From positions 124,001 through 188,000 of the forward strand of contig NW_006763296.1 of NCBI RefSeq assembly GCF_000218685.1: a stretch of DNA of 64,000 nt. Direction: 5' to 3'. The DNA comes from Serpula lacrymans var. lacrymans S7.9. Lineage: Eukaryota > Basidiomycota > Agaricomycetes > Boletales > Serpulaceae. Positions 1 through 64,000 of this stretch are shown in pieces. The position numbers were made by a program, and so were the translations under genes. Positions within the stretch are counted from its first letter, which is position 1. Each line of letters opens with the position of its first letter. The notes below the pieces were generated by a model. That model was not told where the DNA came from and ran no database searches. It saw nothing but the letters and a program-made list of their open reading frames with translations.

Positions 1-302
1 GAACGGAGGGCCGCGAAGGTGGGAACGACGGTGAGAAAAGTGCATTGCTCTTGTTGCAACGAACTGGATTCGAACGCGCAACACCGGCACACGCGGCATG
101 TTCCGCTGACAGACTCCTTTGGAAGATGCGTCATCTTCAGCAATTTGTCCGCCTTAACTGAACTTTTCGGTTGTCCATTACTGCAACCAAGACACATCAC
201 TCGTCGTTCTCTTTTTTTTTGGAGGGTTCATTGACCGTAACGGCGACGGAGGCTTCATTTGTCTGAGAACATCCAAGACCGACGGTCAGTTGTTGGTCGC
301 TG
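1..302. promoter_or_regulatory. Upstream region of the Lon gene
   Basis: No gene is recognised here. A 71-residue open frame (19-234, plus) has no familiar motif. The stretch directly precedes the Lon start at 303 and probably holds its promoter and 5' leader. A pyrimidine-rich run lies near 208-222. I see no convincing TATA box. Confidence 0.35.
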
Positions 303-3300
303 ATGGCCTTTGCTGGCAGCTTTCGGGCGACTACCGCCTCTTGTTCCAAGCAAATATGTGCGAGACAGGCTCGTGTGCCGCGTACGAGCTCATCTTGGAT
401 ACCACAGAGCTCGGTTCCACTGGGCTCTCAGTTGGTGTCAAGAATAATCGATAGACGGTCCTTTTCTTCTTCTATCTCTAACCCTGCCCGTCCTTCGCAA
501 TCACTATTTTATTCTCCACGCTGGTCCAACAACAAAAACCCAGAAGCGGACACGTCAGAAAATGATCCCAAGGCGCAGGAAGACGGCGATGTAGAGAAGA
601 AGAATGACACTGTCCGGTTAGATGGACCCGAAGACGAGAATGCTCCAGGTGCATCGTCAAATTCGACACCTCCGTCCTCATCTTCTAGTGGTGATAACAA
701 TGATAGCGCCGATCCACCACCAGCACCACCTCCAACAACGCCACCTTCACCAAGTTCTATTGCAAAACAATCCGTACCCGAAATCTATCCCCAGGTTCTC
801 GCCCTCCCCATTGCTCGGCGTCCACTCTTTCCCGGTTTTTACAAGGCTGTCGTCGTTCGTAATCCTGCTGTCGTCGCTGCTATCAAGGAAATGATGAAAC
901 GTGGCCAACCATATCTCGGTGCTTTCCTTCTCAAAGATGAGAACACGGACAGTGACATTATCACGGATATAAACTCGGTACACCCTGTTGGTGTCTTTGC
1001 TCAGATAACCAGTGTCTTCGCTGCAAATAGTGGCTCAGGCGACGATAAGGAAGAAGGGCTCACAGCTGTTTTGTATCCGCATCGGAGGATCAAAGTGACA
1101 GAGCTTATCAAGGCTGGCGAAAGTCCTTCAGTAGCTAAAGTAACTGATGAAGATGAGGCGGCAAAGGCTCAAACGGTCGCTCCCCCTACTCCTCCCCCGG
1201 AACCAGAGGCTACAAGAATTCAAGCTGGTATGTATATTTACGTTCAAATAGTCCTTATCTATCTGCTAACTTCTTCTCCAGGACCTTTACAAACATCATT
1301 CCTTCACAAGCATGCAATTTCAATAGTCCAGGTCGACAATCTTATCACACAGCCGTACAACAAAGATGATCAGTACATCCGTGCCTTCATGTCGGAAATT
1401 GTTTCCGTATTTAAAGACATCGCGCAACTGAATCCACTGTTCCGTGATCAAATCACGAACTTCTCTATAAATCAAGTAGCGTCTAACGTCTTTGATGAAC
1501 CTGATAAGCTTGCCGATTTCGCTGCCGCAGTGTCTACAGGTGAAGTAGGAGAACTTCAGGATGTGCTAGAGAGTCTTGTTGTGGACGATCGATTACGCAA
1601 AGCTTTACTGGTACTCAAGAAGGAACTCATCAATGCCCAGCTGCAAAGCAAACTATCGAGGGACGTCGATACCAAAATTGCAAAACGCCAGCGCGAGTAC
1701 TATCTGATGGAACAACTAAAAGGCATCAAGAAAGAACTTGGCATGGAATCAGATGGCAAGGACAAACTGATAGAGAAGTTCAAGGAACGAGCTGCTACTC
1801 TCAAGATGCCAGAGAGTGTTCGTAAAGTCTTCGATGAGGAGCTCAACAAGCTGATGGGCCTCGAACCTGCTGCCTCGGAAGCTAACGTGACGCGCAATTA
1901 CCTGGAATGGCTAACCCAGGTAAGTAATTTTGATTCTTTCGATTCCTCTGAACTCGCCACGATTCTGATCATCGCCTTATTCTACAGATACCATGGGGTC
2001 AACATTCACCAGAAAACTACTCAATCGGACATGCTCAGACGGTATTAGATGAAGACCATTATGGTCTCAAGGACGTCAAGGATCGTATCCTGGAGTTCCT
2101 TGCTGTAGGGAAACTGCGAGGGACGGTAGAAGGCAAGATCATTTGCTTGGTGGGTCCACCGGGTGTTGGGAAGACGTCTATTGGGAAGTCAATAGCGCGT
2201 GCTCTCAACAGGCAGTTCTTCAGGTTTTCTGTCGGTGGTTTGACGGATGTAGCTGAAATTAAGGGACACAGACGGACTTACGTTGGGTTCGTACGCCGTA
2301 TGGATTGGTCGTATTGGTATTGATTCTCGATTATAGCGCGCTGCCAGGTAAGATCATCCAGGCTTTGAAACGCGTAGGCACCGAAAATCCTCTGGTATTG
2401 ATCGACGAAGTGGACAAGATTGGGCGTGGTATTAATGGTGATCCTGCTAGCGCTCTGTTAGAAATGCTAGACCCCGAGCAAAACAATGGATTCTTAGATC
2501 ATTAGTAAGTTCCGTGATCAATTATGATCGATAACTGAAACCTATTGTCACTCCAGTATGGATGTCCCTGTTGATTTGTCCCGCGTTCTTTTCGTTTGCA
2601 CAGGTATGCAGCCTTGTCATTAGATTTCAAAAAAAAATTCTGACTGTATATCTCTAGCTAACAATCTTGATACGATTCCTGCACCCCTGCTGGACCGTAT
2701 GGAGGTTCTCGAAGTCAGCGGCTATGTTTCAGAAGAAAAATCTGTTATTGCGGATAAATATCTCGGCCCTCAAGCAAAGGAGTCCTCTGGTCTCAAGGAA
2801 GCCGATGTACTTCTCGACCCAACGGCGGTTGACGTCTTGATCAAGTACTACTGTCGCGAGAGTGGTGTGCGTAACCTGAAAAAGCACATTGACAAGGTAT
2901 AGTCTAATATCTCGCCGTAGTTCTAATTGTTTAACAGTCGAATGTCATACCAGATCTATAGAAAGGCTGCATTGAAGCTTATCCTTGACCTTGGAGAGGA
3001 TGTCTTCCCGGAACCTTCTTCCCCTGCCCCCACTAGTGTACCTGCCGAATCATCGACCGTGGGTCCACAACCGAAGACTGTCGAGTCTCAGGAACCTCTC
3101 CCAAATGAACCCGATACCACTGCTACTCCCGAAGCCACCAGCGACAATGAAGCAGAAAAAGTGGTGACCACTCAGGAACGCAAACCTCTGAAAATCCCCG
3201 ACAGTGTACATGTCAGGATCACCCCAGAGAACCTGAAGGACTACGTTGGTCCCCCGGTGTACCACAAGGACAGGATGTACACTACTCCCCCTCCACCCGG

Positions 3301-3999
3301 AGTCAGTTCTGGCTTGGGTTATCTTGGAAATGGGTCCGGCGCTGTCATGCCTGTCGAAGCTACGGTACGTCATACCAAACGACCATGTACATTATTTTCT
3401 CATTCTTTTGTAGGCCATGCCGGGTAAAGGTGGTTTACAACTAACTGGAAAACTGGGTGAAGTCATCCGGGAGAGTGCACAAATCGGTCTGAGCTGGGTG
3501 AAAGCCCATGCTTACGAGCTTGGAATTACTCAAAGCCCAGATGAGCAGTTCCTAACCGACCGGGATATTCACGTACATATGCCCGAGGGCAGCATTGGGA
3601 AGGAGGGACCGAGTGCGGGAACTGCGATTCTGTCAGCCTTTGTGTCACTGTTCACGAAAACGAAGATCAATCCTGACATCGGTACGTTCTTTTGCTCTAA
3701 TCTTCGGATAACATGGACTAATAAACATTCTGGATGTAGCTATGACTGGTGAAATTTCACTCGTCGGACAGGTGCTCCCCGTCGGAGGTTTGAAAGAGAA
3801 GATCCTTGCTGCACACCGTGCTGGTATCAAGACCATACTTGCTCCTGCAGCTAATCGTGCAGATATAGAAGAGAACGTCCCTGAGAGCGTGAAGGACGGT
3901 ATCCGGTTCGTGTATGTGGAGGATGTGAAAGAAGTTTTGCATGAGGTGTTCAAGGGGGAGCCGATTACTGAACGCTGGAAGGACACGCTATCGATATAA
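303..3999 (+). CDS. PIM1: Mitochondrial Lon protease homolog (Pim1-like)
   Basis: ATP-dependent serine protease of the mitochondrial matrix, known in the family for degrading damaged proteins. Nine exons keep one frame: 303-1227, 1282-1919, 1988-2286, 2337-2504, 2557-2603, 2658-2896, 2954-3364, 3414-3681 and 3740-3999, giving about 1084 residues (yeast Pim1 is of similar length). The N-terminus is rich in Arg and Ser, as expected of a matrix targeting peptide, followed by an acidic Pro/Ser-rich linker and the Lon substrate-binding domain from about residue 160. The AAA+ module shows Walker A (GPPGVGKTS) and Walker B (LVLIDEVDK). The C-terminal protease domain has the catalytic Ser in EGPSAGTA and the Lys in [11 protein letters not shown] long acidic Pro/Thr insertion sits in exon 7, as in fungal homologs. 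HIS7 lies downstream and is convergent. The gene looks intact. Confidence 0.95.
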
Positions 4000-4569
4000 T
4001 GCTCTCTATCTTTTTATTAATTTGGATTTCGTTGCGAGAGGAGGTTTAGGTTGTGTGGAGGGAGGAGGAGGAGGAGGAGGAGGAGGGAGGAGAGCTGCTT
4101 TGCACTTTGCATTTGCATAATAGAGCTTTTCAACCAGTTTTTATCATGATATTCCAGACGAAATTGTATCATACGAACCATCAAGCCAGCTCATTGTTTT
4201 TTTGTATCGTTCTATGTAGTTCCCCCTGTGAGACCAAGGTCTTCATCCACTTGGTCAAGACGAGCTTCCGGCAGCAGCGGCTGTGTTTCTCAGGCTCTTG
4301 CCCATATACTTGCGAGTCGCAGGTCTTGAATCCACTTAACTTTGTGGCACCAAAGCCAAAGTTTTCTCTTCCAACCATGATGTAGAAACGCGTGTACTTT
4401 TCGATTTCAACGCGCACCCCCATGCACATGGTGGTCCTTCCTTCTGGGTTGACACGTCTTCAAAGACCCTGATGAGTGGTATGACTGGCATTCGTTGGGT
4501 AACTCTGCTTGTACAGTAGAACTGGAAGGTCTATTCTAAAGGTACATAGTAATACACGTTCTCTACGAC
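4000..4569. repeat. Intergenic region with GGA microsatellite
   Basis: This is the spacer between the convergent Lon and HIS7 genes. A run of GAG/GGA triplets lies at about 4063-4089, just past the Lon stop and so probably in its 3' UTR. No gene is recognised in the rest; open frames of 110 and 82 residues have no familiar features. Confidence 0.5.
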
Positions 4570-6336
4570 CTATATAATTCTACTGTTGATTCCTGCATTC
4601 CGCAAATCTTCCTTGATTTCCTCGATGCTCACTTCTTCTCTATGAAAGATACCAGCCGCCAGTGCAGCCTCTACGCCCGTCTCTTCAAACACGCTTACAA
4701 AATGCCCTTTAGTCCCTGCTCCACTACTCGCAACGAGCGGTATTTTGACGCTTCGCTTCACTAATGCAACCAATTCATGGTCAAATCCAAGCCCAGTGCC
4801 GTCGCGGTCAATGCTATTCAACAGAATCTCTCCGGCTCCCAGGGCCTCCGCACCCTGCGCGAGCTGTGCGGCGGACACAGGTCGTGATTCGCGTCCCCCT
4901 GAAACGGTGCATTGGTACCACCATGCTTTTCCGCGCTCCTTCTCCGAACCGTCGTCTTTCCCATAGATTAGCTCGTTCTTGTATGGTCCATCATATGTTG
5001 CCAGATCGACGTACACACGCTTTGGATCGATAGACACGACCACCGCCTGATTTCCATATACCTTTGCGATCGTTTCGATCGCACTGGTACCGTCTCCCTT
5101 CCCACCATTCGAACGTAACCGCTCGACGGCATAAACGGCTTCAGAGCCAATACTGACTTTGTCTGCACCTGCTCGAAAGTAAGCCCCTGCTACTTCTACT
5201 GCACTCCGTTTCGTGCCATCAGGATCAACTGTGTCTTTGATACCCCCACCGATCGTGAGTGGGACAAACACGGTTTCTGCGGCTGCACGCACGACTGCTA
5301 GCATTGGCTGATCTTGCAGAGGGGAGTGGCGGAACGATGTGATGTTCAGCAGACAGAGCTCGTCTGCGCCCGAAGCGTAATATCGCGCAGCTAATGCCAC
5401 AGGTTTTCCAAGGTTCCGAACGGCGCCTGCAGTTTTTACGGGATGGCCTTCACTGAGGGATGATAGGGATGGATGAACTTTTTCGCGAACATCGTATTGA
5501 TCGCCTTTAGTTACGACGAGGTCACCGTCATCGTTGGCGCGGACGTCCATGCAAGCGATGATACGCTTCGCGAAACCGTCTTTTGGTTTTGGTGTCCGAG
5601 GGACACGTGGGGATGGTGCAGAATAAACACGATCAAGCTGAGACTGCTTGAGCCAAGTGTCCAAAATAGTGAGTCCTGCAGCGCCTGACTTTTCGGGGTG
5701 GAACTGGGTACCGAATACGTTGCCTTTGCGAACGGATGCCATGAACGTTTCCTGGCCGTATTGGGTGGTGGTATGTGCCCACTGTGCGGCCTCTGGGTGT
5801 GATTCTGGGTCGTAAGTTGCCCTGTAAGAGTGCACGAAGTAGTAGTGGACGTCAGATGACATTCCCTCGCGAGGTTCAGAGTCTTCAGAGCCGAGAGGCT
5901 CGACGTGATTCCAACCCATGTGTGGGACTGATTTGTTGGTATCATCGAATCGGGCGATAGGAGAGGGTATGATGGCGAGTCCGGGAGTGGAAGGAGACTC
6001 GGTGGAGGATTCGAAGAGGACCTGCATTCCTATGCATATTCCAAAGTATGGTTTCCCGGATTTGATATAGTCGCGAAGGGGTTCGAGCAGACCACGAGAG
6101 GTCAGATGCTCGATTGCGGTATGGAACGCACCGACGCCAGGAAAAATAAGCGTCTGATAGTAGCAGAGAGTGACGATCAGGATAGTGCACTATGGAGATT
6201 CAATGATGGTACTCACCGTGGCCTCTTCGAAATCATGTTTTGAGGATATCCATGAGAACTGGTATCCGAGCTTTTGAAGAGAGTTTGCAAGGCTCTGGAC
6301 GTTGCCTGCACCGTAGTCGAGGAGGAAAAGACGCAT
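4570..6336 (-). CDS. HIS7: Imidazole glycerol phosphate synthase (HisHF fusion)
   Basis: Bifunctional enzyme of histidine biosynthesis. The N-terminal glutaminase passes ammonia to the C-terminal cyclase, which makes imidazole glycerol phosphate and AICAR from PRFAR. Exon 1 is 6217-6336 and exon 2 is 4570-6153, joined by one GT-AG intron; the product is about 567 residues (yeast His7 is 552). The start is the ATG before RLFLLDYGAGN, the conserved glutaminase opening. The nucleophile elbow is visible as GICIGMQ, with Cys in its usual place, and the triad His/Glu lie in GTQFHPEKSG. The cyclase half starts near residue 195 with RIIACMDVRANDDG and shows the (beta/alpha)8 motifs LTIGGGIKD and VASSGAG. 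Convergent with Lon, divergent from the MFS gene. Fragments of this gene recur at 9474 and near 26640. Confidence 0.96.
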
Positions 6337-6959
6337 TGGTTTTTGAGCTGAGTCACATCCGGTCAATGATCATGATTGCAGATTGCTAAATCAGGAAACC
6401 CTGCTCAGACCTTCAATTGCCACAGACAGAATGGTCGAACTGAATCCAAAGCACTAGCCTTGTCATGAACCAGTACCCAGATTCTCTTATCTAAATCGTC
6501 GTTATCAATGGGAGCATATCGTGAGCAACTTTCTCATGAGTTTAAAAAAGAACTCAAAGTATCCTTATCATCAAGCACTCGCTTCGAATGATATCGGTGA
6601 CGGCATCATCAGCGACCAAACTTTGAAATTTACTCTCTGAATCTGATCAAGGTGTAAACGAGCAGTACTATTGCTGCAGTAGTTGGGTCACCAGTATCGT
6701 GGTCCTATACCACGCTCGAAGCATTGACGAACTGAGTATTTATTAGTTATCCAGCCTTAGACTCCGAATTTTTGTTGAAGCAATTCAGTACACATAATGG
6801 TCCCATGACGTTTGCACCCTGCGACTTTGGAGTTCTGTATACAATCCGCCTGAACTTTTGTCACCGGCGCCAAAGACTCGGGCCTATAGTTGGAATATGT
6901 TACTTATCACGCCCCTGGTCTTTGTGGTTCGTCCCTCTACTACCAGTTCACTCGTAACG
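6337..6959. promoter_or_regulatory. Divergent HIS7 / MFS intergenic region
   Basis: This 620-bp spacer separates the starts of HIS7 (minus) and the MFS gene (plus), so it must hold both promoters. Its MFS-proximal part, from about 6530, recurs with few changes before the second MFS copy (about 26960-27365), which argues that the promoter was duplicated with the gene. I did not find a specific regulator site. Confidence 0.5.
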
Positions 6960-9273
6960 ATGAGGGTAATTGACGACTCAGTCATTCCAGGTTCTGTGTA
7001 TTTGGTCGATGTACAGGACAAGACGACAGTCACCCATGCTGCTGGCGATAGTACTATTGTTCTAAGTCCAACGCCTTCCAACGATATCAATGATCCATTA
7101 AACTGGTCTAAAGGACGAAAACTACTACAAGTCATTTGTGTTATGATATGTGCGTCCCATGCCTCCCGAATCTTCAACTGTACTCAAGCTACCGTAGATA
7201 CCAGTGCTATCGGCATCGGTACCACCGTCCTGTACTCTATCTTGCAGCCGATTGCAGATGATACTGGTATTCCACTTTCGACTTTGAATGCTGGGACAGG
7301 GTATAGTGTGTGCTATGATTCCTTGCCATCGTTAACTTGTCAGTGCTGATTGTCACGCTTTATTAGTGTTCCTTTGTAAATATATATATCAGTTTTCCTC
7401 GCGTCGACTCCACTTTCTAATGCTCTATTGTTATGTATAGTCCTGGGATGGGGCGCTCTGATTAACCAACCACTGGCTCTGACGTTTGGTAAACGTGGTA
7501 TCTATTTACTTTCTGTTGTCGGGAACATTGTGAGTAGCGTGCGCTTCCCATAGTATCCGTCGATTGAAGCAACATCGTGCAGGCAATGTGTTTATGGATA
7601 CCATATATCAAGACAGAAAGTCAATGGTGAGCATTGCGCAAACTATCTCTCGTGCACTAACACTATCTCGAACTCTCCAGGATTGCGAGCAAAATCATTC
7701 AAGGATATCTTTGCACACCCGTTGAAAGTTTATGTGAAGTTAGCATTGCAGATGTCGTGAGTGTCATGCTAAAGCAGCCATTTGTTTTGGCTATAATGAT
7801 TCATGAGCTTTCATGAAGTTCTTCGCTCATGAACGTGGGACTTACATCGGGATTTACACCCTATTTCTGTTCGGGTAAGCGTTCTTGATTGGTGACCTCG
7901 ATCAGAATCTCAACTTTAACACAAGGTCAAACTACTTTGCACCTCTTATTGCTGGGGTAATTCGCTGTACTCCCCATCCTTTGCTTCATTGACAAATCCT
8001 TTATAGTTTATCTATGATGGCCAAGGTTGGCACTGGGTCATGTACTGGGCCGCCATAATCAATGCAATGGCATTAATAGTATTATATCTTTTCATGGAAG
8101 AGGTAAGTTGTCTTGATATGCTTGCACACCAAGTCAATAATATTTGCAGACCAATTATGTCAGAGACAGTAGCGAAGCTTCCGAGGCACATGAGTTAGAC
8201 GGCAGCACTGGTAGCATGGGGGTCGATGAGGACAAACGAGATTTATCGTCTGGTGGACGTGAAACCCCTACAGAGCTTTCTGGAACTCCAAAAACTTTCG
8301 TCGAACGCCTGGCTATATTTAACCAGCGGTACGCCACCAACAAAATGCTGGTCGTCATGATTTATCGCCCTCTCATCATGCTGCGTTTCCCTGTTGTCTT
8401 TTGGTAAGTGTTCCGTGAAGCTCCTTGAATATGCAACTTAGAGAATCATTTCAGGGCTGGTTTTCAATACGGGACGTGTTTAGTGTGGTACAACGTGCTC
8501 AACGCTACCGCATCGCTCATCCTCAGCGATGCTCCTTACAACTTTCGTGCGAGCTCAGTCGGTCTAACCTATATAGGACCGCTCGTGGGTATGTTCCTGG
8601 GGTACGTTCAACTCGCATCTTGCTTTATATCTTTTTTTACATGCTGTCTTCTGGTTATAGCACGTTATATAGTGGTTGGATTGGTGATAAATTTGCTGTT
8701 CGACACGCTCGTCGAACAGGTGGTGTACGCGAGCCAGAACACCGTCTATGGCTTATGGTCGTGTCACTATTTCTTTGTCCTAGCTCTCTTATACTATGGG
8801 GAGTGGGTGCCTCAAGAAATATCCATTGGTCTGGCTTGGTTATTGGTATGGGTATGATCTCTTGTTCCACGGGTATTGGTTCTGCGCTTTCGATAGGATA
8901 CGCCCTCGATTCATATAAAGACTTGAGTGGTGAGACCATGATGGCAGTGATCATAGTTCGAGTGAGTTTCGTACCCTTTTCCCTATTTCAAGTTTAACGT
9001 TTATTCTCCTTATAGAACACGCTATCTTTCGTAATTGTGCGTTACATTGCTTTTCGTGCGATTGTCTTACGCTCATTCTGTTTATCATAGGGCTATGGGA
9101 TCACACCATGGCTGCACATGGGCTATCAAAACACTTTCATTTCGGCAGCCTTTGTTGGGCTTGCCATTACGATGACTTTTATGATCGTCATTCGGTGGGG
9201 TAAAAGTTGGCGAATGGCGAGCCGTAAGATCTATTGGAGCTATGTCGCTGCTGGCTCTAGTATGGCGCATTAA
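6960..9273 (+). CDS. MFS transporter, copy 1
   Basis: Many-exon membrane transporter of the major facilitator superfamily, plasma-membrane drug:H+ or organic-solute type; the substrate cannot be told from sequence. The N-terminus carries the fungal MFS sequence DINDPLNWSKGRKLL just before the first membrane segment. Later exons encode hydrophobic segments, a polar central loop at about 8150-8330 (Ser/Glu-rich, no membrane segment) and a last exon ending SSMAH. At least ten short introns are visible. One exon, 9016-9036, is only 21 nt and encodes NTLSFVI. The start is the ATG before RVIDDSVIPGSV. A second copy with almost the same sequence lies at 27366-29677. I did not join every exon, so internal borders are approximate; no stop within a plausible exon was noticed. 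Confidence 0.85.
9016..9036 (+). other. 21-nt exon in MFS copy 1
   Basis: Flanked by TATAG upstream and GTGCGT downstream. It encodes NTLSFVI between the exon ending in VIIVR and the exon starting GYGITPW. The same exon is kept at 29421-29441 in copy 2. Confidence 0.7.
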
Positions 9274-9473
9274 TGCTGCCAACAATGTTACGTATAAACG
9301 TATCAAGGCAATTGCCATAGAATAGAAACTAACTTTGAGTACGAACAGGCCTAGAAGTGCACATGTAGGTCGAAACAGTCAACCATGGCTCTGAGTAATG
9401 CAGTGGCCGTTTGGTGTCCAGAACCTATAGATCCTAACAAAGTGTGAGGCTGTTTAGACAGACTGCAATAACA

Positions 9474-9543
9474 AGAGGTCAGATGCTCGATTGCGGTATG
9501 GAAAGCACCGACGCCAGGAAAAATAAGTGTCTGATAGTAGCAG
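9474..9543 (-). pseudogene. HIS7 fragment (70 bp)
   Basis: The 70 bases match 6097-6166 of HIS7 with two differences seen by eye. They cover the start of HIS7 exon 2 and about 13 bases of the intron before it, so this is a copy of genomic DNA, not of mRNA. It starts where similarity between the two MFS 3' flanks stops (both copies share the flank up to CAATAACAA). It lies on the same strand as HIS7 and has no coding value. Confidence 0.85.
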
Positions 9544-10304
9544 CATCAGCAAATGTCAAAGTTACTTACAGGTCTTGGTATAAGGTATAAGCCGAAATAA
9601 GGCCATAAGGCTGGTAAGCCAAGTTTAAGGATGTCCAGGTCATGAAAAAATAAGACAGCTATGATAGAGTAAGACCAAAAATCAAATCGTTTGAGAGTTA
9701 AGTCTATGATAAGATAAGAAGCTATACTAATAATCAGCTAGGTACTAGAAGGGAAAATAAAGGGAGGATCTCACCTCAACTCTCGTAGTAGAGTCTGAGG
9801 TGATACGTAGCAACCAGGCCTCCTTATAAGTAGGTAAGATAACGGAACCAAAATTTTTATGATGGTATATAGTGGTGCACGGGCCACCTTAACTTACAAG
9901 CCTTCCTTTCTAGGTGTTTCATATCGGCTTGTTGTGAGGCTATGAGAAGACTATAAAAGAGATGTTCTCAGTCTTAGTCTTATTATCAAGAGACTTATAT
10001 TGAATAGTAAACTACCTATAAAAGAGATGTTCTGATGGTTTAATGTGATTATAATGATATAATGAGAACTGTAGAGTAGACAGACATACCTCAGTCTTAT
10101 TATCAAGAGACTGACGTTTGTGTAAGGTAGAATGCTACGAATTTTGGAGTAAGCATGGGAAAGATTAGCTTATGTAATGTCAAAGAAAAGCGGTCAATTC
10201 ATGAAGGAAAGGAAGGTAGAATAGGAAAGAGAGAATTGTATCTATAGAGTGAGTGTAACATACCAACACTTGTCTCTTAACTCGACGTTCTCAATCCAAC
10301 ACTC
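9544..10304 (-). repeat. Probable copia 3' LTR and flank
   Basis: This stretch lies past the polypurine tract of the copia element (GGGGAG next to TGTTGG, read on the minus strand at about 10300-10312), which is where a 3' LTR should start. It is AT-rich with repeated motifs: two copies of an 18-base string containing TATAAAAGAGATGTTCT near 9950 and 10018, and two of TATTATCAAGAGACT near 9980 and 10100. The distal LTR end could not be fixed, and the matching 5' LTR is missing because the element is truncated. No gene is seen. Confidence 0.5.
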
Positions 10305-10319
10305 CCCGTCAAGCCACAC

Positions 10320-11930
10320 GGAGTCCAAGCTCTTGTGTGAAATGCTTTGCCTTTGACGACGGTAAAGCTTTTGTTAAGGTATCAGCGCTCATATTGTCCG
10401 TGGGATAATATATCAATTCGATCTTTCCCTCTTCAACCACATGGCGTATGAAGTGCAGTCGAACATTGATATGCTTTGTCCTGGGTATCCTTGGATAGGG
10501 CTATGGCCGATTGGTTGTCGCAGTAAAGTGTGGTTGCAGGTGAGTCATTTTTGAATATCTCGTCAATTAACATTTTTGTCCACAGGATTTCCTTGGTCGC
10601 GTGGGTCGCCGCAACGTATTTGGCCTCAGTGGTCGATAAGGCCACAATTTCCTGTTGCTTAGAGTACCAGGATATAGATCCTCTATCTAGCATAACAGCA
10701 TAGCCTGAGATCGCTCTGCAATTCTCATTCATGCTTCCATTGGCATTGCTATAGCCTAAAAGGTCAGTCCTTTCGGGTCCGTACGTTAACCAAAGTTCAC
10801 GTGTTCCTTTTAGGTATCTGATTATATGCTTTACCGCCTCCCAATGCGCTTTACCGGGGGTTTTAACAAAATGGGAAGTGATGGCGACCGCATGGGCAAT
10901 GTCCGGACGAGTTCCGATTGCGGCATACATCAACGGGCCTACCGCTTCGCGATATGGTACATCTCGCATTTCAGCATGTTCCTCCGGCGTTTTGGGACTC
11001 TGTTCTTTGCTGAGATAAGTATTTGCCACCATGGGGATAGCTAATGGTTTGGCATCTTCTAGGTTGAAACGGGCGATGATGGAATCAATGTACGTTCGCT
11101 GGGACATACTGATGGTACGGGCACTTGATCTCTATGCCTAACATCCAATGTAGGACACCCAAGTCGCTAACTTCAAAAAGGCAAGCGAGATCAGACTTTA
11201 GTTTAGTCATCAAGTCTGTGGATGGGGTCACAAGAGTCATGTCGTCGACATGGACAGCTATTATGGTGAGTGCGTCACGTTCCCGACTGTAAAAGACTGC
11301 ATTGTCTGTTTCTGATCGTTTCAGACCTATTTTCATTAGGCCATCGCACAGCGTTTTGTACCAGCGCCTGCCAACTTGCTTTAGCCCATACAAGGTCTTG
11401 TTTAAGCGTAGTATGTAGGATTCCTTTCCTGGAGCAGTGTATCCAGGGGGCTGACACATGTATATTACCTCGTTTTCTTCTAGTTCCCCATTTAGATAGG
11501 CACTCTTCACATCCATCTGGTGGAGTTCCCATCCGTTCCTGGCGGCCATGGCTAAGATGATGCGGAGTGAAGCCATTTTTGTGACTGGGGCGTAAGTATC
11601 AAAATAATCAATTCCTTCTACTTGACTGAAGCCTTGTGCAACTAACCTGGCCTTGTATTTATCAACAGTTCCAGACGCGGTTTTCTTGACCTTGAAGACC
11701 CAGTGGCTACCAACAACATTGACGTCTTCTGGTCTCTCAATGTACGTCCAGGTTCTGGCCTTATCTAACTGTTCTAGCTCTTCTTTGATAGCTGATTCCC
11801 ACCTGTTCTAATCTGGGCGTCTATGAGCCTCTTCAATGGTTCTTGGTTTGATGCTACCGAGATTGGCCATGCGTGCGACCATGGCCACATTTTGGGCTAG
11901 GTCCCTCAAGGCTTCGTCATCTCTTTCCTC
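10320..11930 (-). pseudogene. copia reverse transcriptase and RNase H (broken)
   Basis: The reverse transcriptase part shows GWELHQMDVKSAYLNG, MCQPPGY, LNKTLYGLKQ and the catalytic VHVDDM. The RNase H part shows GYSNANG, ALSTTEAKYVAA and YCDNQSAIALSK. The upstream conserved stretch (WVFKVKK, KARLVAQGFSQVEGIDYFDTYAPV) is also on the minus strand at about 11590-11700. Frames change between 11085 and 11107. A one-base gain near 10490 shifts the frame just before the conserved TKHINVRLHFIRH, which is still readable in the next frame and runs to a stop near 10318. No working polyprotein can be made from this copy. Confidence 0.88.
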
Positions 11931-12410
11931 TTCATCTCTCCCTTTAGCGTTGTCAAGGTTTAGCTGGATTCTCCTTGGTAAAATGGGTCCTTGATCATGT
12001 CCGGAAACTGATCCTTTACCTTGGAGTTGTTACGATCTCTATTGGACATTTAAGGACTACTCATTTCTTTTTACTCATCAGTTATACCATCGGACCGATG
12101 ACTCATTTCCTTCACGTACACTTCCGTTCCTCTCGCATTCACAGTACCTATTATAGTACTTAGTCCTCAACAGACGGACCTGCCCTAGATAGGACCTAAC
12201 TCCTATCACCAATTCCTTTCCATTATAAATACCATGTAACAGCAGTAGTATTCTCTAATACGATTCTACGCAGTTTACGCTTACAAAGCTAGACTCCTAA
12301 GATCAGACTTCTATTCAGAAGAAGACCAACTCCCATTGGAAAACCTCCACTCAGAACTACGTTCTTGAACTTGTCTTCGGATAAGTCTCTTTACAAACCT
12401 TGACGAACCC

Positions 12411-13417
12411 TCAGACTTTGTTAAGCACTTCGTGCGTAACAGGAGTAGGTACATTTTTGATATTGAAGCGCACCGAGCATTCAATTGTCACTGATCGCTT
12501 ACCTGGCCAATAGATTTGATGGCCTTTTGCTTCATTATCAAATCCCATCCAGCGTCCTTCTCGTGCTCGGTCATCAAGCTTTGATCCTGAGGCATCGTGG
12601 ATCAAGACTCTACGGCCCCATTTGTGCAGCGAGGAGAGGTAGGGCTTGGTGCCATGGGCTGCTTCATGCGGTGTCATGTTATCCAAAGCCTTTATCGAGG
12701 TACAGTTTTTTAGCCATACCGCATGTCTAATCGCTTTTCCTCACAGGAACTTTGGTAAACCGCTGCTATGTAGCATGGTGCAGACTTTCTTGAGTAATGT
12801 GCGATTGAGGTGTTTGGCCACACCATTATGTTCTGGTGTGTTGTGAACGGTAAGTTTGCAAACTATTCCTCTTTCTTTCAGGTAATTGCTAAATTTGTTG
12901 CTCAGGAACTTGCCTCCACAGTCACTATGTAATATCTTTGTTGCGGCTTTCATGTGAGTTCTAACCCACACTTCATAGTTGCAAAATTGAGCAAATGTAT
13001 CGCTCTTGTCACGTAGCAGATACATGTGGGTTTCCCTGGTTTTATCGTCTGTGAAAGCAACATAGTAGTGTTTCCCGCCTAGAGTTTCAACTGGCGCTGG
13101 CCCCCAAAGATCAGTTTGGACTTCATCACCATACATTGTAGCGTGTTCCCCTGTTTTGATCTTAGGCGCCGCCTCTTGGGTTGTCTTTGCATGGATGCAG
13201 GACTCGCAAGAGGTTTTCTTATTTGAGGGGATCAATTTGATTCCTTTGATCATTCCTTTCTCAACCATGCGCCGTGCCGCAGCTGGTGCTGTGTGCCCCA
13301 TTCGCTTATGCAGGTCCATCAAAGTAAGTTGTTCAATGGCTGCATTAGCACTTTTGCCAACTTGGGTCCCTTTGTGGGAGCTGTAAACACTGTATGCCTT
13401 GGGTATATGTCCTACAG
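12411..13417 (-). pseudogene. copia GAG-pre-integrase and integrase (broken)
   Basis: A His2Cys2 zinc knuckle (LHKRMGH ... SCESCIHAK) precedes the integrase core. The three acidic residues are visible in VQTDLWGP, LHSDCGGKF and NTPEHNGVA. The frame breaks near 12741, after which the conserved continuation NMTPHEAAHGTKPYLSSLHKWG and the IYWPGKRSV region continue at 12411-12686. Upstream, coding similarity ends at the junction with the neighbouring repeat at 13417, so the N-terminal part is lost. The open frame formally runs on to 13457, but those residues come from the repeat. Confidence 0.85.
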
Positions 13418-15220
13418 TGTCGATGATGAGAACTGTTGTTAGAAAAACCACACACAAAACAAACTAACACATAATCCTCCCAGATTCCATGGAACTTGTT
13501 TATGGGCTTTGCCTCCTAGAACAGTGGGTGCTCTGGTTGTTCGTGGGGTGGTATGTATGATGATCCTTCAAAGTTAAACCCAGAGATGTATGAGTGTGGG
13601 TTTTGAGGAGGAGGGATAGTTGGAAGATAAAAGATAGGGGCTTTGTGGCGAGTATAGACAAGCACTACCTTGCTAATCGTAGCACAAGGTAGGTTTGAGA
13701 ATGACAAGATAACGAGGTTCCCAGTGATAGCAGGCTCCTGACGCACAGACTGCAGTGCTCAGAGGGACTCTAATCAAAAGGGATGACAATCACTTTCAAA
13801 AAGTGACGAGTGACGATAACAGCAGTTAACAGTGGTAGCAGTGGGAAGTGTCGTGACCTCACTGGATCACAAGTAGCAGAGTAGTGAACTTGAGATTTAG
13901 AGAAGAAGTCTGGATTCAAGTTCTTGTTATTTTTACAAGGTAAAATACAGGGGTTTATATAGTAAAAGAAAGGTAGGCTGTGCACAGTATAGCTGTGCCA
14001 AAAGAATGAGAAAGAACATGAAGGAAGGAATGTACACTGACAAATCCTGTGTAGGTAGTACAGGATAAGATTGTCAAAATAAGGAAAAGAAAGAGATAGA
14101 ATAATGAATGCTGTGTAAGTAATGTTACAGGTTTGTACAGCCATAAAATAAAGTCCAATAGCAGAAAGAGAGCAAGAAAATTGTGATGTCATGAGAAGAT
14201 GCAGTAAAAAAGGGCAAGGCAAAAAAATATCAGTATCAACACAGTTCCTTTATTGTCAGTCAGGCATTCTAAAAAATATGTGTCCATAAAAATGATTCAA
14301 AATCAAAAATAATCGCACTGTAAATGAATGTTCTGCTGAAAAAAAAGAAACTGGAGCCACCAGTCCACCACCTAGTCCAAATCCGACAGTTCCATGGCCT
14401 TACCAATGGACTGGTTGTATTGGACCACCTGGTCAAACGAGGGAGGGAGAGGAGTAGTTCCAATTTGGAACAAGTGAGTCCCAGGCAGCGTATGGTAGGT
14501 GTAGCTGTAGCAAAGACAATGGAAAAAAGATAAATGTACCCAAGTGAATGGGACAGCAATGTACATAGGTGACGCAAGGGGATGAACCTTCTCCAGCTCA
14601 AAATCTACCCACCCATGATCCAACCAGGTGAGACAAGCGACCAATGTTTTGATGGTATATGATAGAAGATTGATGTTATGAAGATGGACCTGTTGCCCAA
14701 CTTGGACCAGCCGCCGGGGCTTTGCTGATATCAGCAGTGGCACATGGTGGTCAACGGATTGGCAATGGAAGCGGATAGAGAGTGGTGACATCAGATATGG
14801 TGGGGGAGCAAAGAAGATGAGGAGGAGGGTGGAGGTGATGAGGAGGTGAACTAAAATGGGGATCCAGAAGCGACCGTCAGGTGAGAATAAAAAAGAGAGT
14901 AAGGGACCCATGGTGGGGCTAGGCAAAGGAAGAGAAGTGAAGGAAATGACAAAAGCGAGGGCACAATGCAATATGTAGCCAGTGGTGAAGCAAAAATTTG
15001 CCAAAATGCCAAAATGCCAAAAGTACCAAATGGAAAAGCATAGGTGAGCGTGACTGGATTGCCTAATAGGTGGTGCTGATCAGCCACAAGTTTGAAAAAG
15101 GCAATATTAATTACTATTCCATGTGGCACTGTGCCTGTGTGGCGCAAAGGCGAGTCTTTTTGAATATTCGCTTCATTATTGATACCTGTCCATGCTACCA
15201 ATCACATTTGGTGCATGACA
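13418..15220 (-). mobile_element. 1.8-kb LTR-like repeat, copy R1
   Basis: First of three near-full copies of one repeat (see 15681-17446 and 18711-20519). It starts with TGTC and ends with GACA in all three, the usual TG...CA form of an LTR. Its transcription sense, judged by a conserved ORF and a TATAAACCCC motif, is minus. R1 has no matching flanks: ACAG inside copia on one side, GCGA on the other. That suggests a rearranged junction rather than a simple insertion. The internal ORF (14372-15004, minus, 210 residues) is open and ends MELSDLD as in R3. Confidence 0.75.
14372..15004 (-). CDS. ORF inside repeat R1, unknown function
   Basis: 210-residue ORF matching the C-terminal 210 residues or so of the ORF in R3. 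The N-terminal half is hydrophobic with two likely membrane segments (around GPLLSFLF and ILVHLLITSTLLLIFF). The C-terminal half is soluble-looking, with VPLLISAKPRR, ELEKVHPLASP, AVPFTWVHLSF and the end IGKAMELSDLD. I recognise no family. Conservation between copies could simply reflect recent repeat age. Confidence 0.4.
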   Translation of the reverse strand: MANFCFTTGYILHCALAFVISFTSLPLPSPTMGPLLSFLFSPDGRFWIPILVHLLITSTLLLIFFAPPPYLMSPLSIRFHCQSVDHHVPLLISAKPRRLVQVGQQVHLHNINLLSYTIKTLVACLTWLDHGWVDFELEKVHPLASPMYIAVPFTWVHLSFFHCLCYSYTYHTLPGTHLFQIGTTPLPPSFDQVVQYNQSIGKAMELSDLD

Positions 15221-15680
15221 GCGAGGCTGTAATGAATAAGATTAAACCGGGTACCTAATATGTTCAAAGACAAGACTCACCACTGTAAAGCATTGTCAGG
15301 GTTGTATAAACCTTGGTTGAGGCCATAGTCCAGTAGGTTCTCGAATCCCAGTGTCCATCGTCTATGAAGCTGATTCCAGAAAATTTCTGGCTTGATGTTT
15401 CGGTGAGATCCTTTGAAAGTGTGATGTAAAATGTTGGCCAGTGATGGATTGAACAGGTGACGAAAGAGCGTGTGCCTATTGGCAATCCCATTGTTCTCAC
15501 TGTCACGGTCACTTTGAGTCAGCAAAGGCATCCTAATGTACCTATTAGTAGATAAAATAGATGATAGGAATATGACTTACCTCCAAGCCTTGTGACAGTA
15601 TCACAGTACCACCCACAAATCAATTGAGGGTTCCAATTCATCCACCATATTTTGAGCCATAATACTTTACCTGAGAACGG
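15221..15680 (-). pseudogene. Integrase-like Agaricomycete gene, 3' fragment
   Basis: On the minus strand this reads GKVLWLKIWW and QLICGWYCDTVTRLG, then after an intron MPLLTQSDRDSENNGIANRH, HLFNPSLANILHH, WNQLHRRWTLGFENLLDYG and LYNPDNALQ. This resembles a large, unnamed protein family of Agaricomycetes with an integrase-like core (acidic residues in the TQSD...E stretch), probably of transposon origin. It is cut at 15221 by R1 and separated from its 5' part by R2. Joining across R2, after removing one copy of the 4-bp duplication, restores HVGLEPFSGK. Family assignment rests on my recall of similar proteins. Confidence 0.5.
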
Positions 15681-17446
15681 TGTCGATGATGAGAACTGCT
15701 GTTAGAAAACCACACACAAAACAAACTAACACACAATCCTCCCAGATTCCACGGAACTTGTTTATGGGCTTTGCCTCCTAGAATAGTGGAGTGGTCTGGT
15801 TGTTCGTGGGGTGGTGCGTATAAAGATCCTTCAAAGTAAAACCCAGAGGTGTATGAGTGTGGGTTTTGAGGAGGAGGGATAGTTGAATTTATAGAAAGAT
15901 AGGGGGTTTGTGGCGAGTATAGACGAGCACTACCTTGCTAATCGTAGCACAAGGTAGGTTTGAGAACAACGAGGATGACGAGGTGACGAGGTTCCCAGTG
16001 ATAGCAGGCTCCTGACGCACAAACTGTAGTGCTCAGAAGGACTCTAATCGAAGGGGATGACAATCACTTTCAAAAGTGACGAGTGACGATGACAGCAGTT
16101 AACAGTGGTAGAAGTGGGAAGTGTTGTGACCACACTGGATCACAAGTAGCAGTAAGAAGTGGACTTAAGATTAGAGAAGAAGTCTGGAATCGAGTTCTTG
16201 TTTTTTTTTACAAGGTAAAATACAGGGGTTTATATAGTAAAAGAGAAGTAGGCTATGCATAGTATAGCTGTGCAAAAAGAATGAGAAAGAATATGAAGGA
16301 AGGAATGTACGCTGACGAATCCTGCGTAGGTAGTACAGGATAAGATTGTCAAAAAAAGAAAAGAAAGGGATAGAACAATAAATGCTGTGAGTAATGTCAC
16401 AGGTTTGTACAGCCATAAAGTAAAGTCCAATAGCAAAAAGAGAGCAGGAAAATCATGATGTCATGGGGAGATGCAGTAAAAAAAGGGCAAAGCAAAACAC
16501 TATCAGTATCAACACAGTTCCTTTATTGTCAGTCAGGCATTCTAAAAAAATATGTGTCCATAAAAATGATTCAAAAATCAAAAATAATCGCACTGTAAAT
16601 GAATGTTCTGCTGAAGAAAAAGAAACTGGAGCCACCGGTCCACCACCTAGTCCAAATCTGACAGTTCCATGGCCTTACCAATGGACTGGTTGTGTTGGAC
16701 CACCTGATCAAACGAGGGAGGGAGAGGAGTAGTTCCAATTTGGAACAAGTGAGTCCCAGGCAGCGTGTGGTAGGTGTAGCTGTAGCGAAGACGATGGACA
16801 AAAGATAAGTGTACCCAAGTGAATGGGACAGCAATGAACATGGGCGACGCAAGGGGATGAACCTTCTCCAGCTCAAAAATTACCCACCCACGCTCCAACC
16901 AGGCAAGACGAGCGACCGATGTTTTGATAGTATATGATGGCAGATCGACATCATGAAGATGGACCTGTTGCCCTATTTGGACCGGCCGCCGGGGCTTTGC
17001 TGATATCAGCAGTGGCACGTGGTAGTCAACGGATCAGCGACGGAAGCGGATAGGAAGTGGTGACATCAGAAATGGTGGGGGTGCAAAGAAGATGAGGAGG
17101 AGGAGGGTGGAGGTGACGAGGAGGTGAACTAAAATGGGGACCCAGAAACGACCGTCGGGTGAGAATAAAAAGGAGAGGAAGGGGCCCATGGTGGGGCTAG
17201 GCAAAGGAAGGGGAGTAAGGGAAACGACAAAAGCGAGGGCGCAATGCAATGTGTAGCCAGTGGCGACGCGAAAATTTGCCGAAATGCCGAAATGCGGAAA
17301 GTACCGGATGGAAAAGCAAAGGTGAGCGTGACTGGATTGCTATTCCACGTGGCACTGTGCCTGTGTGGCGCAAAGGCGAGTCTTTTTGAATATTCGCTTC
17401 GTTATTGACACCTGTCCATGCTACCAATCAACTTTGGTGCATGACA
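15681..17446 (-). mobile_element. LTR-like repeat, copy R2, with 4-bp target duplication
   Basis: 1,766-bp copy with TGTC/GACA ends. Immediate flanks are ACGG at 15677-15680 and ACGG at 17447-17450, a 4-bp target-site duplication, so R2 is one insertion event and not half of a paired element with R1. It interrupts the integrase-like gene. Its internal ORF is split into two frames (16647-17018 and 17034-17249), so it is broken here. Confidence 0.82.
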
Positions 17447-18000
17447 ACGGTTCCAGGCCCACATGAAGGAAAAGTTGGAACCACCTCCATTTGCTGTGCT
17501 GATCAAAACACCATATGTTATTCACACCTGCAGTCCAGAAGTAACTACACTTGAGATGGCAACTTTTACAAGCTGCAACTTCTTGATGATGATTCGCATG
17601 CATGTACTGTAGTATGAGAGGGCTATGAACGTAAAAAGAGGTCAGCATGCTTAGCATATATTATAAAGTTCATATTTACCAAGGCACCAGGATGTTTTCT
17701 TCATGACGCAGCGTGACCTTCATGTCATGGCATCCTTGCTGAGGAAACCGACTACGCACACGCTCAATAGCTAGTCCAATAGATTCAACGGTATGTGCTT
17801 GGCCCCGGGCACTCTTTGTTAGTTTTGGTGATTCTGCACCTAGTTGTGCTATCTATTTTCCCTTCTTTCTAAATCACTTTCCTCTTTATTCTTTTTGCTC
17901 TATTGTTCAGTATTCACTGAGCATTCTATGATTTCGCCTTTGTGGCTGATTTGTTTACCTTTGTTTACAAAACTTCGGACTAGTATTGCAGAGTCCAGTA
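17447..18000 (-). pseudogene. Integrase-like Agaricomycete gene, 5' fragment
   Basis: Continues the gene fragment at 15221-15680 beyond R2. On the minus strand it reads VNNIWCFDQHSKWRWFQLFLHVGLEP, ending exactly at the R2 boundary. Farther upstream I see short frames but no clear exon. The 5' end could not be placed. Confidence 0.45.
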
Positions 18001-18710
18001 TTCCTATTCTTTAGTTACTTATACTGGACTCTAGATACTGTACACATTCTGTACTCTCTGATAATACAGTTACTCATACTGGACTCTAGTTCTGTCCCTG
18101 TTAGCTCTCAGCAAGTGGCTAGACATTTCCCAGAAGTTCTCAATTGAACACTCTTGATGTCCCACAACATACACTTTTTCTTCAGTAAGGGCAACCTGTT
18201 GGAGATAGGAATTAATAGACACTTGTATCAGAGTATAGAGTATAGTTATTACTCACAAAAAGTTGTAGGTGTTGGTATCATAGTGTTCCTTTAGCTTAGA
18301 CACTATTTGAGGATTTGAATACCCGGCGGCAGCAAACTGCACTACCAAAGGACGTATAATGTCATTGAGGGCTATAAAATATGAGTTCCAAATCATTGTA
18401 TGTCAGGCTGAGAGAGAAAACTCACGAGGAGGTACTTTACTAGCAATTTGACCTTTAATGTTGGGCATGGAAGTGAATCTGTTAAGTGATGCATAAGTGA
18501 ACAAGCCCCCGCTGGCAATTACTTAGCCATTCATTTGATGCTTGCGTTCCATGAGCACTTATTACTCAAGCTGCCTCATGTTTTGCTCACATGTGACTTG
18601 GAGTTGTTGTGCCGCATATGTTCTAGAATTCTGCTGATGGAAGACCGTGTTAGCAGATTAGTGTGAGAGTATAAGATCATCCAGTAATCCTCACTGCAAA
18701 GGCCTGGCGA
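18001..18710. other. AT-rich spacer between R2 and R3
   Basis: No gene recognised. It may contain remaining 5' exons of the integrase-like gene on the minus strand, but no motif supports that. A near-repeated string around ATACTGGACTCTAG occurs twice (about 18026 and 18074). Confidence 0.35.
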
Positions 18711-20519
18711 TGTCATGCACCAAAGTTGATTGGTATCATGGACAGGTGTCAATAACGAAGCGAATATTCAAAAAGACTCGCCTTTGCGCCACACAGGCAC
18801 AGTGCCACGTGGAATAGTAATTAATATTGCCTGTTTTGAACTTGTGGCTGATCAGCACCACCTCTATTAGGCAATCCAGTCACACTCACCTTTGCTTTTC
18901 CATTCGGTACTTTCCGCATTTCGGCATTTTGGCAAATTTTTGCTTCACCACTGGCTACACATTGCATTGCGCCCTCGCTTTTGTCGTTTCCCTTACTCCC
19001 CTTCCTTTGCCTAGCCCCACCATGGGCCCCTTCCTCTCCTTTTTATTCTCACCTGACGGTCGTTTCTGGATCCCCATTCTAATCCACTTTTTCGTCACCT
19101 CCACCCTCCTCCTCCTCCTCTTATTTGCACCCCCACCATTTCTGATGTCACCACTTCCTATCCGCTTCCATCGCCGATCCGTAGACTACCACGTGCCACT
19201 GCTGATATCAGCAAAGCCCCGGCGGCCAGTCCAAATAGGGCAACAGGTCCATCTTCATGATGTCGATCTGCCATCATGTACTATCAAAACATCAGTCGCT
19301 CGTCTTGCCTGGTTGGAGCGTGGGTGGGTAGTTTTTGAGCTGGAGAAGGTTCATCCCCTTGCATCGCCCATGTTCATTGCTGTCCCATTCACTTGGGTAC
19401 ACTTATCTTTTGTCCATCGTCTTCGCTACAGCTACACCTATCACACGCTGCCTGGGACTCACTTGTTCCAAATTGGAACTACTCCTCTCCCTCCCTCGTT
19501 TGATCAGGTGGTCCAACACAACCAGTCTATTGGTAAGGCCATGGAACTGTCGGATTTGGACTAGGTGGTGGACTGGTGGCTCCAGTTTCTTTTTCTTCAG
19601 CAGAACATTCATTTACAGTGCGATTATTTTTGATTTTTGAATCATTTTTATGGACACATATTTTTTTAGAATGCCTGACTGACAATAAAGGGACTGTGTT
19701 GATACTGATAGTGTTTTGCCTTGCCCTTTTTTTACTGCATCTTCCCATGACATCATGATTTTCCTGCTCTCTTTTTGCTATTGGACTTTACTTTATGGCT
19801 GTACAAACCTGTGACATTACTCACAGCATTTATTGTTCTATCTCTTTCTTTTCCTTTTTGGACAATCTTATCCTGTACTACCTACGCAGGATTCGTCAGC
19901 ATACATTCCTTCCTTCATGTTCTTTCTCATTCTTTTTGCACAGCTATACTGTGTATAGCCTACTTTTCTTTTACTATATAAACCCCTGTATTTTACCTTG
20001 TAAAAAAACAACAAGAACTCCAATCCAGACTTCTTCTCTACTCTCAAGTTCACTACTCTGCTACTTGTGATCCAGTGTGGTCACAACACTTCCCACTTCT
20101 ACCACTGTCAACTGCTGTCATCGTCACTTCCCACTTTTGAAGTCATTGTCATCCCTTTCGATTAGAGTCCTTCTGAGCACTACAGTTTGTGCATCAGGAG
20201 CCTGCTATCACTGGGAACCTCGTCATATTGTCGTTCTCAAACCTACCTTGTGCTACGATTAGCAAGGTAGTGCTCGTCTATACTCGTCACAAAGCCCCTA
20301 TCCTTCTATAAATTCAACTATCCCTCCTCCTCAAAACCCACACTCATACACCTCTGGGTTTTACTTTGAAGGATCTTTATACGCACCACCCCACGAACAA
20401 CCAGACCACTCCACTGTTCTAGGAGGCAAAGCCCATAAACAAGTTCCGTGGAATCTGGGAGGATTGTGTGTTAGTTTGTTTTGTGTGTGGTTTTCTAACA
20501 ACAGTTCTCATCATTGACA
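18711..20519 (+). mobile_element. LTR-like repeat, copy R3 (inverted), with 4-bp target duplication
   Basis: 1,809-bp copy in plus orientation with TGTC at its start and GACA at its end. Flanks are GCGA at 18707-18710 and GCGA at 20520-20523, a 4-bp target duplication. A TATA-like motif (ACTATATAAACCCC) lies at about 19974, about 540 bp before the right end, where U3/R of an LTR would be expected. R2 and R3 form a large inverted repeat with a 1.26-kb spacer. I call it LTR-like because of the TG...CA ends, the TATA position and solo insertions. No internal retroelement region joined to it is present. Confidence 0.8.
18827..19564 (+). CDS. ORF inside repeat R3, unknown function
   Basis: Longest version (245 residues) of the ORF carried by this repeat family. 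It has a hydrophobic N-terminal part with likely membrane segments (around GYTLHCALAFVVS and ILIHFFVTSTLLLLLLF) and a polar C-terminal part ending SIGKAMELSDLD. It lies upstream of the TATA-like motif, i.e. in the U3-like part. No known domain recognised. It is open in R3, largely open in R1 and broken in R2. Confidence 0.45.
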   Translation: MPVLNLWLISTTSIRQSSHTHLCFSIRYFPHFGILANFCFTTGYTLHCALAFVVSLTPLPLPSPTMGPFLSFLFSPDGRFWIPILIHFFVTSTLLLLLLFAPPPFLMSPLPIRFHRRSVDYHVPLLISAKPRRPVQIGQQVHLHDVDLPSCTIKTSVARLAWLERGWVVFELEKVHPLASPMFIAVPFTWVHLSFVHRLRYSYTYHTLPGTHLFQIGTTPLPPSFDQVVQHNQSIGKAMELSDLD

Positions 20520-21476
20520 GCGACTCGGACATATTCAGAGCATTTGTTATCTTACAAGCATAGCAAGATAGCCTCTTTATGAAGAAACAAGGTGAGTATC
20601 AGTATAAGTACAACACTGCCCGAATCAATAACATAACTGACCAGCCTCTCATGTCTCAATTCACCCCAGCCAACAAAAGTCAACCAACCAAACAGTGCAA
20701 TCGGTGCAATACACATTTTGACTGCTCTGTTCCATTTTTTTTATGTAAAGGGTGTCAATAACTCTGGTCAGCACTGTTTCCTGGAATGTAATGAGCATTA
20801 CCATAATAAATGCGCAGCCATGCATGTCGACTCACATGCGGGTCATTTGGTTGAACCTATGCATGTTGGTGAGTGCTTGTTTCTGAGTTTATTTACCACA
20901 TCAACACACTTACATAGGTCACCTTTTGATTGCAGATTTTACTCAACAACACACGCCAAAACAGCCTGATGCTAACTTACGGGCCACTTCAAGTTCCATT
21001 TCAAGGCAAGCTTTGGTCAAGGCCTCCTCAGCAGCACAATGTGGAGGTAAGGTTTTGCTCATTGATAACTCATGATATGCTGACTCAGAACTTTGTCCCA
21101 CAGAAGATGTTCCTCCAAGGCAACATATAGGTTCATTACATGCCGCAATGTTTCCCCCCGCGCCTATGTCAATATTAGGAATGGGCTATTCCTCGAATCA
21201 TATTGTCCATGGCCAACATCGCAACAAAATGCTGGCGGCAACTATTGCACCCCAACGCCACGTCATTGTATGTGTCGCTCTACACCATCTCAAGGCGGGG
21301 GGGAAATCAGGAACAGAATTAGTGGGGGTGAGTATATTTTATAGCTATATTTGACGTTGATATGACATTGTTTACAGAATATTGAACGGGATATCAGTAT
21401 CCCCCTCACTATTACATGTGGTCAACTCTGTTTTCTCCTCATCAATAACCTGAAGCTTCTGTGGTTGGAGTGGTCC

Positions 21477-22170
21477 TGTAAGGACCATTTTATCTTTTTC
21501 TTATCTTCTCTATGTCTTGGTTCTCGAACACTTTTCCCATTACACCTCTGGCTCTAGGGCTAGAAGTATCATTTGCTATCTTACTTCTCATAGCCCTCAT
21601 AGGCTTTCTTAACCACCGCTACCACTTTATATGACAGATCAGAGACTGGGTATCACTCCCAGCCAGCCAGCACGATGGGTAGGGACTGGTAGTAGGCATC
21701 TCGCCAACCAGCTCCAACCCCCATCAAGGCCTGGATATACTAATAAACACTTTGATCAGGATCATACCTCATCATGAGGATACGGTTCCTGAACACGCGT
21801 GACAAACATTTATTATTAGTACAATTCTCTCACCCGCTGATTAATCAAGTTAAAGTTGTACAATAGTTGTTCCCTTTTTTCTTATTGGACAATTTATTCC
21901 TCAGACCACTTTTCATCTATTCTCCTTTCAGTCTAAAGGAACAAACAGTTAGCTATATAAACCCTACATATCGCATGTATAGCTCTTTAGTTTTCTATTA
22001 CTGAATTTACCCGCTTTACTCCTCAACCGAAACCCTTGAGTTTACTCCCCAGTCCTCTACTTGCTATATTTACTAGCATCTGTCAACCTCAAGCTCATTG
22101 AACCTCTTACTCCCTGCAAGTGCAGTAGGAGACAGGTTTTGTTTTTGTTATAGTTTATCGTTGCCTCACA
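21477..22170 (+). mobile_element. Solo LTR, family B, copy 1
   Basis: 694-bp element starting TGTAAGGACC and ending TTGCCTCACA (TG...CA). The 5-bp target duplication GGTCC is at 21472-21476 and 22171-22175. It contains a TATA-like motif (GCTATATAAACCC) near 21950. A second copy in opposite orientation lies at 34820-35509. No internal retroelement sequence is attached, so it is a solo LTR. It sits inside the alpha-kinase-like gene. Confidence 0.9.
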
Positions 22171-24000
22171 GGTCCAATGATTACAAACTTCCCCTTGAAT
22201 CACTTGAAATGCACAAGGCACCCAAGCTCCTCCTGTATGACCCTTGAGACCGCATTCCAATCCCGAGTGTTTGATTCTACATGACTTCTTTTTCTGCGCC
22301 TCGGGAAAAGATCCCGTACCTAAATTCTGTCCTAATCTCAAAGTGTCCATCCTCCTTGTAATGTCAAACAACCAATTTGAAGACACACTTTCATGGAAGG
22401 ACACTATCAGTCCTACTGCCAACTGTTCTATAGCTGAATCTGAGGAAGACCCTGATGATCCGATGGAAAAGGGAAGTTTGATTTCCTTGGAGTAAACCAT
22501 TGCAGCTCATGCTGTCCGCCCGCAGGTCTTCCGTGCAGCAACTACTAAAAAGAAGAAGACCACGGCTTGGATGAAAACTACCAACAACTTGAAGCATTGA
22601 ATCCAGGATCTGTCATCTGTCTATTCCCCCCTCATATGTCTTATGCACTAATATTTTCCCTATCAGGACATCTTGCACTCTCCACAACCTTCTGCATCCA
22701 GGTTGTTTGCAGATGGAAATACCAAAGTCACTTCTGTGTCTTCCTCTCTTGCTTCCTCTCTTATCCAGACAATGTTGACAATGGAAAAAATATGCTCTGA
22801 CATGGATCTTTCTTTCAGTATGCCTGATCACTCTGTTTTGCGGCACGCCATGGAGGCATAGGGCGATGTGCAACACCTGGTGTGGCAACACCAACAAGAC
22901 ACAGTCTTGGGGCACTGGAGCACAACAACAGACAAGCAGAAGAGTAGTGAGAGGGAGTGGTTACCCCTTACGTAGGACCAAGTCAGTTGGTAAACAACAG
23001 GAGGACTCGCTGAGTCCTTCCCCATGTATTGCTCCAGTATATATACTAAAACACATGAGGTACTGTACAGTTGTAAATAGAGTTCAAAGTCCGATGTTTA
23101 ACATGTGACCAGTCACATGTTGAGCCTAGACACTGGTCAGGTGATGTGTCACATGATGGGTCATGTGACTATGAAAAGTCGAAAATGTAAAGTAAAGTCA
23201 ATGGTCACATGATTAGTCATGTGACTTGGAAAATAAAAAGTAAAAGTACAAAAGTGAAGTGTAAGTAGGTGCTGGTATGTCAATTGTAACACCTGGCAAA
23301 GCCACTTTGTACGTCATTTTTGTTTCTTCTATTACATGTGCCGACACTCTTTCAGTAAACTGCCATACCAGCGAATACATATTATTTCCAATCTCACATG
23401 TCTCCTTTTGTGAGCTCCTAACTAAGCAAACTCCTTTCAACATCAACAACAAAATCCACTGCGACATTATCACACTAGGAGTTGATGTAGGTTCGAAAGC
23501 AATGGTTGGACCTCCAGGCAGCTTCAAGACCTGCCATCCTGCAACTCTTCACCTCAAACAGAGCCAGAACCCACTATCCACTAAACTGACTGCTATTCTC
23601 CAGTTACATAACATAGTAGCCAAGCACCTTTACTTTCATGATCCACCGGGCATGAATACCTCAGTGTCCCTATTAACCCCTTCAAAGAAACAGAAACATT
23701 TAGCAATCAAAGACGAATTAATTGAGATGCTTGATGAAGCAAATTGCCTTTACTTGGCGGGGAGCTTGATGGATTTATTGTACGACTGGACTGATAAATT
23801 GGTGGCAGTCAAGAAAAGTTGTAGTCCTGTGATCAAAATCCCTCAACTTTGTTTTGTTCATTCAGCACTCGCTATTCCTCAGAATGTACAGGACTCACAG
23901 GCAGCGGTTTACCTCCTTGAAGAAAAGATCAATAGAAAGTTCGTCAAATACATTAACAATAACAGTGCTTCTCCAAGGGATGGACTGTTGCCATCCCAGT

Positions 24001-24140
24001 TCAATATTGCTCTCTTCCTCTGCTTCGCTCAATATTGCTCTCTTCCTCTGCTTCGCTCAATATTGCTCTCTTCCTCTGCTTCGCTCAATATTGCTCTCTT
24101 CCTCTGCTTCGCTCAATATTGCTCTCTTCCTCTGCTTCAC
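24001..24140 (+). repeat. 28-bp minisatellite, five units
   Basis: Five head-to-tail units of 28 bp, each starting TCAATATTGC and ending TGCTTCGC (the last ends TTCAC), followed by a partial unit. It lies in the kinase-domain part of the alpha-kinase-like pseudogene. Because 28 is not a multiple of 3, each unit shifts the frame: the conserved downstream residues (RGLVFLSGF) are in a different frame from the residues upstream (KYINNNSA). Confidence 0.95.
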
Positions 24141-24500
24141 TCAATACGCTCAATTCAAGCTCATGCGAGGCTTGGTGTTCCTGTCTGGTTTTTAAGGTAG
24201 ATATTCTCTTTATAATTCATTTACTGTAACACTCAATTTATTTTCAGGCTGCGGTGATATATTATCTGACCCTAAAATTATAACTACCCTGTGAGTATAC
24301 AAGTGCCCCATATGTTCTACGTGGGCTAAATATCAATGATTTTCAAGGGATTATGCAGGAAACTTTGGAGAAGGAAACTGGACGTCGACATTAGACAACC
24401 TCTATACACTATACGAGTGTAATACCTACTGTACATTCTTTGGATTGAGTCCATTGCTGGCACCGGTGAGTCTTATTGTCGCTTTCATCATTTGTGCTTA

Positions 24501-25011
24501 TTCTTTTTTGACAGGAGAGATCTACCTCCCTTAAAGTAGTAGCGGCAGGCGCACATAATGGCTGGAACGTTGGAGAGTGGAACTCATAGGTGGATTTATA
24601 TTGTAATCTCTCCATGTTCTACGTGTCGTGTTTCCTTTCTTGCTCTCAGTCCTCAAACCTCTTGTTTCATTTATCACCCTGCTACTTCATGTTTTCTGTT
24701 TCTTGACGGACCCTCTATGACGCTAATTTTATGTCTGTTGTATGTCCGCCGCCTTTCATATGTCTGCACATGTGTATAAATGATTGATTTCTTGAACGCT
24801 TGAATGCCACATCAATGCTTGTTTTCTTGATTTCTCAAACGTCTCTTGAAATCACTTATGTGTGTATAGGTTCTTTTTATCTACATTGGGGATTTACTAA
24901 TGCTATCTTATCAACCAAAAATATATTTAATAAAGCTGGGGTTGAAAAATAATGTGCCGATGACCAGCATGCTTAAGGTTTTCAACCGTAACTAATAGGC
25001 CACTGTACAAT
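24501..25011. other. Spacer between alpha-kinase relic and MULE-like element
   Basis: No gene recognised. Probably the 3' flank of the alpha-kinase-like gene. The 9 bases 25012-25020 are the left target duplication of the next element. Confidence 0.4.
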
Positions 25012-25020
25012 ATGGTTGAT

Positions 25021-25232
25021 CAGGCTCCTCCCTATCCACTGTTTTGAGGTTCAGAATGTATCCTAGAGAATAGAGACAATTGATCATCCTGACATCGCAA
25101 GAAAGCATGTGATGAGAAAGTCTTGAAAGTCAGCTGAACTTTGATTCTGAACCTCTCCGCAGCGGCTGGACTTTAACATTTGTAAAGCAAGTCAGCCCCG
25201 GTGACTAGTGACCATCAAGTGATGGCTGACTT
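25021..25232. repeat. Left terminal inverted repeat of MULE-like element
   Basis: Pairs with the reverse complement of 25872-26066. Shared blocks include the outer ~50 bases and a ~110-base block containing AAAGTCAGCTGAACTTTGAT. A stretch in between (about 25075-25120) differs between the two ends. Confidence 0.85.
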
Positions 25233-25406
25233 CGAAAAAGTAATAAAAATAAAAATGATGAAATTTGATCAAAGTTGCCCAATCCAGCAGTATCCGCCCA
25301 CATGTTGTCCATTGGGGCTTCTATCACAACACAATGGGATCCGCACCCGTGTACAGTGATTCTGGACCTTCCGGGCATGCAACCAATCAGTATGCTTTCC
25401 AAGTAC

Positions 25407-25478
25407 ACCTTGGTAGCTTAGTTGGTAAAGCACCAGACCATGAAAGCTAGAGTCCCAGGTTCAAGCCCTGGCCAATGC
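25407..25478 (+). tRNA. tRNA-like sequence (degenerate, probably not functional)
   Basis: 72 bases with a D-arm (GCTT/AAGC, loop AGTTGGTA, box A) and a perfect T-arm (CCAGG / CCTGG around TTCAAGC, box B). Five of seven acceptor pairs form. The anticodon stem does not pair in the expected place, so no anticodon can be assigned. It is best read as a tRNA pseudogene or a tRNA-derived promoter (SINE head) inside the MULE-like element. Confidence 0.4.
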
Positions 25479-25544
25479 ATGTTTTCTCATACTATAAACA
25501 AATGTCATAATTTGTCAGCTTCTCCATCAAGACATTGCATCATT

Positions 25545-25844
25545 CAAATGCTGCCAGAAATTCATGATCTAACAAAGGAGTGTATAGGCCTTTATCCATA
25601 TCTATTTCAAGCCAAAGTTGGGCAGGCAATAGCAAAAGGAGACTGGGATATTGCTTGTATAGCAGGTACAGGTCAAGGTAAGACATTGGGTTTTCTGATA
25701 CCCCTACTGCTTCAGCCAAGAGATATACAAATTATTGTTGCACCACTAAATTTACTAGGTAAACAGAATGCTACAACACTGGCTAAAGCAGGCATCCGAG
25801 CCACTGCTATTAATGCTGAAACACAGATAATTCGAGACAGTTGA
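25545..25844 (+). pseudogene. DEAD/RecQ-like helicase N-terminal fragment
   Basis: About 98 residues from MLPEIHDLTKE: a Q-motif-like region (GLYPYLFQAKVGQAIAKGD), Walker A in AGTGQGKTLGFLIPLL and a motif-Ia-like stretch (IIVAPLNLLGKQ), ending at a stop before the DEAD/DEAH motif. It resembles the RecQ-type helicases abundant in Agaricomycetes. It can bind neither DNA nor ATP as a complete motor and looks like a captured gene piece. The open frame starts further upstream (25422), but those residues overlap the tRNA-like sequence. Confidence 0.75.
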
Positions 25845-25871
25845 CAGGATTTATTTTGGAGTGGGTTAGGA

Positions 25872-26066
25872 AGTCAGCCGTCACTTGACGGTCACTAGTC
25901 ACTGTGGCTGACTTGCTTTACAAATGTTGAAGTCCAGCCGCTGTGGAGAGGTTCAGAATCAAAGTTCAGCTGACTTTCAAAATATTATCTTATCATTTAT
26001 CTAATCTAATCTACATGTTCCTAGGATAAATTCTGAACCTCGAAACAGTGGATGGGGAGGAGCCTG
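25872..26066. repeat. Right terminal inverted repeat of MULE-like element
   Basis: Inverted partner of 25021-25232, ending GGAGCCTG directly before the 9-bp target duplication at 26067-26075. Confidence 0.85.
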
Positions 26067-26404
26067 ATGGTTGATGCGATCCTTCCGAATCCATCCAAGA
26101 GTGATGAAGCCTACTTCTCAGGGAAACTGTATGCGCTCATCAATGTCAAGCCTGGTATGTCATCTGGTTCGCGTCGTCTTGCTTCACCACTAAACTGTTA
26201 TCCAGGGAGCATTGGTGATATTTCTGTCAATGGGCCAAAGTCAGTCGCCAACAACTGGCAGTCCCTACATCAAGCACTGTTCTACTAGACACCTTCCTCC
26301 CTCTCATACGGAATTCTGATAGTGGTTGAACTGCTCGAATCCTATGACCTGCTTTCTTCCGAACAATGTTGATTTCTAACGCTTGTACATTCGATACTAT
26401 TATG
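26067..26404. other. Short coding-like stretch of unknown origin
   Basis: The plus-strand frame beginning in the target duplication reads MVDAILPNPSKSDEAYF and KLYALINVKPG, followed by GTATGT and later TTATCCAG, a possible intron. This looks like a gene fragment, but I do not recognise it. The MULE-like element was inserted at its left edge. Confidence 0.3.
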
Positions 26405-26575
26405 CCCAATACTACGAGATGCAGCACAAAGGCTGAGAGAATCACGGTTCCTGGACTCGGACCTTCGTTCCTAATGCTGCCCTTAGGCATATATGCACAT
26501 GTACAACTCGGTCTCTCGGAACCTGCTCGTCTAGGCTTTTGGTTTCAGACTTTGAAAGTTGTTTAAGTGTCTGAC
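26405..26575 (-). pseudogene. Decayed, inverted Lon fragment
   Basis: On the minus strand this resembles the part of Lon exon 8 around 3520-3645. MPKGSIRNEGPSPGTVILSAFV corresponds to the Lon residues around the catalytic serine, at roughly 75 percent base identity by eye. Its orientation is opposite to the real gene and opposite to what a simple duplication of Lon-HIS7-MFS would give. In the reading here Ala after the catalytic Ser is changed to Pro. It is non-functional. Confidence 0.75.
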
Positions 26576-26629
26576 AGCAGTCGAGTGATAAGGTTATTGC
26601 GGCACTATGGCGATTGGCGGTATCCTTGG

Positions 26630-26830
26630 AGGCCTGTTCGAAAACATCCTTCGAGGTTATCCCATGAGAACTGGTATCCGAGCTTTCTAAAAGAAATTGC
26701 ACTTTGCACGTTGCCTTCACCGTAGTTCATCGAAGAGAAAAATACTCTGTTGGGCTTTTGAGCTGAATCACGTCGGGTCGCTAAATCAGGAAATCCAACC
26801 ATTCAGACCAAACAAACAGAACCTCAGTGA
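26630..26830 (-). pseudogene. Decayed HIS7 5' end
   Basis: Matches HIS7 exon 1 and its upstream flank (6220-6410) with many substitutions and indels; the shared block around CATGAGAACTGGTATCCGAGCTTT is clear. It lies directly upstream of MFS copy 2, as HIS7 lies upstream of copy 1, so it is the duplicated neighbour. The conserved LLDYGAGN start is no longer intact. Confidence 0.8.
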
Positions 26831-27365
26831 CTCAGTGATAAGTTATACTGAGGCATTAGTTTTGTCATGAACCAGTCCCTATATTCCCTTATCTAAATGG
26901 TTCTTATCTCTGTTCAAATTGCGCCTGGTAATAGGATCAGTAAGCTTGGTCTTCGAATTTTCTCATGAATTTAAAAGATAACTCAAAGTATCCTTATCAT
27001 CAAGCACTCGCTTCGAATGATATCGGTGACGGCACCATCAGCGACCAAACTTTGCAATTTACTCTCTGAATTTGATCAAGGTGTAAACTAGAGTAGTACT
27101 ACTGCTGCAGTAGTCGGGTCACCAGTATCGTAGGTCCTATACCACGCTCGAAGCATTGACGAACTGAGTATTTAGTAATCCAGCCTTAGACTCCGAGTTT
27201 TTGTTGAAGCAATTCGGTACCCATCATGGTCCCATGACGTTTTGTATACAAACCGCCTCAACTTTTGTCACCAGCGCCAAAGACTCGGCCTATAGTTGGA
27301 ATATATTACTTATCACGCCCTTGGTCTTTGTAGTCCGTCCCTCTATTACCACTTCACTCGCAACG
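26831..27365. promoter_or_regulatory. Duplicated MFS upstream region
   Basis: Parallels 6420-6959. The part from about 26960 is highly similar to the promoter of MFS copy 1, with a few indels. Likely the promoter of copy 2. Confidence 0.5.
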
Positions 27366-29677
27366 ATGAGGATAATTGACGACTCAGTCATTCCAGGTTC
27401 TGTGTATTTGGTCGATGTACAGGACAAGACGACAGTCACCCATGCTGCTGGCGATAGTACTATTGTCCTAAGTCCAGCGCCTTCCAACGATATCAACGAT
27501 CCATTAAACTGGTCTAAAGGACGAAAACTATTGCAAGTTATTTGTGTTATGATATGTGCGTCCCATGCCTCCCCGAATCTTCAACTGTACTCAAGCTACC
27601 GTAGATACTAGTGCTATCGGCATTGGTACCACCGTCCTGTACTCTATCTTGCAGCCGATTACAGATGATACTGGTATTCCACTTTCGACTTTGAATGCTG
27701 GGACAGGGTATAGTGCGTGCTATGATTCCTTGCCATCGTTAGCTTGTCAGTGCTGATTGTCACGCTTTACTAGCGTTCCTTCGTAAATATATATCAGTTT
27801 TCCTCGCGTCGACTCCACTTTCTAATGCTTTATTGTTATGTATAGTCCTGGGATGGGGCGCTCTGATTAACCAACCACTGGCTCTGACGTTTGGTAAACG
27901 TGGTATCTATTTACTTTCTGTTGTCGGGAACATTGTGAGCAGCGTGCGCTTCCCATAGTATCCGTCGATTGAAGCAACATCGTGCAGGCAATGTGTTTAT
28001 GGATACCATATATCAAGACAGAAAGTCAATGGTGAGCATTGCGCAAACTATCTCTCGTGCACTAACACTATCTCGAACTCTCCAGGATTGCGAGCAAAAT
28101 CATTCAAGGATATCTTTGCACGCCCGTTGAAAGTTTATGTGAAGTTAGCATCGCAGATGTCGTGAGTGTCATGCTAAAGCAGTCATGTGTTTTGGCTATA
28201 ATGATTCATGAGCTTTCATGAAGTTCTTCGCTCACGAACGTGGAACTTACATCGGGATTTACACCCTATTTCTGTTCGGGTAAGCATTCTTGATTGGTGA
28301 TCTCGATTGAATTCTCAACTTTAACACAAGGTCAAACTACTTTGCGCCTCTTATTGCTGGGGTAATTCGCTGTACTCCCTATCCTTTGCTTCATTGACAA
28401 ATCCTTTATAGTTTATCTATGATGGCCAAGGTTGGCACTGGGTCATGTACTGGGCCGCCATAATCAATGTAATGGCATTAATAGTACTATTTCTTTTCAT
28501 GGAAGAGGTAAGTTGTCTTGATATGCTTGCACACCAAGTCAATAATATTTGCAGACCAATTATGTCAGAAACAGTAGCGAAGCTTCCGAGGCACATGAGT
28601 TAGACGGCAGCACTGGCAGCATGGGGATCGATGAGGACAAACGGAATTTATCGTCTGGTGGACGTGAAACCCCTACAGAGCTTTCTGGAACTCCAAAAAC
28701 TTTCGTCGAACGCCTGGCTATATTTAACCAGCGGTACGCCACCAACAAAATGCTGGTCGTCATGATTTATCGCCCTCTCATCATGCTGCGTTTCCCTGTT
28801 GTCTTTTGGTAAGTGTTCCGTGAAGCTCCTTGAATATGCAACTTAGAGAATCATTTCAGGGCTGGTTTTCAATACGGGACGTGTTTAGTGTGGTACAACG
28901 TGCTCAACGCTACCGCATCGCTCATTCTCAGCGATGCTCCTTACAACTTTCGTGCGAGCTCAGTCGGTCTAACCTATATAGGACCGCTCGTGGGTATGTT
29001 CCTGGGGTACGTTCAACTCGCATCTTGCTTTATATCTTTTTTTACGTGCTGTCTTCTGGTTATAGCACGTTATATAGTGGTTGGATTGGTGATAAATTTG
29101 CTGTTCGACACGCTCGTCGAACAGGTGGTGTACGCGAGCCAGAACACCGTCTATGGCTTATGGTCGTATCACTATTTCTTTGTCCTAGCTCTCTTATACT
29201 ATGGGGAGTGGGTGCCTCAAGAAATATCCATTGGTCTGGCTTGGTTATTGGTATGGGTATGATCTCTTGTTCCACGGGTATTGGTTCTGCGCTTTCGATA
29301 GGATACGCCCTCGATTCATATAAAGACTTGAGTGGTGAGACCATGATGGCAGTGATCATAGTTCGAGTGAGTTTCGTACCCTTTTCTCTATTTCAAGTTT
29401 AACGTTTATTCTCCTTATAGAACACGCTATCTTTCGTAATTGTGCGTTACATTGCTTTTCGTGCGATTGTCTTACGCTCATTCTGTTTATCATAGGGCTA
29501 TGGGATCACACCATGGCTGCACATGGGCTATCAAAATACTTTCATTTCGGCAGCCTTTGTTGGGCTTGCCATTACGATGACTTTTATGATCGTCATTCGG
29601 TGGGGTAAAAGTTGGCGAATGGCGAGCCGTAAGATCTATTGGAGCTATGTCGCTGCTGGCTCTAGTATGGCGCATTA
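27366..29677 (+). CDS. MFS transporter, copy 2
   Basis: Nearly identical to 6960-9273 over exons and introns. It starts MRIIDDSVIPGSV and ends SSMAH, with the same intron positions and the same 21-nt exon (29421-29441). Differences seen are scattered single bases such as R to N in the central loop (SSEASEAHELDG region) and small indels in introns. No frame-breaking change in an exon was noticed, so both copies may work. The similarity in introns implies a recent duplication or gene conversion. Shared 3' flank continues to about 29890. Confidence 0.85.
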
Positions 29678-30113
29678 ATGCTGCCAACAATGTTACATAT
29701 AAACATGTCAAGACAATTGTCATAGAATAGAAACCCAACTTTGAATACGAACAGGCCTAGAAGTGCACATGTAGGTTGAAACAGCCAACCATGGCTCTGA
29801 ATAATGTAGTGGCCGTTTGGTGTCCATCACATTTAGAACCTATAGATCCTGACGAGGTGCAAGGCTGTTGAGACAGACTGCAATAACAAAGGGAAAAGTG
29901 TATTTTGTTCATTATATAGCACATTACCTAATGCTAGTATCTAGAGCTATCACACTCAATATACTCGTAGCCAGACAGTAACAAGCATATCCAGTGACAT
30001 TAAACTCGAAGCATGTTTAAGAAAGATAATTATGGGTCACAGGAAATGTTGCTACCAAATCCCTCAGCAAAAGCGCTCCAAACGAGTGTAGCGAAATAAT
30101 CAAAACGGTCCTC
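29678..30113. other. Spacer between MFS copy 2 and F-box gene
   Basis: The first ~210 bases match the 3' flank of MFS copy 1 (to CAATAACAA). The rest holds no recognised feature. The two flanking genes are convergent. Confidence 0.4.
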
Positions 30114-32602
30114 TCATATGAACATCCTCCTGCACCTTATCCACCGGGATCTTATGCCTTTCAATTTTATGTTATTTCTTGAGTTAACAATAATAATACA
30201 AAATTGACCACTCACTCGTGAAGAAGATGCAACAACACACCATTTCTCCAATCCCGGTTATCGACACTTGTCCTGCAAAGAGCACACTCAAACCTGTTGA
30301 AAAAAGGGGGCGATTTGGTTTTCCGTAGGTTTTCATTGCGATCTTCGCCATTGAGGACGGTCCACGATGCCTTTCCCACACGCCTTCCGAGCCTATCGTG
30401 GTAGCTAACCGCGTGCGCCACCTGGAGTCCAATTCGAAAAAAATCAAAAGGATGACCCATAAGTATGGGGGAAAACCTACTGCTGAGCGCCATGTGTATG
30501 GTATCACCCCCATCGCCGAACTGCAGGATCCACAACGAAATCTCGCATCCAAATCATCCATATCGGACGTGGTGGCGATATCAGGGTCCAATCCACTGGC
30601 ACGAATAATTGGTATAGCTGCGTCGGATACTTCGATTACATTTCTTCCCTTCGAATCCTCCAGTGACCAAGGGCAGCCATTCATTGTCTTAATTTCAATT
30701 ATTTTGGGATCCTGCCATTTGTCCCAATCTGACATGTGACGAAGCGTATATGGCTCTATGAAACATCTCTTCAATAACACATCGGGGTAAAACGTTACTG
30801 AGACATCGTTTTCAGTAAATGGCCGACAAAATGCCACTCTTGCAAGGTTTAAACACGCAATCTTGGGAGAGTGATGATCAATGGCTGTTTTGGACATAGG
30901 TGAGGTGCCTTCGGGGAGTAGACAGGAAACCAACTGTCCTTCAATCTTCCTTCGCCACTCCGTCACGTATGCTGGTAATTGAACAAATGCATCTGAGAAG
31001 CTCTGCGCATTGACATCGACATCTACCGGAGCCTTAATAAGATCTTCAAACGATTTGAAGGTAGCTATGTCACCCACATGAGGTAAAATATCGCATGTGT
31101 CGTTGGCATTGGGTGGTTGCTTGAGATATTCGCAATACGCGCTAATTAAGCATTCGCGACGAGCTTTGAATACCGTTTCCTCAAGTCGAATGTCCCTGAG
31201 CTTGTTCATCCAATTAATCAGTGAAAGGCGGATCTTATTCCAAACTAACGAGGGGGGAGATGATTTAAGCTTGAGGAAGAAACCGATATCAACATTAAAA
31301 TACTTACTACGTTCTGTCAGCAGCTTCTGTTCCTTTATCAACGAGAGGCGGGTAATTTGATCCCAAGTGAAATAGTCTAGCTCTTTCTCCCAGCCATGTT
31401 CTTTCATCCAGGCTTTGATACTGATGAATGATGTGCTCAGAGTGATGATACAAGAAGTAGCCAAAAGTACTAACGCGTCCATTCTTGCTCTTCCTGCATC
31501 GCGACGCTCGCATCTTCGCGAAGAACTAATCGCCTCTTGCCACTCATAGCACAACACAGCATGCTGAGAGTACAGGTCTCAGGAAGAAGAGAATGAAAGG
31601 TAGGATTGTAACCATAAAACGCACCTTCTCGATTTTGGCTTTGGTGCGTCGCAGCTGGTCGAGATAAGCAAGTGCCTCATCGGGATTCACTAATAATGTA
31701 GGCATTTTATTATTCCAATCGTTAAAAACCGATCGTTTGTGAACCACAGATCTATCTTTCAGACTAAAATAAGACTGTAGCATGGGTATGTAAAATAGGT
31801 GCTCACTGAATTTTGATCGACCGTGACTGTAAACTTTAGAGCACGGTAAGACTTCAGACGACCCTAAAGAACTCAACCCTAACGTCTGAGACTCAATATT
31901 TTGGGGTGAATTTGTGCTGTTATTGATGTGAGCGCAAACACGGGGAGGGAAAGAGTCGACAAATTTTACTTTTTTGACCGACATGACGGGCAATACCGAA
32001 CACGCAACTCCCATAGAACAGTACGTACTATTTTTCCGCACTCCTGTCAGGAGAGCATATCAGACTACACATATCAACTTGACCAGGGGTAAGCCCGTAA
32101 CAATTTCATACATACGTGGCAATGAGGGTCGAAAGCGAGATTTACAAACTGAGGCTCTGAAAGATCGGATGGACAGTCTGGTAAACCCTCAAGCTGCTGA
32201 CGTGCATTCTTCCAGATGGATGCGGATGACTTGTGCATGAGAAGCTGTCGGAAGCTCTTGGTCGTCCGAGCGAGGTTCAAAATGTCCATGGGAAGCAAGA
32301 AGCTCATGATCTGTACCAGTTCAAAATTTGAGCTTGCAAAGAATATCATAAAGTATCCAGGAACTTGCAAGGAACAAAATGTCGAGATTCATGGTGGGCA
32401 TCATTTCAAGCTTGCCACGATTACCTCTCCTCACGACTGTTGGTTTTGCTTTGGATAACTTTGTCTCAGCCGGTTTGTGACTTGCTGCCCCCTTTTGACG
32501 CTTTCTTTGAGGCGCAACGTCTTCATCGTCTATACTTTCCTCTTGAACAGGGGTATTGTAATTCTTGGGGACCCGGCTACTTCGTCGAGGGCCGGGTTCC
32601 AT
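30114..32602 (-). CDS. F-box domain protein with C-terminal zinc-finger-like motif
   Basis: Likely substrate adaptor of an SCF ubiquitin ligase. Seven exons join in frame on the minus strand: 32376-32602, 32116-32332, 31970-32043, 31916-31625, 31563-30481, 30421-30216 and 30177-30114, about 720 residues. The basic N-terminal linker (RRSSRVPKNY) is typical of this Agaricomycete family. The F-box follows (LVQIMSFLLPMDILNLARTT, PDLSEPQFVNLAFDPHC), then Cys pairs (CGKIV ... LRVRYCPSC), a charged middle and a C-terminal CALCRTSVDNRDW...HLLHE finger-like motif. The first donor is GTTCCT, unusual but needed for the frame. The target protein cannot be inferred. Confidence 0.8.
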
Positions 32603-32893
32603 CGCGGTACAAGGCTCTCTTTAGCAGAGCGTTCCATATTTATTCGCCTTCGGACATTGCCAGCTTAGATAATCAATTGTCTCTGGTGTTTGTTTCTATT
32701 TGGTGAAAGAACTTTACTCGTGCCGGCAATCGATTCAAATTGATCAGTTTGCCGTATCTTTGCATTTTTAATTTAAAGAGTGATCATCCTTTCCCGATAT
32801 TATTTGAAAGCTTTCGAACTAAGTTTGGCTGGAGTGTTTGATGGTCAAAGAAGCTATAGTAGTGTGCATATTAGAGTTTGTCTTGATATGTGG
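32603..32893. other. Upstream region of the F-box gene
   Basis: No gene seen; likely the F-box promoter. It ends at the truncated repeat R4. Confidence 0.3.
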
Positions 32894-33060
32894 TGTCATG
32901 CACCAAAGTTGATACTAATTAATGTTGCGTTTTTTGTACTTGTGGCTAATCAGCACCACCTCTATTAGGCAATCAAATTGCACCTACCTTTGCTTTCCAT
33001 TCAGTACTTTTGGCATTTTGGCAATTTTTTGTGTCACCACCTGGCTACACATTGCGCCAT
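32894..33060 (+). mobile_element. Truncated LTR-like repeat, copy R4
   Basis: About 167 bases match the left end of R3 (TGTCATGCACCAAAG ... GGCTACACATTGCGCC), same orientation, with more differences than R1-R3 show. Similarity stops near 33060. No target duplication can be checked because one end is missing. Confidence 0.8.
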
Positions 33061-33087
33061 TAAACTATTTATAAATGGGATTATTAT

Positions 33088-33313
33088 ATGAACCTTTTGA
33101 AGAAGTTCGTGAAACAATCTCCCACATATATGGATAACATATCTGATGAGATAGAGAGTTTTGTTTGGTAAGTCTTCAATAACAACATATTATAAAACAT
33201 ATTTTAAAAATTTCTATAGGGAAGGTCCTATAATAGGAGGGTCAACTGCACAACTTTCACTTGACTTCAACACTTTAGAAGAGGCAGCTAAAGCATCTAG
33301 ATTAATGTTGTAG
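33088..33313 (+). CDS. Small two-exon ORF, unknown
   Basis: Exons 33088-33167 and 33220-33313 with GTAAGT and CTATAG splice sites give 57 residues (NLLKKFVKQSPTYMD ... LEEAAKASRLML). It looks like the tail of a larger protein rather than a complete gene. No family recognised, and it lies among repeats. Confidence 0.25.
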
Positions 33314-33505
33314 TCATTTCCTCTGCTGTTATAATGGGTTTTATTATATATTGTTTCTGCCTGCTCTATGAATAAATAATGGTTTGTGTGCTTTTTTTCA
33401 ATGTGTGAAACTGTATGGCATTATGAATAGGTATAGAAAGATATAGAGAATTATAGATTGTCATGGATTGTTATAAATGGCACATATAGTGTACTATAAA
33501 AAATC

Positions 33506-33554
33506 AAGCCAACTAAAGCACAGTCACTACAATTGACTGTGCTTTGGTTGGCTT
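33506..33554. repeat. 20-bp hairpin repeat
   Basis: AAGCCAACTAAAGCACAGTC at 33506-33525 pairs with 33535-33554 (19 of 20 bases, the other a G-T pair) around a 9-base loop. A third, partial copy of the arm follows (TTAGTTGGCTTTATTTG). Confidence 0.9.
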
Positions 33555-33605
33555 TAGTTGGCTTTATTTGCTATAAAACTACATTATTTATCATTCAGAC
33601 CAATA

Positions 33606-34199
33606 TGTCAGGCAACAAATACGAAGCTATATAACAAAATACAATGCCTGGTCAAGTCCTTGCTGGAAGGCGGTGAATCAGGGTATGAGCTTTTGAAGAG
33701 TATCGGTATAGGCGCAAATCCAAACTAATATTGAACTAAAGAATAATACATCGAGTATGTACTTCTTTATATAGTGAACGGCGAGGGTCAGACGGAGAAA
33801 GGGAAGAATTCAGAAAGTGGTCTGACCAGCTAGCTAACCAATAAGAAAAGAAGGAGAAAGTGGTCTGATCTATCGTATTTACTAATCATATGAGAAAAGG
33901 TATTGGTAAGGGGTGTGCAATTGGCTGTATCAGTAAGCCCATGAGAAGGCGCTGACTCACAACCTTCTTTGCTTATCAATATCCCTCCGAAGTATTCCCA
34001 GACATAGCATTGGATCGTTGCTATGTCATTTGGATATCTTCTTGAGGGTCTACAACAAGTCTCCTTCGTTGTAAGTACGATAGGACGTGAATGTGAATAG
34101 AGAATAAGAAGAAAAAGGATAAAAGTAATAAGATACCGGCTGTGATCTCCAGTCCAAGGGCAAGAGGAGTGACAGGGATCAAGTCTGATAACCACGACA
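33606..34199 (-). mobile_element. LTR-like element, family C (degenerate)
   Basis: About 594 bp from TGTCAGGCAAC to CCACGACA. Read on the minus strand it has the same layout as family B: a start TGTCGTGG, a TATA motif (ACTATATAAAGAAGT, near 33775) and an end in TTGCCTGACA versus TTGCCTCACA in B. It shares blocks such as AGTGGTCTGA and CCAATAAGAAAA with B. No target duplication seen, so borders are tentative. Confidence 0.5.
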
Positions 34200-34819
34200 T
34201 GACGGGAATGCGATAAGAAAAATCGATTCCTCACACAATATAGTATGCTATAGCACAGTATTATCCGCAATTTAGAGCAATTTAGCATGCCATAGTTTGC
34301 TATAATACCGTACTATTTAGTACTTAAAGCCATATAGTGTGCTATAGTACACTATAGAGCAACTGACTTTCTACTAATTGTACTAATTGATATGAACTAA
34401 TATGACAAATATATTTGCTATAATAACAGAAAGTACAAAGTAGTACATACTTTTTAGCACTTGTAGCCAAACCATGTTTTCCTGATGTATAGTCTAATTC
34501 ACACTTGGGATAAAAGATAGAAGCTGGGGAGTATGGAAGAGTTGTTAATGGGGATTAGTTACAGAACATCTTCAGTGAAATTGTTTAAGTAGCCTCAGCT
34601 GCTCATCTACAAAATATAATTGTTTGGCTCTACCAGTAGTCTGAAATCAACCTACATGCTTTTAAACTGAAACAGGAGGAGTGTTTCAGATCATAACATA
34701 GCAATTGAACAAGAGAACATACTAACATGTTGGCCATATGTCAAGAAATGATAAGGAGAATGAGAAGCAACTGTACTGAGACATGGATAATAGTTCCAAA
34801 TGAACTTGGTGCACATTGA
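34200..34819. other. AT-rich repeat debris
   Basis: No gene. Near 34220-34370 there are several near-palindromic ATAGTGTACTATA-type strings; one also occurs near 33485 left of LTR C. This hints at a larger inverted-end element holding LTR C. The 5 bases 34815-34819 (ATTGA) are the target duplication of LTR B2. Confidence 0.35.
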
Positions 34820-35509
34820 TGTGAGGCAATGATAAACTATAACAAAAACAATACCGGTCTCCACTGCACTTGCAGGGAGTAAGAGGTACAGTAAGTCTTG
34901 GAGATCAACAGATGCTAGTGAATATAGCAAGTAGAGGATATGGGAGTAGACTCAGAGGTTCCTGATGAGGAGCACAGTGGATAATTCAAGTAATAAAAAG
35001 CTAAGGGACTATACATGAATAGGTAAGGCTTTATATAGCTAACTGTCTATCCCTCAGACCGAAAGAGGAATAAAAGGAAAGTGGTCTGAGGGGAAAATCA
35101 ACCAATAAGAAAAAGGACAACTATTGTACGACTTTGGAAGATTAATCAGCAGGTGAGAAAAGTGTACTAATAATAAGTGTTGTCACGCATGTCCAGGAAC
35201 CGTATCCTCATGATGAGGTACAATCCTGACTAAAGCATCTATTAGTATCTCCAGACACTGATAGGGCTTGGAGCTAGTTGGTGAGATGTCTACCACCAGT
35301 CCTTTACCCATTGTGCTGGCTGGCTGGGAGTGTTACCCAGTCTCTGATCTGTGATATGAAGTGGTAACAATGATTGAGAAAGCCCGTGAGGGCTATGAGA
35401 AGCAGAATAGCAAAGGATACCTCCAGCCCTAAAGCCATAGGTGTAACAGAAAAAGTGTTTGAGAACCAAGACATAGAGTGAGAAGATAAGAAAATGAATG
35501 GTCCTTACA
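34820..35509 (-). mobile_element. Solo LTR, family B, copy 2
   Basis: 690-bp element, inverted relative to 21477-22170, with the same ends (TGTAAGGACC / TTGCCTCACA). The 5-bp target duplication ATTGA is at 34815-34819 and 35510-35514. A TATA-like motif lies at about 35030 on the minus strand. Confidence 0.9.
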
Positions 35510-35514
35510 ATTGA

Positions 35515-35885
35515 GTCCAATAATCTAAAATGAAGGGGACAGTGGTCCCAAAAGTCACATGCGGAGCACGTGGGAGCACATTTTGTCGCTTAGTTTTGCT
35601 CGCATGGTTTTTTGTGGCACCACGGGTGTGGAAGGTGCCGCAGGCACCTGACAGTTGCAGCAAAGCTGCGACGAGTGCAACTTGTATTTTTAAGGCCAGT
35701 CAACTTGAAAGTCAATACGCGGGTATGTATTCGGATCACGTGTTGCTTGATACGTTCGGCACTTTCCGTTATTTGGCAGCGTCCTTGAATCCTAACAATA
35801 TGTCTGTGGCGTCGAGACCACCCACTTAGAACAAGACTACACACCTTTCTCTCCAACCTGAGTCGTCGAATACCGTCGCACCAAC
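35515..35885. promoter_or_regulatory. Upstream region of the TFIIF beta gene
   Basis: No gene recognised; open frames here lack motifs. It contains the probable promoter and leader of the TFIIF beta gene. Confidence 0.35.
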
Positions 35886-37087
35886 ATGGACGACATTGTG
35901 GAAGACGAGAAAAAGCCGTTCGACCCAGACGGTCTCCAGCCAGATGAAGAAACATTACCGGATCCCGACGAGGAACTTATGCTCGACAAGGGAAATGGGC
36001 GTGTGTGGCTCGTCAAGGTGCGCCGTTCCATTTCATTCCTTCCGGGGCATCATACCTAACGAGAATTATACAGGTACCAAAACACCTCATGGAACGCTGG
36101 TCTTCCATTGACGCTGAAAATATACACTTAGCTACTGTCCGCGTCTATCCAGACGCCGTAGGGCCGACAGGAAAATCCCCTCGTATCGTCCTCTTCCTCC
36201 CCCCAGACCCGTCAGATACCACCCCACGGGACCCTGCTCTCCCACCGTTTTCCAGCAATGCAGCTTTCGTCCCGGGCGAAGGGGATGTCCACGTTGACCG
36301 GTATGAACTCGACATGGTGAACGACGACGTCGACAACCAGCTTGTCGTAGCTGAGCGACCGAAGGAGCCGGTTCCGCCTACATCTTCTGCCCCCACCTCG
36401 ACACCACCAGTCAATAACCGCGCGCGTACGACAATTCTTACGGGGAGAATTAAACATGAGTGTAATTTACGTCCTATATTCAACGAGTCCTATAGACGAC
36501 AAATGCGTGAGAGAAGCAGGAAGTATAACACCCCACGGAGACAAATTAGAATGATTGAGGACGCTGGTGTGAGTGGAGGGAGAGGAGGAATCAACCGACT
36601 CAGCAGCGGAGTGGGAGTTGGCGCAGGAGGGGCGTTTTCCGATCTCATCGTAAGCAACAATCCCTTCATTTTCGTGTCAGTAACGATATATCTATTTTCA
36701 TATCTTCAGAAATCCAAACCAAAGCCAGCAAAAGGCGCCTTCGAGCGCATGGCGCGCATGCCCCGCAACCAACTGCTGGATCTCCTGTTCACGCTATTCC
36801 GCGAACAGCCTCGGTGGAGCATCAAGCCTCTTCGAGAGCGTACTCAACAGCCAGAGGCTTATCTCAAAGAGGTCCTTGGGGAGATTGGACAACTGAATCG
36901 AAGCGGGGAGTACAATGGAATGTGGGAGTTATCAGAAGTGTTTACGAAGGATGGCATAAAGGCGGAGGGCGGCATGGGTATGATAGCTGGTGGTTCACAG
37001 GATGTGACAATGGCTCTTCCAGAAGAAGAGGAGGAAGATGACGATGACGATGATGACGACGACGACGATATGGAAGAAGTGTCGTGA
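35886..37087 (+). CDS. TFG2: TFIIF subunit beta (RAP30/Tfg2 homolog)
   Basis: General transcription factor that binds RNA polymerase II and helps it enter the promoter complex. Exons 35886-36017, 36074-36649 and 36710-37087 give 361 residues. The start is the ATG of MDDIVEDEKKPFD. The N-terminal dimerisation part shows GNGRVWLVKVPKHLMERW and ARTTILTGRIKHECNLRP. The C-terminal winged helix is clear (FERMARMPRNQLLDLLFTLF, WSIKPLRERTQQPEAYLKEVL, NGMWELSEVF). The tail ends in a run of Glu and Asp, including 11 consecutive Asp. It ends in GGA/GAT triplet DNA that could vary in length. Convergent with the next gene. The gene looks intact. Confidence 0.95.
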
Positions 37088-37259
37088 TTACTATTATCTC
37101 TTTGCGCGAAAATGTACATTGTATCAATACTAATGTGTAGAACATGTGTTTCAGTGTTTTCCCTCAAACATTCTACATGGAGCACTTCTGCTTGTAGTTG
37201 TTCCGACCTCCTACTCTACAACATTAAAAGTACAACGGTATAAGAAAGCATCGGCCTAT

Positions 37260-38286
37260 TTATTGTAAGCGAGCGTTACTCGGCAATAACCCAAACGTCG
37301 TCCAAAACTCTCTCGAATCTAATAGCCTTCCCATACGATTAAGTTCACGAGGCAGCCCACGCACACCTTCCTCCATCATAAGCTCCATCACCCATCGTGG
37401 TTGTGGACCTGGAGGGTCACTATCATCCAGTGGAACAGAGCCCTGCTTAGTACTAGCATCCCCATCAACCTGACCACTAATATTTGGGTCTCCCCAAGCT
37501 GCTGCTAGCTCCCAGAGATCGTGCACGCGCATATCATTTATAATCCAACGCTGTCCTTTCGCCAGACCAAACTGTACATGAACAGCGAGGATGGCGCGGG
37601 CAACGTCTATGCCGTGGACCATGTGTAGGCTTCCCTGTAAGAGCGAATTGTCCAGTGGTTGAAGATGCGTGAAAGAATAGGTACTGACTCTATTTCTGAG
37701 AGATTCTTTCGAATTCAGGACCCTTCCGATCCAATTCTTCACCGAGCGCTCGCCACCCCAGAGACCAGAGAGATTAAGGACGGTTGTGGAGACTGAACCG
37801 GAGGACAAGGCTAAGAACTCGGCTTCTGCTCGTGCACGGGGATGATCATTGACAGGTGACTGACGGTCGAACCAAGCAGACGTCGTGTCTTTCATGGCCG
37901 ACATCTACACAGCGAATACAAATAGTACTATACTTGATAACTTCTAAATGGTACGTGCTCACATCCCATATGCTCGTCGTCCCAAGCTGGATGAAGTGTG
38001 TTTCTGATAATTGGCCATGTGTATGAGCGTAGGATTGGACGAGACGCGTAGAGGCACCATTGCCGGTGATGGGGAATGTTATGAGCACGGTCTGGGCGTT
38101 GGGAAGAGCATTGTATTGCTCTTCGTCGTCGCCGTCGTCGCCAAACTCGAATTTGATGGTGCCATTGCCTCCAGCACGAGATGTGGCTGCAAACGAAAGA
38201 CCACGGGATTCACAGAGTGGTATAAGAAATTTGGACGTCCATCCAGCACCAAGGATCAAAATGTCGACTGGGACCACAACAGACAT
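37260..38286 (-). CDS. NAD(P)-binding Rossmann-fold protein
   Basis: Exon 1 is 37963-38286 and exon 2 is 37904-37260, with one GT-AG intron, giving 322 residues. The start MSVVVPVDILILGAGWTSKFL contains the dinucleotide-binding GxGxxS-type loop after a first beta strand, as in extended short-chain dehydrogenases and epimerase-like proteins. Later parts (FIQLGTTSIWD, RARAEAEFLAL, VLNLSGLWGGER, VHGIDVARAILAVH) fit the NAD-dependent epimerase-like fold. No catalytic YxxxK is obvious, so it may be a non-catalytic or atypical member. Function unknown. It is divergent from the P-loop kinase gene, with about 260 bp between the starts. Confidence 0.8.
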
Positions 38287-38544
38287 GGGTTATCACGTCC
38301 AATAGCGGAGATAAGAAGACAAACGTAACAACCCTGTATATATCATTACATGTAACTGCCAGTAAAGGGAAGCTTAAAGGAACCACCCCCCAGACAAGCG
38401 CAGCTTACCGTGGCAGACAGCATGGAAGCAATGCATGGTTTGACTCAGTTTTGATCCCATGCCAATCGGTTCCGAAACGCATGTCGAGATATGGTGAAAG
38501 CCAAAGTACATTCGTGGGTCCTCTTTCCTGGCAAAGTTTATTCG

Positions 38545-39332
38545 ATGGAGGTCCCTCCGCTTCTGGGTGACGAGCAAGGAAGGTACAGGATCCACATAAT
38601 AGGGAACGTCGGTGTGTGACGCTCCTTTCTATACCCATCCATAAGACTGAAAACACTCTTTCTCTCGAGTAGGGACGGGCAAGGCAAGTCACTCTGGCTG
38701 CTTCACAATCTGACAGTAATGACAACATGCCACCCACTTCTTCCCACTTTAGTCCACCCTCGGACTCTTCCTCGCCCAGGCTCTCAACATCCCCTACGTA
38801 CCCCTCGACACCCTCTACTGGCTACCAGGCTGGGAGAGAACCTCAGACGCCGAGTTCTGCCTGAGAGTCAGGGGTGCTCTCGACCGAAACTCACGCGGAT
38901 GGGTCGCCGATGGCCAATACCCAGAACTCGAGTCGGTCATGCAGGATGCAACGGATATCATCTGTACGTACACGTTCTCCTCCACTATTAGCATGTAACA
39001 GTGTGTATATTTGTCCTGGATACCTGTTATCAGGGCTCGATCCTCCCCTCTTCCTCTACCTCCCCCGTCTCCTCCGCCGCACCGTTGCTCGTCTTTTTCG
39101 CATCACCCCACCTTGCAGTCCCGGATGCGAAGAGTCTCTGCGCGAAATGCTTTCTACGAAGGGCATTATATGGTGGTGTCTTAGCCACCACCGGCCCACA
39201 AAGAAAAAGCAGCAGGAACTCATTCGCCATCTTGGAGTCGATGTTGGCGGGACCATGAGGCGCATCGGGGGGTGGGGCAGTGAGTCGAAGCGGTATAAGG
39301 AGCGAGTCGAGGAAATGCTGAGGATGCGATAG
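38545..39332 (+). CDS. P-loop kinase, adenylate-kinase/FlaR-like, with 11-nt exon
   Basis: Exons 38545-38611, 38673-38683 (11 nt), 38753-38963 and 39034-39332 join in frame to 195 residues, starting MEVPPLLGDEQGRYRI. The join restores Walker A (GNVGTGKST) after the strand RIHII. It is followed by LFLAQALNIPYVPLDTLYWLPGW, RGWVADGQY and IIWLDPP, which are hallmarks of the FlaR/topology-modulation group of small P-loop kinases. The middle intron is GC-AG (donor GCAAGT after AAG), and it divides the P-loop between Lys and Ser. Without the 11-nt exon the P-loop is lost. Substrate unknown; probably a nucleotide-like kinase by fold. Confidence 0.82.
38673..38683 (+). other. 11-nt exon in the P-loop kinase
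   Basis: GGACGGGCAAG, between acceptor CGAGTAG and donor GCAAGT. With the last G of exon 1 it encodes G-T-G-K of the Walker A motif. The 5' flanking intron (38612-38672) is GT-AG and the 3' intron (38684-38752) is GC-AG. Confidence 0.78.
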
Positions 39333-39758
39333 GATTATTGAGTGCTGTAGTTCTTTGATCTTAAGAAATGTCATATATCGTTTATGCTTTCTGTTTCTAC
39401 AACATCCATGCGATGGGGGCATATCAGAACGTATTCCCAAATATTTCTCCTTATTCTGATCATGCAATAGCTTGATAACACCCTCATTCAACAGATGATC
39501 GTAGTCACATAGCTTACACTGATACACTCCCCCTATTCGTCCATCTCCAATGTATTTGCTACAACTAGTTCGACATGACAAAGTTATATACAGGAGCAAA
39601 GGATAGTATGTAGCTTACTAGCTCTATGATTACACCCTAACGTACACCACGAAGATTCTAGATATATATTAGAGCATGTCAAGGAAATAGAAAAAAAGAA
39701 CAAAATCAGAAGAAACAATGAGAATGAGAGGAGATAAAAATTATGACCAGACTCGGGT
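39333..39758. other. Convergent 3' spacer
   Basis: No gene. Part of the inverted duplication: the TF-proximal bases (about 39600-39758) are similar to the region past the stop of the second TF copy (about 62507-62700). Confidence 0.4.
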
Positions 39759-42700
39759 TCAACGCCGGTGCTCGTTTATATTCTGCCGACCAGCTCCATC
39801 GTGATGCACCAAACCAGACACACTAGTGATATACGTTCCCCAGTCATCCAACCTAAGGCACGCCGAATCAACATCAGCTCAAATCACGCACATCACAATT
39901 CCACTCACTCAAAGCCAGTAGGCGCATTCGACCACATCGCCATCGTATCATCATCATCATCCATAACCGAATTAGCAGCATGCACACCTGCATGCCCTAA
40001 CATCCCCACATGCTGCTGTGTCGCAGCGCTTGTACCGCCCATCAACGCTTGCATAGATGGTCCAGGGCCTCCAAACTGGCCCGTTGCTCCAGCCTGCGCA
40101 GACGAAAATGGGGAAGCATACTGGTTCGCCATCTGATCATAGAACAGCTCGTCCATCGTGTACGCCGGCGCTGACACATCACGGTATGGTCCCACCCCAG
40201 CGTTTGCCAATACCCCGGACGATCTAGGCTGAGTGGGCGCAGAGGGCGTGCCCATGGGAAACCACATGCCAGCCGACGCATCGAGAGGGTTCGCCCCGCT
40301 TGGATTGGCAAAGTTCACTTGACCATGGAGAGGCAGCCGACCGAGGTCGTCACTATACACAGGCAAGTTAAACACAGCTGCTGGATTGGGCGGTGTCGGT
40401 GCTGGCTGCAGCTGCTGTTTTTGTTGCTGTTGTGGTGGCTGAATATCATGGGATACACGGCGCGAGCCTGCAATATTTCGAGGAACCTCTGGAACGACAG
40501 CCGCGGAGCTCGAGCTAGAGGGAGCAGCGGATATAGGACTATCGGAATCGCGTTCACGTTTGTTGCCGCCGGTGGGACTTGGTTGTGGGAGAGGGAGGTC
40601 TCCGACAGAAGCAAGTTCGTAGAGTATATCCCTGTGAATGTTCTTAGCCTCATAAAACCCAAGGAGTGATATTGCACGGGACAAACCACAGACGACCAGC
40701 CGAATGCCAACTGTTATAACATAGAACATAAGTAAAATAATGGTGAAAGGTACTCAGATTTCTCGTACCGTCGTTCGCAAACTCGTAACACTTGCATACA
40801 CTTATGCACGTCGGACATCTCCTTAATTGGATCCGTGGCAAGACCAGACCGTTTACCGCCCCAAATATTGAGAAGGAGTACGATACCTGCAGTAAAAGCG
40901 GACATCTTGCACCCAAAGAAGACGTATCAATTTCATACAGTACACACAAACCCTCTTTCACAAGTCACGCACCTGTACATAAGGGCTCGCAACCCCAGAT
41001 CGTTTGCGTAGTATATCAATCACATGACTACACGACCGTGCGGCGTTCGTGCAGATAGCAAGGGAAGGGAAGGATAGCGGAGAGGGTTTGCGAGGGGAGG
41101 GGATAAAGGGCCGGTGAATGAGGATCTGAAGGTGATAGTACGTAGCGTAGAGGCCCGCAGACTGCATGAAGAAACGGTCGTCTTCACGGTTTGGATCCCA
41201 TCTGACTGCAACAGAGAAGGAGCGAAACTGAGGCATTGTTCAAATTTGAGTAAACGAACTTACGATGATCTGGGACTGCATCGATCCATTTGTTCAAGGC
41301 AGAGTCAAGCTCAGCAACAATATGCTGCTCCCACTGCTGTCCGACAAAACCAAGGAGGACTTTGGACTTATTGATAGAGTACTGGATTTGAAATGAGCAT
41401 CGCTAACTACTATAACATAAGGGCAAAATCTCATACGATTGTTCGCAAAGCGAAAGCGAGAATTTGATGGAGCTTCAACAGGTTGACGAAATATGAGACG
41501 GCTGATGGTTTGTCTGATGGTTGTTTAAATGCCTTTTCAGGGTCGGATGTCTCCCAATACTCGTCGTCGCATTCGATAGGCAACTCGAGATCGATGCTGC
41601 AGTTGAAAAACCAGTAAGCATAGAAACACTGAAAGATAGCTGGCAGAAAAAACGTACTCTTCATCTTGAATAGCACACGGTCGGCCCAACGAAGAACTAC
41701 TTATTCTGTCCAGAGTAACGAGAACCCTGCATGATAAACAAAGTAAAGTGTAAGCACGCCCCAGGTCTGGTACCTGTTATGAAGCAAGAAAACAACCGTA
41801 CCAGAACGCGCGCTTCCACAGTTCGTCCTCCATCGTTGGTTTTGGGTTATAAACTTTGCGTCTATGAGCGCCTACATCCTGAGCCAGACGCACTCCTATC
41901 CCAACTATGGTCCAGCAAGCCTGCGGGGCAGAAGAGCCTTGCAAGAATATGACAGATAGCTAAAGAGCAAGGGATTAACGATATTGCCACAACATCCACA
42001 TTATCGTAACCAAGACTTACGCAGTACACCTGTAGATCATACAAACAAGGAGGGCCAAGGAGAGTTTTCCTGACCATCTGAACTTGCTCAAAATATTTCC
42101 AACCGCATGAATGTTCAGAAGTAGTATTTTCCAGGAAGACGCGTGGGTCATCTGACCATCGCGAGCCTACCGCACAGACAAGCAGATAGACGGCACCGAA
42201 GGAGGAGTCACGCAGGTGGAGACCTTCCGCGATGCTACTCTCGAAACTCGGTCGGTGCAGGAAAGGATACAGCGAGTTGATATAGTTAAAATAAAGATCC
42301 ACCAACGCCAATCCCAAATCATCGTCTGGAAACACATAATTCGGATCCACTATAGTCTTACCAGCCAGCTCCCACTGAATGGCGGGAGACAAAATCAAAG
42401 CAAAAATTAATCATCCACGCATCGCAGAGACAGGATGATAGAGAGAGTCGCGCATATACTCACTGGAAAACAACTATCAAACTCGGGGCGCTTGCGCACC
42501 CAAAAATTCTCGGAATCTTCATCGCCAGTGTACTCTTTCTTAAGATCAATGGCTTTCTGAATGAACATGATCCCGCTCGATTTCCCAAAAAACCTGTAAT
42601 GCATTGGGTTAATGGCCATGCTTCGGATACTCTCTGTTAAGCGGAGCTGAATCAACTCCTCGTCGTCACTGGGGACCAGATCTTCCGCGGGAGTGGCAGC

Positions 42701-43481
42701 GCCTGTGACCGTCGAGGTGGAAGGAGCGCCCATAATATGGCTAGCTGTCATCGTAGACGCACCCTGGCCAGCCTTGGCCCATTTCTCCCTATCGATGTGA
42801 CCGCCCCCGAGCTCCTGAGTGAAATCTGCGTCTGGGCAGACCTACAATGTAGCAGTCAGTCATGATCCCAAAGAAAGTTAGAGGGGGATGGCAAACGGCG
42901 GTCGTTGTCTGTACCTTCTGCAGCAATTTCTCCATCTTCTCGAGGCGGTTTTCGAGGCTTTCGACATACCTGATAACACGAACCGTGACACACTTGATCA
43001 GGCACTACATATACGCGCATAGATATACACGACACTGACCCTTTAGGAGGACCTCGCTTCTGCCACAGAGAAGGACATCGAGCAAGAAAAAGATCCAATG
43101 AAAATCCTTCGATAATCCAGTCAGAGGGTAGAGGGTATTCACATACCTTTGCAGCCTCGACATAAGTGCACTCAAAGCTATATGCTATGCAATTCGAGCA
43201 TCGATTGCCAGGCATTTGGCTACCATCGCCTTTACATTCCGCCGAGGAAATCATTAGGTCCCAACTTGGCAAGCACAAAGAGTAGACTCACAGCGAACTG
43301 GAGAAAGAAACGAGTGGCAATCAGCTAAGGCGAACGCAAAGCCTCAATTTGAAAGTAAAAAGGACAGACTCTTTTTGCGACGGCATATGTCACATGCGCG
43401 CTGGATCCTCCTCTTCTTTGAGCCAGGCATGGAAATGGAGCCTTGCTCGTTGTCGTTATAGTCATCCTCAGCCGACGACAT
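39759..43481 (-). CDS. Zn2Cys6 transcription factor, copy 1
   Basis: Paralogue of 58744-62506, in opposite orientation, with the same exon plan. The zinc cluster reads CDICRRKK-IRC-DGSQMPGNRCSNCIAYSFEC when the exons 43481-43370, 43297-43292 (6 nt) and 43229 onward are joined; the spacing CX2CX6CX9CX2CX6C is correct. A coiled-coil-like dimerisation stretch follows (VESLENRLEKMEKLLQK). The middle is the fungal-specific TF domain (LYPFLHRPSF, AHRRKVYNPKPTMEDELWKRAFW, GRPCAIQDEDIDLELP). The C-terminus is Gln/Pro/Ser-rich and acidic, as in activation regions, ending about HHDGAGRQNINEHRR. No broken frame was found. Likely a nuclear DNA-binding regulator; targets unknown. Confidence 0.88.
43292..43297 (-). 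other. 6-nt exon in TF copy 1
   Basis: TTCGCT on the minus strand between CTCCAG and GTGAGT. It links AAG-A to GC-GAT and so encodes Ile-Arg and the first base of the third zinc-binding Cys. The same six bases and splice signals occur in copy 2 at 58948-58953. Confidence 0.85.
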
Positions 43482-44060
43482 GGCTCTTGGCGTGGACCTT
43501 GTTAAGATATAGTAAGGCAGCTAGAAACAAGGCAGGTTTGTAGGTGAGATATGAGACGTAGATGGGAGAGGGGTGCTTGAAGGGAGTCAGAAATGAGCTC
43601 TCAGCCCTTCCGTCGGTACTAAGGTAGATACAACTTGCCGATCAGACGCAAGTTTCGGCACCGCCTCTTCCAGCTGGGATTTGTTCCACGCGCGCAGGCC
43701 GCAGGCTTACGCAGCAGTTCGCCCTTGTTTCATACCTTCATCTCAATGTCCACGGCACATTGCTATCCTCCCGTAACTTTTTAAATTCTCCAACTACTAT
43801 ATGGCCTCCACCATGCCAAAAGTAACGCGCTCAGGCTGCTATAAACCATCTTGTCTACTATTCTCGCTCGGATGATCTCTGATTACAATGCCAGATATCG
43901 GACCATAGGGCGGCTCTGGAATCAGATAATCACGTCGAGTCAGTCAGAACCATACGTTCGAGTCAAAATTCTCCTCGCTTTCGTACAACTCAATGGAAAG
44001 AACACATGTCAAGCAGTGCTGCGATCACTCAGATGTCAATGATTGGAAGCAGGTGTTGGT
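43482..44060. promoter_or_regulatory. TF copy 1 upstream region, duplicated
   Basis: Inverted match to 58190-58743, upstream of TF copy 2. Blocks around CTCAGCCCTTCCGTCG and the 43850-44040 stretch (SDYNARYRTIG in one frame) recur with differences. The paired region probably contains the promoter of both TF copies. Confidence 0.6.
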
Positions 44061-44848
44061 GGAATGAAAAACTAAAATAGTACACTGGCACCTCAATACT
44101 GCGCTTGTGTCGCACGACGGCCATCATCCTCTCTGGCATCTAGGCTTCACCGTTAATTTGCTCGCCGTATGACTGCGCCAGTATACTTGCGGATGCAAAA
44201 TAACACGACAGAAATATCACCAAGAACCTTGAAGGTTTGAACTATGACCATGTCGGTAGAATTATCATGGTAATCATATGGTAAACAGTCACCGCAACCA
44301 GACATTGTGCATTATAACTTGGACAATTTAGGGATGACATAACATACCAGGAATAATGATGCTATGATGGGTGGAGCTTGTACCTCGATATCAAAGCAGA
44401 CTAATCAACGGCACCATCTCCATCGTAGCCTCCACTCATTCACAGTGCGCGACGATAGCTTTTCAGAATAGCGGAGCCTATAATAACAATGTTTTCGTGG
44501 ATATTCATTGCTAGTCGATATCCACAGGTGAGCCTAGGACCTCTGGACAACGTCCGATACCCTAAATGCCGTCGCGCCTTGTATGAGGTGAGACGCAAGA
44601 GGTGTCTTTGGTGGACTCAACGCTATATACAGGTGTATGTCATAAATCTGTAAGGCCGACCTCGTTGGTGGGCGCGTCTGTAGAGGCCCGGGGAAATACG
44701 TGTTATTACGGGATTGCATTCACGATGGGCACGAAGCAAACACGATTTCATCCATCGATACCAAACTCAATTCTTACCCACAACCCCCACTCACACAACC
44801 CAAAGTCTCATCTCGTCCAATCCCATTCGAAATAACCAAGAAAACAAC
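44061..44848. other. Spacer before the NACHT gene
   Basis: No gene recognised. The right end holds the probable promoter of the NACHT-WD40 gene. Confidence 0.35.
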
Positions 44849-47683
44849 ATGCCCCTCACCCAAAGCGGAGCTAATCCAGAGGCCAATATCCGTACTTACA
44901 ACGATGTCACTGGCAATCAAGTCATCAACGCTACAAACATCACAAACGTTCACACTGGTTCTGGGGACGACACCATCCTAGCGATGTTGAAACCAGTCGA
45001 TCACAACCGCCACTACGTCCAACCATGCATGGATGGCACCCGAAAGGACATCTTCACGGAAATTCAACACTGGCTCGACCAACCGGCGGACGCACAGGAA
45101 GCAAAGAATATCCTTTGGATCACAGGAAGCCCAGGAGCTGGGAAATCAGCTATCGCATCTAGCTTGATCTCGAAGCTTAGAGCCGATCATCGTCTCGGTG
45201 GATCATTCACTTTTCGTAGAGGCGATACGGTATTGAGCGACCCTGCGGCGCTTTGGCGAACTGTCGCCTTCGATCTTGCTCGTTTCGATCCGGATGCTGC
45301 ATCCACCGTTGTCACCGCTCTCAAGGAGGGAAGCGTGGATCCCCAAAGACCTGATATTGCAGCTCATTTCGACATCCTTATCAAGGAGTCATTGGAGCAG
45401 ATGAACGAAAAATTGGTAGCCCAGGAAAATCCGAGGTACGTGTCTACTTTGGAGTTTATCAGCAACGTGTTGATTTGTGTACATGTCACTGTAGGTATCC
45501 TGTAGTGGTCGTAGATGCTTTGGACGAGTGTGGCGATTCGTATCAAAACCCACAACGTAAAACTCTTCTCGATACCCTTACGCGATGGTCTAAGCTCCCG
45601 AAGACAATCAAGTTGATAATCACAGGCAGAGACGACCGTTTACCCGAGCCCTTTCGTCAAGCCTGCCAAAAAATTGTCCTCCCAACAGCAGATAAGGTGA
45701 CGCCTGCAGCATCAAAAGACATTCAGACGTTCTTTGAAAGCCGTTTCAAGGAACCGACGACCAACATTCCATCGTTGGCCCAAGCCGGTTGGCCAGCACC
45801 ATATGACATTCAATGACTCAAAGCTCGTGCTGCAGGCCTTTTCATATGGATCTAGGCTTGTTTCAAGGTCTGGAAATCTTATCAGGATCTGGGACATCTT
45901 TTCTGGTCAGCTGGTAGCTGGTCCGTTTGGCGATATAGATGTGCATGATTCTTCCAGTATTGCATTGTCACTTGATGGGTCTGTGGTCGCTGTGGCTGGC
46001 AGGACATTCCTGGGCGGTCTGACGATGACGGTTTGGAATATTTCCACTGCGCAGCCTGCGAAAAGCATAGACAAAAGCTTCGATCTTGATACATTAACTA
46101 CCTTCACTGCGTTCTCTCTAGATCTATCAAAGTTTGGTTCGAACTTGGATGGCAAAACCATCGATATCTGGGACGTTGCTTCTGGGCAACTAGTAACTAC
46201 TACATCCCAACTTGAAGGCCATAGTGATGATATCAGATCTAGTGTCTTCTCATCGGATGGATCCAAAATTGCTTCAGCGTCTGAAGAACATGACTATCAG
46301 GATTTGGGATACTGTTTCTGGTCAGCTACTAGCTAGCCCATTTGAAGGCCACTATGCTTCTCTAAAATGTGTTGCATTTTCACGAGATGGATCTAGGGTT
46401 GCTTCAGGTTCATGGGATGAGACTGTCAGGATATGAGATTGTGCATCTGACCGACTGGCTAATAATTCATTTAAAGGGGGTGTAGTTCCTCAATCCTTTC
46501 AATTGCATTCTCACCAGATGGGCGCAGGATGGCTTCAGGCTCTATTGATAGTTCCATTGAGGTATGGGATGTCACCTCTGGTGAAATGGTAGTTGGCCCA
46601 TTTCCAGGAGCATACCGATTCAGAGGCTGTTACATCTGTTATGGTCTCGCCAGATGGATCCTACGACAACACGGTCAGGATATGGGATGCTGCCATTGGT
46701 TAGCTGGTAGCCGGCCCATTTAAAGGCAACACTCAAGGTGTTCATTTTGTTTCATTCTTACCGGATGGATCAAAGGTTACTTCGGTTTCAGATAATACTG
46801 CCATCAGGGTCTGGGACATTTCTGGAAAACTAGTGGCTGGGCCCCTTCAAATGCTACACAGCTTTATCCATCACATCTGTTGCCTTCTCCCGAGATGGAT
46901 CCAAGGTTGTTTCTGGGTCTACTGGTCAAGGTGCTACAATCTGGGATATTGCAGCTGCTCAGGTCATCGGTGGCCCGTACGACCATGGTAATAAGATCAA
47001 CTCTGTTGCATTCTCACCGGATGGATGCAAACTCACTGTTGCTTCTGCGACTATCAGGATCTGGGATGTTGATCCCTGCCAACCGGTTGGTGGTCTATTT
47101 CAGGGCCACACTGATATTATTACATCTGTTGCATTCTCACCAGATGGATCCAAAGTCGTTTCAGGCTCTGATGATCAGACAGTCAGGATTTGGGGTGTTC
47201 TGTCTGGTCAGCCAGTGGCTAGTTCATTCCATGGCCATAGTAAGGGCATCTCAACTGTTGTATTCTCACCAGATGGGTCCAAGGTTGCTTCGGCGTCCAA
47301 CAATCATACTACCAGGATCTGGGATGTTGCCTCTGGCCAGCTTGTGGCAGGCCTTCTTGGGGGTCATCATGACACTACAAATTTGACTACATATCCTGCA
47401 TTATCACCGGCACCAGATATATTGAATGTGTCTACTTTAGACACAAAGACAATTTATGCAAGTCCTTATTCCGATGATTCTGGATGGATTTGCTTTGGTG
47501 ATGCAACAAAAGAAAAACTCTTATACTGGATACCACCAGGCCCGCCTTAACGGATGGTGTGACTTCCGTACTTCTCGAGTTATCGGGGTACCTGAATTGC
47601 GTGTATTAGACGAGGACTTTGAGCATGGTACGAACTGGACATTATGCCTCACTGGCACAGGAAATGATGGCAAGTCTGTTTGA
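44849..47683 (+). pseudogene. NACHT-WD40 (NLR-like) gene, decayed
   Basis: STAND-class protein, related in design to fungal incompatibility and immune NLRs. Starting at MPLTQSGANP, a short Asn/Thr/Gln-rich N-terminus (YNDVTGNQVINATNITNV) precedes the linker and the NACHT ATPase: Walker A GSPGAGKSA near residue 95 and, after a 59-bp intron (45436-45494), Walker B VVVVDALDEC. A sensor-like GRDDRLPEPF follows. The frame then stops at 45816; the AAGLFIW motif right after is out of frame and the usual helical region is absent, leading straight into WD40 repeats. WD repeats (FSPDGSKV, IWDVASGQLV) run to 47400 but switch frame several times. The end (YWIPPGPP, ELRVLDEDFEHGTNW) is typical. Frame shifts could partly be introns, but stops inside repeats support a pseudogene. 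Confidence 0.75.
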
Positions 47684-50103
47684 CCTTTATCAATTTTTTT
47701 GATTATCGGGCACTTACACTTCTTTCAGCTGTAGATCCCACAATATCACAGGAGGTTGGCTCTACATCGCCTACTACGCATGAAAAGCTCAGCCCCGACT
47801 ACTTCAACAACACAGTATGCCATCATTGACGGAGAACAGCAAGGCTGAAAGAGCCCGGTCACAGGACCCTGCGCCAGCCTACGTTTCACCAACAAGCAGG
47901 CCAAGGTCTGGCACACCGCGATCAGGAGCTGGGAGCCTACGTCCGTACCATCTGTGCGGAGTTGCTTCAGACTTTGCGGGAACCGGGGGCACAGGGATGA
48001 GGAATTGCTTGAAGGATAGAATGAGAGGGCTCAGGGTAGCTTCACAATTGAAGCTTGTACCGTATAAACATGTTTTGTATGTCGGGATGGCTGTTGTATG
48101 TAACGTGATCAGAATACACTCGTATGTTTTCCACTATATGAGAATAGCCTCAATGATCAACGGCACGTAAACATGATATTCTGCGGTGAGAACTTATGAT
48201 CCGGCTAGTTTAAGCATTGTCCTATCAGCTGGTATGAGTAATCGTTGTCAGGAAAGAGCCAAGACGCGTTATCGTGCGCACAACGAGCGCAAAATAGGCG
48301 GCTGATTGAGCGGAACAAAGGCAGCGTCAACAACATGAACGTTGGCGGTAATGTAACGAAACACTTGTCTTGTACGACATAAGGGGTTTGGTGATACTTC
48401 AGTTCAGTGGATACAGTCACTAGGAAAATCTTTGTAACTATTGCCAAATGTCACGCCATGGAAAATTTCAGGCTTGTAATCGAAGAATATTACCGAGGAA
48501 GGATTAGCCAGATTTCCGGCAGAGAAGGTGTGAGCAGAAGAACCGACGGTATCAAGTATAAGGTCTCCCCCATCAGAAGTAGTACCATCCTCTCTAATAA
48601 GTGGCAGCGTCCCCCCGACACACAAGACAGACAAGGAATGTGATAGAAGACAATCTGTGCAGAGGAGCTATCGATTATCGGTGAACGACTGTGGCGAGTC
48701 GGTGAAGCTATTGTAGACAGGACACGACATGGTCTCCTACGCACGCGTGACGATGGAACGAGTGGACCCATACGACCGCCTGGTGCTGATGGTGGTGAAT
48801 TCATGCGGGCAGAAGCACTCAGCGTGTGTGATCCGATGATTAACCAGAGCTTAACGGCGCAAATACCACTCATCGCGATGCTAGCAGCTCTCGACACATG
48901 GAGTACAAAACCATATAGCCCCACCCTGAGCCATGACTGCAGGAGATATAGTGATTGCAGACACGGAAATAACGTTGCCGCCTCTTGCCTCTGCTCGGCC
49001 ACGCAAGCTCTGCAGAGAACTGAAGGCTGCAATGAATAATGTTCGAGAGCTACGGGGAGCTGTGGATGTAGGACTGACCACGCAAAATGAATATAACTTT
49101 GAACGGTCGTTCCATTTGACGCGGATTACAGCCTGAGATGGCTGGCGGCGGCAATGACCCCCCTCACGGGATATGAGACGGTATCACGGCTGTGTTGATC
49201 AGGAGCTATAATTGATGCCAAAGCTTCACTTCAGTTGAGTTCCCTGTGCTGAGTTCGTCTGCGGGAAATGGACAGTTCGGGAGGGGTAGACATAGGCAGT
49301 GACGGTGGATGCGATTCCATGGAGATATGACAAACCACCTCGCGTAAAGGTAAAGGCCAAACACTGAACACCACAGATTCAGACGCTAAATAGATTCTGG
49401 CAATCTACGTGGTGGGTAGCTAGATAACCCACCGCACAAGTCCCATCGAGACTGAAGGAAGTAAGGAGACAGTGACGTGGATGGTGATTGGGCTGTGAGG
49501 CCGCGATCAGATTGGCTTTGAATCCTTTTGGGGGAGTAAAGGATGGACGAGAGAATCCACTTATAAGATCTTCAATATCCTTGATCGTCCAACGACAACC
49601 GCAAGTAGAAGCTCTGGATACGTTACTGTAATAAGGAGGAATCCACACCCGATGGTGTCAGCGCACCAAGCAGACCAGTGTACAGATCGGTATTATGGAC
49701 GAGCGGTATGAGGCTTGAGCCTATCGGTTTGGTCTCTTCCGTGACACCATCGGATGCACAGTCCACACGAGGAGTTGACGGTATGATCAGAATCGTGGAT
49801 TGCGTGCCTGCATTAGCGCGAAAGTGTCCTGCAGCTTCGTCTTGTCGTGTTGGAGTTACAGTCGAGCGGCGTTTGTGTACGCCTCTCGCTCCATCGCATC
49901 GCCCCCCCAAGTCGATCGCACAAAACGACGTCCACAATGAGCCCGTTCATGCGAATATTAAATTATCGTGAGACCCATCGTCAATCGTGTTTGGATTTTG
50001 AGCTATTCGCACCGCTTGAGACCTTGAAAAACGTGTCCAGACGACGGATCCGCGTGCGGTACGAAGGACGACATGAGGGGGGTGACTAAACCATAGAGTT
50101 ACA
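47684..50103. other. Region without a recognised gene
   Basis: About 2.4 kb with many open frames on both strands but no motif I recognise. Minus-strand frames at 48490-49032 and 49379-49937 have coding-like stretches (for example CRWTIKDIEDLISGF) that could be exons. No repeat, TIR or RNA gene seen. Confidence 0.3.
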
Positions 50104-50665
50104 GTACACCATCCACGTTATTTCGCACCCAGTCCTCGAACATGGCCAATGGATTCAGGACGACAGGAACGCGTTGATCCCTGGCAATGCCGTCTCCATG
50201 CCACTGTAACGCTACCGCCGGTCTGACCAGTGAGGGCCTCTCTATAGCAACATAGGCTGGATGGTAGATGTCAATCGGGAACGTTTCCTGCGAAGAGTCT
50301 CCATAGTTGTTCGTATCGATGAGCTTGATGAGCCTTCAAGTTGATGTAAGCCGCATGTAACGGTTGGACCATGGTAAACGGTTGGTTTGTGGACGCCACG
50401 GTAGGGGATGTATATCTATTAGGCACGTCAACGCGATGGTGCCTCTGAGGACCTTGGTAAAAGTCACGAGGAATTGGTGCAGATGGGCCAGTGGCGGTGC
50501 AGTTTACCTGCTTGTCTGTCCTTACTCGGCTCACCAACTGGTGGCGCTAACCGAGACGAACGCGGCCATCTGACCAAGCTCTTCCATTGGCAGCTTGATC
50601 CACCTTGACATACCGTACTCGCACTCTTGCCGCTGTGCTAGCTCCATCCGCGCATGTCTGCCCAT
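50104..50665 (-). CDS. Possible multi-exon gene, unknown
   Basis: A tentative model on the minus strand. The first exon starts at 50665 (MGRHARMELAQRQEC, MSRWIKLPMEELGQMAAFVS). The last exon reads LIKLIDTNNYGDSSQETFPID, AYVAIERPSLVRPAVALQWHGDGI and LAMFEDWVRNNVDGVL, ending at a stop at about 50104. The middle is unresolved. The composition looks protein-coding, but I cannot name a family, and this may be a relic. Confidence 0.3.
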
Positions 50666-51984
50666 CCCCACACACGCACCCATCCTGGACCACAAGCCTG
50701 GCAGTGGCACAGTGGCATTTTGCTCCCAGTGATCCGATGACGCTGTGATTCAGATCCCCTCAAGGTTGGACCTACAAGGGACCTTTCCAGCGTGTGTTAC
50801 ACAGTTCCGTCCAGGCCGGGGAAAGACTCGGTAAACAGGAGCTTGTTTCACACCTGGTGGCACCGCGACTTGACTTCTGGACCTGACCCTGCCCAAACGA
50901 TAAAGCTAAACGAGCGGATGGACATGGCGCGCTCCGGCTCGGTGATAAACCTCGCTCCTCAGGCCTCAGGTTTGTAGGAGCTTTCGTCACTTCATCCTCA
51001 TCTGACCTGCGAAAAAGCGGCAAGATATCGGAGCTTCCACCTGCTTTGGATACGCAGTTACGCTCCTCGCCGCCGGTCGAAAGGGAAAAACGTGTCGAAT
51101 CATATCCAGCTGATCACCCCCTTTGGCAACTTGGCAGTAGTACTCCCGTCGAGAGTTGATGGCGGGCACAAACAGGGATCGACGCTTTTCCAAGGTTGGG
51201 TTTGGGTGTGGCTCTCACGAGGTATTGCGAATTAGCGGGACGAGCTTGAGCCGCTGTGTAGTAGGAGACTAGTACGTCGGTGTGGAGTAGTATAATCATT
51301 TATACAACTCATGAGCCTAACAGTAATGTCTTCACTCCACCGGCATGACCTCCGTCTCCAACCATCTGGTCACAATGACGATTTGAATGTTTTTTCTTCT
51401 GATTTTCTACGATTTTCTACGATTTATTTGCTATTGAATCATCCTCAACGAGTCAAAAGCTGATTTTGTAATTTGGGACAGCGATGATCCTGGCCTGGCG
51501 GTGATCACAAGTTCCGAGTGATTGGAATTGGTCTGATCGCCTTGAGAAAAAAAAAAGAAAAAAAAGAAAAAGGTTATTTTCTGGTTATCTGCGCAATGTC
51601 GCCATCAGCTTCCGAACGAGCACTCGTTTTTTTCGGGTGAACTGTTTCGAATTCGATATTCCGTTGTTTGCATCAAGTGCACAGGAGCTAAAGCCAAACG
51701 GGATGTCGACATACCTCTTTGTCTAGCTCGCGGAGGGTGTCTAGGAAACTCATCGTATCCAGAACTCTAAACCTTATTACCACATCCACATCCACATCCC
51801 CCTCTCTCCAACTCGTTCAAGTGTCCATCAGTTTGATCCAAGTCAGATTCTGATTGTGACAGCGGCGGTCTTCGAGGTTCTTTGTTGCTTAACTGCGTGT
51901 GCACCGAAAGGCGAGGTTGCCACTGACAGACGGGAACTCAGGTTGGAACGAGGAACACCACTGGAGTGTTACTTATCACGAAGG
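50666..51984. promoter_or_regulatory. Upstream region of the C2H2 gene
   Basis: No recognised gene. A pyrimidine-rich leader with repeated CCACATCCACATCC lies near 51780, followed by the C2H2 start at 51985. An A-rich run (AAAAAAAAAAGAAAAAAAAG) lies near 51547. Confidence 0.35.
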
Positions 51985-53253
51985 ATGGCGCCTCCCGTGT
52001 TCTCGTTCTACCCTTCACACGAGAGGAATTCATTCGAGTTCTCTTCCCAACATTCACATCTCTCTCCGAGCTCGGTGTCGAGTCACTTCCAGGTTGCGAT
52101 CAGTAGGACGGGTAGCCACAACGGCAGCGCCACTAGAAACGTGACGAACATGAATATGTATGAGCAGGCCGAGTACGTATATTTCGACGCTGGGTTGATA
52201 CGAACAAGTGATGAGACTCGTCAAACAGGTTCTCTTCTCCGCACCCATCGGTGCACATGTCGTTCCCCCAGTCTGCAAGGACAGGCTCGGACCTGCAGGC
52301 ACCCCTGCCTTCGTTGTCTTCGCCGTCGGCGTCACCGAGCCAGTACAGCTGGAGCACGGACCAGATCCCTACGTTCGAGCGCGACTTTGTACGTGCTCGG
52401 CTTCCCTAAGGATGTGATGTGTGCTTACGTGATTGGCCAGTGTTCTGACTTTACGTGCTGTGGACTTGCGTTGAATGATCTGCACGAGCTGATTGACCAC
52501 TTTGAGGAGTCGCATGTGCTCGTCGTCGACGCTGACGGCAACCCGCTCTACCCGGCACGACGGTCCCCTCCCTTGCCCGTGTCGCCGGAGACGCTCGTGG
52601 GAGATCACGTGGACGGGCAGAGTGGTGGATTCGCGCCGTACTCGAGCCTCGTCCTCGGCTACCCCCACCCGTCTTCCGACTCTCCCTCTTCCGATGCTCC
52701 CTCTTCCTTGACGCCTCCCATCGTGCCTTCCCACGCCCCAGACCTGCGTCGCTCGCTCAGCACCAACGTCTCCTCGAGTCCAAGCTCCGTCTCCCCCGAG
52801 CATCTCTGTCTCCCCCCTTCTTCATTCTCCACCCCTTCCCCTTCCAACCCTCGGCCCAACTCCACAGCGAGCATCACCTCCACCCAAAAGAAGCGGTCAC
52901 ATGCACACACTCACACACACCCACACGCCTCCAGAAAGAGGGACAGAGTCTACAAGTGCCCTGTAAGTCCTTGCCATCTTATCTTATCTCATCTCACCTT
53001 TTCGTTCCATCCATCAACGTGTTACAATCTCCATTCGATTCACCCTCGCCTCCATCCGTACCCATCTCTTTCTTTAGCGACAGGACTGTACGAAAGTGAG
53101 CACCCACCTCCTTATCTGATTACCCCCCCTCCTCACCTCCATCTCTTGCTCCCCCAGACTTATTTGAACCCCAATGGCCTCAAATACCACCTGGAAAAGG
53201 GCACTTGCAAGATAGAGCCGAACTTTACCCGCGACGTCCTTTCTGTCCAATGA
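51985..53253 (+). CDS. C2H2 zinc-finger regulator, Sfp1-like
   Basis: Exons 51985-52172, 52229-52388, 52441-52962, 53078-53095 (18 nt) and 53158-53253 give 327 residues, starting MAPPVFSFYPSHERN. Finger 1 region: CSDFTCCGLALNDLHELIDHFEESH. Finger 2: YKCPRQDCTKTYLNPNGLKYH, assembled across the 18-nt exon; NPNGLKYHLEKGTC is the split-finger signature of yeast Sfp1-type proteins, which control growth and ribosomal genes. The linker is long and rich in Ser and Pro with a His run. The yeast role cannot be assumed here. The start could lie further upstream (open frame from 51856). Confidence 0.75.
   Translation: MAPPVFSFYPSHERNSFEFSSQHSHLSPSSVSSHFQVAISRTGSHNGSATRNVTNMNMYEQAEYVYFDAGLIRTSDETRQTGSLLRTHRCTCRSPSLQGQARTCRHPCLRCLRRRRHRASTAGARTRSLRSSATLYVLGFPKDVMCAYVIGQCSDFTCCGLALNDLHELIDHFEESHVLVVDADGNPLYPARRSPPLPVSPETLVGDHVDGQSGGFAPYSSLVLGYPHPSSDSPSSDAPSSLTPPIVPSHAPDLRRSLSTNVSSSPSSVSPEHLCLPPSSFSTPSPSNPRPNSTASITSTQKKRSHAHTHTHPHASRKRDRVYKCPVSPCHLILSHLTFSFHPSTCYNLHSIHPRLHPYPSLSLATGLYESEHPPPYLITPPPHLHLLLPQTYLNPNGLKYHLEKGTCKIEPNFTRDVLSVQ
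53078..53095 (+). other. 18-nt exon in the C2H2 gene
   Basis: CGACAGGACTGTACGAAA between TCTTTAG and GTGAGC encodes RQDCTK, with the second Cys of finger 2. The frame is kept on both sides. Confidence 0.75.
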
Positions 53254-54859
53254 TCACTACCCCTCGGAAACATCTGGTCATCTTTCAACGTCTACATTCT
53301 AGCGCAATCAAAATGTGAGCCGTCTTCCCTGCTTCCTTTCAAATTCGCTCTCGAATAGGCTTTCAATACACTTTTTAACGTTGCTTTGGGGTAGATCGTT
53401 TCTCCCGGTGCCGCTCGTCTCTGGATTCTCCCGGTCCTTCTAAAATCAATGTCGTACGATTGGTGTGAGGATCCTATTCAAATTCATCTGCGAGACCCAC
53501 TTGGCAACATCACCGACGTATCCACACACACCTTGGTCACCCTCAATCACTCTTCCCATTCCTTCCGTTATGCTCGCTGGACGACGTTTCAAATAACATG
53601 CACCGCGGTGATCTCGGTGTGCTCGGACTCTACACCATCCAACCCTTTATCCAACGTCTCTCCCGTGAGAGCTCTTTGTACGTTTTTGGCAAGGTGGCGA
53701 CAATGTTTAAAAAAAGGCTGTATCCCTACTCTTTATTCTGTACTGGTTCTAGTTGCGTATGGCTATGGCTATTCAGTCGCGGTGCGGTGCGGGTGCGATC
53801 TTGTTGGCCTGTAACATTGATGTATTCTTATAGCTGTATATTCCACCGCTTGTGCTGCTATTCAGTCGCATGAAACTTGGAGGATCATACTTTCCCCTCG
53901 TTGCAAAGTTCTAGGCTAGCTATATCGGTACTACTGAATTCAAGTTGCAACGTTTCTCCGGTGCCGGTAATGTGGGGTTGGACTGTTTTAGCGTTAGTGT
54001 TGCTGGTGGCGTTTTTGCACATGAATTCGAAAAATGGTAGAAAAATTGCATGAAAATATGAATATGCATCGAGTCGAGTTGTTCCGATCTACCTCGCCAC
54101 GGAGACGGTTGTCAGCGAATAGTGTCGCATGCTGTCATTGGCTCTCATCCTGTGCTGTCCCGTGCACTGAACGGGCGATAGTTTTATTACGTTTAATGAT
54201 TCTGGGGCAAGTGACCTGACACATGATCAGGGCCAAACGCTGAGATGGCAAGGCGCGGGGGAGAACGGCAGAGACAGCGACCACGGTCTGCATCCAAACA
54301 AGGCACGCGAGGGCCCACTCCGGACGGAAAATGTGTGTAAAATAAACATAAAATACCGGCTGGCAAATAGGAAAATAGGAAATAAATAGGGAAAAATAAT
54401 AAAAGAGGGGAAACTATGTGTGTTACTTAATATCAGAATCGGGCCGGGCCTGCAGGGATATTTTGTAAATCGGGTCAAAATCCCATTTCACGTCTTTCTT
54501 GTCCAGCTATTTCCTTTTCTCTCACCTCCAGCACTGCGTTCGTAACAAACGCTCCCCATCGCTGCAGACCTCCTCCTCCTCGTCCCCCCCATCCTCGTCC
54601 CCAGCACCCACCCTCGTCGCTCCCACAAACAAGCGCCTGATCTGCGCCAACCGTGACTGTCATCCCCGGAGCTTTAAACTAGTGCCAACCAAGTCTGTGT
54701 TTCAAGCTGGAGTCCCCGCGGATCTCTTGTCTTGCCATCCTCTTTCCCCATTTCCCATATCTTCTCTGACCCTTGTCGTCCTTGTTCTTGTAAAAAAACA
54801 ACACAGAACTTGTTGTCTTTCTAGTCCTCGCTTTGCTTTGTATCACCACGCACCATTCC
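53254..54859. other. Spacer between the C2H2 and areA-like genes
   Basis: No gene recognised. A 121-residue open frame (53449-53814) has no motif. The downstream part should hold the promoter and leader of the areA-GATA-like gene. AT-rich stretch at about 54330-54420. Confidence 0.4.
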
Positions 54860-57495
54860 ATGCTTGCAACCTTTCCGGCTCCTGTACTCTCCGTCACCGC
54901 TGATGCAGTGAAGGATCTCGAAGGCCGTGACGCTCTCTCAGGCCTCTGGACATGTAACTCTCCCTGCCTTTTATCTCTTGCCTCATCATACTCATCTCTT
55001 CCCCCACATCTAGTATTCACAAAGTGTAAAGAATCGCTACAGGACGGTCGCAGACTCGAGAACATCTCCTGGCGGCTATGGTACCGAGAGATCGCTCTCG
55101 CCCAGCACACCTACCACCCACTAACACCCGACTCCATGTCCTCCAGTCCGTCCGAAGAGGCTAAAAGCCGCTCACCCTTCTTCCCGCCCCAGAGCGAGTC
55201 TAGTGCGGCTGAGCACCAACGCCAAGGTCAGAATCGAGCTGACACACGTCTGTCGTTGGCTACTTGTCTTTTTTTTGTCAATATGGTTTCATTGACGCTT
55301 TTGCTTTTTTATCGTGCCTCCGTTGGTTCTTTCATTTAGTGTCGTTGCGGATACGCTCGTCGCCTGTGCCTTATCAAGCGCCTTCTCCGACCTCGACGGC
55401 CAGTCAACTCGGGGATGGCCGTTCGCCTGAATCGCCTCATCTTCAGGCATCATCACCTGCCAAATCACAGTTCGGACGCCCCAAGTCGTGTTCATCCGTA
55501 GGCAGAATCATTGTTGATATGTTACCCAATAGCGCCATCATACCGGAGAAACTCACACTGCCTGGTGCACGAGGATCGAATGCATCAGGAGAATCCGTTC
55601 ACCCACATCAACGCTCCCATGTACAACCACTCCATCTGCATTCACAGCATCATCCACAAAGCTCACATCCATACCCGCAGGTAGTACTCCCGTCTGTACA
55701 GCTCCCTTCCACGCCATCATCAGCCGATACGTCATTTCCCCGCGTCGTCGTCGTCAACCCTACCCCACATCCAACACCGCCCACGACACCGGTGATAAAC
55801 CACAATCCTCCGCAGTTGTCGGTAAATCAACAGCCATCGACACATCTGTTACCGCCGTTACCACCGCCTGCGCTAAGGACGGTCGTACAGCCTGCAGGTC
55901 CACACCTGGCGGCTCCGCCCAAGGAACCATCGCCGCCACCCGTCCGACCTAGGCCAACGGACGAGACGCTGAAACCGTCTGATCGGCGATTTTTCTTGCA
56001 GCAGTCGCCGGAAGGTGAGTCCCCTGAACGAGATGATTCGATTGAGGGGGGCAAGTCGTCAGAGTTTTTCGAGGCGAGTAGTGGAGCGTCGAGTCAGATG
56101 AAGGGAGGGGTTGAGGGACGGTCGACGTCGAGGCCGAGGAAGGGGAAGGAGGGGAGTAAGCATGGTCCTCCTGTTCGTCCTACGACGCGGCGCATGCATT
56201 CGTCAAGACATGTTCCACCGGCGATGCAGCGAAAGGCGTCGGCGGCTGCGGAGGGTAAGCATCGGGCGACGTTTAATATTGGGTCGGCTTCGTCGAATGG
56301 CTCGAAGGGCGTGACTAGTGCTACCACGACGACGTCGAGGATGCCTCCTCCCGCTCCCCCTCCTGTGAAGGCACCGGCGGCTGTGGCGAACAAGGCACGG
56401 GTTCCTAGTCCTATCAAGGCAGCTCACCCTGGTCCCCAGAGGAAGAAGATTGTTATCGCGAGTACGTCATCTGAGTACGAGACGACGGACGAGACTGATG
56501 AAGATGAGTGGGCTTCCGAGGAGATGGACGTGGAGGAATCGGCTAAGCAGAAGGAAGAAATCCGGTTACGTGAGGCTGCCCTGGAAGCGCAAAGACAACG
56601 AGACATGTTTGCAAAGGTCCCGAAGAGGTCGTACTCGAATCTGGGTCGCACACAATCAGGGCTGCTGTCCCAGCTGATGAACCCTAATCCTGAGATATTC
56701 CCGCCCAGTCATCCGTATAGGACGAGCCATTCGACGCAGGATATGACGATGCTGCCGCGTGTGGCGAGTGGGGTGTTCCCGAGTATGTTGACGACGAGTA
56801 AGAGTGTGGCGGCGTTGCCGCAGGCTGCTCCTGTGACGGCTCGGGCTGCAGTGCCGAATGGGAAGGGTCGTGGTAATGAGAAAGAGAATGGGAATGGGAA
56901 CAGCGGTGCCGGAGCGTACCGGCCCAAGGGTCGTCCGCAAGAAGAGGACATGGAAGATGAGAGCGATAGTGATGAGGAGAACGACAAGATCCAGGTTTCG
57001 AAAAGTATCGCACACCAAAAGTTGGCTGCCCTTGCAGGCCGCCGTGGATCGGATCGTAGCACGAGTTCTCAGCAAGCTCTCCCGAGTCGGATGGCGGCCA
57101 CCCGGCCTGTCCTTCCTACAGTGGCCACTGCGCCCATTCCCCTCGGTCACCCATACAACCTACCTGCTCCCGCCCCACCCATGACGCCTCGCACGACGCG
57201 GAGACAGATGTTGTCGACGGAGTTGTCGGAGAGTCTGAGGAGGAATTTGTTGTGGGAGCGGCAAGTGAGCAAGGTGAATGTGGTCGTCGGTGCGCGGCGG
57301 ACGAGTGGAGGGGGGTTGTTGGGTGGGTTGAGACCGCTCACTGCGACGGCATCTGCTGGCGAGCCGTCGTCGAGGACGGGAGACAGGACGTCGTCTCAAC
57401 ACCGTGTTGTGAATGGAGAGGAGGAGGAGCGGAGACGAAGGGCGATGGCGCGGAATCGAAGTTGGGCGGATGATTATCATTATGCTGGGTGGTAG
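54860..57495 (+). CDS. areA-GATA-like (DUF1752) and DUF3295 regulator
   Basis: Exons 54860-54953, 55014-55226 and 55340-57495 give 820 residues. The first introns divide the areA-GATA-like N-terminal domain (SGLWTLFTKCKESLQDGRRLENISWRLWYREI), seen in fungal nitrogen and glucose regulators. The long middle is disordered, Pro/Ser-rich, with an acidic part near ETTDETDEDEWASEEMD. The C-terminal DUF3295 motif reads TTRRQMLSTELSESLRRNLLWERQ. Proteins with this pair are regulatory subunits (of phosphatases or TORC1-linked factors) in yeast; whether the same holds here is inference. No break seen. Confidence 0.85.
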
Positions 57496-58189
57496 TGGTT
57501 GGGGACTTTATCGACTGGCGGATCTCGCGCTCCATTATCCATTTGTTCACTGTGTCAAAATCGCATTTGTTATCGGGTTTGTTATTTTCTTTCTTCCTTC
57601 GCCTTTTCACTTTTCACTTTTTTCGTCTCGTCCTTTTGTTTTTGTCTTCATCTTTTCTCACTGTCTATGGTGGTACAATATTCTGTGATTTGTGTCCTTT
57701 TCTCCCCTTCCATTCGTTTGCCACCCCTTTATTTTAGCATGCCGCATCATGGGGTCCGTTCTTCGTGGTCCGTTGGGTGTTGCTGGCCGTGCCATTTCTC
57801 GTTGTTCTTCCCTTGAGCGGAAGCTGCGTTTTGTGACACGAGATCGCCGCCGTCCTCAACACCCGGTCATCGCATCATTATTTTCCTTTCGCATGTTTCT
57901 CTCCAATCTCTGAATTGTCCAAGTCATACATATCGCGCTGTCCATTTAGGTTGTACTACTAGTTACCATAGTATATAATTACCATGATAGTTCTCTGCTA
58001 TGGATGGGTCAGGGTTCAGAGTGTGCAAGTTAGTGTTTTGAGGTTCTTGGTGATACCTAAGCCGCGTCACTACCTCTCCGCAGGCGCGGTTGTACGGCGT
58101 GCTCTGGGCATATTAACGGAGGATCATATCGTGCGACGCAGTTAGGTGGTAGTATACTGCTATTTTAGTTTACTTGCATACAGCCATCG
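57496..58189. other. 3' spacer of the areA-like gene
   Basis: No gene recognised. T-rich stretch at 57580-57640, probably the 3' UTR. Confidence 0.35.
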
Positions 58190-58743
58190 GCTTCCAAGTC
58201 ATCTGAATGATCGCAGCAGTGTTTGACGTGTGTTCTTTCCATTGAGTTGTACGAAACCGAGGTGGGTTTGACTCGAACGTACGGTTCTGACTGACTCGAC
58301 GTGAGTTATCCGATTCCTAAGCAGTCCTATAGTCCGATATCTGGTATTGTAATCCGAGATTATCCGAGCCAAAATAGTAGACATAACGGTTTATAGCAGT
58401 CTGAGCGCGTTACTTTTGGGATGGTGGAGTCCGTATAGTAGCTGGAGAGTATAATAAGACACGGGAGGAGGGCAGTGCGCGATAGACGTTGAGGAAGACA
58501 AAGAGGGAGGTGCTACGTAAGTCTGCGGCCAGCGTGAGTGGAGAACGAATCCCAGCTGAAGAGGCGGTGCCGAAACTTGCGTCTGATCGGCAGGCTGTAT
58601 CTGTCCCCCCCGACGGAAGGGCTGAGAGCTCATGTCTGATTCCCTTAAAGCATCTCTCCCATCTTCATCTCATATCTCACATACAAGTCTGGCTTGTCTC
58701 TAGCAGCCGTAACTATATCTTAACAAGGTCTACGCCAGGAGCG
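58190..58743. promoter_or_regulatory. TF copy 2 upstream region, duplicated
   Basis: Inverted counterpart of 43482-44060. Frames on the minus strand at 58199-58384 match those at 43851-44042 on the plus strand. Probable shared promoter of the TF copies. Confidence 0.6.
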
Positions 58744-61700
58744 ATGTCGTCGGCTGAGGACGACTATAACGACAATGAGCAAGGCTCCATTTCCATGCCT
58801 GGCTCAAAGAAGAGGAGGATCCAGCGCGCATGTGACATATGCCGTCGCAAAAAGAGTCTGTCCTTTCTACTTTCAAATGGAGGCTTTGCGCCCGCTTTTC
58901 GCTGTCGTTGAAAGCTGATTGGTCACTCCATTGCTTTTTTGCTCCAGTTCGCTGTGGGTCTGTTCTTTGTGCTTACCAAATTGGGAACCTAATGATTGGC
59001 GGAAATGTGAAGGCGATGGCAGCCAAATGCCAGGCGATCGATGCTCGAATTGCATAGCGTATAACTTTGAGTGTACTTACATCCAGGCTGCAAAGGTATG
59101 TGAACGCCCTATGCCCTCTGGACTGGATTATCGAAGGATTTTCATGGGATCTTTTTCTTCTGGCTCGATGTCCTTCTCTGTGGCAGAAGCGAGGTCCTCC
59201 TAAAGGGTCAGTGTCGTGTGTGTCTGTGCGCGTGTATGTAGTGCCTGATCGAGCGTGTCACGGTTCGTGTTATCAGGTATGTCGAAAGCCTCGAAAACCG
59301 CCTCGAGAAGATGGAGAAATTGCTGCAGAAGGTACAGACAACGACCGCCGTTTGCCATCCCCCTCTAGCTTTCTTTGGGATCATGACTGACTGCTACATT
59401 GTAGGTCTGCCCAGACGCAGATTTCACTCAGGAGCTCGGGGGCGGTCACATCGATAGGGAGAAATGGGCCAAGGCTGGCCAGGGTGCGTCTACGATGACA
59501 GCTAGCCATATTATGGGCGCTCCTTCCACCTCGACGGTCACAAACGCCGCCACTCCCGCGGAAGATCTGGACCCCAGCGACGACGAGGAATTGATTCAGC
59601 TCCGCTTGACGGAGAGTATTCGAAAAATGGCCATTAACCCATTGCACTACCGGTTCTTTGGCAAGTCGAGTGGGTTCATGCTCATCAAGAAGGCGATCGA
59701 TCTCAAGAAAGAGTACACCGGCGATGAAGATTCCAAGGAGAAGTTCTGGGTGCGGAAACGCCCCGAGTTTAATAGTTCTTTTCCGGTGAGTATATGCGCG
59801 ATTTCCTGTTTCATTTTGTTTCTGTGATGCGTGGATGATTAATTTTTTACTTTGGTTTTGCCTTCCGCCGTTCAGTGGGAGCTGGCTGGTAAGGATATAG
59901 TGGATCCGAATTATGTGTTTCCGGACGATGATTTGGGGCTGGCGTTGGTGGACCTCTATTTCACCCATATCAACTTGCTGTATCCTTTCTTGCACCGACC
60001 GAGTTTCGAGCGTAGCGTCGCGGAAGGTCTCCACCTGCGTGACTCCTCCTTCGGTGCCGTCTATCTGGTGGTCTGTGCGGTAGGCTCACGCTGGTCAGAT
60101 GACCCGCGAGTTTTCCTGGAAGGTACTACTTCTGAACATTCATGCGGTTGGAAATATTTTGAGCAAGTTCAGATGGTCAGGAAAACGCTCCTTGGCCCGC
60201 CTTGCTTGTTTGATCTACAGGTGTACTGCGTGAGTCTTGGTTGGGATAAGGTGGATGGTGTGAGGATGGCGTTAATGCTTTGATGTTAGCTATCTGTCAT
60301 TTTCTTGCAAGGTTCTTCTGCCCCGCAGGCTTGCTGGACTATAGTTGGGATAGGAGTGCGTCTGGCTCAGGATGTAGGCGCTCATAGGCGTTCGGTATAT
60401 AACCCAAAACCGACGATGGAGGATGAACTGTGGAAGCGCGCATTCTGGTACGGTTGTTTTCTTGCTTTTTTCCAGAAATCAGGTCGTGGGCGTGCTTACA
60501 CTTTACCTTGTTTGTCGTCCAGGGTTCTCGTTAGTCTGGACAGAACAATCAGTTCTACGTTGGGTCGACCGTGTGCTATTCAAGATGAGGAGTACGTGTT
60601 GTCTGACAGCTATCTTTCAGTGTTTCAATGCTTACTGGTTTTTCAACTGCAGCATCGATCTCGAGCTGCCTATAGAGTGCGACGACGAGTATTGGGAGAC
60701 ATCCGATCCTGAAAAGGCATTTAAACAACCACCAGACAAGCCATCGGTAGTCTCGTGTTTCGTCAACCTGTTGAAGCTCCATCAAATTCTCGCCTTCGCT
60801 TTGCGAACGATTGTACGAGATCTCCCGTTTATGTTATAGTTGTCAGTGATGCTCATTGACGCGTTCCGCAATCCAGTATTCTATCAATAAGTCTAAGGTC
60901 CTCCTTGGTTTTGTAGGGCAGCAATGGGAGCAGCATATTGTTGCTGAGCTTGACTCTGCCTTGAATAAATGGATCGATGCAGTCCCAGATCATCGTAAGT
61001 TCATTTACTCAAATTTGAACAATGCCTCAATTTCGCTCCTTCTCTGTTGCAGTCAGATGGGATCCAAACCGTGAAGACGATCGTTTCTTCATGCAGTCTG
61101 CGTGCCTCTACTCCATGTACTACCACCTTCAGATCCTCATTCACCGGCCCTTCATTCCCTCCCCTCGCAAACCCTCCCCACTATCCTTCCCTTCCCTGGC
61201 TATCTGCACGAACGCTGCACGGTCGTGTAGTCATGTGATTGATATACTACGCAAACGATCTGGGGTTGCGATTCCTTATGTACAGGTGCGTACCGTGCGA
61301 AAGAGGGCTTGTGTTTACTTTATCTTTGTGACATTGATGCGTTTTTTCGGGGTGCAAGATATCCGCTTTTACTGCAGGTATCGTGCTTCTTCTCAATATT
61401 TGGGGCGGTAAACGGTCTGGTCTTGCTACGTATCCGAAAAAGGAGATGTCCGACGTGCACAAGTGTATGCAAGTGTTGCGAGTTTGCGAACGACGGTATG
61501 GGATCTCCGAATGCCTGTGACCAACATTTTACTTATGCTCTATGTGACAACAGATGGCATTCGGCTGGTCGTCTGTGGTTCGTACCGTGCAATATGACTA
61601 CTTGGGTTTTATGAGGCTAAGAACATTCACAGGGACGTACTCTATGAACTTGCTTCCGTCGGAGACCTTCCTCTCCCACAACCAAGCCCCACCGGCGGCA

Positions 61701-62506
61701 ATAAACGCGAACGTGATTCTGATAGTCCTATATCCGCTGCTCCCTCTAGCTCGAGTTCCGCGGCTGTCGTCCCAGAGGTTCCTCGAAATATCGCAGGCTC
61801 GCGCCGCGTATCCCATGATATTCAGCCGCCACAGCCCCAGCAGCAGCAACAACAACAACATCAACAGCAGCTGCAGCAGCCACCGACGCCGAACCCAGCA
61901 GCTTTATTTAACTTGCCCGTGTATAGTGATGACCTCGGCCGGCTGCCTCTCCATGGTCAAGTGGACTTTGCCAGTCCGAGCGGGGCGGCGTCTCTCGATG
62001 CGTCGGCGGGTATGTGGTTCCCCATGGGTGCGGCTTCTGCGCCTACTCATCCTAGTGTGTCGCCGGATGTATTGACGAATGCTGGGTTGGGACCATATCG
62101 TGATGTATCAGCGCCGACGTACACGATGGATGAGCTGTTCTATGATCAGATGGCGAACCAGTTTGCTTCCCCATTTTCGTCTGCGGCAACGGACCAGTTT
62201 GGAGGACCTGGGCCATCTATGCAGGCATTGATGGGTGGTACCAACCCTGCGGCACAGCAACATGTGGGGATGTTAGGGCATGCAGGTGTGCATGCTACTA
62301 ACTCGGTTATGGATGATGATACGATGGCGATGTGGTCGAATGCGCCTACTGGCTTTGAGTGAGTGGCATTGTGACGTGTGCAATTTGAGCTGATGTTGGT
62401 TCTGTGTCTTAGGTTGGATGACTGGGGAACGTATATAACGAGCGTGTCTGGTTTGGTGCATCACGATGGGGCTGGTAGGCAGGATGTAAGCGAGCACCAA
62501 CATTGA
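58744..62506 (+). CDS. Zn2Cys6 transcription factor, copy 2
   Basis: Sixteen exons join in frame to 909 residues: 58744-58855, 58948-58953, 59013-59095, 59187-59206, 59277-59331, 59405-59785, 59876-60229, 60290-60447, 60523-60591, 60653-60812, 60877-60994, 61053-61285, 61359-61495, 61554-61577, 61633-62358 and 62413-62506. The zinc cluster is complete (CX2CX6CX9CX2CX6C). The dimer stretch (ENRLEKMEKLLQK) is next, then the fungal-specific TF domain (FFGKSSGFMLIKKAID, LHRPSF, HRRSVYNPKPTMEDELWKRAFW, GRPCAIQDEDIDLELP). The C-terminus has a poly-Gln run (QQQQQQHQQQLQQ) and an activation-type tail ending QDVSEHQH. Exons of 6, 20 and 24 nt are required for the frame. Paralogue of 39759-43481. Confidence 0.9.
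58948..58953 (+). other. 6-nt exon in TF copy 2
   Basis: TTCGCT between GCTCCAG and GTGGGT. Supplies Ile, Arg and the first base of the third zinc-ligand Cys. Same as 43292-43297. Confidence 0.85.
61554..61577 (+). other. 24-nt exon in TF copy 2
   Basis: Between ACAACAG and GTTCGT. Encodes WHSAGRL plus parts of the flanking codons. The frame fails without it. Confidence 0.7.
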
Positions 62507-64000
62507 ACTCGAGTCTGGTCACAATCTTCATCTCCTCTCAATCTCCTTGTTTCTTCTGATTTTGTTTTTCTGTTCTAATTCCCTCACATGTCCTGTTATA
62601 TATCTAGAATCTTCGTGGTGTACGTTAGGGTGTAATCATAGAGGTACTAAGCTACATATTCCTTGCTCTCGATGCTCTGTATATAACTTTGTCACGTCGA
62701 ACTAACTGTAGCAAATACACTCGAGATGAACGAAGTTAGGGTCGATTGACATGGAAAGACATGCACGTATGGAGGTGGCACAGGGCAGCATTTTAGCATT
62801 GACAAGGTAGCGGCTCGCTACCTCGGAGTACGGTAAGCTTCAAGTTAGCGCCACCCGTTGTTGAGCCGAGTCACGGTAGGCAAGAATATTATTAGCGTCT
62901 CGTAAACTGCACTGTCATTTGCACCAATTCCTCACGAGACTCTTATGAGGCCTCAGGCTCACCGTCCCCAACGTGGATAATGGATATTATAGTACTGTCA
63001 CATCACTAGACATACATGGCACCGTTCACTATGGCTCAAGCGTTGCATCAAGGTCACATCAAGGCGAATCAAGTTCATCGATATGATCAAGGCATTGAAG
63101 ACCCACCGCAGGAAACGAATCCGGCCACATCTGCCATTCAACCTGTGATGATATGGAACAGCCCTTACTGGCTACACTGGCAACAACACTAGACGACGAT
63201 CGCGCCGATTCCGAGTTACCTGTTGCTATCGTCCAGTATCCGAGGACGGGCAACGCGATGGGCTGAGAAAAAAAAGTCGACGGTCGATCCATGTATTCTA
63301 TGGTTCATTTCCAACCTTACGTTCCCATTTTCGTTCCTCGTATCGGATGTGGATCCGTCATCTCGCGTTGGACGAGTTTTCTTAACCGGTGCGGGTATCA
63401 CCACACTTCAAACACAATTGACGATGGATCTCATTCTCATGGCACTGTCTGCATAAATGCCACGTGCTCTCGACTCAAGACGTTGTCTGTCGCATACGCC
63501 AGTCACTTTCGGTCCAATACAGGCGATCAATCAATAATCTGATCACCTACCTTTCCGTGCGGACTATTCTTCCATAGAGAAAAATTCAAAGCGAAAGGCA
63601 AGTCTGGTGACGCTGGACGTGTAATCAGCTCGGACATCGATACCCATCTGTACGGGCTGGTTGCAATATGCGTTACTCTTGCAGTTCCCTGATACTTCTG
63701 GAAATTTGTGGAATTCACTGGTGGGCTTGGTGTGATAACATCATTGGCAGCCCCTCCTCATCAACGTCTCCAAATCTTTTAGTTGTGGGACTATCAAGGA
63801 AATTGAAGACCTTCCAGTAAATCCAGAAGCAGAGAGGGGAGTCTTGCGTGATGGTTATTATCATCGGCCCCGTTGATATATCCTGAAATCTCAGCAAATG
63901 TGGAGATTAGGTCCAACTGAAGTGTCATATCAGCGTTATCGTACTACAGCCGCTGAGATGACTCACTCATCCATACTTTACTTCCCCACAGGATTGACAA
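62507..64000. other. Right end of window
   Basis: The first ~200 bases resemble the 3' flank of TF copy 1. From 63.5 kb the minus strand has coding-like pieces (for example MTLQLDLISTFAEISGYING near 63920, and SELITRPASPDLPFALNF near 63600), so a minus-strand gene entering from the right is possible. No product recognised. Confidence 0.35.

Follow-up and report, generated by a model that had tools for sequence, protein, structure and literature searches.

The window analysed here is a stretch of 64,000 nt from the genome of Serpula lacrymans var. lacrymans S7.9. It contains an inverted duplicate of about 4.5 kb, with copy 1 on the minus strand (39531..44035, read 44035-39531) and copy 2 on the plus strand (58200-62741). 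The two copies are 87.9% identical and carry one transcription factor gene each. When a microexon of 6 nt was included and only GT-AG introns were used, both genes could be read as 16 exons with intact open reading frames of 909 aa (copy 2) and 907 aa (copy 1). Exons 2, 4 and 14 have a length of 6, 20 and 24 nt, respectively.

In copy 2, exon 1 (58744..58855, plus strand) encodes MSS..RACDICRRKK with the cysteines 1 and 2 of a zinc cluster and a Lys-Lys pair, and ends with the first base (A) of an Ile codon. It is followed by intron 1 (58856..58947; 92 nt; GTCTGT..CTCCAG) with a branch-like CTGAT 30 nt from the 3' end, by the microexon TTCGCT (58948..58953) and by intron 2 (58954..59012; 59 nt; GTGGGT..GTGAAG) with a branch-like CTAAT. 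TTCGCT is therefore flanked by CTCCAG upstream and GTGGGT downstream. It provides the remainder of the Ile codon, an Arg and the first base (T) of the Cys3 codon, which is completed by the GC at the start of exon 3 (59013..59095); this exon continues with DGSQMPGDRCSNCIAYNFECTYIQAAK and holds Cys4 to Cys6. Exon 4 (59187..59206) is another microexon of 20 nt (KRGPPKG), and exons 5-16 (59277..62506) encode a coiled-coil-like stretch, the Fungal_trans domain (PF04082) and the C-terminus, with exon 14 as the 24-nt exon.

In copy 1, on the minus strand, the splice model places exon 1 at 43370..43481, intron 1 at 43298..43369 (72 nt; GTCTGT..CTCCAG; CTGAT), the microexon TTCGCT at 43292..43297 (43297-43292), with CTCCAG before and GTGAGT after it, intron 2 at 43230..43291 (62 nt; GTGAGT..GTAAAG; CTAAT) and exon 3 at 43147..43229. 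Exons 4-16 (39759..43059) complete the gene to the intact 907-aa frame. The 20-nt exon 4 has the same sequence in both copies (59187-59206 on the plus strand, 43059-43040 on the minus strand).

Between the copies, dN was 0.037 and dS 0.280 (whole-gene dN/dS about 0.13), and from these values both look to be under purifying selection. A tract covering intron 5 and the adjoining exons (59282-59542, corresponding to 42964-42704) is nearly identical, with one mismatch, in a pair that is otherwise 88% identical, and it may have arisen by gene conversion. Copy 1 is adjoined at 44850-46500 by what appears by eye to be an NLR-type gene, with a P-loop region followed by WD-like repeats and apparent breaks. 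Long direct and inverted repeats of 91-96% identity (6527-9478 and 26956-29892; 13414-20522) are perhaps mobile elements.

Two public protein models of S. lacrymans correspond to these genes, and both lack the microexon. P0001 (strain S7.9, 871 aa) agrees with copy 2 at all 865 aligned residues and starts at a Met inside exon 3 (MPGDRC). P0002 (strain S7.3) is identical to copy 1 at 904 of the 905 residues that could be aligned and has the form expected when the microexon is skipped; it also contains 18 additional residues after exon 4, at the place of intron 4.

A 6-nt exon in the zinc cluster

Exon 1 ends with CGC AAA AAG A and exon 3 starts with GC GAT GGC. The inclusion of TTCGCT gives C-D-I-C-R-R-K-K-I-R-C-D-G, ending in K-K-I-R-C-D-G. 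The initial annotation had stated that the six bases spell K-I-R-C with their neighbours and that the Cys3 codon is split as T/GC, and the exon joins of both copies confirmed this. Its prediction for skipping was borne out as well: the junction then reads K-K-S-D-G, which keeps the frame, removes two residues and changes Cys3 to Ser (A/GC). In transcripts, the inclusion junction would be GCAAAAAGA/TTCGCT/GCGATGG and the skip junction GCAAAAAGA/GCGATGG, and the copies can be distinguished by exon-3 bases (GCGATGGCAGCC in copy 2, GCGATGGTAGCC in copy 1).

With the microexon, the cluster is CX2CX6CX9CX2CX6C, which fits the Zn(II)2Cys6 motif CX2CX6CX5-12CX2CX6-8C, and the Pfam model Zn_clus (PF00172) scores 40.2 bits at a cut-off of 21. 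Without it the motif is lost, and Pfam still reports 28.2 bits; a Pfam match alone is therefore no proof of an intact cluster. The Fungal_trans domain (PF04082) was found at residues 245-499 with 110.8 bits. At 6 nt, TTCGCT falls within the definition of a microexon as an internal exon of 3-30 nt, and in both copies it lies between GT-AG introns, each with one branch-like CTRAY motif 21-30 nt from the acceptor. Exact CTCCAGTTCGCTGTGRG sites occur only twice in the 42.6-Mb genome, in copies 1 and 2. The names Ace3/Roc1, Xlr2, Asg1 and acu-15 appear among the matches as transferred labels and do not settle the identity of the factor; in the accessible part of the Ace3/Roc1 paper no sequence for comparison was found.

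We listed the splice paths between exon 1 and exon 3 that use GT-AG introns of at least 45 nt. No path with one intron gave CX2CX6C in either copy. With two introns, 14 paths were obtained in copy 2 and 11 in copy 1. Among these, KKIRCDGSQMPG is reached by a single path that both copies share, the one through the 6-nt exon. An exon of 10 nt joined to an acceptor inside exon 3 is formally open in both copies (KKIRCGQ.. / KKIRCDQ..), and these alternatives were set aside since most of the listed relatives keep the D-G-x-x residues as in the 6-nt path. The claim that the cluster can be completed only with TTCGCT thus held, with the 10-nt path as a formal alternative: no single GT-AG intron with another donor or acceptor supplied the cysteine without the six bases.

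How often such an exon arises by chance was estimated from 20,000 shuffles of the intron block, in which the dinucleotides were kept and the exon 1 donor and exon 3 acceptor were fixed. For copy 2, 3.7% of the shuffles held any GT-AG microexon restoring ..CDG and 0.18% held one whose splice sites fit the consensus; for copy 1 the values were 4.7% and 0.23%. A consensus-site microexon that also gave [IVLTM][RK]C appeared in 1 of the 20,000 shuffles for each copy. This level speaks against TTCGCT being a chance reading, in which the real product begins at the MPG in exon 3, as the public model of copy 2 does, or the cluster has been decaying after the duplication. Both copies are intact with a dN/dS of about 0.13, and exon 1 with Cys1 and Cys2 is conserved in most of the listed relatives, so that a chance origin is hardly credible.

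The initial annotation had also pointed to the identity of the six bases and their splice signals in copies whose flanking introns differ. TTCGCT is indeed identical, but the introns differ only moderately (86.1% and 82.8% identity over aligned columns, plus indels). With introns this similar in a pair that is 88% identical, the argument from two copies is weak. Six matching bases are unremarkable, as 0.88^6 is 0.46 and nearly half of such stretches would match, and we do not take this identity as proof of selection. The support for a function, which had been drawn from the two copies, comes from the orthologues instead.

The other zinc clusters of this genome were inspected at the corresponding place. 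Of 10 further matches outside the two copies, 8 run through the split place in one frame (2 of the 8 with a stop codon). Five loci that were read directly (L009, L016, L019, L020 and L023) are uninterrupted between Cys2 and Cys3. L009 (G000:C6, 684498-684629), a paralogue that has diverged to about 50% identity in its Fungal_trans part, has its whole cluster in one exon (KTKC); not every member of the family therefore has the microexon split. L023 can be read well if an exon of 15 nt, CATGCACTTTCCTAG (L023:1459-1473; G000:C1, near 820474-820488), encoding TCTFLG, is placed between an intron of 61 nt and one of 49 nt, and its sixth cysteine seems to lie on this microexon. In the similar L020 the corresponding stretch continues without a second intron.

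The exon in homologous proteins

Three protein searches returned 1770, 249 and 332 homologues, of which 120 were listed from each. The 177 different proteins among these were sorted according to the letters at their N-terminus. The included form, KK-x-RC with D or N after it, was present in 96 of the 177 (counting P0072 with CRKRKIRC), and these models alone leave the presence of the flanking introns in those species unproven. The skip form was found in 56 (52 with S-D, 3 with G-D and 1 with S-E), and these readings fit exon 1 joined directly to exon 3, from A/GC or G/GC. In six proteins IRC and G-D-G are separated by 15-19 in-frame residues, which an unremoved intron 2 would explain. Judged from the translations, an NNA/G acceptor is compatible with the residue before G-D-G in 6 of 6, and a GTRNG donor with the residue that follows IRC in 5 of 6; the sixth (Arg) fits only if its codon is AGR. 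The remaining listed homologues comprise 11 that begin at the exon-3 Met, 4 without a usable N-terminus and 4 with other junctions. The initial annotation had suggested a search of homologues for the same exon, and the protein readings expected of it were found in them.

Two models from Psilocybe cubensis, 98-99% identical over their aligned parts, differ at this place exactly by IRC versus S, and probably represent one gene. They differ elsewhere too, where one model lacks a stretch of the middle domain. A FastTree tree was built from the part downstream of the cluster of the listed homologues. The included and skip labels required 38 changes on it, at least 36 of them forced by the starred branches. 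Shuffled labels needed 48.9 changes on average and none of 500 shuffles was as low as 38, showing some clustering, so that the labels are not pure noise. Since the skip form is scattered among close relatives and both forms occur in the two models of what is probably one Psilocybe cubensis gene, the 56 skip models look like products of faulty annotation and were not accepted as evidence of skipping.

Among the species with skip or read-through readings are Exidia (Auriculariales) and Coniferiporia (Hymenochaetales). The listed proteins that we take to come from Cantharellales, Sebacinales, Dacrymycetes and Thelephorales are all of the included kind, from which introns in these groups are not deducible. 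Viral and prokaryote sequence collections, screened for fungal DNA, gave no relatives. The protein readings suggest that the microexon is common to many Agaricomycetes and has often been missed by annotators. The 6-nt exon is absent from about one in three of the public models listed, so that the records of many orthologues lack a zinc ligand or a portion of the binding domain; studies of expression or binding that rest on such models would be led astray.

Taken together, TTCGCT is most probably (about 0.86 by our estimate) a genuine exon of 6 nt, normally included in the mRNA of a Zn(II)2Cys6-Fungal_trans factor that is conserved in mushroom-forming fungi.

Splicing and possible regulation

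The flanking introns are short (59-92 nt) and have their own donor, branch-site motif and acceptor, and they would probably be recognised by intron definition. The two ends of an exon so small cannot be occupied simultaneously in splicing, and for this reason a removal of the introns one after the other is probable. Intron 1, with a long pyrimidine tract, has an acceptor that looks stronger than that of intron 2, which in copy 2 is a weak-looking AAG acceptor without a pyrimidine tract. Intron 1 would perhaps leave first, joining the microexon to exon 1 while the normal donor of intron 2 remains. The mature mRNA, in which we expect the exon to be normally included in S. lacrymans, would then encode K-K-I-R-C, the counterpart of K-K-L-K-C in Gal4, and supply the third zinc-ligand cysteine for a cluster that presumably binds DNA. 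In the Gal4 structures (PDB 3coq, 1d66, 7uik) KKLKC aligns to KKIRC of the Serpula factor, and the loop between Cys3 and Cys4 is shorter than in the Serpula factor. The microexon offers a very short and widely common test exon for how a fungal spliceosome deals with exons too small for two-end recognition.

Fifteen of the listed proteins carry the source tag 'lgn' alone. We infer that they are mRNA-derived, since they are intronless reading frames of 812-1071 aa on contigs of 2.8-5.7 kb. Eight of the 15 include the residues, none has the skip form and 7 begin at the exon-3 Met (P0009, P0010, P0017, P0079, P0093, P0102 and P0116). These counts argue against skipping and, less strongly, for inclusion of a microexon. 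A skip or read-through relative within a tree distance of 0.5 was found for 2 of the 8 included proteins (P0095 and P0137), and the nearest relative of P0095 is the skip-form model P0108; the genes behind the other 6 may lack these introns.

The initial annotation had proposed that regulated skipping could make a non-binding form, and this found no support. In such a reading, clean skipping in some conditions would give an in-frame Cys3-to-Ser protein that dimerises or activates without binding DNA. Points in its favour are that skipping keeps the frame and alters the zinc site only, and that in Trichoderma a zinc-cluster microexon of Xlr2 is regulated by glucose, according to the available part of the paper (PMC11121469). 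However, the skip form is present in 0 of the 15 mRNA-like proteins, the 56 skip models resemble annotation errors, and the same source likewise describes no Xlr2 reads joining exon 1 to exon 3. The intron needed for skipping would also have 157 nt in copy 2 and 140 nt in copy 1, compared with 54-92 nt in the 30 introns modelled for the two copies. We consider regulated skipping very improbable.

Regulation could also operate alongside normal inclusion, with intron 1 or intron 2 retained or another 5' end used. Such mRNAs would give no full-length protein, or one that begins at the exon-3 Met (MPG..) and lacks an intact binding domain, comparable to Xlr2-beta. If intron 1 is retained, the frame meets a stop in both copies; retained intron 2 stops it or leaves the frame of exon 3. 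The weak-looking AAG acceptor of intron 2 and the start at the exon-3 Met of 7 of the 15 mRNA-like proteins and of 4 other models, P0001 included, are in line with this, as is the retention of Xlr2 intron 1 in some Trichoderma reesei transcripts, reported in the accessible text of that study (PMC11121469). A skip or read-through relative within 0.5 was found for 4 of the 7 exon-3 starters versus 2 of the 8 included proteins, but this difference is small and depends on the cut-off (Fisher p 0.31, 0.13, 0.13, 0.04 and 0.28 at 0.5, 0.6, 0.7, 0.8 and 1.0, a range of 0.04-0.31). The start choice of the ORF caller and incomplete contigs would give the same picture, and the seven exon-3 starts may derive from either of these as well as from retained introns or other 5' ends. 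Regulation by retention or a different 5' end is thus possible but doubtful.

In its broadest form, the idea is that a frame-neutral microexon of 6 nt, placed in a zinc-ligand codon and maintained over much of the evolution of Agaricomycetes, acts as an on/off switch of DNA binding by skipping or by retention of a flanking intron. We regard such a switch as unlikely. If it existed, particular nutritional or developmental conditions would turn the factor into a partner that does not bind DNA, and zinc clusters would have been made splice switches several times independently, at Cys3 here, at PCRRCE in Xlr2 and possibly at Cys6 in the other S. lacrymans gene. The microexon also allows one to ask whether zinc clusters repeatedly serve as splice switches.

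Comparison with known systems

Short exons in zinc-cluster genes have been described before. The CeGAL study, in its available part, attributes most Fungal_trans proteins without a binding domain to annotation errors and describes a short exon of two amino acids in the Zn2C6 domain of Rhizopus delemar I1CF81 (PMC10141177). That case, from another phylum, concerns a single gene and was found by manual inspection; the affected cysteine and a wide conservation are not given in the accessible text. No passage on short exons was found in the available part of PMC8396895. A prior naming of the 6-nt exon of the Serpula zinc cluster was not found in the open-access literature searched, and an earlier listing in Coprinopsis cinerea is possible. 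A 2025 long-read reannotation of Coprinopsis cinerea reportedly lists microexons.

Exons of 6 bp are known from Basidiomycota, as is the Serpula microexon: they occur in Phanerochaete P450 genes (PMC1184071) and as exon 2 of DAO1 in Rhodosporidium, where the structure was derived from a cDNA comparison (PMC4624585). In contrast to the Serpula gene these are enzyme genes, and a split metal-ligand codon is not reported in the available parts of these papers.

The closest parallel is Xlr2 of Trichoderma, as described in the available part of PMC11121469. There, a 20-nt microexon (TCCTTGTCGTCGTTGTGAAG) in the zinc cluster encodes PCRRCE with two cysteines; by RNA-seq it is included without glucose and not with glucose, no exon 1-exon 3 reads are described, and most Trichoderma gene models in the paper's list miss it. 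Like the Serpula exon, it is a microexon placed inside the zinc cluster of a factor of the Zn2Cys6-Fungal_trans type, was missed by annotation and is conserved in its clade. The Xlr2 exon has 20 nt, is not frame-neutral and belongs to an ascomycete, whereas the Serpula exon has 6 nt, is frame-neutral and wide in Agaricomycetes; the inclusion of the former depends on glucose, and any regulation of the latter would be conjectural. The Serpula microexon does not carry the PCRRCE cysteines but lies between Cys2 and Cys3, and because of these different positions the two microexons are probably independent. In conclusion, microexons in zinc clusters and 6-bp exons in basidiomycetes are already known, and the Serpula case is a widely shared and unusually placed one.
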